A DNA stretch of 36,472 nucleotides from Thermoguttaceae bacterium. Lineage in GTDB: Bacteria > Planctomycetota > Planctomycetia > Pirellulales > Thermoguttaceae. The notes beneath the pieces were generated by a model, which worked only from the letters and a program-made list of their open reading frames with translations, searched no databases and had not been told where the DNA came from. This document shows, in pieces, positions 1 to 36,472 of this stretch; position 1 is the stretch's first letter; each line of letters opens with the position of its first letter. The stretch spans positions 1-36,472 of the forward strand of contig JAGCAH010000278.1 in the NCBI GenBank assembly GCA_017652805.1. The letters run 5' to 3'. The translations under genes were made by a program, and so were the position numbers.

Positions 1-66
1 CAGGATCATGACCGACATCATGATCTCCATCAGCGTCATACCGTGTCTGGAGCTCGAAATCTTCAT
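1..66 (-). CDS. Prepilin-type protein, N-terminus only (cut by window edge)
   Basis: Only the first 22 codons lie in the window; the gene runs off the left edge. They read MKISSSRHG followed by MTLMEIMMSVMIL: a short basic leader ending in Gly9, then the start of the hydrophobic helix with Glu at mature position 5. This is the type IV prepilin/pseudopilin cleavage and methylation motif recognised by a GspO/PilD-type prepilin peptidase. Met replaces the usual Phe at position +1. The start lies 15 bp beyond the stop of the pseudopilin gene upstream, so this is the fifth prepilin-like gene in the same operon. The ribosome binding site is weak. The remaining length, and therefore the pseudopilin class (major, minor or GspJ/K-like), cannot be seen. 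Confidence 0.8.
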   Translation of the reverse strand, partial: MKISSSRHGMTLMEIMMSVMIL

Positions 67-81
67 TGTTCAAATCCCAAT

Positions 82-1176
82 CTATCTAGTCAGTTCCCGG
101 GAAAGGCCGATCACGCCGTTGGGAAGCCGGACATCCGGCACATCCGTATTGTATTCGTTTAGCCGGGAAATGGGGCTGTAACCGGCATCTTCAGTCGGAT
201 TGACCTGATTGACTGTGATGCCGCCGGTCTGCGGAAAGACCGAGACCCAGTAATTCCGCCCATCGGCGTAATTCGGGTACGATTCGGTGTCTTCTTTATC
301 CCGGACTGCGCTGATCTGATCCCACCGACCGACCAGGAAGTGAACCGGCTCGGTTGGGATTCCGCCGTTTATCGACTCAACCGAACCGTCCGGAGAGAAC
401 ATAATCGTCAGCGACGCGGGGGGGGCTAGCGGAGGTTCTTCATCGTCAGTAATTCTTGTATCATCAATAAAAATGGAATCACCAATGCCGGAGAACTGAA
501 GATCAACTGCCGTTCCACGAGGCATACAGACCGGCATCGCCATTGTGGAACGCGTGTCCAAGAGAATCTTAAACGATGTATATTCTCGATTGGGAGGGAG
601 TGCGTAAGTTTCTCCGTCTATAAGCTTAAAGCCTTCATCGGACTTGTGAAAGCTGTAGAAAGGTCCGGAACCGCCGAGCTGAATTTTCCCGGAAACGTCA
701 TTTTTAAGCCCTTCCCGAAGGAAAAGATCGGTCGGAAATGAGCAGATGCCATCAGTACAGTTGACCGTTTCAATTCCGAGAAGCCCGGTGTAGACCGGAG
801 GAACTTCGACCTGACGCAGAACCAGCGAGGCGCCGGGCGTCAAGTAGTGAACGTACCTGCCATTGCCGTCGTCGATTCCGATCCAGTCGTTGTAATCGTA
901 GACAGACCCCCAGCCATCAATCTCAGAATCCCACTGAAGTTCAGACGCAGTTCCCGGCCAGTATTCGAACCGGATGCCGCAGGGGCGGCCGCTCACCTGG
1001 GCACGGCTCCGGGCGCGGTTCAACGCCGTCGCGAGCATGTTGGCGCCGTTTTTGGTCAGCTGCGACTCCATCATCGGTTTGACGACAGGGATACTCAGGG
1101 CGGTCACGGCGAGGATAATCGTTCCGACCACCAGGAGCTCTGTCAGTGTTAAACCATTGCGGCGTCTTGTTGTCAT
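82..1176 (-). CDS. Large type II secretion / type IV pilus pseudopilin (364 aa)
   Basis: Exported pseudopilin. The N-terminus MTTRRRNG is followed by LTLTELLVVGTIILAVTAL, a prepilin peptidase site after Gly8 with Glu at mature position 5 and a roughly 20-residue hydrophobic helix. Leu takes the place of the usual +1 Phe, a tolerated variant. The early motif MMESQLTKNGANMLATALNRARSRAQVSG resembles GspH/FimT minor pseudopilins, which carry a conserved ALNxARSxA segment after the helix. The remaining roughly 300 residues are far longer than a typical GspH (about 150-200 aa) and I do not recognise a domain in them; there are scattered acidic and aromatic patches. It lies 27 bp after the preceding pseudopilin gene and 15 bp before the next, in the same operon. 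It may be a minor pseudopilin that primes or tips the fibre; that role is inferred from family resemblance only. Confidence 0.82.
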   Translation of the reverse strand: MTTRRRNGLTLTELLVVGTIILAVTALSIPVVKPMMESQLTKNGANMLATALNRARSRAQVSGRPCGIRFEYWPGTASELQWDSEIDGWGSVYDYNDWIGIDDGNGRYVHYLTPGASLVLRQVEVPPVYTGLLGIETVNCTDGICSFPTDLFLREGLKNDVSGKIQLGGSGPFYSFHKSDEGFKLIDGETYALPPNREYTSFKILLDTRSTMAMPVCMPRGTAVDLQFSGIGDSIFIDDTRITDDEEPPLAPPASLTIMFSPDGSVESINGGIPTEPVHFLVGRWDQISAVRDKEDTESYPNYADGRNYWVSVFPQTGGITVNQVNPTEDAGYSPISRLNEYNTDVPDVRLPNGVIGLSRELTR

Positions 1177-1203
1177 CGGCGTCTGCCCTTTTCGAAATTT
1201 CCG

Positions 1204-2187
1204 TTACGGTCTCGGTAGTTTCGGATAGAGGGATTCGAGCGTCCCCCCTTCGGCGAAGTTGACGATATTGTCGTAATCGGCGGGAGTAAGCTCAGCTTTT
1301 TTCTCGTTGATGTACGGATACGGATAGATTGGCCCTTCAAAGTCGCTGTCAGGGAAATCACTGAAGAGCCCGTCATAACCCGGGTGAACCAGCTGGAACC
1401 GATCCGATTCATACCAGGTCCAACAATCTAAATCACCAACCGATTTCACATCTCTAGCATAGGGGGTTGCGAATCCGAGCCCCTTGAAGAAAGTGAACTT
1501 TTCCTCGGAGTTGAGAATCGTCTGGTAGGCGGCATTTTCGATTTCAAAGCTGTCTGTCAGAACATCCTCCGGCAGGGCATTCAGGTCATTTTCCGCACTC
1601 GGAGCCGAAGCGCAGAAGTAGACGACTGGTTTAGAATCATCTTTTCCCGGTTGAAATACGGGGCCCGTAACCCACTCTTCCGGACTTCGATTGGTTATGT
1701 ACTCTTTCTCGAAGATCGTCCCGTCGGGGAAGTTATAGCGAGGCTCTTCCCGCTGGGGCGAGGTCTCGGGATTAGTACGGAGCGGATCGGTCGGGGAAAG
1801 GAAGAACCCTCCCGGCTTGCCTGTATTATCGGGAAGTCCCCCGAGCCAGAATACGAGCGCCGAGGCGGGGCCAAAAGTCCAACCGAGCTTATTTTCTGCC
1901 GTTTGGAAAAAGGTGTCAGCGTAGTTGCAACGAGGCCAACGCTTCCTCACATGACGTACGACAGCGTCCTGGTCAGTGAAATCGGGAGGGTATTCGCCGA
2001 TGTCGCTCTTGTATTTCTCAATCGCCATCGTAAGCTGCTCGAGCGTCAGTGAGACGGTCGCGTCTTTCGACTTGCGGATCGCGATCCGTGTGCCGATCGT
2101 CGTCAGACCGGCAAGGACGGATATGATGACGATCACGATCATCAGTTCGACCAGGGTAAAGGCGGGGCGATTTCTTCCGGTATTCAT
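1204..2187 (-). CDS. GspG-like pseudopilin with long C-terminal extension (327 aa)
   Basis: The N-terminus MNTGRNRPA is followed by FTLVELMIVIVIISVLAGL, a classic prepilin helix with +1 Phe and +5 Glu. The residue before the cut is Ala9 rather than Gly, a less common but processable variant. After the helix, the stretch LTMAIEKYKSDIGEYPPD matches the GspG/PulG hallmark of a helix followed by Y-x4-G-x-YP, seen in major pseudopilins of type II secretion. Classical GspG is about 140 aa, so more than half of this protein is an extra domain that I do not recognise. The same YKxxxGEYPPD motif occurs in the 386-aa neighbour at 3437-4597, so these two are paralogues. Gaps to the flanking genes are 26-27 bp, consistent with one transcript. 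Confidence 0.85.
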   Translation of the reverse strand: MNTGRNRPAFTLVELMIVIVIISVLAGLTTIGTRIAIRKSKDATVSLTLEQLTMAIEKYKSDIGEYPPDFTDQDAVVRHVRKRWPRCNYADTFFQTAENKLGWTFGPASALVFWLGGLPDNTGKPGGFFLSPTDPLRTNPETSPQREEPRYNFPDGTIFEKEYITNRSPEEWVTGPVFQPGKDDSKPVVYFCASAPSAENDLNALPEDVLTDSFEIENAAYQTILNSEEKFTFFKGLGFATPYARDVKSVGDLDCWTWYESDRFQLVHPGYDGLFSDFPDSDFEGPIYPYPYINEKKAELTPADYDNIVNFAEGGTLESLYPKLPRP

Positions 2188-2213
2188 TTTTCACTCTTTT
2201 GGGGTTGGCGGTT

Positions 2214-3440
2214 TCATTCCAGGTTATGGTTGGTGATGTTGTCACGGGAATACATATTCCCTTCTCCGTCGCCGTTCCAATCGCCGAGACCGACTTGTTC
2301 AGTCACACCGTCTTGAAATGGGGAACGGAGGGAAATGTTGGTTTCCAATCCGTATTCCCGATCCGGTCCGGCCGAGTAGATAAGGGGTGTCAGAAGCCAC
2401 CCGTTCATTGAACCCATCGGATCGAACGGATCGGCCGTATTTTCGATCAGACCGGGATAATAATCGTCGAAGTATGTGTAGAAATCGAAGTCCGAGGACG
2501 GATACGAATCAGCTGTTTCTGAGTAGAAAAGGTTGTCGGAGTATTCGTCGGCGTTTGTATCGTTCAACGTATAACCGGCGAGGTGGAACCGGCGCAATTG
2601 CCGATAGCGGCTAATCAGAGTCCCTTCATCAGGCGTCGGCTGGCGGTTGCTTTCAGGTAGGGCGGGCGCCCAGCGGATGAAGCGGATCGGATTTCCCCAT
2701 CCATCGATGAATTCGGGGATTCCATTGTTGTTCGTGTCGGCGGTCTCGCGGTCGAGGAACGTCCCGCGTGTTTCGGGAGAGGTATTCATCAGAATCAGGT
2801 AAAGGAGGTCGGCGCTGATATCGCCGTCGCGTGAATTAGCAGCGGTCTGTTGAAGCGTGTACTTAAATTTTTGATACGCAAGATGCACCGGTGAGGGTGA
2901 GATGTTCAGAATCGGGTAGTCGTAGTTGACTTCGTCGAAGCAGTCGGGAAAATCGGCCAGGAGAATCTCTCGTAGCATAATCGTGCGGAGAATATACGGC
3001 GCGAACTGATTGTCGACCGTCTGAACATCTTCCGGGCTGATAAAAGAGCGTTCGTTCCACTCCAGCCAGGGCATGCGGTAAAGTTGCCGAAGAACCCAGT
3101 GATAGATCATCTGCGTTTTTTCGGCTTGCGGACGGACTTTAAATTCTTCTCCGCCGCGAGAACTATTTTCGAGGTTCTTCTCGATATTCCCAATAAAAGA
3201 GCTGACGTCCGGCTTGCGGTACTGGTACTTTTCGTAAGCCGAGGTGAGCGCGGCGTCAATTTTGCGGATCGTGGCGATCGTTCGCTCGCGGCGGGTACTT
3301 TCAACGGCGCTCCGCTGGACGGTCATCGTCAACGAGGCGAGGATCGCCACAATGACGACGACCAGCATGAGCTCGGTCAGGGTGAACCCCCGGCGGGCGA
3401 TTCGGCCCGCTTGTGCCGTGAAAGATTCTTTTGTGCTCAT
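2214..3440 (-). CDS. Large pseudopilin (408 aa)
   Basis: Prepilin-like: an 18-residue leader ending in RRG is followed by FTLTELMLVVVIVAILASL, with +1 Phe and +5 Glu. After the membrane helix comes a long alpha-helical segment (ESTRRERTIATIRKIDAAL) typical of the N-terminal spine of pseudopilins. The remaining roughly 330 residues are rich in Asp, Tyr and Asn and include DTNNNGIPEFIDGWGNPIRF. The phrase GIPEFIDGWGNPIRF resembles the DPWGNPY-type loop of GspG-family proteins, which often binds calcium. The start codon overlaps the stop of the upstream pseudopilin gene by 4 bp (ATGA), so the pair is probably translationally coupled. The size is more than twice that of a classical pseudopilin. 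Its role is inferred as a fibre subunit or substrate-contacting minor pseudopilin. Confidence 0.85.
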   Translation of the reverse strand: MSTKESFTAQAGRIARRGFTLTELMLVVVIVAILASLTMTVQRSAVESTRRERTIATIRKIDAALTSAYEKYQYRKPDVSSFIGNIEKNLENSSRGGEEFKVRPQAEKTQMIYHWVLRQLYRMPWLEWNERSFISPEDVQTVDNQFAPYILRTIMLREILLADFPDCFDEVNYDYPILNISPSPVHLAYQKFKYTLQQTAANSRDGDISADLLYLILMNTSPETRGTFLDRETADTNNNGIPEFIDGWGNPIRFIRWAPALPESNRQPTPDEGTLISRYRQLRRFHLAGYTLNDTNADEYSDNLFYSETADSYPSSDFDFYTYFDDYYPGLIENTADPFDPMGSMNGWLLTPLIYSAGPDREYGLETNISLRSPFQDGVTEQVGLGDWNGDGEGNMYSRDNITNHNLE

Positions 3441-4597
3441 TCGCCGCTTCTCTGTTTTCCTTCGAATTCTTCTTCCGCCATTGTCGCGCCGGCACAGAAA
3501 TTGGTCACGTTGTCCGTTTCGGCGTTGGCGGTGGTCGGATCGTCCGGGTTGGGGACGTAGAGTCTGTCTTCACCCGGAAGGATCAATTGGTAGGTGTCGG
3601 GCGCGAACCAAAGGTTGCTCGAACTCCGCGCGTCATGGCGGTACGGGTGGAGCCCGAAGATCGTTTCGTTTCCCGCTTTCAATTCGGTGAAATAGGGAAC
3701 GCAGACCGAGGTGTCGATCTGACTGCTCGCGTATGGAGTGATCATGCTCCGGTCTCCTTTTAACCCCCGCTCATCCTTAACCTCATTATAGAAGGATTCC
3801 CCGTTTTGATACTCCTTAGGTTCATAACTTTCGACATCAAGATGGAGCAAGCGAACGACCCCATCCTTGGCGACTTTATTCGCCCTGAAATAGACGACCG
3901 GATAACCCCGGTCATCGCAGATCGCATAGGAGGCGATGTTGTAATTAACCGATCGGTGCGAAGTTCCGACTTCAGAAGGGTTCATGAATCCGGGGTTCAG
4001 ATCAAAGAAATCTGATTCCCCATGTTGAAAAATGTAGTCCAAAATATCATTGATCCAATCGAGACCCGTCTCGGTCCAACGATTGCGGCCTCTCAAAACC
4101 CAGTCTTCTCCGCACAACCAGTATGTTAGCAACTGTCCTTTTTCCGCAACAACAGACAGCTCTTCCAAAATTTCGTCTATTGCGGGATCTCTGCCAAATC
4201 TCTGGCGAAATTCATCTTGAATTGTTTTAAGTTCGGAGCTATCGATCGGGTCTTTGTGAAATGTGAGAATATAAACGTTTCGCAACCAATCGATTTCCTC
4301 AATCAACAGATCGGCAACGGTTTTATTGGTCAGCTCCGGATCCCTCTTTAAGAGGTGCCGTTTCACCGAAGCCATGTCGGTTCCGTCGGGGGGGTATTCG
4401 CCGTATCTGTTCTTGTAGAGTTCCAGCGCCTTGGCGACGCCGTCGAGCGTCGCTTTGTCGTTCCCGCCGCGGAAAAAGTTCATCGCGGTACGGCCCCCCA
4501 CGGTGAGGAGTCCGGCAAGAATCGAGACGATAAGAATGGCGCCGAGGATCTCAACCAGGGTGAACCCGCGGCGGGTCGGTTTGATATTCGGTTTCAT
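3437..4597 (-). CDS. GspG-like pseudopilin with long C-terminal extension (386 aa)
   Basis: I start this at the ATG at 4597 rather than the in-frame ATG at 4615, because a strong AGGAAGGA ribosome binding site sits about 8 nt before the inner ATG and actually overlaps the outer start. The protein opens MKPNIKPTRRG, then FTLVEILGAILIVSILAGLL, a textbook prepilin peptidase site after Gly11 with +1 Phe and +5 Glu. The motif ALELYKNRYGEYPPDG after the helix is the GspG signature, shared with the 327-aa pseudopilin at 1204-2187, including a following VKRHLLKRDPE/VVRHVRKRWP segment. This marks the two as paralogues. The long extension is unassigned. It is the first pseudopilin after gspF and is joined by a 4-bp overlap to the next. 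Confidence 0.87.
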   Translation of the reverse strand: MKPNIKPTRRGFTLVEILGAILIVSILAGLLTVGGRTAMNFFRGGNDKATLDGVAKALELYKNRYGEYPPDGTDMASVKRHLLKRDPELTNKTVADLLIEEIDWLRNVYILTFHKDPIDSSELKTIQDEFRQRFGRDPAIDEILEELSVVAEKGQLLTYWLCGEDWVLRGRNRWTETGLDWINDILDYIFQHGESDFFDLNPGFMNPSEVGTSHRSVNYNIASYAICDDRGYPVVYFRANKVAKDGVVRLLHLDVESYEPKEYQNGESFYNEVKDERGLKGDRSMITPYASSQIDTSVCVPYFTELKAGNETIFGLHPYRHDARSSSNLWFAPDTYQLILPGEDRLYVPNPDDPTTANAETDNVTNFCAGATMAEEEFEGKQRSGE

Positions 4598-4643
4598 GGA
4601 TTCTTCCTTCCTCATTTGCGGCGCCTGCGCCTCCGCCGGCCGA

Positions 4644-5972
4644 TTACTGCGACAGCGACTCGATCATCGTGATCATCGGCAGGAAGATCGCGATGACGAT
4701 CGTCCCGACCATCCCGCCGAGGAAGATGATCATGAGCGGTTCCAACATACTCATCAGCTGGTCGGTATAGGTCTGAACCTCCTCGTCGTAGACGTCGGCG
4801 ACCTTATAAAGCATTTTATCAAGTTCCCCCGTCTCTTCACCGACGTCGACCATGTTGACGACCATATCGCCCAGGATTTTATCTTTGAACTTCGTTAAAA
4901 AGAGCAAAATCCCGATCGGCCCCCCCAGGAAGCAGAAGAAGTAGAAAATGCACGCCGGGTGAATCGGGGGGGTGGCGTGCTTTTTCATCGGGTTGGCGAT
5001 CGTGTCCCCTTCGCGGATCGCCTCTAAGATGAGCTGGTACATCCGTTCGAAGACGGCGTTCTGCGAGGTCTCTTTGGTGATGTGGATCGCCTCGAGGATC
5101 GGCACGCCGCTCTGGATCAGCGTTCCCAGCGTACGCGTGGTTCGCGCGACGACGTTCTTTTCGAAGAGGGGGCCGAAGACCGGAACTTTCAGAAGGAAAA
5201 GGTCCCAGCCGAACTTCATGTACTTGAAGCTCGTCGTCACCTTGATGAAGAGCCAGATCAAAAACGGAATCCCCGGGATCAGGTACCAGTACTGGATGGT
5301 GGCGCTCGAGGTCGCCATCAGGAACTTGGTCAGGGCGGGAAGTTCGATATCGAAATCTTTAAAGATCGTCACGAACTGCGGGACGATCTTGGTCATGATG
5401 AAGATCAGGATACCGAGCGCGAAGGTCAGAATCGAGATCGGGTAGGTCAGCGCCGACTTGATCTGCGCTTTCAGCGACTCGGCGCGTTCGAGGAATTCGG
5501 CCAGACGCTGGAGGATCGTCTCGAGCGCGCCGCCCGCCTCGCCGGCCTTGATCATGTTGACGTAGAGGCGGTTAAACGCCTTGGGCGACTTGGCCATCGC
5601 CTCGGAAAGGGAGGAACCGCTTTCGATTTCGTTGCAGACGTCGATCAGCGAGTTGCGCAGCGCCCCCGGTTTCGACTGCTGCATGAGGATGTTGAGGCTT
5701 CGCAGGATCGGCAGACCAGCGTCTTGCAGAATCGAGAGGTTCCGCGTAAAGTCGCGCAGCACCTTCGAGTTGACCTTCCCGAACGAGAAGGTCTTTCCCG
5801 ACTTGTTCTTCTTTTTCTTTTCCGCCGTCCGGTCTTTGTGAAGCGTGATTTTCGTCACATGGTAGCCGGCGGCGCGCAGAGTCGCGTTCGCTTCGTTTTC
5901 GTCCTTGGCGTCAATGACATCGGTAAACCCTTGCCCTTTGGCGTCAATGGCTTCTACTTTATATTTCGGCAT
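4644..5972 (-). CDS. gspF: GspF/PilC inner-membrane platform protein of type II secretion / type IV pili
   Basis: Polytopic inner-membrane protein that couples the cytoplasmic ATPase to pseudopilin extraction. At 442 aa it is slightly longer than the usual 400-410. It contains the two tandem T2SSF domains: the first around residues 75-200 (FTRNLSILQDAGLPILRSL, GSSLSEAMAKSPKAFNRLY, IKAGEAGGALETILQRLA) and the second around 275-400 (RTTRTLGTLIQSGVPILEAI, VGEETGELDKMLYKVADVY). The expected hydrophobic helices lie near 175-200, 225-245 and at the C-terminus (LMIIFLGGMVGTIVIAIFLPM). In the second domain, a hydrophobic stretch (IFYFFCFLGGPIGILLFL) sits where most family members are polar, which looks like an extra membrane-associated insert. 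The gene follows gspE by 26 bp with a GAGG-type ribosome binding site, so it is in the operon. Family assignment is firm; whether it serves secretion or pili is not decidable here. Confidence 0.95.
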   Translation of the reverse strand: MPKYKVEAIDAKGQGFTDVIDAKDENEANATLRAAGYHVTKITLHKDRTAEKKKKNKSGKTFSFGKVNSKVLRDFTRNLSILQDAGLPILRSLNILMQQSKPGALRNSLIDVCNEIESGSSLSEAMAKSPKAFNRLYVNMIKAGEAGGALETILQRLAEFLERAESLKAQIKSALTYPISILTFALGILIFIMTKIVPQFVTIFKDFDIELPALTKFLMATSSATIQYWYLIPGIPFLIWLFIKVTTSFKYMKFGWDLFLLKVPVFGPLFEKNVVARTTRTLGTLIQSGVPILEAIHITKETSQNAVFERMYQLILEAIREGDTIANPMKKHATPPIHPACIFYFFCFLGGPIGILLFLTKFKDKILGDMVVNMVDVGEETGELDKMLYKVADVYDEEVQTYTDQLMSMLEPLMIIFLGGMVGTIVIAIFLPMITMIESLSQ

Positions 5973-5998
5973 CGCCTCTGACCTCTAGTGCTGCAATC

Positions 5999-7714
5999 TT
6001 AATCGAGAACGGTTTCGCGAATGACCTCGTCGATGGTGGTGATCCCGTCGAAGACCTTTTGAAGCCCCGCCGTACGAAGCGTGAACATTCCGTTCCGCTC
6101 GGCGGCCTCACGGACTTCCGAGGCCGGGGCGTTGCGGATGATCAGGTCGCGGATCTCTTCGTTCATGATCATGAACTCATGGATCGCGGTCCGCCCCTTG
6201 TATCCGGTGTTGTTACACTTCACGCACCCCTGCCCCTGATAGAAATGCTTTCCTTCAATGTCTTTGTCGGTCAGCCCCATATCGGCCAACAGGTCGGGGG
6301 CGGGCGTGTACTCGGCGCGGCAGTCGGGGCAGATCCGGCGGACCAGACGCTGAGCCAGGATCGCCTGCACCGTGGCGGTAATCAGGAATTCGGGAACGCC
6401 CATATCTTTCAGACGCGTGATTGTGTTCGGCGCGTCGTTGGTGTGAAGGGTGCTGAAGACCAAGTGCCCGGTCAGCGCCGCCTGCACCGCGATCTGCGCG
6501 GTCTCCTGGTCGCGGATCTCGCCGACCAGCACGATGTCGGGGTCCTGCCGAAGAATCGAACGGAGGCACTGCGCGAACGTGTTGCCGATTTCGGCGTCGA
6601 TCGGCATCTGGACGATTCCGTCGATATCGTATTCGACCGGGTCTTCGGTGGTCATCAGTTTTTCGGTGATGACGTTCAGCTCGGAAAGCGCCGAATAAAG
6701 GGTCGTCGTTTTGCCGGAACCGGTCGGGCCGGTCACCAGGATGATCCCGTTCGGCTTTTTGATCACTTCGCGGAACTGCGACATCAGCTCCGGAGACATC
6801 CCGACGTTGTTCAGGTCGAGGGAGATGACGCTCTTGTCCAAGATTCGGCAGACGACGCTCTCGCCGAACATCGTCGGCAGAACGCTCACCCGGAAGTCGA
6901 CCGGAGTGCCGGCGACGAGCATCCGGATACGCCCGTCCTGCGGCAGACGCTTTTCGGCGATATCGAGGTTCGCCAGTACCTTGATGCGCGTGGTGATCGC
7001 GCTGGCCAGGTGGCGCGGCGGAGGAACCATCTCGTAAAGGGTCCCGTCGGCCTTGATTCGGATCTTGAACTCGTCTTCGAACGGCTCGAAGTGCAGGTCG
7101 CTCGCCTTGTCTTTGATCCCGAGAAGGAAGACCGTGTTGAGAAGCTTTCGCACCGGCGCGCTTTCGGCCATCGCCTCGGCACTCGCCAGGTCGAGTTCGC
7201 CGTTCTCTTCGGCCATCGCCTGGGCAAGGAGATCTTTGTCGTTCGCCAGCTCCGACATGATCGACTCGACGCTGTCCCCCTCGCTCGAGGCGTAGTAGCG
7301 TTCGAGCGCCGCTTCGACCTCGTGCGGCGTGGTGACCGTCGCCTGAATGTTATACCCCAGGAAGTTGCGAAGCTCGTCGAGCACCTCGAGCCGTTCGGGC
7401 TGGCTGGTGGCGATCGTCAGCGTGTCGTTCCGGAAGCTGATCGGGATGGCGTTATACATTCGCGCCATCGGTTCGGTCAGGTGGGCGAGAACCTCCGGCG
7501 GGATCGTCAGGTCGGAGATGTTGACGACCGGAATCCCCATCTGCTCGGCCAGCGCCTGGGCGAGCTGGTCTTCGCTGATCATGTTCATTTCGACCGCGAT
7601 GGCGCCGAGCTTCACCCCCGACCGCTGAGACTGTTCCTCAACGAGAAGGTCGAGCTGCTCTTCGTCAATAAAGCCAAGGTCGACTAAGATCTGACCGATT
7701 CTGCGCGAAGCCAT
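5999..7714 (-). CDS. gspE: GspE/PilB-family assembly ATPase (571 aa)
   Basis: Hexameric cytoplasmic ATPase that drives pseudopilus or pilus extension. The N-terminal MshEN/GSPII_E_N domain (about residues 1-150) carries IGQILVDLGFIDEEQLD. The catalytic domain has the Walker A motif GPTGSGKTT from residue 329 (Lys335), an Asp box following it (TTEDPVEYDI), and the Walker B region RQDPDIVLVGEIRD. The His box is STLHTNDAPNTITRL. Four cysteines (462, 465, 497, 500) form the two CxxC pairs of the GspE/PilB zinc subdomain, which is absent from PilT-type retraction ATPases. The start is supported by AGAGGA 7 nt upstream. It sits directly before gspF, the usual partner. A second enzyme of the same class is encoded at 9007-10725, so gspE and pilB labels cannot be assigned with certainty. 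Confidence 0.95.
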   Translation of the reverse strand: MASRRIGQILVDLGFIDEEQLDLLVEEQSQRSGVKLGAIAVEMNMISEDQLAQALAEQMGIPVVNISDLTIPPEVLAHLTEPMARMYNAIPISFRNDTLTIATSQPERLEVLDELRNFLGYNIQATVTTPHEVEAALERYYASSEGDSVESIMSELANDKDLLAQAMAEENGELDLASAEAMAESAPVRKLLNTVFLLGIKDKASDLHFEPFEDEFKIRIKADGTLYEMVPPPRHLASAITTRIKVLANLDIAEKRLPQDGRIRMLVAGTPVDFRVSVLPTMFGESVVCRILDKSVISLDLNNVGMSPELMSQFREVIKKPNGIILVTGPTGSGKTTTLYSALSELNVITEKLMTTEDPVEYDIDGIVQMPIDAEIGNTFAQCLRSILRQDPDIVLVGEIRDQETAQIAVQAALTGHLVFSTLHTNDAPNTITRLKDMGVPEFLITATVQAILAQRLVRRICPDCRAEYTPAPDLLADMGLTDKDIEGKHFYQGQGCVKCNNTGYKGRTAIHEFMIMNEEIRDLIIRNAPASEVREAAERNGMFTLRTAGLQKVFDGITTIDEVIRETVLD

Positions 7715-7758
7715 GGGTTCCTCTTTGTCTGATCGCTCTTTTACGTGTTACGGCGCCT

Positions 7759-7777
7759 GCCGAACGGTCCGTTCGGC
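7759..7777. repeat. Inverted repeat in the pilT-gspE gap
   Basis: GCCGAACGG and CCGTTCGGC are exact reverse complements separated by one base, giving a hairpin of about 7 bp with a 5-nt loop. It lies in the 100-bp gap between pilT and gspE. No T-run follows in either direction, so it is not a standard terminator. It could tune expression between the two ATPase genes by acting as a processing or mRNA-stability hairpin, but this is inference. Confidence 0.45.
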
Positions 7778-7814
7778 CGACGCCCGCGGCTGCTTCCGGA
7801 AGTGATTCGGCGCG

Positions 7815-8945
7815 CTACTTCTTTTTCTTGCCGGTGTCTTCTTCTTCCTCTTCTTCGTCGCCCCCCGTTTCGAGACCGGCCTCGTAACGGCGGATCTTCT
7901 GGTCCAGAATGTCGGGGAAGTTCGACTTGATCAGCACGTCCTCTTTGGTGACGATCCCGTCGCGCCAGAGCTGGAACAGGTGGTCGTCCAGCAGCTGCAT
8001 CCCGAGCTTGTGCCCGGTCTGAATCGACGAGTTGATTCGGAACGTCTTGTTTTCACGAATCAGGTTCGCGATAGCCGGCGTGACGACGAGCATCTCATAC
8101 GCCGCGACGCGCCCCCCCTGAATTCGGGGAAGGAGCTGCTGCGAGAGAATCCCCAGAATCGAGGTCGAAAGCTGGGTTCGGATCTGATCCTGCTGGTTCG
8201 TGGGGAAGACGTCGATGATACGGTTGACCGTTCCCTGCGCGCCGGTGGTGTGAAGCGTGCCGAAGACGACGTGCCCCGTTTCGGCGGCGGTGATCGCCGC
8301 CTCGATCGTTTCAAGGTCACGCATTTCACCGACGAGGATGACGTCGGGGTCCTGACGAAGCGCGCCGCGGATCGCGTCGGCGAACGACATCACGTCGACG
8401 CCGACCTCGCGCTGGTTGACCGTCGATTTCTTGTGGTAGTGATAGAATTCGATCGGGTCTTCGATCGTGATAATGTGGTGGTCGACGTTGGTGTTCAGGT
8501 AGTCGATACACGCGGCGAGCGTCGTCGATTTACCGGAACCCGTCGGCCCGGTGACGAGGATCAGGCCACGCGGACGGAGAATCAAGTCGTGCATCACCGG
8601 CGGTGTGCCGAGCTGTTCCATCGAAAGGAGCTCGGTCGGGATCTGACGCAAGACCAGCCCGGTGTTCCCCTTCTGCTTAAAGACCGAAACACGAAACCGC
8701 GCCTTGGTTCCGAACGCGAACCCGAAGTCGGTGCCCCCGCGCTCCTGAAGCTCCTGCTGACAGCGCTGGGGGGTGATGCTTTTCATCAGCGAGACGGTGT
8801 CGGCTGGCTCGAGGCTCTTTGTTTCCAACTTGACCAGTCGGCCATGAAGACGGAGAACCGGCGGCTGACCGACGGCCAGGTGCAGGTCGCTCGCCCCGCG
8901 AACCACGACCGTCTCGAGGAGTTTATCAATTAAGATCGTACTCAT
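7815..8945 (-). CDS. pilT: PilT-family twitching/retraction ATPase
   Basis: The 376-aa length and the motif set match PilT, the ATPase that depolymerises type IV pili. The N-terminal PAS-like domain carries the hallmark GASDLHLAVGQPPVLRLHG. The Walker A motif GPTGSGKSTT starts at residue 133 (Lys139), the Asp box is TIEDPIEFYH, the Walker B region is RQDPDVILVGEMRDLETI, and the His box is FGTLHTTGAQGTVNRIIDVF. The classic PilT C-terminal region (AYEMLVVTPAIANLIRENK, then IQTGHKLGMQLLDDHL) is present. There is no CxxC zinc pair, which separates it from the two GspE/PilB proteins beside it. The last 16 residues are an unusual run of Glu/Asp then Lys. Its presence suggests that this locus makes a dynamic, retractable fibre rather than only a secretion pseudopilus. 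Confidence 0.94.
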   Translation of the reverse strand: MSTILIDKLLETVVVRGASDLHLAVGQPPVLRLHGRLVKLETKSLEPADTVSLMKSITPQRCQQELQERGGTDFGFAFGTKARFRVSVFKQKGNTGLVLRQIPTELLSMEQLGTPPVMHDLILRPRGLILVTGPTGSGKSTTLAACIDYLNTNVDHHIITIEDPIEFYHYHKKSTVNQREVGVDVMSFADAIRGALRQDPDVILVGEMRDLETIEAAITAAETGHVVFGTLHTTGAQGTVNRIIDVFPTNQQDQIRTQLSTSILGILSQQLLPRIQGGRVAAYEMLVVTPAIANLIRENKTFRINSSIQTGHKLGMQLLDDHLFQLWRDGIVTKEDVLIKSNFPDILDQKIRRYEAGLETGGDEEEEEEDTGKKKK

Positions 8946-9006
8946 GAAGTCTCTTTCCCTTGAAATCCCTTATCAAGTTACTGTCAAAACGGTGAAACAC
9001 GCTGTG

Positions 9007-10725
9007 TTATTCTTCAAGACGCGCGACGCGCATTACCTCTTCGATGGTGGTGATCCCCTTCAGAACCTTTGAAATGCCGTCTTCGTAGAGGACGTGCATC
9101 CCCTCGCTCCGGGCGGCGCGGCGGATCTCGGAGGTCGTCGCCCCCTTATAGGCAAGTTCGCGCACCTTCGACGACATCATCATCAGTTCGAAGATCGCCT
9201 GACGCCCGCGGTAGCCCGACTTGTTGCATTCGGCGCACCCTTTCCCCTTCAGGAAGGTGCCGCGCGCCGCCATTTCGGGCGTGATCCGGGCGGCTTCGAG
9301 TTCGGCGGCGCTCGGCGTGTAGGGGTGAGAGCACTTCTTGCAGACGCGGCGAACCAGACGCTGCGCCATGATCCCAATCACCGAGCTGGAAACCAGGTAG
9401 GGGGGAACCCCCATGTCGACCAGGCGTGTGATCGCTCCCGGCGCGTCGTTCGTGTGAAGGGTGCTGAAGACCAAGTGCCCGGTCAGCGACGCCTGAATCC
9501 CCATCTGCGCCGTTTCGAGGTCGCGCATTTCGCCGACCAGAATGATGTTCGGCGCCTGACGAAGCATCGAACGGATGACCGCCGCGAAGTCGAGCCCGAT
9601 CTGGTGCTTGATTTCGACCTGGTTGATCCCGGGGAGGTAGTACTCGACCGGGTCTTCGGCGGTGATGATCTTGCGCGTCGGCGTGTTCAGCTCGTTCAGC
9701 GCGGCGTAGAGGGAGGTCGTCTTTCCCGACCCCGTCGGCCCGGTCACCAGAATGATCCCGTTCGGGCGGGAGATCAGCGAGGTAAACCGCTTGTAATCGC
9801 GCTGGCTGAATCCCAGCTGAAGAAGGGAGACGCGGATGTTGTCTTTGTCGAGGATACGCATGACGATCGACTGGCCGTGGTTGGTCGGGATGACCGAAAC
9901 GCGCAGGTCGAGGTCTTTGGTGCCGAGCGTCAGCTTGATACGCCCGTCCTGGGTGCGCCGCCGTTCGGCGATATCGAGCCGGGCGAGAATTTTAAAGCGG
10001 GAGAGGAGCGCCCCCTGGAACCGTTTGGGGATCGCTTCGCGTTCGACCAGTTTCCCGTCGATCCGGTAGCGGATCCGGACGCGGTCTTCGAACGGTTCGA
10101 TGTGAATATCCGAGGCGCGCAGCTGTACCGCCTCGCTGATGATCTGGTCGCAGAGCCGGACGATCGGCGCGTCGCTGGTGTTGTCGCCGAACGTGGCGCT
10201 CGTCGGGTCTTCGGTCGCCGCCGACTCGACCTGGGTGAAGTCGATCGCCGTGTCGGTCAGGTCGTGTATCATCGAGTCGGCGCTCTCGGCGATGTTCTGA
10301 CTGTAGTGGCGGTTGATCGCTTCCTGGATAGCTTCTTTCGAGGCGATTAACGGTTCGATCGGCTTCTGGAGAATGAATCGGAGCTTTTCGAACGTGTCCA
10401 TGTCGTTCGGGTCGCTCACGACAACCTGGAGGGTGTCGCCGTCTTCGTCGTAGGGGATCACGCCGTTTTCCCGCGCGATCGACTCGGAAATCAGTTCGAT
10501 GATCGCCGGGCGGATCGTCACGTCGCGCAGATCGATGTACTTCTTGCCGTACTCCTCGGCCAGCGCCTTGGCGACCTGCTCCCCCGTCACATACTCGAGT
10601 TTGATCAGCGCGTCTTGCAGTTTGATCCCTGACGCCTGAGCCAGCTGCTGGGCGTCTTTGACCTGAGTTCGGCTGATCAGGCCGTCCCGGTTCAGGATCT
10701 CCAGATAATTCAGTCTTTTTGCCAT
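9007..10725 (-). CDS. pilB: Second GspE/PilB-family assembly ATPase (572 aa), first gene of the operon
   Basis: A full-length extension-type ATPase: an N-terminal MshEN domain (LNYLEILNRDGLISRTQVKD), Walker A GPTGSGKTT starting at residue 329, TAEDPVEYYLPG, RQAPNIILVGEMRD, and STLHTNDAPGAITRL. The zinc subdomain has CKKC and CAEC pairs. I choose the ATG at 10725, giving MAKRLNYLE, the usual start of this family. An in-frame TTG at 10755 would add ten residues, but AGAGGA sits only about 2 nt before it, which is too close. No clear Shine-Dalgarno sequence precedes the ATG, so the start is uncertain. The gene is 61 bp upstream of pilT and directly follows the putative operon promoter. The Walker B region has Ala where the other copy has Asp (RQAPN versus RQDPD), a small difference between the two enzymes. 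Confidence 0.92.
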   Translation of the reverse strand: MAKRLNYLEILNRDGLISRTQVKDAQQLAQASGIKLQDALIKLEYVTGEQVAKALAEEYGKKYIDLRDVTIRPAIIELISESIARENGVIPYDEDGDTLQVVVSDPNDMDTFEKLRFILQKPIEPLIASKEAIQEAINRHYSQNIAESADSMIHDLTDTAIDFTQVESAATEDPTSATFGDNTSDAPIVRLCDQIISEAVQLRASDIHIEPFEDRVRIRYRIDGKLVEREAIPKRFQGALLSRFKILARLDIAERRRTQDGRIKLTLGTKDLDLRVSVIPTNHGQSIVMRILDKDNIRVSLLQLGFSQRDYKRFTSLISRPNGIILVTGPTGSGKTTSLYAALNELNTPTRKIITAEDPVEYYLPGINQVEIKHQIGLDFAAVIRSMLRQAPNIILVGEMRDLETAQMGIQASLTGHLVFSTLHTNDAPGAITRLVDMGVPPYLVSSSVIGIMAQRLVRRVCKKCSHPYTPSAAELEAARITPEMAARGTFLKGKGCAECNKSGYRGRQAIFELMMMSSKVRELAYKGATTSEIRRAARSEGMHVLYEDGISKVLKGITTIEEVMRVARLEE

Positions 10726-10854
10726 GACGGTTTCAGGATGATGGTGCGTGCGCAAAATCCTCTCAGGCGCAAGCCCCTTTTCAGGGACTGCCGCACGGTA
10801 ACGATGATAAAACGGCGGAGAGAGGGCGTTTTTGCCGACTCCCCCCTATAACAT

Positions 10855-10883
10855 AATTTACCCGTAAATTCCTGTCGAGTCAA
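10855..10883 (-). promoter_or_regulatory. Putative sigma70-like promoter of the pilus/secretion operon
   Basis: On the minus strand TTGACT (10883-10878) is followed after exactly 17 nt by TAAATT (10860-10855), matching the -35 box at 5 of 6 positions and the -10 box at 4 of 6. It lies about 130 bp before the first ATPase gene in an AT-rich divergent intergenic region. Transcription would begin near 10848 and read through the whole operon to position 1. Confidence 0.5.
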
Positions 10884-10944
10884 TCATTTCGCCCGATTTG
10901 CCTATTTTTTTCTTCCCTTTTCCGCTTCAAATGATTAAAATCAC

Positions 10945-10950
10945 TATATT
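10945..10950 (+). promoter_or_regulatory. Possible -10 box for the fxsA-dnaA-like pair
   Basis: TATATT lies 35 bp before the fxsA start in the AT-rich divergent spacer and matches the -10 consensus at 5 of 6 positions. No convincing -35 box is found 16-19 nt upstream, so this is a weak call. Confidence 0.3.
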
Positions 10951-10984
10951 GGGAAATTCGGCATTCGGAGAGTGAAAATAATCG

Positions 10985-11548
10985 ATGGTGATCAGGTATT
11001 TTTGGATCATTTCCCTTCTGGAAATCGCTGCCGTTGTTCTGCTCGGAGTGGAATTCGGATTTGGCCGGATTGTCGCCGCCTTGATCCTTTTGTTCCTGGT
11101 GGGTTTGATCCTGTTCCGTCTCTCTCCGTCGCTGACGACTCGTCGGGACGGAACCTCTCTCCCCCCCGACGAGAGACTCCTTTTTAAGCTCGGAACAATC
11201 CTGATCATGGCTCCCGGTTTTCTCACAACCCTGGCGGGGATCCCTCTCCTCTTTCGGCCGGGGCGCGCCCTCTACCGCCGCTTCTTGGAAAAGAAACTGG
11301 TTCCGAATCTTCCTGATCCGGTGAGGCTTTTCGTTTCCTTCTTCGGGCTGGGCGGGTCGGCGCCGCAAGATGCCGAGACCGGGTCGAACCGCACGTGGAA
11401 CCCCTACGGCCCCACCGAAACCTCCCAGGACGAGGTCGTCGAAGACGACGATCCCGATACCGCCGACGCCTATAACGGGGACATTTCCTCCGGGAATTCG
11501 ACCCCCGACGATGACGACATCATCGACGTCGATTATACGGTTCAATGA
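10985..11548 (+). CDS. fxsA: FxsA-family cytoplasmic membrane protein
   Basis: The protein has 187 aa. The first 45 residues form two close hydrophobic segments (FWIISLLEIAAVVLLGVEFG and IVAALILLFLVGLILF), and around residues 70-95 comes GTILIMAPGFLTTLAGIPLLFRPGRALYRR. The phrase PGFLTT(D)xxGxxLLxPxxR is the recognisable FxsA core; in E. coli FxsA overexpression relieves F-plasmid exclusion of phage T7, and the native role is unknown. The C-terminal 70 residues are an Asp-rich cytoplasmic tail (DEVVEDDDPDTADAYNGD, DDDDIIDVDY) absent from short FxsA proteins. The stop codon overlaps the start of the DnaA-like gene by 4 bp, so the two are probably co-translated. A GGAG lies about 13 nt before the ATG, which is far, so GTG at 10988 is also possible. 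Confidence 0.8.
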   Translation: MVIRYFWIISLLEIAAVVLLGVEFGFGRIVAALILLFLVGLILFRLSPSLTTRRDGTSLPPDERLLFKLGTILIMAPGFLTTLAGIPLLFRPGRALYRRFLEKKLVPNLPDPVRLFVSFFGLGGSAPQDAETGSNRTWNPYGPTETSQDEVVEDDDPDTADAYNGDISSGNSTPDDDDIIDVDYTVQ

Positions 11549-12804
11549 ACGATTATACCTGGCTCCCCTTTCCGTCTCCGACTCTCGGTTCCGGATCCGA
11601 CCCGCATCGGCGCCGGGCGCTCGCCGAGTTTTTGGCGGGACCGGAAAACCGGCTCGTCGAGACGGCAGTCCGTCTGGTTCTGGGAGGGGTTCCCTTTTTC
11701 GCCGACTCTCCCCTGTCGCGCTCTCTTTCGAGTAAGGTGCAGCGCCGTTCGGGGCGGTCTCCCGCCAAAAAAGGGGAGGCGATCGGACGGGAGGCGTTTG
11801 ATTGGCGGCTCCCCCCTCCGCGGCGCGAGGACGGAAATCCGGCGGAGGTGATCGACTATATGCCGTCGGCGAACCTTCCGGATCTCTTCCCCCTCGTCTT
11901 TTACGGTCCGCCGGGGTGCGGCAAGACCCAGTTGGCCGGGGGGATCTCGCGCGAACTCCGTCGGCGCGATCCGCTCGCCGACGGGGTTTTTCTGGGAGGG
12001 GAACAGTTCTACCGTTCCTTTTCCGACGCGATCAGTAAAAACCGCGCCGAGGATCTTCGAGCCTATTTTTTACGTTGCCGCTATCTGGTCTTCGACAATG
12101 CCGACGAGCTCGAAGAGTATCCCGCCGGCGCCGCCGAGCTCCTGAGCCTTCTCGCGGCCGTCCAGGAGAGCGGGACGGTCGTGATCCTGACCCTCTCGCG
12201 CCATCCCGAACAGGTCTCCGCCTTTCCGGCGGCGCTGCGCTCCCGTCTGGTCGGCGGCCTTGCCGTTCCGGTCGCGTTCCCCTCGCGCGGCGGACGCGCG
12301 CTTCTGCTTCGCCGATACGCCGAGGTTTTTCGGGTCAAACTCCTCGAAGAGACCGAATCGTTTCTTTTAGACGCGCTCCCCGAGTCGCCGGGGGAGATGT
12401 ACGCCCTCTTCGAACAGCTCTACCACATGCACCATTGGAGCGAGATCCTTCCCGATCCGGAGAAGATCAGACTCTTTCTCGAGAAGAGACAGACCCTCGC
12501 TCCCCTCTCCCTCGAGACGATCGCCAAGACCGCGGCGCGCACCTACGCGGTGAAACTGAGCGAACTGCGGAGCAACACACGCCGCAAGACGGTTGTGACC
12601 GCGCGGAATATGACCCTTTTTATCGCCCGAAGGTCGATCGAGGTGACCCTCCAGGAACTCGGCCGCTATTTTGCCGGGAGGGACCATTCGACGATCCTCC
12701 ACGGGATCCGGTCGATTGCCGAGAAAATCGAGCGCGACGACGAGCTGAAACTCCAATATGACCGGATTATGGGAGAATTAAACAAAATTGCTAAAATAGG
12801 CTGA
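11545..12804 (+). CDS. Divergent DnaA-like AAA+ protein lacking DnaA domains I/II
   Basis: Replication-initiator-like protein, 419 aa. Residues about 28-47 (EFLAGPENRLVETAVRLVLG) align with the start of DnaA domain III (FVVGxxNRLAxAAA). An apparent insert of some 50 residues follows, then Walker A GPPGCGKT (121-128) and a Walker B-like LVFDNADEL (181-189), where Asn185 replaces the second Asp of the DnaA LLxDDIQ motif. ALRSRLVGGL matches box VII (RLRSRFEWGL). The C-terminus is a clear DnaA domain IV helix-turn-helix: LETIAKTAARTYAVKLSEL, then TLQELGRYFAGRDHSTILHG, the DnaA-box-binding signature GGRDHTTV in slightly altered form. Only about 27 residues precede domain III, so the helicase-loading and self-association domain I is missing. 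It could be the sole initiator or a regulatory paralogue; I cannot tell without the rest of the genome. It is coupled to fxsA by a 4-bp overlap. Confidence 0.85.
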   Translation: MNDYTWLPFPSPTLGSGSDPHRRRALAEFLAGPENRLVETAVRLVLGGVPFFADSPLSRSLSSKVQRRSGRSPAKKGEAIGREAFDWRLPPPRREDGNPAEVIDYMPSANLPDLFPLVFYGPPGCGKTQLAGGISRELRRRDPLADGVFLGGEQFYRSFSDAISKNRAEDLRAYFLRCRYLVFDNADELEEYPAGAAELLSLLAAVQESGTVVILTLSRHPEQVSAFPAALRSRLVGGLAVPVAFPSRGGRALLLRRYAEVFRVKLLEETESFLLDALPESPGEMYALFEQLYHMHHWSEILPDPEKIRLFLEKRQTLAPLSLETIAKTAARTYAVKLSELRSNTRRKTVVTARNMTLFIARRSIEVTLQELGRYFAGRDHSTILHGIRSIAEKIERDDELKLQYDRIMGELNKIAKIG

Positions 12805-13000
12805 CTTTATCGATTGTTCTTTTTCTAACGAAAATTACGTTTTTTCGGATTTTATCAATTTTTCCGGCAGAGAGAGCCGAAAAAGAGATTAGCGGGCAAA
12901 ATCCCGCCGCGTCTCCCTTTGTATCCCCGGCGGCAAAAGGGGATCGCTCGAAGCGATTCGGGGGCGCGCGCAATAGGTTTAATCTTGATCGGAGAGAATC
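12805..13000. other. Intergenic spacer with hairpins, no gene
   Basis: The spacer lies between the dnaA-like gene and the lipoprotein gene. The first 70 bp are AT-rich. TTTTTCCGGC and GCCGAAAAA (12859-12884) form a stem with one bulge, and ATCGCT-CGA-AGCGAT (12943-12957) forms a perfect 6-bp hairpin. No T-run follows either stem on the plus strand, so a classic terminator is not evident. No convincing DnaA boxes are seen. Confidence 0.5.
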
Positions 13001-13441
13001 ATGTTCCAGAAAACCGTTTTGATGATCGTCTTTACGTTTGCCGTCGGATTGGTCGGATGCCGATCCTGCTGGGGGCCGTATGACCACTGTCAACCGACTT
13101 TTGTCCCCGAAGCGGGCGACGAATGCATGGGGGAACTCTATCGAAACGGCTCGATTCTCGGCGGTATGGAACGCCGCGGCAATTGCAGTACCTGCTCGTC
13201 ATGCGGCGGCGGTTCTGTCGATTACGGCTATGCCGATTACGGTTACGGCGGCTATACCGAAGGCTATACGCCGCAGGGATACGTCGAAGAGGGCGTCAGC
13301 GGTTACTCCGAAGCCGGCGCGACCGAGCCTCTTCCGGCCACCCCCGCTCAGAAATCCGAAACGATTCCGACCCCCGCGCCGCAGGGGAAGGGGTCGATTG
13401 AGGATTACCTTCCCGATCCCGTGTTCAACGAAGGAATTTGA
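13001..13441 (+). CDS. Small Cys- and Tyr/Gly-rich lipoprotein (146 aa)
   Basis: MFQKTVLMIVFTFAVGLVGC is a lipoprotein signal peptide: two residues and Lys, a hydrophobic core, and the lipobox LVGC with the lipidated Cys20. The mature part begins with CRSCWGPYDHC and later CSTCSSCGGG, eight cysteines in all including Cys20 and Cys43, suggesting disulphides or metal binding in the periplasm or at the outer membrane. A Tyr/Gly-rich stretch follows (DYGYADYGYGGYTEGY), then a Pro-rich tail ending EDYLPDPVFNEGI. I do not recognise a named family; short cysteine-containing lipoproteins of this style are common in planctomycetes. The start is well supported by GGAGA 6 nt upstream. A strong terminator lies 59 bp after the stop, and the spacing from dnaA suggests a single-gene unit. 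Confidence 0.75.
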   Translation: MFQKTVLMIVFTFAVGLVGCRSCWGPYDHCQPTFVPEAGDECMGELYRNGSILGGMERRGNCSTCSSCGGGSVDYGYADYGYGGYTEGYTPQGYVEEGVSGYSEAGATEPLPATPAQKSETIPTPAPQGKGSIEDYLPDPVFNEGI

Positions 13442-13499
13442 CCTACAACGTTCCATCTAAAAAACTCTCCACACTCTCCGTAGACGGAACGCTCCTTTG

Positions 13500-13539
13500 C
13501 CCGAGAAGCTTTTTCAGGCTTCTCGGGTTTTTTATTTTT
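13500..13539 (+). terminator. Rho-independent terminator after the lipoprotein gene
   Basis: CCCGAGAAGC (13500-13509) and GCTTCTCGGG (13518-13527) are perfect complements enclosing an 8-nt loop, followed at once by TTTTTTATTTTT. This is a textbook intrinsic terminator on the plus strand. Confidence 0.95.
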
Positions 13540-13599
13540 CCGTTCCGATCCGCCCCCCTTTTTCCGGGTTCTCAGGTGCGCGGAACGGGGGGAATCCTA

Positions 13600-13628
13600 T
13601 TGAACAAACAATACGCTTGAGATATAAT
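13600..13628 (+). promoter_or_regulatory. Near-consensus sigma70-like promoter of the PH-domain gene
   Basis: TTGAAC (13600-13605), a 17-nt spacer, then TATAAT (13623-13628): 4 of 6 and 6 of 6 matches at the ideal spacing. It lies 70 bp before the PH-domain gene and just after the preceding terminator, so it starts a new transcription unit that may continue into secA. A small imperfect hairpin (CCTTCGG / CCGAAAGG, about 13640-13660) lies in the leader. Confidence 0.75.
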
Positions 13629-13697
13629 GGGTAAAATTCCTTCGGAACGTGCCGAAAGGGTTTTAAAGTTACCCCGTTTTTACAGGGATGTTGCGTA

Positions 13698-14372
13698 ATG
13701 TCTCAAGAAGAAAACTCTTCCGACGTCAGTCAGTCTTTGCCCGGCGCGACGTCTGACTCGCGGGTCGGGGAGCACGGCGCCGGCGTTTCCGATTCCAACG
13801 CCAAACAGCCTTCCCCGCCGACTCCTCTCACGTGGACCGGCTGCCGCTACTCGATGAAGGCGTATCGCTTCAGGGCGATCTGTCTTTTCCTTGTTTCGGT
13901 GGCGGTCGCGGCGGCGGCGTTCTACGCCGTGCGCTTCCGCGGCCAGTCCGAAAACGCTTCGTGGATCTACGGCGGGTCGGCGATTCTGCTCCTCGTCCTT
14001 TGGGTTCCGCTTTTGGCGAAGATGCTCTATCGTCATTACACGATCTCGTACAAACTCGACCGGGATCGGCTCCTGTTGACGCGCGGCTTCTTCCGGCAGA
14101 CGACCGATACCATTCTGATTCCCCAGATCGACGACATCTCCAAGGTTCAGACCTTGGCCGACCGGCTCATCAACCACGTCGGGACGATCGAAATCTATGC
14201 CAATGACCGTTCCGACGGCCACTTTTTGATGGAAGCGATTGATCAGCCGCAGAAGGCGTTCGAATCGATTGATCTTCTCCGCAAAGATTACATTCGCCGC
14301 CGTGGAATCAAACCGTTCGTCTCGCTTGACCACGGGGCCGACGCCAGCGATGTGGGCACCCTCTACGAATGA
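13698..14372 (+). CDS. Membrane-anchored bacterial PH-domain protein (bPH2/YdbS-like)
   Basis: The protein has 224 aa. The first 50 residues are a low-complexity Ser/Asp/Pro-rich cytoplasmic segment. Two transmembrane helices follow at about 59-77 (AICLFLVSVAVAAAAFYAV) and 90-109 (IYGGSAILLLVLWVPLLAKM), then a bacterial PH (DUF304-type) domain at about 112-190. That domain has YTISYKLDRDRLLLTRGFF, IPQIDDISKVQTLADRL, and a VGTIEIYANDRS strand, corresponding to the usual Y-x-L-T-x2-R-x5-G, I-x2-I-x2-V and GxG-x-I segments. Function in this family is generally unknown; these domains are thought to act at the membrane. The start has AGGGA about 9 nt upstream. It is 56 bp before secA, so the pair may share the strong promoter at 13600. 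Confidence 0.8.
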   Translation: MSQEENSSDVSQSLPGATSDSRVGEHGAGVSDSNAKQPSPPTPLTWTGCRYSMKAYRFRAICLFLVSVAVAAAAFYAVRFRGQSENASWIYGGSAILLLVLWVPLLAKMLYRHYTISYKLDRDRLLLTRGFFRQTTDTILIPQIDDISKVQTLADRLINHVGTIEIYANDRSDGHFLMEAIDQPQKAFESIDLLRKDYIRRRGIKPFVSLDHGADASDVGTLYE

Positions 14373-14381
14373 CCGGCGTGT

Positions 14382-14411
14382 TTGTATAACACAAATCCTC
14401 CCAACGATAAT
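14382..14411 (+). promoter_or_regulatory. Weak candidate promoter for secA
   Basis: TTGTAT (14382-14387), an 18-nt spacer, and GATAAT (14406-14411; 5 of 6 for the -10 box) lie just before secA, but the -35 match is only 3 of 6. The predicted start would leave almost no leader, and no Shine-Dalgarno sequence precedes the secA ATG, so leaderless expression or read-through from 13600 are both possible. Confidence 0.3.
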
Positions 14412-14428
14412 ATTCGAAATACACAGAT

Positions 14429-17400
14429 ATGGAACTTGAACAGTTTTTAACCTCGGTCTCGGACTTTTTCGGTTTTATCGCCAAGAAGATCGAAGGGGGC
14501 ATCACCTCTCTGTTCGGCTCGTCGAACGAACGGATTCTCAAAAAACTCGAGACGCGCGTCGAGGCGATCAATAAGCTCGAGAGCAAGTATCAGGCGATGT
14601 CCGACGACGAGCTGAAAGAGCAGACGGCTCTCTTCCGCAGACGGCTTTTCGACGGCGAGACGCTCGACGACATTTTGGAAGAGGCGTTCGCCGTCTGCCG
14701 TGAGGCAAGCCGCCGCGTTCTGGGGCTTCGGCATTACGACGTGCAGCTGATCGGGGGGATGGTTCTCCACAGCGGGGCGATCGCCGAAATGATGACGGGG
14801 GAAGGGAAAACCCTGGTGGCGACCCTTCCGGCATACCTGAACGCCCTCGAGGGGAAAGGCGTTCACGTTGTTACCGTCAACGATTACCTGGCCCGCCGCG
14901 ATATGGAATGGATGGGGCCGCTCTATATGGCGCTCGGGCTGACGGTCGGCAACATTCAGGCGAATATGTCGACGCGCGATCGGCAGGCCGCCTATTCGTG
15001 CGACATCACCTACGGGACGAACAACGAGTTCGGTTTTGACTACCTGCGCGACAATATGCGTCCCGCCCGCCGGGGGGACCCCAGTTTCGACCAGGAACGT
15101 CAGCAGTCGCAGGGACCTCTGCATTACGCCATCGTCGACGAGGTTGACAACATCCTGATTGACGAGGCGCGTACGCCGCTGATCATCTCCGGTCCTTCCG
15201 AAGACGACGTGACCAAATACGGCAAGGCCGACGCCGTGGCGCGCCAGCTCGTCAAGGACGAGGATTTCACCGTCGACGAAAAAGACCACACCTGCAACCT
15301 GACCGATATCGGGATCCGCCATGCCGAACATCTGGCGGGGGTGGAATCGTTCTACACCGCCGGGAATATGCACTGGCCTCACCTGATCGACAACGCGCTG
15401 AAAGCGCACCACCTCTATAAGCGGAACGTCAATTACGTTATCCGCGACGACGAGATCATCATCGTCGACGAGTTTACCGGCCGACTCATGGAAGGGCGGA
15501 ACTGGAGCGACGGGCTTCATCAGGCGGTTGAGGCCAAAGAAGGCGTGCGCGTCAAAAAGGAGAACCAGACGCTCGCCACGATCACGCTTCAGAACTTCTT
15601 TAAAATGTATGACAAACTTTCCGGGATGACGGGGACCGCTTTGACGGAAGCCGTCGAGTTCTGGAAAATCTACCATCTCGACGTCGTCACCATTCCGCCG
15701 AACCGACCGGTTCAGCGGAAGGTCTTTCCCGATAAGATTTACAAGACCGAACGGGAAAAGTACGACGCCGTCGTCGAGGAGATCGAACGGGTCCACAAGT
15801 GGGACGTTCTGACCCTGAACAACGACAACGAATACTGGGGAACGGTCGAGTCCGAAACCGACGGCGAAATCGTTTTCCGGCCGAAGGGGGCGAAAGAGGC
15901 GCAGACGATCGCCAAAAGCTCCGTCAAATCGCTGCAGCGGAAAGGGTGTCCGATCCTGGTCGGCACCACGTCGATCGCCAAGAGCGAGCTGATCTCCGAG
16001 AAGCTCGACAGGAAGGGGATCAAGCACCAGGTCCTAAACGCCAAGCCCGAGAATGTCGGCCGCGAGGCGGAAATCATCGCGCAGGCCGGGCGTCTGGGCG
16101 CGGTCACGATCGCCACGAACATGGCCGGCCGCGGTACCGACATCATCCTGGGGGGGAACCCCGAAACGCTCGCCTGGTCAATCTTCCAGCACAAATACCC
16201 GACCCGGCTCGACGTGCCGCGCGACGAATGGGTCGCTAAGATCCGCGAGATCGAAACGACCGAAAAGATGAAAGAGGAAGGGGACGAAGTCCGCAAGCTG
16301 GGGGGGCTGCACATCATCGGAACCGAACGGCACGAGGCGCGGCGAATCGACCTCCAGCTGCGCGGGCGAAGCGGCCGACAGGGGGATCCCGGTCAGGCAC
16401 AGTTCTTCCTTTCGCTCGAAGATGAGCTGGTTCGCGTCTTCGCCGGGGACTGGGTCAAGAATATTCTGACCCGACTCGGAATGGAAGACGGCCAGGCGAT
16501 CGAAAACGCGATGGTCTCGCGCCGTATTGAAGGGGCCCAGAAAAAAGTCGAAGAGCGGAACTTCGAAATACGAAAAGGCCTCCTCGACTACGACGAGGTG
16601 ATGGACGTCCAGCGGAAGCGGGTCTACTCGTACCGCCAGCGGATCCTCGATAACGGCAACACACGCGATTTCGTCGACGAGATGATCGACAACGTCGTCA
16701 AGAAGAAGGTCGAAGAATACCTCAACCCGAACTTCGGCCCGATGGCGTTCGCCGACTACGCCTCGAAAGACGACCAGTTCGGCGTGGAGTTCGAGCCCCG
16801 GCAGTTCCGTTCCATGTCGTTCAAAGAGGCCGAAGACTGCGCCCGCGACTACGCGCGCCGAATGGCCGAAACCCAGGTTCTCGACGCCATCGACGAGAAC
16901 CTCTCGTACGATGTCCCCGAAGAGGAATGGAACTGGCAGGCGCTGGCGGCGTTCGCCAACCAGAAATGGAAAGCCGCGCTGCGCGACAGCGACCTCCGTA
17001 AAGTCGGGCGGGACGACGTGGCGCAGTTCCTGATCAAGAAATCGTCGGACTACATCGACCGCGTCGATATTTCGCGCGTTGCCTCGGTCCTCGAACCGAA
17101 CTACGGCGCGCAGTCCGTTTCGGTCTTCGCCAAGATTATGTTCGGCCTGATCATCGATCCCGAATCGCTCAAAGGGCTTGAGCCGGAACAGGTCTGCGAA
17201 AAGGTACGCACACAGGTCTTTGACCTGTATCGCGAAAAAGAGGTTCAGTTCCCGGTCGTCTCGGGCCTGATCCACTACACCATCCGCGACGAGAGCGGCC
17301 GCCGCCTGAATCGGGAAGGGATCATCGAATGGGCGAAACGCCGATTCGGGATCGACCTTCCGCCCGACGAGCTGAAAAATATGCAGCGGCGTCAGATCGA

Positions 17401-18202
17401 AGAAGACCTCTTCCGGATCAGCCGCACGTCGCTCGCCGGTCAGAGCGCCGACGTCGAAGAACTCGACCGCCGTCTGAAAAAGATATTCGAAAACCAAAAA
17501 GTGAATATCGAGAAGATCACCGCCGCGCGGGAAGAGAAGATCCGCCGGAACGAAAAGATCACGCTCGAAGACCGGATCGCGCTCCATAAAAAGGACGCCG
17601 ATCTGGACGACCTCTGCCGATGGATCGACGAGCGGTTCGGCGCGAGCGTCACCCCCGCCGAAATCTGTGACTGGGACGTCCTCAACGTGCGGAACCGGCT
17701 CGAGTCGCTCATCGAAGAGAAATACAATCCGGAAATCCGCCGCGCCGAACGGCATATCATCCTCACGTTCCTCGACGGCGCCTGGAAAGAGCACCTTTTG
17801 ACGATGGACCGGATCAAGGCTGGAGTCGGTTTCCGCGGATACGCCCAGTCCGACCCGAAAGTCGAGTACAAGCGGGAAGGGATGGCGGCGTTCGAAAAGA
17901 TGTGGACGATGATCTTCGAGAACGTTCTTCACACGCTGTTCCAGACCGAAAATCTGAACGAACGGTTCCTCGAGTCGGTCTGGGTCGAAAGCGAAGCGAC
18001 CCACGAGTCATACACCCCGCCGCCGATGGCCGAACAGTCCGGCGGGGGAGATATCGGCGCTCAGCAGGACGCGGCGATCGCGGCTTCCAAAGCGTCGCGG
18101 CCCCAGACGATCCGAAACAAGACCGAACGGGTCGGGCCGAACGAGCCGTGCCCCTGCGGGAGCGGCAAAAAATACAAAAAATGCTGCGGCAAGAGGCGAT
18201 AA
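14429..18202 (+). CDS. secA: SecA preprotein translocase ATPase, oversized with two insertions
   Basis: Peripheral motor that drives unfolded preproteins through SecYEG. At 1257 aa it is far longer than E. coli SecA (901). All core motifs are present: Walker A MTGEGKT (Lys127), DEAD-like DEVD (237-240), SGMTGTA, the NBD2 motif [23 protein letters not shown] with the arginine fingers, the two-helix-finger/scaffold [16 protein letters not shown] near 1115, and a C-terminal SEC-C zinc motif [13 protein letters not shown]. Two insertions stand out. About 45 residues (roughly 458-505) lie inside NBD2 before [11 protein letters not shown], including [16 protein letters not shown]. About 270 extra residues lie in the helical scaffold/wing region between DYDEVMDVQ (720) and LDGAW (1115), compared with about 120 residues separating these motifs in E. 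coli. SecA secretes the signal-bearing proteins encoded elsewhere in this window. Confidence 0.98.
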
Positions 18203-18221
18203 CCCGCGCGTCAAAAGCGAG

Positions 18222-18256
18222 CGCGTCTTTCCGAGTCGGGAAGGCGCGTTCTTTTT
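18222..18256 (+). terminator. Rho-independent terminator of secA
   Basis: CGCGTCTTTCC (18222-18232) pairs with GGGAAGGCGCG (18238-18248) over 11 bp with two G-T pairs and a 5-nt loop, followed by TTCTTTTT. It lies 20 bp after the secA stop, and separates secA from polA. Confidence 0.85.
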
Positions 18257-18343
18257 CGCCCCCGCGGCGCTTTGCCTCTCATAAAGGTCGGTTCATATCG
18301 GCGGTTCTTACCGCCGGGCGGCAAATGATCAGGGAACAACGCG

Positions 18344-21300
18344 ATGCTTGATTTAAGCGGAAAAAAGATCATGATCCTCGACGCCCACGGGATCATCTAT
18401 CAGGTCTTTCACACGATGCGCGAAATGATCGGCCCGAAAGGGCAGGCGACCGGCGCGGCGTACGGCTTTACCCGCGACGTGATCGGTCTTCTGCTGAAAT
18501 TCGAGCCCGACGCGATCTTCTGCGCGTTCGATATGCCGGGAAAGACATTTCGGCACGAGATATACGCCGAGTACAAGGCGAACCGTCCCCCGATGCCCGA
18601 AGACCTCCGCCCGCAGCTGATTTTTGTGCGGCAGATTCTGGAAGGACTCTGCGTTCCCCGATTGGAACTTGAACTTTACGAGGCGGACGACATTCTGGCG
18701 ACCGGCGCGCGCCGCGCCTCCGACGCGGGAGGAGAGGTCATACTGGTCACCTCCGACAAAGACGCGCGCCAACTGATCAGCGACCGCGTTCGGCTGTATA
18801 ACCTGCGGAAGGAGTCCCTCTACGGCGCCGACGAGCTGAAAGCCGACTGGGGGATCCGTCCCGACCAGGTGATCGACTTCCAGACGATGGTTGGCGACGC
18901 GACCGACAATATTCCCGGAATTCCCCTAATCGGCCCGAAGAGCGCCGCCGACCTTCTCCAAAAGTACGACACGCTCGAAGAGATCTTTCGCCGCGCCGGT
19001 GAAATCAAGGGGAAGAAAGGGGCGAATATCGCCGCCGCCCGGGAGTCGTCCGAAATCTCCCGCGCCCTGGTCACGCTCGACACCGGCGTGCCGATCGAAA
19101 TCGACTGGGAGAAAGGGGTGCCGCGCGGGGTCGATCCGAATCGGCTCGGCGAGCTGTTCCAGACGTTCGGGTTCCGTTCTCTTCTGCCGCAGATTGACAA
19201 GCTCACCGAGCGGTTCGGCAGTCGCGTCTGCGAGCGCGACGCCGCTCTGGACGAGATGTACAGTCTGACCGAAAAGAAGGAGCCGACCCCTTCCGAGCGT
19301 CCGGCGCCCGCCGCGCAGCAGCGTTCCCTTTTCGACGCCGCCGGCGAAAAGACGCCCCCGCCCGCCAAAGAGACGCCGGCCAGGGCGAGCCTGACCGAAG
19401 AAAACCGCGCGTTTACCGAAAAGATCTTTGCCGCGCTTCACGTTCCGGCGGAGAGCGTCTATCCCGAGATTCGCGTCGCCGAGACGATCCCCGCCGACGC
19501 CCGGTTTGAGCTGATCAATACGTCCGAAGGGTTTGCCCGGCTCTGCGGACGGCTCGAAAAAGCGCCGGTCGTCAGCGTCGACCTTGAGACGGTCGATCTT
19601 CAGGGCGTACCGAAAGCGCGGCCCCGCTTTGCCCTGATCGCCGGGATCGCCCTCTGCTTCGAGCCGGACCATGCGTATTACATTCCCCTTCGCGGCCCGG
19701 CGGAAGAAGCGGTTCTTTCGGAGGCGAAGGTGCTCGAAGCGCTCCGTCCGATCCTCGAATCCGCCGAGGTTAGAAAGATCGGGCAGAACATCAAGTACGA
19801 TATGATCGTCTTCGGGAACTACGGGATCCGTCTGCGCGGCGTCCTTTTCGATACGATGGTCGCCGACTATCTTCTCCGAGCGGGCGAACAGCACCATAAC
19901 ATGGACGAGCTGGCGCAGGTCTATCTGAATTACACGACGATTAAAATTTCGGAGCTTCTCGGCACCGGCAAAAATCAGAAGTCGATCGACGAGGTGCCGA
20001 CCGCCGAGGTCGCCCGTTACGCCGCCGAAGACGCGCTGGTTCCCTGGTATCTCTATCCGCGCCTTCTCGAAGGTCTTCGAAAGGAGCCCGCCCTTCTGCG
20101 GTTGATGACCGAACTTGAAATTCCGCTGATTTCGGTTCTGGTCGAGCTCGAAACGAACGGAATCGCAATCAATACCGCGCATTTCGACCATCTCAAAACC
20201 GATTTTGCCCAGCGTCTCGACGAGACGAAACGGGAAATCGAACAGATCATCCGCCGCGACGCGCCCGACTCTCCCCTGGCGGACGGGTTCAATATGAACT
20301 CCCCCCGGCAGCTCGAACAGGTTCTTTTCGACGATATGGGAATCCCGTCGACCAAAAAGACGAAGAAGAAAACCGGTCGGAGCACCGACGCGGGCGTTTT
20401 GGAAGAACTGGCGGCGCAGGGGTACGAACTTCCGAAGATGATCCTGAAACACAGAACGGTCACGAAGCTCCTCGGAACGTATATCGAACCGATCCCGAAA
20501 CAGATCCATCCGGTCACCGGGCGGATCCACGCGTCGTTTAACCAGTCGGTCGCCGAGACGGGGCGGCTCAGTTCCAGTTCGCCGAATCTGCAGAACATTC
20601 CGGTCCGGACCGACGAGGGGAAAGAGATCCGCCACGGATTCGTTCCCGACCGCCGGCTCGGGTTCGACACGTTCATTTCGTGCGACTACAGCCAGATCGA
20701 ACTGCGCGTTCTGGCGCACTACTCGAAAGACCTGCATCTGATCGAGGCGTTTGAAAACGACATCGACGTGCACGCGTCGGTCGCCGCGCAGATCTTTCAC
20801 GTCCCGCTCGCCGAGGTGACAAGCGAACAGCGAACCAAGGCGAAGGCGGTCAACTTCGGCCTGGCGTACGGCCAGACCGCGTTCGGCCTGGCCAAGGCGC
20901 TCGGTATTTCGAACGGCGAGGCGGCGGAGTATATCCGCGGCTTTTTTGAGACGTATCCGGGAATCCGCGAATTCTTCAGCCGCGTCCTGACCGAGGCTTC
21001 CCGCGCCGGGTATGTCACCACCATCCTGGGACGGCGGCGTTCGGTCGACGGGGTGCGTCCCCCGCAGGAGGGGCGGCCGCTGAATATGCCCGAACGGACC
21101 GCGATCAACACGGTCATTCAGGGGTCCGCCGCCGACCTGATGAAAGCGGCGATGGTGAACGTCTCGAAACGGCTGGCGGCGTGGAACGACGAAGCGCCCG
21201 GAACGGCGCGGGTCGCGCCGAAACAGAGCGAAACCCCTTTGCCGGCAAAGACGACCGAAAAGAAAGACGGATTCCTCTTTGATATGGACGCGGACGCTCC

Positions 21301-21511
21301 GGCGGCGGTCGAGATTTCGGACAATCTCTTTCTTCCCGATCGGCACGCGCCGCGCGGCCAGCTCCTTCTGCCGATCCACGACGAACTTCTCCTTGAAACG
21401 CGCCGCGAGGCGGCCGACGAACTGGCCGGACTCGTTTCGGCCGAAATGCTCCTGGGGCAGCCGCTGAGGGTGCCGCTGAAAGTCGACACCGAATTTAGCG
21501 AGACGTGGTGA
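18344..21511 (+). CDS. polA: DNA polymerase I with 5' nuclease, proofreading and polymerase domains
   Basis: Repair and Okazaki-fragment polymerase, 1055 aa compared with 928 in E. coli. Residues 1-290 are the 5'-3' nuclease (ILDAHGIIYQ, AFDMPGKTFRHEIYAEYKANR, EADDILAT, TSDKDARQL, GDATDNIPGIPLIGPKSA). A Pro/Ala-rich linker follows, then the 3'-5' exonuclease with intact DEDDy motifs: VDLET (D413, E415), GQNIKYD, and YAAED (D563). The polymerase has motif A DYSQIELR (D781), motif B RTKAKAVNFGLAYG, and motif C HDE (1012-1014). About 50 extra residues lie between the helix ending near Trp947 and the strand before HDE, low in complexity and rich in Asp, Lys and Pro. The start is supported by AGGGA about 8 nt upstream. 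The gene stands alone between two terminators. Confidence 0.97.
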   Translation: MLDLSGKKIMILDAHGIIYQVFHTMREMIGPKGQATGAAYGFTRDVIGLLLKFEPDAIFCAFDMPGKTFRHEIYAEYKANRPPMPEDLRPQLIFVRQILEGLCVPRLELELYEADDILATGARRASDAGGEVILVTSDKDARQLISDRVRLYNLRKESLYGADELKADWGIRPDQVIDFQTMVGDATDNIPGIPLIGPKSAADLLQKYDTLEEIFRRAGEIKGKKGANIAAARESSEISRALVTLDTGVPIEIDWEKGVPRGVDPNRLGELFQTFGFRSLLPQIDKLTERFGSRVCERDAALDEMYSLTEKKEPTPSERPAPAAQQRSLFDAAGEKTPPPAKETPARASLTEENRAFTEKIFAALHVPAESVYPEIRVAETIPADARFELINTSEGFARLCGRLEKAPVVSVDLETVDLQGVPKARPRFALIAGIALCFEPDHAYYIPLRGPAEEAVLSEAKVLEALRPILESAEVRKIGQNIKYDMIVFGNYGIRLRGVLFDTMVADYLLRAGEQHHNMDELAQVYLNYTTIKISELLGTGKNQKSIDEVPTAEVARYAAEDALVPWYLYPRLLEGLRKEPALLRLMTELEIPLISVLVELETNGIAINTAHFDHLKTDFAQRLDETKREIEQIIRRDAPDSPLADGFNMNSPRQLEQVLFDDMGIPSTKKTKKKTGRSTDAGVLEELAAQGYELPKMILKHRTVTKLLGTYIEPIPKQIHPVTGRIHASFNQSVAETGRLSSSSPNLQNIPVRTDEGKEIRHGFVPDRRLGFDTFISCDYSQIELRVLAHYSKDLHLIEAFENDIDVHASVAAQIFHVPLAEVTSEQRTKAKAVNFGLAYGQTAFGLAKALGISNGEAAEYIRGFFETYPGIREFFSRVLTEASRAGYVTTILGRRRSVDGVRPPQEGRPLNMPERTAINTVIQGSAADLMKAAMVNVSKRLAAWNDEAPGTARVAPKQSETPLPAKTTEKKDGFLFDMDADAPAAVEISDNLFLPDRHAPRGQLLLPIHDELLLETRREAADELAGLVSAEMLLGQPLRVPLKVDTEFSETW

Positions 21512-21527
21512 CGCGGACGCACAAATC

Positions 21528-21560
21528 AAAAAACGCCCTCCTTCTTAATGAAGGAGAGCG
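21528..21560 (-). terminator. Terminator for the lysozyme-domain gene, between convergent genes
   Basis: CTCCTTC (21538-21544) and GAAGGAG (21550-21556) pair around TTAAT, and after one mismatch the stem continues with CGC/GCG. On the minus strand the stem is followed by six T residues (21533-21528), so it terminates the leftward gene ending at 21591. It may also stop polA transcription arriving from the other side, though the T-run is lacking in that direction. Confidence 0.8.
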
Positions 21561-21590
21561 CTTCGTATAACAAAACGTGCGGAACGCGTG

Positions 21591-23597
21591 TTACGCGACG
21601 TGCCGGTTGTAGATCGCCTGACCGTATGAGGCGCGGCGGATTTGCGCGGCTTCGCTCTGGTCGGCGGGGCGTTCAAACTGGAGCAGAATCACATCCGAAG
21701 CTTCGCGGATCGAAGCCGCATTTTTGAGCCTCGTGGCAAGGGTCGAATATTTCACGCTCAGCTCATACCACAGATAGTCAAGCTGCATGTAGAGGTCGCC
21801 GATCGACTTGCCCTGCTGCCGGGCGAAGTTGAGGAGCGCCTCCTTGCGGGACCAGAAGGTCCACTGGGCGATTCCGTACCCAGCGGAATCGTGTACGAAG
21901 TTGGTGTACGAACCGTTGTCGACGGCGGCGGTGTACTCGTCGTCGGACATTCCCAGGGATCGCTCGTAGGAGTTCTGCAGGTTGTTGGCGCGGAATCCGC
22001 CCGACTCGGCGTTCAGATTCCCCATCAGGCCGGCGACGCCGTAGAGGTTTCCGATCTTGGCGACAAAGTAGTCCCAGACCACCTGTTCGGGATTCGAGAC
22101 CGGGGTCGGCGTCGGCGTCGGATCGGGAACGACGACCTTGCTCGGGTCGGGCGTGATCTGAATGTTCGAGAAGACGGTGTTTCCCGCGCCGCCGTAGAAC
22201 CCGACCATTCCCCTCGTCAGGCGGGTGTCGTTGGCGGCGACCTGAACGGCGTCGCCGACGCCGCAGGCGACCTGACCGTCGACGATCTGCGCCCAGACGG
22301 TGTAGCTCTGGTTATGGGCGAGGGAGTAGTTTGCGCTCGCCAGGACGGTGAACGATTCCCCTTCGCTGACGTAGTAGAGGGTGACCGCGGTGTTCCGGAA
22401 TTCGGCGAAGTAACGCGCGCCCGAATCCTGAACCGCCAGCTCGATCCCCGCCTGGAAACTGACGGTCGAGTCGGTCGACCTGAACGTGGCGGAGACCCGA
22501 AGATCTTCGGGGAACGCGTCGTAGTCGCAGACCGCTTCAAGCGCGCCGCTCCGTCCGTCGATCGTGAGGGAGCCGTTTCGGGCGGTCACCTTCGATATCT
22601 TGTCGCCGAAGAGGTACCAGTATTGAGTGTCGGAAGGATAGATCTCGTAGGTCGTTACCGGATTGGCGACCGGCTGGCCGTTCCGGACGATGTCGGCGTG
22701 GACGATGACGTCGCCGACCCGATTGGTCGGCGCCGACGCGGCGGCGGGATTCGCCTCGACCGAAATGTTGCTGAACGAAACCGCTCCGCTAGAGGCGTAG
22801 AAGCCGACCCATCCCCCCGAAAGACGCGTGTCGTTATACGTTAAGAGGGTGTTGTCGCCGACGCCGAACGAAACCTTTCCGCCGGAGACCTGCCCCCAGA
22901 TCGTGTATGTTTGGTTCACGGAGAACGAGCAGAGTGCCCCGTCGAGAAGGGTCATCTGTTCATTGTTCCCGACGTAGTAGAGGTAGACGCGGTCCGACTG
23001 GAGTTCGGCGTAATAGCGGTGCCCGGTATCGGAGACCGCCAGTTCCAGCCCCCCCTTGAACGAGGCGGCGGTCGCTTTGAAGTCGGCGGTCACGCGGAGA
23101 TTCTCCGAAAAGCCGTCGTAGTCGCAGACCGCCTCGAGTGCGCCGGTGCGCGCGTCGATCGAAAGGGTGCCGCCCCGCGCGGATATCTTTGAAATCTGAT
23201 TGCCGAAAAGGGCCCAGTTCTGAAGATCGGAAGGATAGATGGCGAACGACTTGGTGTTTTCGGGGAGCGCCTCGTTCGTCTGGAACCAGTAGGTGGAAAG
23301 GTGCGCGTGGTCGCCCGGGCCGACGAAGCCGTCGCCGTCAATATCGGACGCCGGGTTCCAGTTCTCCGTGTCTTTGGTGGAGAACCAGGCGTAACTCATA
23401 TACGAGAGTTCCGACGGTCCGATGAATCCGTCCCCGTCGGCATCCATGGTCGAGGCGATGTAGACGTCGCCGACCTGGTAACCCGGGGGCGCGGCCTGGG
23501 TCGGCGCGGGAAGCGCGGCGGCCGCTTCCAGCCCGGCGGTGACGGCCAAAAGCTGACGGTCTTCGAGCGATTCGAAACGTAAAACGCGTTTTTTCAT
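21591..23597 (-). CDS. Exported modular protein: EF-hand/dockerin, two ConA-like modules, phage-tail-type lysozyme
   Basis: The protein has 668 aa. It opens MKKRVLRFESLEDRQLLAV, the planctomycetal surface/export signature found on many of their large secreted proteins. Two EF-hand/dockerin-type calcium loops follow, DADGDGFIGPSE (52-63) and DIDGDGFVGPGD (85-96). Two homologous beta-sandwich modules of the concanavalin/LamG type come next (about 118-283 and 316-487), each with GALEAVCDY, LELAV-D-G and GxVGFY landmarks, then a PTPTPTP linker. The last 160 residues (GVAGLMGNLNAESGGF, then AGYGIAQWTFWSRKEAL) match the phage-tail lysozyme family (Phage_lysozyme2), with Glu531 as the likely catalytic acid; this family cuts peptidoglycan and is best known from Firmicutes phages and conjugative elements. 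Start supported by AGGGA 8 nt upstream. First of three paralogues; its chassis is nearly identical to that of the next gene. Confidence 0.85.
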   Translation of the reverse strand: MKKRVLRFESLEDRQLLAVTAGLEAAAALPAPTQAAPPGYQVGDVYIASTMDADGDGFIGPSELSYMSYAWFSTKDTENWNPASDIDGDGFVGPGDHAHLSTYWFQTNEALPENTKSFAIYPSDLQNWALFGNQISKISARGGTLSIDARTGALEAVCDYDGFSENLRVTADFKATAASFKGGLELAVSDTGHRYYAELQSDRVYLYYVGNNEQMTLLDGALCSFSVNQTYTIWGQVSGGKVSFGVGDNTLLTYNDTRLSGGWVGFYASSGAVSFSNISVEANPAAASAPTNRVGDVIVHADIVRNGQPVANPVTTYEIYPSDTQYWYLFGDKISKVTARNGSLTIDGRSGALEAVCDYDAFPEDLRVSATFRSTDSTVSFQAGIELAVQDSGARYFAEFRNTAVTLYYVSEGESFTVLASANYSLAHNQSYTVWAQIVDGQVACGVGDAVQVAANDTRLTRGMVGFYGGAGNTVFSNIQITPDPSKVVVPDPTPTPTPVSNPEQVVWDYFVAKIGNLYGVAGLMGNLNAESGGFRANNLQNSYERSLGMSDDEYTAAVDNGSYTNFVHDSAGYGIAQWTFWSRKEALLNFARQQGKSIGDLYMQLDYLWYELSVKYSTLATRLKNAASIREASDVILLQFERPADQSEAAQIRRASYGQAIYNRHVA
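22698..23597. repeat. 900-bp repeat shared with 25070-25969
   Basis: The first 300 codons of the lysozyme-domain gene and of its neighbour (25070-25969) align without gaps and differ at only about 20 residues, roughly 94% protein identity, with long stretches of identical DNA. The third paralogue matches the same region more loosely. The similarity weakens through the second beta-sandwich module and disappears at the C-terminal catalytic domain. Recent duplication or ongoing gene conversion of the scaffold is the simplest reading. Confidence 0.85.
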
Positions 23598-23617
23598 AGC
23601 GAGTCCCTTTCGGGCTT

Positions 23618-23633
23618 GGCCGGAAATCCGGCC
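23618..23633 (-). promoter_or_regulatory. Leader hairpin upstream of the lysozyme-domain gene
   Basis: GGCCGG-AAAT-CCGGCC is a perfect 6-bp stem with a 4-nt loop lying 20 nt before the start codon, just upstream of the ribosome binding site. The neighbouring paralogue has the same stem at the same distance (25992-26007). It could affect translation initiation or mRNA stability. Confidence 0.5.
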
Positions 23634-23718
23634 GGAGGAGTTATTCTGACGATTCCCGCGACTTGTTACGGCGCGAAGAGGACGCTCTTAATTCTCCATC
23701 GTCCCGCCGCGCCCCGCC

Positions 23719-23724
23719 ATTATA
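23719..23724 (-). promoter_or_regulatory. -10 box of the lysozyme-domain gene
   Basis: A perfect TATAAT on the minus strand, 121 bp before the start codon and just downstream of the terminator of the preceding gene. A -35 box is not convincing. The paralogue at 25969 has TATAAT in the same position, preceded by the same TTTATCCGAAAAA sequence. Confidence 0.5.
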
Positions 23725-23739
23725 CATTATTTTTCGGAT

Positions 23740-23769
23740 AAAAGAGGGGGAAGCGGAAATTTCCCCCTC
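23740..23769 (-). terminator. Probable terminator of the first NlpC/P60-type gene
   Basis: GAGGGGGAA (23744-23752) and TTCCCCCTC (23761-23769) are exact complements around an 8-nt loop. On the minus strand the stem is followed by TTTTAT, a short T-run. It lies 35 bp after the stop at 23804 and immediately before the next gene's -10 box. Confidence 0.6.
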
Positions 23770-23803
23770 CGAGCCGGCATAATCTCCCGGTTTGAACCGA
23801 GAG

Positions 23804-25969
23804 TCAGCTGATCTGAAGTCCCTGGTGCGAAATCGGAATGTAGCCGTTCGAGAAGAGGCTGGCGAAGGTGTACTTCCGATCGACCCGCCAGGTCGAGTTC
23901 CCGGAGATCGGCTGACCGGCGCCCGCCGCGCCTGACTGCTCGATGACGTAGATGCACTGGTTCGCCACGTCGACCGACGAAACCAGACGGACATGCCCGC
24001 CGGTCTGTTTGTACCAGAGAACCGCGTCTCCCGGTTTGAGGCAGGCGTAGGCGGCGTACATGACGTCCTGTCCGTTATCCGAGGTCACCTGGGCGGTATG
24101 CGAGCCGGACGTGAGGTTGTAGTTCCCGACCGCCACGATCTTTCCGCGGCCGGGGAACATGTAGTAGGTTCCCAGGAGGGAAAGGGAGGGGTCGAAAACG
24201 CGCCAGGCCATCGAGACCGCGCTGGAGCAGTCGGATCCGACATAGGTCGTCGATTCGGTCGGGCCGGTGTAGACGCCGCTGGCGTTCAGGTAGGAGGTGA
24301 ACTTTTCGTAGGAACCGCTTCGCATCTTCTGCGAATAGGGGACGCCGTAATAGGTCTGCCCCGCCTTGAACATCACGCCGTAGTCGGGGTTGTAATAGGT
24401 GATATCCGCCGCGGCGGTCCATTTGACCGTCGCCATCGAACGCATATAGGCGACGACTTCGGCGCGGAGCGCGGCGTTTTCCTCTTCGGGGGTCGGCCCG
24501 GTGTCGTAGAGGTCGTCTCCGGTATAGACGCCGATCGTCCGGAACGTATTCTGCCCGCTGCTGGCGTAGAACCCGACCTTTCCCCCCGAAAGGCGCGAAT
24601 CGCTGACCGAGGCGAGAACGGTCGAGCCGACGCCGCAGGCGAGCCGTCCGTCGGAAAGCTGCGCCCAGATCGAGTAACTCTGGTTGTAGTTGAACGTATA
24701 CGCCGCGCTTGCCAGGAGGGTCATCGATTCCCCTTCGCTGACGTAGTAGAGGTAGGCTCCGCCGGTTTGGAACTCGGCGTAATAGCGCGCGCCTGAATCC
24801 TGAACCGCCAGCTCGATTCCCGCGTTCATTCCCCCGGTCAGATCGGTCGAACGGAAGGCGGCGGTCACCAGAAGATCTTCGGGAAATCCTTCGTAGTCGC
24901 AGACCGCTTCAAGCGCGCCGCTCCGCCCGTCGATCGTGAGCGTGCCGTTTTTGGCGGTTATCTTCGAGATCTTGTCGCCGAAGAGGTACCAGTATTGAGT
25001 GTCGGAAGGATAGATTTCGTACGAGACGACCGGGTCGGGAAGGACGGCGCCGTTTTCGACGATTTTCGCGTCGATGATGACGTCGCCGACCCGATTGGTC
25101 GGCGCCGGCGCGGCGGCGGGATTGTTTTCAACGGTGATGTTGCTGAACGAAACCGCTCCGCTCGAGGCGTAGAAGCCAACCCATCCCCCCGAAAGACGCG
25201 TGTCGTTATACGTTAAGAGGGTGTTGTCGCCGACGCCGAACGAAACCTTTCCGCCGGAGACCTGTCCCCAGATCGTGTACGTCTGGTTCACGGAGAACGA
25301 GTAGAGCGCCCCGTCGAGAAGGGTCATCTGTTCGTTGCTGCCGACGTAGTAGAGGTAGACGCGGTCCGACTGGAGTTCGGCGTAATAGCGGTGCCCGGTG
25401 TCGGAGACCGCCAGTTCCAGCCCCCCTTTGAACGCGGCGGCGGTCGCTTTGAAGTCGGCGGTCACGCGGAGATTCTCCGAAAAGCCGTCGTAGTCGCAGA
25501 CCGCCTCGAGCGCGCCGGTGCGCGCGTCGATCGAAAGGGTGCCGCCCCGTGCGGATATCTTTGAAATCTGATTGCCGACGAGAAGCCAGTTCTGAAGATC
25601 GGACGGGTAGATTTCGTACGACTTGGTGTTTTCGGGGAGCGCCTCGTTCGTCTGGAACCAGTAGGAGGAAAGGTGCGCGTGGTCGCCCGGCCCGACAAAG
25701 CCGTCGCCGTCGATATCGGACGCCGGGTTCCAGTTCTCCGTGTCTTTGGTGGAGAACCAGGCGTAACTCATATACGAAAGTTCCGCCGGTCCGATGAACC
25801 CGTCCCCGTCGACATCGACGGTCGAGGCGATATAGACGTCGCCGACCCGATATCCGGCGGGCGCGGCCTCGGTCGGCGCGGGAAGTGCGGCGGCTGCTTC
25901 CATACCGGCGGTGACGGCCAGGAGCTGACGGTCTTCGAGCGATTCGAAACGTAAAACGCGTTTTTTCAT
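23804..25969 (-). CDS. Exported modular protein: EF-hand/dockerin, two ConA-like modules, NlpC/P60-like hydrolase
   Basis: The protein has 721 aa. The chassis is nearly identical to that of the 668-aa neighbour: the MKKRVLRFESLEDRQLLAV export signature, calcium loops DVDGDGFIGPAE and DIDGDGFVGPGD, and two concanavalin/LamG-like modules (about 118-283 and 316-490). The C-terminus differs. A helical segment EEENAALRAEVVAYMRSMA is followed by YYGVPYSQK, then YVGSDCSSAVSMAW with Cys581, GDAVLWYKQTGGHVRLV with His659, and CIYVIEQSG. Cys in a S-DCS-S context and His in a GHV strand with a GDxxLW lead-in are the NlpC/P60 (papain-like) cell-wall peptidase pattern, so it probably cleaves peptide or amide bonds in peptidoglycan. 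The exact subfamily is not recognised. The start has an AGAGG ribosome binding site. Own TATAAT box and leader hairpin. Confidence 0.82.
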   Translation of the reverse strand: MKKRVLRFESLEDRQLLAVTAGMEAAAALPAPTEAAPAGYRVGDVYIASTVDVDGDGFIGPAELSYMSYAWFSTKDTENWNPASDIDGDGFVGPGDHAHLSSYWFQTNEALPENTKSYEIYPSDLQNWLLVGNQISKISARGGTLSIDARTGALEAVCDYDGFSENLRVTADFKATAAAFKGGLELAVSDTGHRYYAELQSDRVYLYYVGSNEQMTLLDGALYSFSVNQTYTIWGQVSGGKVSFGVGDNTLLTYNDTRLSGGWVGFYASSGAVSFSNITVENNPAAAPAPTNRVGDVIIDAKIVENGAVLPDPVVSYEIYPSDTQYWYLFGDKISKITAKNGTLTIDGRSGALEAVCDYEGFPEDLLVTAAFRSTDLTGGMNAGIELAVQDSGARYYAEFQTGGAYLYYVSEGESMTLLASAAYTFNYNQSYSIWAQLSDGRLACGVGSTVLASVSDSRLSGGKVGFYASSGQNTFRTIGVYTGDDLYDTGPTPEEENAALRAEVVAYMRSMATVKWTAAADITYYNPDYGVMFKAGQTYYGVPYSQKMRSGSYEKFTSYLNASGVYTGPTESTTYVGSDCSSAVSMAWRVFDPSLSLLGTYYMFPGRGKIVAVGNYNLTSGSHTAQVTSDNGQDVMYAAYACLKPGDAVLWYKQTGGHVRLVSSVDVANQCIYVIEQSGAAGAGQPISGNSTWRVDRKYTFASLFSNGYIPISHQGLQIS

Positions 25970-25991
25970 GGCGAGTACCTCTCAAAATTTC

Positions 25992-26007
25992 GGCCGGAAG
26001 GCCGGCC
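25992..26007 (-). promoter_or_regulatory. Leader hairpin upstream of the first NlpC/P60-type gene
   Basis: GGCCGG-AAGG-CCGGCC is a perfect 6-bp stem with a 4-nt loop, 22 nt before the start codon. The stem sequence and position match the lysozyme paralogue while the loop differs (AAGG versus AAAT), suggesting that the structure is kept rather than the loop sequence. Confidence 0.5.
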
Positions 26008-26081
26008 GGCGGAATAATTCCCGAGTGATTCCCTGCGGTGTGTCCCGGCGGGTCGGTTCAACCGCTCCGCGGCGCACCCTG

Positions 26082-26087
26082 ATTATA
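26082..26087 (-). promoter_or_regulatory. -10 box of the first NlpC/P60-type gene
   Basis: TATAAT on the minus strand, 112 bp before the start codon. It overlaps the edge of a small stem (CCCCTTT / AAAGGGG) formed by the preceding TTTATCCGAAAAAGGGG. No convincing -35 box is seen. Position and upstream sequence match the lysozyme paralogue. Confidence 0.5.
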
Positions 26088-26122
26088 CCCCTTTTTCGGA
26101 TAAAGGGGAGGAAAACCCGCTC

Positions 26123-28285
26123 TCAGCCGAGTTGAAGCCCTTTGTGCGAGAGGGGGATATAACCGTTGCTGTAAAGACTGGCGAAGGTAATCTTCCGATC
26201 GACCCGCCAGGTCGAGTTTCCGGCGATCGGCGTTTCGTACTGCGTCGCTCCCGCCTGCTCGATGACGTAGACGCACTGGTTCGCCGGATCGACCGCCGAG
26301 ACCATGCGGATATGCCCGTCGGACCCCCTGTACCAGAGAACAGTGTCCCCCGGTTTGAGAAGGGCGTACGCGGCGTACATCACCTCCCGCCCGTTATACG
26401 AAGTGATCTCCGACGACACCGTGTCGGAAGTGTATTCGTACTCGCCGACCTTCACAATATTGCCTCGGCCGGGAACCCGGTAATAAGGACCCAGGAACGG
26501 CTGTTGGGGGTCGAAGGTGCGCCACGCCATCGTGATCGCGCTCGAACAGTCCGATCCGATGTACGCCGACGACCCGGTCGGCCCTCTGTAGACGTGGTTT
26601 TCATCAAGATAGGAGCTGAAGAGCTCGTAGGAGCCGTTGCGAACCTTCTGCGAGTAGGGGACGCCGTAATAGGTCTGACCCGCCTTGAACATCACGCCGA
26701 GACTGGTGTCGTAAAAGGTGATGTCTTCGGCGGGGATCCATTCGATCGTCGCCATCGAACGCATGTACGCGACGATTTCGGCGCGAATCGCGGCGTTCTC
26801 TTCTTCGGGGGTCGGCCCGATGTCGTAGAGACTCTCGCCGGTATAGACGCCGATCGTCTGAAAGGCGTTCAGCCCGGCGCTGGCGTAGAAGCCGACGTTC
26901 CCCCCCGAAAGGCGCGCCTCGCCGACCGAAAGGAGAACTTCCTGACCGACGCCGCAGGCGAGTCGGCCGCCGGAGAGCTGGGCCCAGACGGCGTAGTCCC
27001 GGTTGTAATCCAACGTGCAGGGCGCGCTTCCCAAGGCGGTCATCGCTTTCGCCTCGTCGACGTAGTAGAGCGTGACGCCGCCGGGGCTGAATTCGGCATA
27101 GTAACACTCACCCGAATCCCGCACCGCCAGTTCCATTCCCGCGGCGAAAGTTACGGTCGGGTCGGACGACCGGAAGTAAGAGGTGACCAACAGCTCCGCG
27201 GGGAACCCGCCGTAGTCGCAGACCGCTTCGAGCGCGCCGCTTCGCGCGTCGAGCGTGAGCGTGCCGCCGCGGGCGGTTGCCTTTGAAATCTTATCTCCGG
27301 CAAGGAGCCAGTTCTGTGTGTCGGAAGGGACGATCTCGTATGAGATCAACGGGTCGGGAAGGACGGCGCCGTTTTCAACGATCTGCGCGTCGACGATGAC
27401 GTCGCCGACGCGGTTTGAGACGGCCGGGGCGGCGTCGGGATCGTTTTTGACGGCGATGCCGCTGAACTCGGCGACCCCGCCCGCGGCGCGGAAACCGACC
27501 CAGCCCCCCGAAAGGCGCGCCCCGCCGACCGAAAGGAGGGTGTTCCCGCCGACGCCGAACGAGACCGTTCCGCCGGAGACCTGTCCCCAGACCGTATAGG
27601 TGCGATCGGCGGCGAACGCGTACGCCGTTCCGTCCAGAAGGTTCATCTCTCCGTTCCCGCCGACGTAGTAGAGGTAGACGCGGTCCGACCGGAGTTCGGC
27701 GTAGTAACACTCGCCGCTTTCGCCGAGCGCCAGTTCAAGCCCCCCCTGGAACGGCGCGGCGGCCGCTTTGAAGTCGGCGGTCACACGGATATTTTCGGAA
27801 AAGCCGCCGTAGTCGCAGATCGCCTCGAGCTCTCCGCCGCGCGCATCGAGGGTGAGCGTTCCCCCTTTGGCGGATATCTTCGAAATCTGATTTCCGGCAA
27901 GGAGCCAGTTCTGAAGGTCGGAAGGATAGATTTCGATCGATTTGAGTTCGTCAGGAAGCTCTTCGCAGGTTCGGAACCAGTGGGAGGAGAGTATCGCGTA
28001 GTCGCCCGGACCGACGAATCCGTCTCCGTCGAAATCGGCCGCCGGGTTCCAGTTCTCATGCCCGTCGGCGGTGAACCAGGCGTAACTCATATACGAGAGT
28101 TCCGAAGGGCCGATAAACCCGTCCCCGTCGATATCGATCGCCGAGGCGATACAGACGTCCCCGACCCGATAACCGAAAGGAGCGGCCTCGGTCGGGGAAA
28201 GGAGCGCGGCGGCGTCGAGCCCGGCGGTGACGGCCAAGAGCCGACGATCATCCAGCAATTCAAAACGTAAGGCGCGTTTTTTCAT
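26123..28285 (-). CDS. Exported modular protein: EF-hand/dockerin, two ConA-like modules, NlpC/P60-like hydrolase (diverged copy)
   Basis: The protein has 720 aa. The N-terminus MKKRALRFELLDDRRLLAV is a diverged form of the planctomycetal signature. The calcium loops are DIDGDGFIGPSE and DFDGDGFVGPGD. Two concanavalin/LamG-like modules follow, with GGFSENIRVTADF and GGWVGFRAAGG landmarks in the first. The C-terminal hydrolase domain is the same type as in the 721-aa neighbour: EEENAAIRAEIVAYMRSMA, YYGVPYSQK, YIGSDCSSAITMAW (Cys580), GDTVLWYRGSDGHIRMV (His658), CVYVIEQAG. The chassis differs clearly from the other two copies while the catalytic domain remains close to the second, so this copy probably diverged earliest or escaped gene conversion. 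Both catalytic residues are kept, so it looks active. Likely a secreted, calcium-stabilised cell-wall peptidase. Confidence 0.82.
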   Translation of the reverse strand: MKKRALRFELLDDRRLLAVTAGLDAAALLSPTEAAPFGYRVGDVCIASAIDIDGDGFIGPSELSYMSYAWFTADGHENWNPAADFDGDGFVGPGDYAILSSHWFRTCEELPDELKSIEIYPSDLQNWLLAGNQISKISAKGGTLTLDARGGELEAICDYGGFSENIRVTADFKAAAAPFQGGLELALGESGECYYAELRSDRVYLYYVGGNGEMNLLDGTAYAFAADRTYTVWGQVSGGTVSFGVGGNTLLSVGGARLSGGWVGFRAAGGVAEFSGIAVKNDPDAAPAVSNRVGDVIVDAQIVENGAVLPDPLISYEIVPSDTQNWLLAGDKISKATARGGTLTLDARSGALEAVCDYGGFPAELLVTSYFRSSDPTVTFAAGMELAVRDSGECYYAEFSPGGVTLYYVDEAKAMTALGSAPCTLDYNRDYAVWAQLSGGRLACGVGQEVLLSVGEARLSGGNVGFYASAGLNAFQTIGVYTGESLYDIGPTPEEENAAIRAEIVAYMRSMATIEWIPAEDITFYDTSLGVMFKAGQTYYGVPYSQKVRNGSYELFSSYLDENHVYRGPTGSSAYIGSDCSSAITMAWRTFDPQQPFLGPYYRVPGRGNIVKVGEYEYTSDTVSSEITSYNGREVMYAAYALLKPGDTVLWYRGSDGHIRMVSAVDPANQCVYVIEQAGATQYETPIAGNSTWRVDRKITFASLYSNGYIPLSHKGLQLG

Positions 28286-28536
28286 GGCAGGGCTCTCGGA
28301 TTTCCGGACGGTAGGCCGGCCGAATGGTTTTTTTCAGACAATCCCTTACGACCTGTTACGGCGCGACGAGCGCAATTCCTTCAAACAATATTCCTAAGAC
28401 CCTATTATCATACACTATTCTCCCGGGATGAGATAGTGGTTATCGGAAGTCCCGTTAAAATTTATCTATTTTGACAGGATTGACACGTTTCGGCTCGGCA
28501 CGTTCGCCCAACGGGGCCCCCGGAACGGGAGGGGCG
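28286..28536. other. Leader and promoter region of the third array gene
   Basis: A 251-bp spacer. Next to the gene it carries GGCCGGCC (28314-28321) within a degenerate form of the leader hairpin seen in the two sister genes. TGTTACGGCGC (28354-28364) is shared with the lysozyme paralogue's leader (23664-23674). An AT-rich stretch reads TATGAT on the minus strand near 28410, a possible -10 box. I see no gene and no clear terminator for the upstream CARDB gene. Confidence 0.45.
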
Positions 28537-30138
28537 TTACCGCCTGACCCGGCTGTCGCAGAAGGCGGAATTGTTGTTCGTTTCGACCTCGTCCCGAACG
28601 TCGGAGATCGTCCAGCCGATGTAGTATTCTTTGTTCATCGTCAGTTTATCGCTCGGGATCCCGTCGACGGTGAGCGTGACGGAGCTCCCGGGGTGGATCG
28701 ACGTCGAGATCCGTTCCTCTTTCAGGAAAATCTTTCGGTAATCGGGGAACGAACGGTCTTCCGAGGCGTAGACCCTGACGGTGTACGTTCCGCTGACGGG
28801 ACCTGTCCCGACGTTTTTGATCTGCCCGGTTCTGAGGTTGAATTTGTTCCAATTCTTCGAAACCGATCCTCCGTTTTGCGCTTCCAGGTCGGGGGACGCG
28901 GCGATCTTCAGACGGCTGTCGCAGTAGGCGGCGTTGTTGTCGAGCGAGTCTTCGCCCCGCACGTCGCCGATGACCCAGCCGATAGTGTAGCTTTTCCCCT
29001 CGGCGAGTTTCGCGGTCGGAATGTCGCTGATCGAGACGAAGGTCGACTGGCCGGGCTGCACCGACGAATACGATTTGTACGATTTCAGAAGGATGTCGTT
29101 TTTCGGCGAGATGACGTTGTCGGTCGAGGCGTAGACGTTGATCGTGTAGGGGGACTCGGCGCGGAGGCTGCCGACGTTTTTGATGGTTCCGGTCGTCAGG
29201 GAAAACCGGTTCTTCTCCGGCCTGATCGAGCCGCCGTTCGAGGCGGCCAGGTCGGCGGACGCCGCGACTTTGATCCGATCTCTGGTCCGCGCGGCGTTGT
29301 TTTCGGTCGCGATTTCGTTTCTGACGTTGCTGATGATCCACGAGATGTAATACTTCTCGCCCGGTTTGAGACCCGTCGTCGGAATATTCTGAATTTTGAG
29401 GTTCAGGAACATGCCGGGCGCGACGGACGCGTTAATCGTCGCTTCTTTCAGAAGCCGGTTGGGATCGCGGGTCAGCGCCGGGTCGGTCGATGCGTAGACG
29501 CGGACGATGTAGCCGGATTCCGCGTAGGCGGAACCGAGATTTCTGACCGGGCCGGTCTCGAGGGTGAACCGGCCGTTTTCCATCGTGATCGAACTTTCCC
29601 TTTCGTCGGTCGCCAGGTCGGGATGGGTGGGTGTTTCTTCGGAAAAGACGTGGCGGGCGGAGTTGTTCTGCGTGACGATTTCGCCTTTCACGTCGGCGAC
29701 AACCCAGCCGAAGTAATACCGCTTTCCCTCATCCAGGCCGTCGAGGGGAATATTCTCAATCGTGATCTCCCGCGACCGGCCCGCGACCAGCGACGTGGGA
29801 ACGGTATATGTGTAAATGAGCGTGTCGCGCGATTCCGAAACCGCCGAATTGAAGGAAGAGGCGTAGACCTTGATTTTGTAATACGGTTCGGCGTCGCCGG
29901 ACCCGACGTTTTTAATCGGTCCGGTGGTCAGCCGGAGACGATTCCCCTCTGTCGAAACCCTTCCGCCGTCCGACGCTTCCAGGTCGGGACGCTCCGGCTC
30001 TTTCGTTTCGGCGTTTCGGGGAAAGGCGGCGCCCCACAGCGCGAAAAAAAGAAACGCGGCAAAGAGAGAAAGCGCCCCTTCCCGCGCGGGTCGGGAAAGG
30101 AGGGAGTTCAGCGGGCGGGGAAGGGGAGTTCGGCTCAT
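28537..30138 (-). CDS. Exported protein of four CARDB-type repeats (533 aa)
   Basis: A basic N-terminal region is followed by a hydrophobic signal helix (LSLFAAFLFFALWGAAFP, residues 24-40). Four tandem repeats of about 120 residues follow, starting near 50, 172, 294 and 415. Each opens PDLEA or DLA, then runs through F-L-TGPIKNVGS, YTIxVYAS, a SxxPG loop, IPxxxLxxGKxYYIGW, and ends D-VRxE-xxxNNxA. This is the CARDB (cell-adhesion-related domain in bacteria) Ig-like pattern. There is no catalytic domain and no visible anchor, so an adhesive or spacer role outside the cell is inferred. It lies between the DUF4838 gene (90-bp gap) and the hydrolase array. Its start may be shorter than annotated, since no clear ribosome binding site precedes the ATG. 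Confidence 0.82.
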   Translation of the reverse strand: MSRTPLPRPLNSLLSRPAREGALSLFAAFLFFALWGAAFPRNAETKEPERPDLEASDGGRVSTEGNRLRLTTGPIKNVGSGDAEPYYKIKVYASSFNSAVSESRDTLIYTYTVPTSLVAGRSREITIENIPLDGLDEGKRYYFGWVVADVKGEIVTQNNSARHVFSEETPTHPDLATDERESSITMENGRFTLETGPVRNLGSAYAESGYIVRVYASTDPALTRDPNRLLKEATINASVAPGMFLNLKIQNIPTTGLKPGEKYYISWIISNVRNEIATENNAARTRDRIKVAASADLAASNGGSIRPEKNRFSLTTGTIKNVGSLRAESPYTINVYASTDNVISPKNDILLKSYKSYSSVQPGQSTFVSISDIPTAKLAEGKSYTIGWVIGDVRGEDSLDNNAAYCDSRLKIAASPDLEAQNGGSVSKNWNKFNLRTGQIKNVGTGPVSGTYTVRVYASEDRSFPDYRKIFLKEERISTSIHPGSSVTLTVDGIPSDKLTMNKEYYIGWTISDVRDEVETNNNSAFCDSRVRR

Positions 30139-30175
30139 CGGTTCGGGGGAGGATTCCCGGTGAAAGGAAACGGGT

Positions 30176-30211
30176 CGGCTCGCGGAGCCGCCCGGGACGA
30201 CCCGCGAGCCG
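30176..30211. repeat. GC-rich inverted repeat between the DUF4838 and CARDB genes
   Basis: CGGCTCGCGG (30176-30185) and CCGCGAGCCG (30202-30211) are exact 10-bp complements with a 16-nt loop in the 90-bp gap. No T-run follows, so it is at best a mRNA processing or attenuating hairpin. Confidence 0.5.
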
Positions 30212-30228
30212 GCGGCGCGTCGCGCGGG

Positions 30229-32688
30229 TCAGAAGGCGACCACCACGCGGTCGACGTAAATGTTGAACGGATGGTCGGCGTTTTCGACCGGCGCGATCCA
30301 GAACGAAAGCCCCGGCGAATAGGGACATTCCCCCAAATCGACCCATGTGTAATCGGCGCCGCTTAATTCGGCGGCGGTTACCGTTTTCACCTCGCCCCGA
30401 TCCTCTTTTTCCTTTTGGTTGTAGAAACCCGCGCGCAGAAGCGCTTCTTCGGGGAGCGGCGAGCCGTCGGCCGACTCGGCGCGGACCGCGGCGTAAAGAT
30501 GCAGGGGGCCGGTCTCGTCGCACGGAACGGTTTCCAGAATGTTCAGGTCATAATTGACCGACCATTCGTGATGGGTCGAGGGGATCCGAACCGTCGCGCC
30601 GTCGGACGCTTTCGGGTCCTCTTCGCGGAAGGTCAGCTCGTCCGGTTTGGTCAGTTGGAAATCGAGAGTCTGAAGGTCGAGCGAGCGGTGGGGTCGGATC
30701 ATGTCGTTGATTGCCGGCGGACCCGCTTCTTTCAGCGAGTCGGAATACCGCTTAACAAAATTCTCCTTGAACTCGGCGAACTGCGGCGGCGTGGTCACCT
30801 CGGCGTATTTCACGATCTTGTAGGCGTCGAGCCGGGCGTTGAAGTCGACCGCCAGATCTTTCATCTCGGCGACGGTCGGGAAATCGGCGACGCTCGCCAG
30901 ACGCGCCTTCTGCCGGTACTCGGGATACCCCATCAGCCAGACCAGATCGAGCGGCATTCGTTCGCGGCGGACTTTTTCGACAAGCCCTTTGTGTTTCTGA
31001 GGGTCTTTCGCTTCGAGCGACGCGGCGGTCTCGCGCGCGCGGTCTTGGAGTTCGGTCGCTTTCAGAAGCGTCGCCAGATCGAGCCAGTCACAGGCGGTGG
31101 GACGGAAGATTCCCAGATAGATTCCCGACGCCTCGCACCGGTCCGAAAGAAGGTCGAAGTAGTCCATGTAGATCGGAACCAGTTCCGGCGCGTAATAACC
31201 CGCGATAAACTCTTTCATCAGCTCGCGCTGGTCAAGTTCCGGGTTCCAGAGGAGTTTGGCGACGACCCAGGCGCGCATCTGAACGTAGTCCCCGGTCGGG
31301 CACTGGTAGTCCCCCTGTTCAAAGAGCCCGATGGTGTGGTTGTCGATAAAGAATTTGATGTTGTCGTCCCAGACGCGGTAGTTCGGAAACGGCGACATGT
31401 AGAGGCTGAAATTGGTCATGTAGTCCCAGACGAAAAGGTGGTCGGCCATCCGGCTCCACCCTTCGGTATCGTCGCGGAACGAGGCGTTCTGTTCCCCCTC
31501 CCCCAGAGGCTGGATGAACGAGCATTCGATCGAGCAGAGACGTACGATCACGTTCTTCCGCGCGCGGGTCAGTTTCGGCGGTTTGCGGGTGAACTGATAC
31601 GCGAGGGTGTCGACATAGAGATCGGGACGGACTTTTTCGATCTCTTCGGCCATCCGGTTCACGAACCGGATATACGGCCCCATCTGCGACTCTTCCTCTT
31701 CGGCGATCGCGCGGCACTTTTCACATTCGCAGTAGCCCTGCCAGTCGTTCTGACTGATCGAAACGATCGTCACCTCCGGGTGCGCCTCAATCTGCGCCAG
31801 CACCCGCCTGAGCATTTCCTGAAACAGTTCCTCGTTGGTGAGGCAGAGCTGCGTGCCGTAAGGGTGGGTCTGCTCCGGCTTGATCCGTTTGAGCATCTCC
31901 CTGTATTCGGGAGATCCGCCCCCCGCCCAGAGCGGATACCAGACTTTGCGGATCCCGTCGATTTCCGGGAACCAGTCGGGATGTGCCTCAAATTCGGTCG
32001 GCGGGATCAGCTGATAGAAGGAATGAACGAAATAGAGGTAGGCCTGATGTCCGCCGTACTCTTCCGGAATCGCGTCGCTGTTCCCGTTGCATTTCAGGTG
32101 AACGGCGAGTTTGTAGTTTCCGGGCCCGATCGCCCCGTTGTAGAACGATTCGCGGTTGATCAGTTTCGGCGTGTAGACCGTGTCAAAATCGTCGGCTGCG
32201 ACACGGTCGCGTTTCGGAATGAACGATTCGTCGCTCGTCCACCACCGACAGCCGAGTTCGTCTTCCAGGAACGTGTTGACGGCGTAAAGCATTCCGCGAA
32301 CCGGATGTCCCGAGAAGACGATCGAACGGCCGACCTGTTTGATCACGATCGCGTCGTAGCCGAGCGTGTCTTCGTCGACGCTTCCGGCGAGGAGACTTTG
32401 GCTTGCCGCCGACGGGCCGATTACCAGAAGCTTTTGGTTCGGATCGACGGTTACGGCGGTTTCCGAAACGATCGGCAGCTCGGCGCCGGAGATCGCTTTG
32501 AGGTTTTCGGCCAGCTCGCTCGCGGCGGTCATCTGAACCGGGGTTGGGGTTTCGGGAAGGACGATGACGTATTCGGACTTTCCGCCGTCAGCAAGAGTCA
32601 GCTCTTCGGCGGCGGCGCCGCGCGTCAAGAGGGGAAGGAGAAGCGCTGCGGCAAACAGAAGCGCGCGCAATTTTACGTCGGTGATCAT
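30229..32688 (-). CDS. Secreted DUF4838 (alpha-glucuronidase-like) protein, 819 aa
   Basis: The signal peptide is ALLFAAALLLPLLTRGAAA with likely cleavage after AAA. Residues about 30-150 form the alpha-glucuronidase-type N-terminal domain (TPVQMTAASELAENLKAISG, then LLVIGPSAASQSL and VFSGHPVRGMLYAVNTFLED), followed by LGCRWWTSDESFIPKRDRV. A TIM-barrel-like DUF4838 core then carries PEVTIVSISQNDWQGYCECEKC around residue 320, IRFVNRMAEEIEKVRPDLYVDTLAY, and LFVWDYMTNFSLYMSPFPNY. The C-terminal 130 residues look like a beta-sandwich accessory domain. DUF4838 proteins are linked by structure to GH67/GH115-like glycosidases but mostly lack a proven substrate, so I call it a glycan-active exported protein only. 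AGGA 8 nt upstream supports the start. The CxCxxC cluster is striking for a secreted enzyme. Confidence 0.85.
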   Translation of the reverse strand: MITDVKLRALLFAAALLLPLLTRGAAAEELTLADGGKSEYVIVLPETPTPVQMTAASELAENLKAISGAELPIVSETAVTVDPNQKLLVIGPSAASQSLLAGSVDEDTLGYDAIVIKQVGRSIVFSGHPVRGMLYAVNTFLEDELGCRWWTSDESFIPKRDRVAADDFDTVYTPKLINRESFYNGAIGPGNYKLAVHLKCNGNSDAIPEEYGGHQAYLYFVHSFYQLIPPTEFEAHPDWFPEIDGIRKVWYPLWAGGGSPEYREMLKRIKPEQTHPYGTQLCLTNEELFQEMLRRVLAQIEAHPEVTIVSISQNDWQGYCECEKCRAIAEEEESQMGPYIRFVNRMAEEIEKVRPDLYVDTLAYQFTRKPPKLTRARKNVIVRLCSIECSFIQPLGEGEQNASFRDDTEGWSRMADHLFVWDYMTNFSLYMSPFPNYRVWDDNIKFFIDNHTIGLFEQGDYQCPTGDYVQMRAWVVAKLLWNPELDQRELMKEFIAGYYAPELVPIYMDYFDLLSDRCEASGIYLGIFRPTACDWLDLATLLKATELQDRARETAASLEAKDPQKHKGLVEKVRRERMPLDLVWLMGYPEYRQKARLASVADFPTVAEMKDLAVDFNARLDAYKIVKYAEVTTPPQFAEFKENFVKRYSDSLKEAGPPAINDMIRPHRSLDLQTLDFQLTKPDELTFREEDPKASDGATVRIPSTHHEWSVNYDLNILETVPCDETGPLHLYAAVRAESADGSPLPEEALLRAGFYNQKEKEDRGEVKTVTAAELSGADYTWVDLGECPYSPGLSFWIAPVENADHPFNIYVDRVVVAF

Positions 32689-32797
32689 ACGGAATTCCTC
32701 TCGCTAACAGGATCGATCGATGAAAAGACGTCCCCCGCCGCCGCACGGAAGGAAGACGCCGCTTGTGGATTGAGGATACCAGACCCGCTTTGAAAAG

Positions 32798-33910
32798 TCA
32801 ATCGTTCGAAGAGGTATGCGCCGACCCTTCGGAAGGGTGTTTGTACTCCTCTCGGAACAGATCGGTGTGTTCTTTTCGGAAGTTCTCGGTATTTTCGATC
32901 AACCTTCGCTGGGATTCGGGGAAACTCTCTTCGGTAACCTTAAATTCCCCTTTCGCGAATGCATCGACCATCAGATCGTTGATTTCCGGACGGTAGTGCT
33001 TGATGTCTCGGTAGTTGTCCAGGTCGGTTGTGAACTCGGCGGACTGAAAGTCAAAGACCGCCGCGCCGCGCCTTGCGGCGGCGCTGACGAAATACTCCCT
33101 TGCCCGAAGGTAAATATCAAAGTACCCGGCACGCTGCGTGTCGCACCAGAAGAGCGAGGAGTAAGGCGGGAGAAAGAAGATGTGTTCACCCTTCTTAAAG
33201 TCGAAACGGTCCAAATACCCGTCGAACTGATCTGTCAGCCTTTCGTAGAGGCCGGCGGTCTCGAGAACCGGAACCCGCCCGATCTTTCTTTTGTACCTTG
33301 CCGCGACTTCGGCTTCCCCCCGGTATCGGTAGTTATACTCCCAATCGCCGAGGCGGTCGATCTCTTTGAGGTGAGCGACCTTATCGGGGATTTTTACGCC
33401 GAGCCGATCGCAGAGAACCAGACCGAGATCGATCGGAATGTATCGGAACCAGACCTCGTAGCTCAGAAGGTAACGCAGATGCGAAAGAAAATCCTTTTTC
33501 AGAAGATAACGCGGATAGCGGCTCTCCTCCCCCGGGTTTCCGAAAAAGCCGAGGTCGACGCAGATGTAATACTTTTCGGCCTTTCCCGAGTCGTACGCGA
33601 GCCGCACCAGTTCGTTGATTTCGACCGGCCGGATTCCCCCCAGCCCGATATGAAGCGGCTCGGCGCCGAGTTTTTCCCGGAACCGGTTCATGTCGAAGTT
33701 GCGCGTCATCGACGAACCGATCAGGAGGGTGTCGTACCGGTAGTTTTCGATCAGGCCGCTGCTGACGAACCACTCCTGTAAGACATAGGTTTTATCTTTG
33801 ATCCGGAACTGAAAAAACGGGTCGACGAGATATGCCGCCGCCGCAAGGAGAAGGAGCGCCGCCGCCTCGATCGCGAAGAAGGAAAGAATCCATGTTTTGG
33901 CGCGGTTCAT
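32798..33910 (-). CDS. SGNH/DltD-AlgJ-like partner of MBOAT acyltransferase
   Basis: The protein has 370 aa. One N-terminal transmembrane helix (ILSFFAIEAAALLLLAAAAYLV) is followed by an extracytoplasmic SGNH-hydrolase-like domain. LLIGSSMTRNF (Gly65-Ser66-Ser67) is the block I nucleophile region and DIKHYRP (Asp302, His305) is the D-x-x-H catalytic pair. IGLGGIRPVEINELV occupies the block II position and CVDLGFFGNPG follows. Such proteins work with MBOAT membrane acyltransferases to O-acylate exported polysaccharides, as AlgJ/AlgX do for alginate and DltD for teichoic acid D-alanylation. The MBOAT gene lies upstream on the same strand, with a decayed copy of this gene between. It has its own TTGACA promoter and a palindrome in its leader. 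No strong Shine-Dalgarno sequence precedes the ATG. Substrate unknown. Confidence 0.85.
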   Translation of the reverse strand: MNRAKTWILSFFAIEAAALLLLAAAAYLVDPFFQFRIKDKTYVLQEWFVSSGLIENYRYDTLLIGSSMTRNFDMNRFREKLGAEPLHIGLGGIRPVEINELVRLAYDSGKAEKYYICVDLGFFGNPGEESRYPRYLLKKDFLSHLRYLLSYEVWFRYIPIDLGLVLCDRLGVKIPDKVAHLKEIDRLGDWEYNYRYRGEAEVAARYKRKIGRVPVLETAGLYERLTDQFDGYLDRFDFKKGEHIFFLPPYSSLFWCDTQRAGYFDIYLRAREYFVSAAARRGAAVFDFQSAEFTTDLDNYRDIKHYRPEINDLMVDAFAKGEFKVTEESFPESQRRLIENTENFRKEHTDLFREEYKHPSEGSAHTSSND

Positions 33911-33979
33911 CGGTGCTTTTTTCAGAAATGAAAGGCGGCGAGGCGACTCGTCTCGGCGGATGGGGGAGCGAGGCGGAAA

Positions 33980-33997
33980 GTTCCGCGGCCGCGGAAC
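33980..33997. repeat. 18-bp perfect palindrome in the SGNH gene leader
   Basis: GTTCCGCGGCCGCGGAAC is its own exact reverse complement over all 18 bases. It lies about 10-25 nt downstream of the predicted transcription start and 70 nt before the start codon. It could be an operator for a dimeric regulator or a leader hairpin. Confidence 0.7.
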
Positions 33998-34011
33998 AAC
34001 ACGACAGACAG

Positions 34012-34040
34012 AGGATAACAGACCGACCGCTCAATGTCAA
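34012..34040 (-). promoter_or_regulatory. Promoter of the intact SGNH gene
   Basis: On the minus strand TTGACA (34040-34035) is a perfect -35 box, followed after exactly 17 nt by TATCCT (34017-34012; 4 of 6). It lies 100 bp before the SGNH gene and downstream of the pseudogene, so the intact gene can be transcribed separately from the MBOAT gene. Confidence 0.65.
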
Positions 34041-34073
34041 GAACTCCGTCCAAGACAAGGCGTCTTCGGGGAA

Positions 34074-34100
34074 CGCGCCGTCCGCGTTTCAGACGGCGCG
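34074..34100. terminator. Hairpin after the SGNH remnant
   Basis: CGCGCCGTC (34074-34082) and GACGGCGCG (34092-34100) are exact 9-bp complements with a 9-nt loop, 25 bp beyond the stop of the decayed gene on the minus strand. It may end MBOAT transcription, but no T-run follows on that strand, so the call as terminator is weak. Confidence 0.4.
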
Positions 34101-34124
34101 CCCGCCCTTTTCCGCCGATGCTTC

Positions 34125-34341
34125 CTATCGGAACAGATCCGAATGTTCGTCTCTGTAGTCCTTTGTGTTTTCGATCAGTTCTTCCTGAAATTGAGCGTAA
34201 TTTTCCTCCGTCACCGCGTAGTTCCCGCGCGCGAAGCTGGAAGAACGAATCGATGAGATACGCCGCGCAGCTGAGAGAGAGGAACAGCGCGAGGACGCCG
34301 GCGAAAAAGCCGATAGTCCATCTTTTCGGACTTATGCTCAT
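34125..34341 (-). pseudogene. Decayed SGNH partner gene: two ends joined by an internal deletion
   Basis: The first 37 codons read MSISPKRWTIGFFAG, then AAYLIDSFFQLRA, matching the transmembrane start of the intact SGNH gene (AAYLVDPFFQFRI). The next bases, read in another frame, give FARGNYAVTEENYAQFQEE, then LIENTKDYRDEHSDLFR and a stop at 34125, matching the intact gene's C-terminus (FAKGEFKVTEESFPESQRR, LIENTENFRKEHTDLFR). About 290 internal residues, including the catalytic GSS and DxxH motifs, are gone and the junction is out of frame; the total length of 217 bp is not a multiple of three. The remaining first frame reads on to 33922 but that tail has no resemblance to a protein. The remnant starts 12 bp after the MBOAT stop, the usual partner position. 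Confidence 0.88.
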
Positions 34342-34353
34342 TTCCGGCGACTT

Positions 34354-35802
34354 TTAGAAATTAAAATAAATAAAAACGCTCTGTCTGGACAGACACAGGA
34401 ACGCGACGGTGAAGAGAAAAATCGACGCCGCGAGCATTTTCGGCGAGGGCGTGAACCGATTAAGGAAAGCCGCGCTGTTCCGACACGCGAAGACGACAAA
34501 GAGGAGAACGGATTCGAGCGCGATGATATACGCGCAGTCGATCGGCATCGGAAGATCGATGCGGGCCGCCTGCCCGACAACCGTGTTCAGCTGGGAAAGG
34601 CCGAAATTCCCCACCGCGATCATTCCTTTATACACTTCAACCGCCTGCGCAAAACTCTCGGCGCGGAAAAGAACCCAGAGAGCGTTGATGATCAAAAAGG
34701 TGGCGAAGACCCGCAGAGCTTTGACAAGCGGCCGCGGCGGCGCTCCTTCTTTCGGCTTGTTCAGCCCCAAAATCCTTTCGAGAGTGACGAAGACGCCGTG
34801 CAGGGTTCCCCAAAGGACAAAGGTCCACGCCGCGCCGTGCCACAGGCCGCTCACGAAGAAGGTCAGAAGGAGGTTCACGCAGGTGCGCGGAAGCCCTTTT
34901 CGGTTCCCCCCCAGGGGGCGGTAGATGTAGGTGCTGAGCGCGCGGCCGAGAGTGATATGCCACGTCCGCCAGAATTGGCTGACGCTTTCGGAGCGGTAGG
35001 GCGAAAGGAAGTTGAACGGTATGTCGATGTTGAACATCTTTCCCAGGCCGACCGACATATCCGAGTAGCCGGAAAAGTCGAAGTAGATCTGAAGGGTGTA
35101 GCTGAGCGACGTCGCCCACCCGGCGGCCAGCCCCAGCCCGGTCATTCCGAATCCGTTGTCGGCGAAATAGGCGAGGGTATCGGCGAGCACCGCCTTCTTG
35201 AACAGGCCGATCGAGAACATGTATATCCCCGCCGAGAAATTTTCCGGATGAAAGAAGCGGCGCGTTTCGTCTTTGAACTGCGGGATCATCTCGCTGTACA
35301 GGACGATCGGCCCGGCGACCAGTTGGGGGAAGAAAGTCACAAAGAGGGAGTAGTCGCGGAGCTTTTCGACGTTCTCTTCCCGGCGGTAGACCGAGACGAG
35401 GAATGAGAGCTGCTGAAAGGTAAAAAAGCTGATCCCCAACGGGAGGAGAATATGCTTTAACGCGAAATCGGTTCCGAAGACGGCGTTGATATTTTCGACG
35501 AAGAAGTCGTAATATTTGAAGTAGCCGAGGAGCCCGACGTTGAACAGAACGCCGAGGGTCAGAAAGAGTTTCGAAATCGCTCCCGATGACTTCTGAATCC
35601 GTCCGGCGACAACGTAGTTGACCGCGATCGACGCGACGATCAGAAGGAGATAACTGACGTTGAAATAGGCGTAGAAAAAGAGGGACGCCGCGATCAGAAA
35701 GAGGCGCTGAAAGAGACTCTTTCGGCAGAACGACAGGAGATAGTACCCGCCGAGGGTGATCGGCAGAAAGAGCAGAATGAACACATAGGACGAGAATACC
35801 AT
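34354..35802 (-). CDS. MBOAT-family membrane O-acyltransferase (AlgI/DltB-like)
   Basis: A 482-aa polytopic membrane protein with about ten hydrophobic helices, beginning MVFSSYVFILLFLPITLGGYYLL, a typical AlgI-group start. Family landmarks are all present: PLGISFFTFQQLSFLVSVYRR, FFPQLVAGPIVLY, YFDFSGYSDMSVGLGKMFNI, then FLSPYRSESVSQFWRTWHITL, STYIYRPLGGNRKG, and SGLWHGAAWTFVLWG with the invariant His322. These enzymes pass acyl groups across the membrane for O-acetylation of exported glycans, with an SGNH partner completing transfer. The strong upstream promoter (TTGAAG-N16-TATAAT) and GGAGAAGAGG ribosome binding site support this start. Its adjacent partner gene has decayed, and an intact relative follows further downstream. 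The glycan acylated is unknown. Confidence 0.95.
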   Translation of the reverse strand: MVFSSYVFILLFLPITLGGYYLLSFCRKSLFQRLFLIAASLFFYAYFNVSYLLLIVASIAVNYVVAGRIQKSSGAISKLFLTLGVLFNVGLLGYFKYYDFFVENINAVFGTDFALKHILLPLGISFFTFQQLSFLVSVYRREENVEKLRDYSLFVTFFPQLVAGPIVLYSEMIPQFKDETRRFFHPENFSAGIYMFSIGLFKKAVLADTLAYFADNGFGMTGLGLAAGWATSLSYTLQIYFDFSGYSDMSVGLGKMFNIDIPFNFLSPYRSESVSQFWRTWHITLGRALSTYIYRPLGGNRKGLPRTCVNLLLTFFVSGLWHGAAWTFVLWGTLHGVFVTLERILGLNKPKEGAPPRPLVKALRVFATFLIINALWVLFRAESFAQAVEVYKGMIAVGNFGLSQLNTVVGQAARIDLPMPIDCAYIIALESVLLFVVFACRNSAAFLNRFTPSPKMLAASIFLFTVAFLCLSRQSVFIYFNF

Positions 35803-35861
35803 CCTCTTCTCCGGCGAAACGGGTGTTTAAGCGCGTCGGCGAACGGACGCCCTTAAAACCA

Positions 35862-35889
35862 ATTATAGCCGAGACCCTCTTCGCTTCAA
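35862..35889 (-). promoter_or_regulatory. Promoter of the MBOAT gene
   Basis: On the minus strand TTGAAG (35889-35884), a 16-nt spacer, and a perfect TATAAT (35867-35862), 60 bp before the MBOAT start. It follows the terminator at 35926-35959, so it begins a new unit. Confidence 0.7.
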
Positions 35890-35925
35890 GTAATTTCCGG
35901 CGGGAGAAGGGGCGGAAGGGGCGTC

Positions 35926-35959
35926 AAAAAAAACGGAAAAGAGCGAGAACTCTTTTCCG
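35926..35959 (-). terminator. Rho-independent terminator of the helix-turn-helix gene
   Basis: CGGAAAAGAG (35934-35943) and CTCTTTTCCG (35950-35959) are perfect complements with a 6-nt loop; on the minus strand the stem is followed by eight T residues (35933-35926). It lies 80 bp after the stop at 36040 and separates that gene from the MBOAT promoter. Confidence 0.92.
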
Positions 35960-36039
35960 GAGGGAGGAACGGGCTTTGCGTCATTCGGACGCTGCCGTTT
36001 GATGGAAGAACGACGCGAGGGGAACCGGCGCGGCGGCGG

Positions 36040-36472
36040 TCAGGCCGACCGATCCGCTTTTTCGGCCTTGTCGCGCGTGTTAAGGAGCGAGTGCAGATCG
36101 CGTCCTTCTTCGAGGTTGATTCCGAAATCGCGCAGGATCTTGTGCGCCGCGTACCGCGTTTTGTTGATCCGCTTGGCGAGGGTGCGTACCGACCAGCGCT
36201 CGGAATCCTCCGGTTTTTCGTTGAGAAGAACATGAACGATCGCATCGATATCGGACTGGGTGATCAGAACCGGCCGACCCGAACGCGGCGCATCTTTCAT
36301 GATTCCCGGAATCCCGTGCAGAGTGAAGCGCTTCTTCCAGCGGGCGACCTTCTGAATCGATATTCTGAGTTTTTCGGCAATGTCCTTGTTTCGCTTTTTC
36401 TTATCGGCGAGAAGAACGATCTTCGCCCGGAGAACCTGGCGGGATTCGGAATGGTTGCTGCGCACAATCTTC
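36040..36472 (-). CDS. IS630-type helix-turn-helix protein, 5' end outside the window
   Basis: The reading frame is open to the right edge, so the true start is probably beyond it; a GTG at 36465 is the only start-like codon inside. The visible 144 residues contain SRQVLRAKIVLLADKKKRNK, then DIAEKLRISIQKVARWKKRF, a helix-turn-helix of the kind that begins IS630-family transposases, with the usual GIPGIMKDAPRSGRPxxI linker and a second winged-helix segment (WSVRTLAKRINKTRYAAHKIL). A transposase would continue with a DDE domain, but here the protein stops soon after LLNTRDKAEKADRSA and a strong terminator follows. It is either a stand-alone DNA-binding protein derived from a transposase or a remnant of one. 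No terminal inverted repeat is visible. Confidence 0.75.
   Translation of the reverse strand, partial: KIVRSNHSESRQVLRAKIVLLADKKKRNKDIAEKLRISIQKVARWKKRFTLHGIPGIMKDAPRSGRPVLITQSDIDAIVHVLLNEKPEDSERWSVRTLAKRINKTRYAAHKILRDFGINLEEGRDLHSLLNTRDKAEKADRSA

Follow-up and report, generated by a model that had tools for sequence, protein, structure and literature searches.

A dockerin-bearing enzyme platform with exchangeable C-terminal domains in ruminant-gut Thermoguttaceae

Three adjacent genes of a Thermoguttaceae bacterium encode proteins that, by homology, carry a type I dockerin near the N-terminus, followed by two concanavalin (ConA)-type modules and a catalytic C-terminus that differs among them. 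The tandem is not the unit; rather, the constant part, which we call the chassis, is a genus-restricted platform for several enzyme types. On balance, and by a modest degree, we favor the view that these proteins belong to a non-cellulosomal cohesin-dockerin system of a ruminant-gut genus, which would dock enzymes for the digestion of other bacteria. The genes lie in a stretch of 36,472 nucleotides, referred to below as the window.

Results

The minus strand of the window holds three adjacent open reading frames of 668, 721 and 720 residues; all features of these three genes are on this strand. In gene 1 (21591..23597), the dockerin and two ConA-type modules precede a phage-type lysozyme, and in genes 2 (23804..25969) and 3 (26123..28285) the same parts precede an NlpC/P60-fold domain. 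The N-terminal ~485 residues are common to all three and contribute most of the full-length protein identity to gene 1, which is 67% and 53% for the other two. At the DNA level, genes 1 and 2 are 91-97% identical per 150-bp window across most of the dockerin and module 1, less alike in module 2 and unrelated beyond it. The initial annotation had proposed three adjacent genes with one constant scaffold and exchangeable C-termini, and the reading frames and chassis identity agree with this; the residues that it named (Glu531, Cys581/His659 and Cys580/His658) are all where it placed them. It also described a planctomycetal export signature. This motif is recognisable (aa 1-19 of gene 1, 23541..23597), though its score against the Pfam family Planc_extracel is below the curated cut-off in genes 1 and 2 (E 3e-4, or 3.3e-4 for gene 1; 20.7 bits versus 25.5) and poorer still in gene 3 (E 0.72). 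The three chassis proteins are thus probably secreted, to judge from this motif.

All three proteins have two invariant EF-hand-type loops, DxDGDGFIGPxE and DxDGDGFVGPGD. They had been described as two calcium loops, which is accurate as far as it goes but misses their identity: by homology, they constitute a type I dockerin module, found at aa 45-112 of gene 1 (23262..23465), aa 45-112 of gene 2 (25634..25837) and aa 44-111 of gene 3 (27953..28156). Compared directly with the Pfam dockerin, the chassis modules score below threshold (E 0.03-0.05), which is why a reading made without tools recognised the calcium loops alone. The gene 2 segment, used as a query, retrieves modules that exceed the Pfam Dockerin_1 cut-off, both from further proteins of the genus and from a different family; among them are the C-termini of the proteins L033 (7e-8) and L010 (3e-11). 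In an alignment of 47 modules, the pattern is unbroken from the chassis to the Pfam-positive dockerins of the genus, and the chassis modules have the two 12-residue DxDxDG loops, each with a helix, within the ~60 residues that define type I dockerins (PF00404). The dockerin part of an AF2 model of dockerin plus module 1 was poorly predicted and is of low confidence. Besides the chassis modules, the window's genome encodes 25 Pfam-level dockerins. Because the loops are apparently a dockerin, what had been regarded as an adhesive chassis becomes a likely docking chassis.

Downstream of the dockerin are two mutually homologous beta-sandwiches of concanavalin type. Module 1 occupies aa 113-286 in gene 1 (22740..23261), aa 113-286 in gene 2 (25112..25633) and aa 112-285 in gene 3 (27431..27952); module 2 occupies aa 293-486 (22140..22721), aa 293-484 (24518..25093) and aa 292-483 (26837..27412), respectively. 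The sandwich in the AF2 model, made for gene 2, is confident (mostly pLDDT 80-96). Its best match by Foldseek and VIA is the CBM66 of Bacillus subtilis levanase (Z 20.9, 2.7 Å over 158 residues, 15% identity), with thrombospondin C-terminal fragments next. The CBM66 profile matches the module weakly (E 0.077), and “CBM66-like” is used here as a statement on the predicted fold only, not on membership of CBM66. The modules had been labeled concanavalin/LamG-like; two concanavalin-type sandwiches are indeed present, with CBM66 as the nearest structure, but LamG (PF13385) was rejected for them, since its matches in the window's genome fall elsewhere.

The C-terminal domain of gene 1 (aa 499-668, 21594..22103) matches Pfam Phage_lysozyme2 (PF18013) at E 1.3e-27, with 97.1 bits against a cut-off of 28.2, in accord with the lysozyme fold that had been predicted for it. 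Glu531 (codon 22005..22007), the presumed catalytic acid, is invariant in the lysozyme alignment. A sequence search of the PDB with this domain returned nothing at E 0.01. Relatives of the domain were found on 412 viral contigs, and it is 55-56% identical to endolysin domains from Faecalibacterium phages, Acutalibacter phages and a lemur faecal virus. The endolysins of Faecalibacterium phage FP_Lagaffe and Acutalibacter phage Fontainebleau share this degree of identity over the length of the lysozyme domain and keep the Glu; unlike gene 1, they are annotated as amidase endolysins, adjoin a holin and lack the chassis. Among 40 planctomycete relatives, PF18013 occurs in this genus only and is missing in 35. 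The planctomycete lysozyme domains form one clade (support 99/90) in a tree that is effectively unrooted, and none of the Ruminococcus/Clostridia genomes that carry a relative of the NlpC/P60 domain contains PF18013. Capture from phages of gut Clostridia would be the simplest history, in a direction suggested by the distribution and not by the rootless tree. No chassis was found in viral contigs, which speaks against a viral origin for that part of the protein. One lysozyme copy in another genome of the genus (L219; G003:C20:56078-56550) is broken across two frames and is apparently a decayed paralogue.

Pfam yielded no match on the C-termini of genes 2 and 3, and in particular none to NlpC/P60 (PF00877); weak Pfam matches to CHAP were obtained for relatives of the domain only. 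An AF2 prediction of the gene 2 domain (aa 494-721, 23807..24490), built on an alignment of 16 relatives, reached pLDDT 93 and pTM 0.91, and the top 32 VIA matches to it (Z of at least 10) were mostly NlpC/P60 enzymes, at Z 10-11.5. The structure prediction thus agrees with the NlpC/P60-like ends first read from the letters, and we assign both C-termini to the NlpC/P60 superfamily by predicted fold, not as members of PF00877. The gene 3 domain (aa 493-720, 26126..26809), with Cys580/His658, is 68% identical to that of gene 2. In the latter, Cys581 (codon 24227..24229), the putative nucleophile, His659 (23993..23995) and a third polar residue, Gln678 (23936-23938), are invariant in 16 of 16 sequences and form a candidate Cys-His-polar triad by conservation. 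Searching PDB sequences with the NlpC/P60-like profile produced nothing beyond chance matches to a nanobody and Wza, and structure comparison decided the fold. A phage origin was rejected for this domain, which had no match in 50,697 phage records. Related domains are present in Thermoguttaceae of the ruminant gut, in other members of the family and in two bins of gut Clostridia, RUG14223 (labelled Ruminococcus) and RGIG2965. At four loci of other gut Thermoguttaceae (L007, L008, L068 and L070), the same domain is fused, free of the chassis, to DUF1080 (a 3-keto-disaccharide hydrolase) or to a BPL_N/DJ-1-like domain; peptidoglycan therefore need not be its substrate.

The chassis is found in 30 open reading frames, some cut by contig ends, distributed over five of seven analysed genomes of one Thermoguttaceae genus, of which one member originated from goat duodenum; the remaining two genomes lack it. 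Outside the genus, a survey of 119 genomes of the family, covering all kinships, gave only weak matches at the level of the sandwich, and 391 other genomes drawn from the phylum gave one such match. Seven C-terminal types are borne by these 30 genes: lysozyme (four), NlpC/P60 (three), alpha/beta hydrolase (seven), GDSL esterase (three), endonuclease/exonuclease/phosphatase (EEP, DNase-I-like; four), BNR sialidase-like propeller (three) and a domain of 450-470 residues (six). This last domain has no Pfam match, is highly conserved and is present at least once per genome (L021:2977-5844, L021:6201-9065 and four homologues). A survey of planctomycetes with tabulated C-termini, as the initial annotation had suggested, thus resolves the chassis as a genus-restricted set. 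The three-gene array of wall cutters that it described is real, but its limits are not: because the chassis bears five more C-terminal types, it is not dedicated to peptidoglycan. Lysozyme and peptidase genes are adjacent only in the window's genome; in a second genome (G003) they are on different contigs, and there the lysozyme chassis gene adjoins a DNase-I-like one. None of the seven types is recognisable as a plant cell-wall glycoside hydrolase (non-chassis dockerin proteins were sampled only), and the dockerin-bearing cellulases or hemicellulases that mark a cellulosome were not recognised in the chassis set.

Trees of the chassis and of the catalytic domains are in conflict. In the tree of dockerin plus module 1, the starred branches force at least two label changes each for lysozyme, NlpC/P60, EEP and alpha/beta hydrolase. 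This tree splits the lysozyme carriers, whose lysozyme domains form one clade, and so the same catalytic domain rides different chassis lineages. Parts would have been swapped, or else homogenised by gene conversion between neighbors; either fits the trees.

The five genomes that carry the chassis also encode cohesin-like modules. The Pfam Cohesin cut-off is exceeded in two members of the genus (G002 and G006), and the window's own genome has eight cohesin-like matches; such modules lie on its contigs C40 and C171, and a protein at the end of C171 includes a second copy that is cut. G003 encodes an exported protein that has at least four cohesin-like modules in tandem and runs into a contig end. 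A further contig end of this genome bears one cohesin-like module together with an fn3-like stretch and a dockerin; an NlpC/P60 chassis gene is 13.6 kb away. No overlap between the G003 contigs C22 and C8 was found, so a single scaffoldin gene there is only a suggestion. The scores of the tandem modules are slightly below the Pfam cohesin cut-off. In a single BLASTP comparison, a tandem module was related to Pfam-positive cohesins at E 3e-15. Cohesin identity draws on a single branch of the family; when the profile of the tandem modules was compared with those of more typical planctomycete cohesins, no significant similarity emerged. From these sequence relationships, the tandem modules are likely cohesins, and they could bind the chassis dockerins.

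Seven large surface proteins of the genus (L059, L062, L099, L103, L050, L083 and L084) end in a dockerin followed by a conserved acidic tail, with last residues such as DLGVDFDVF or DVDLDIF. This tail, which the chassis enzymes do not have, may serve in sorting or anchoring as a signal of a kind not yet recognised. One of these loci (L083:1485-17639, in G006) is an open reading frame of 5384 residues with a planctomycetal signal and a C-terminal dockerin, beside a cohesin-like and dockerin reading frame.

Discussion

These observations are compatible with a set of exported, dockerin-tagged enzymes in a multi-enzyme system peculiar to this genus of ruminant-gut Thermoguttaceae. Each protein would be attached by its N-terminal dockerin to surface or scaffold proteins with cohesins, its one or two ConA-type modules might recognise glycan of the target or of the cell itself, and the exchangeable C-terminus would supply the chemistry. 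Gene 1, to go by its fold, would cut glycan strands with a lysozyme of the kind found in endolysins of gut-Clostridia phages; genes 2 and 3, by their modeled fold, would cleave peptide or amide linkages through their Cys-His NlpC/P60 domains. The two kinds of cutter might cooperate on peptidoglycan, as the initial annotation proposed. In concert with the esterases and the DNase-I-like and sialidase-like enzymes that share the chassis, these proteins may digest neighboring bacteria or debris (perhaps also host mucus) for nutrition. The initial annotation had left the substrate between other bacteria and the cell's own wall. We favor exogenous peptidoglycan, because the lysozyme domain is common to the endolysins of gut-Clostridia phages; the target of peptidoglycan cleavage is thus presumably outside the cell. 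A bolder version of this reading, which we advance tentatively and consider possible but rather doubtful, is a planctomycete “lyticome”: a cohesin-scaffolded machine, independent of clostridial cellulosomes, in which catalytic domains are swapped on a dockerin-CBM chassis and other gut bacteria are digested. Its docked set would comprise an endolysin-type lysozyme, wall peptidases, esterases, nucleases and sialidases.

The same proteins could instead be autolysins that remodel the planctomycete's own peptidoglycan, held at the envelope by their dockerin-like and ConA-type parts. NlpC/P60 enzymes often act on the wall of the producer, and the neighborhood of the three genes, with polA, secA and a type II secretion/pilus cluster, looks like one of housekeeping functions. 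We nonetheless think this unlikely, given a lysozyme that is confined to the genus, missing in 35 of 40 relatives and closest to Clostridia phage endolysins, genes that are multicopy and variable across five genomes, and a chassis that also bears esterase, nuclease-like and sialidase-like domains without a role in the wall. Killing of competitors, rather than feeding, by captured endolysins secreted as bacteriolysins would account for a phage-shared lysozyme and a peptidase at one locus, for their several copies and for their export. This explanation overlaps with digestion, and the dockerin, the glycan-binding parts and the sister enzymes on the chassis indicate a general digestive set; the annotated neighbors include no evident immunity gene. 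On its own, antagonism seems improbable to us.

The third alternative concerns the dockerin itself. The calcium loops might be a calcium-stabilised spacer packed on the ConA-type module, in the manner of thrombospondin type 3 repeats, in which case the enzymes would be free or glycan-bound. In its favor, the structures closest to the dockerin-plus-module model include C-terminal fragments of thrombospondin and COMP (Z 19.1 and 18.1), the dockerin occupies an N-terminal position in what is otherwise the linker of the repeat unit, and the identity of the cohesin partners is weak. The modules nevertheless show the loop-helix pattern and spacing of dockerins, and they are homologous to C-terminal Dockerin_1 modules in other proteins of the genus, which are not followed by such a lectin module. 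We accordingly give the spacer little credence and retain docking as the preferred function.

The earlier statement that no described system has this arrangement was too strong. According to a review (PMC6403190, citing Morais 2016 and Bensoussan 2017), the cellulosome of R. champanellensis has lysozyme activity, Ruminococcus cellulosomes include dockerin-containing cell-wall hydrolases, and a “lyticome” has been suggested. That case shares with ours a dockerin on a cell-wall hydrolase in a gut bacterium and the proposal of a bacteria-digesting complex. Ours differs in its planctomycete host, N-terminal dockerin, tandem CBM66-like modules, phage-endolysin-type lysozyme and whole paralogous platform of enzyme types. 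A crystal structure of RflaF_05439 from Ruminococcus flavefaciens, which had no detectable protease activity, revealed NlpC/P60 modules joined to a dockerin (PMC3573020). Like genes 2 and 3, this protein combines a rumen setting, a dockerin and NlpC/P60-fold modules unrecognisable by sequence; unlike them, it has two tandem NlpC/P60 modules and a C-terminal X-dockerin, without ConA-type modules. The profile of the gene 2/3 domain did not find it among PDB sequences. Finally, a “planctosome” has been hypothesised in freshwater Nemodlikiaceae as a planctomycete cohesin/dockerin complex for peptides (PMC6461901). It resembles the present system in its planctomycete cohesin/dockerin proteins, the lack of a cellulose-degrading role and a proposed extracellular multi-enzyme complex. 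In that model, metallopeptidases are docked to single-cohesin adaptors and an LTD-anchored protein, whereas here there are peptidoglycan hydrolases, esterases, nuclease-like and sialidase-like enzymes and a multi-cohesin protein. The kind of system is therefore precedented; new, relative to the open papers searched, are the phylum-level host for dockerin-bearing wall hydrolases, the phage-type lysozyme and the systematic chassis.

Cohesins and dockerins are common beyond cellulosomes, mostly with no explanation for their presence. Here, a compact and testable case is at hand, in which small genomes combine a single dockerin chassis, seven interchangeable catalytic types and cohesin-like partners. 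If the dockerin binds cohesin, the lyticome and planctosome proposals would both acquire a well-defined molecular instance from the ruminant gut, and movement of domains between the lysis genes of phages and a digestive secretome would be demonstrated.

Other genes of the window deserve mention. A type II secretion or type IV pilus cluster at 1204-10755 contains pseudopilin-like genes, GspF, two GspE/PilB proteins with MshEN domains and a PilT-like ATPase, and polA and secA are also near the three chassis genes. The cluster and secA would suit the export of chassis proteins, and their proximity may be coincidence. Just beyond gene 3, 28537-30138 encodes a 533-residue protein of several similar repeats of ~120 residues, and 30229-32688 a DUF4838 protein (E 1e-89) with a weak match of the GH67 N-terminal type.
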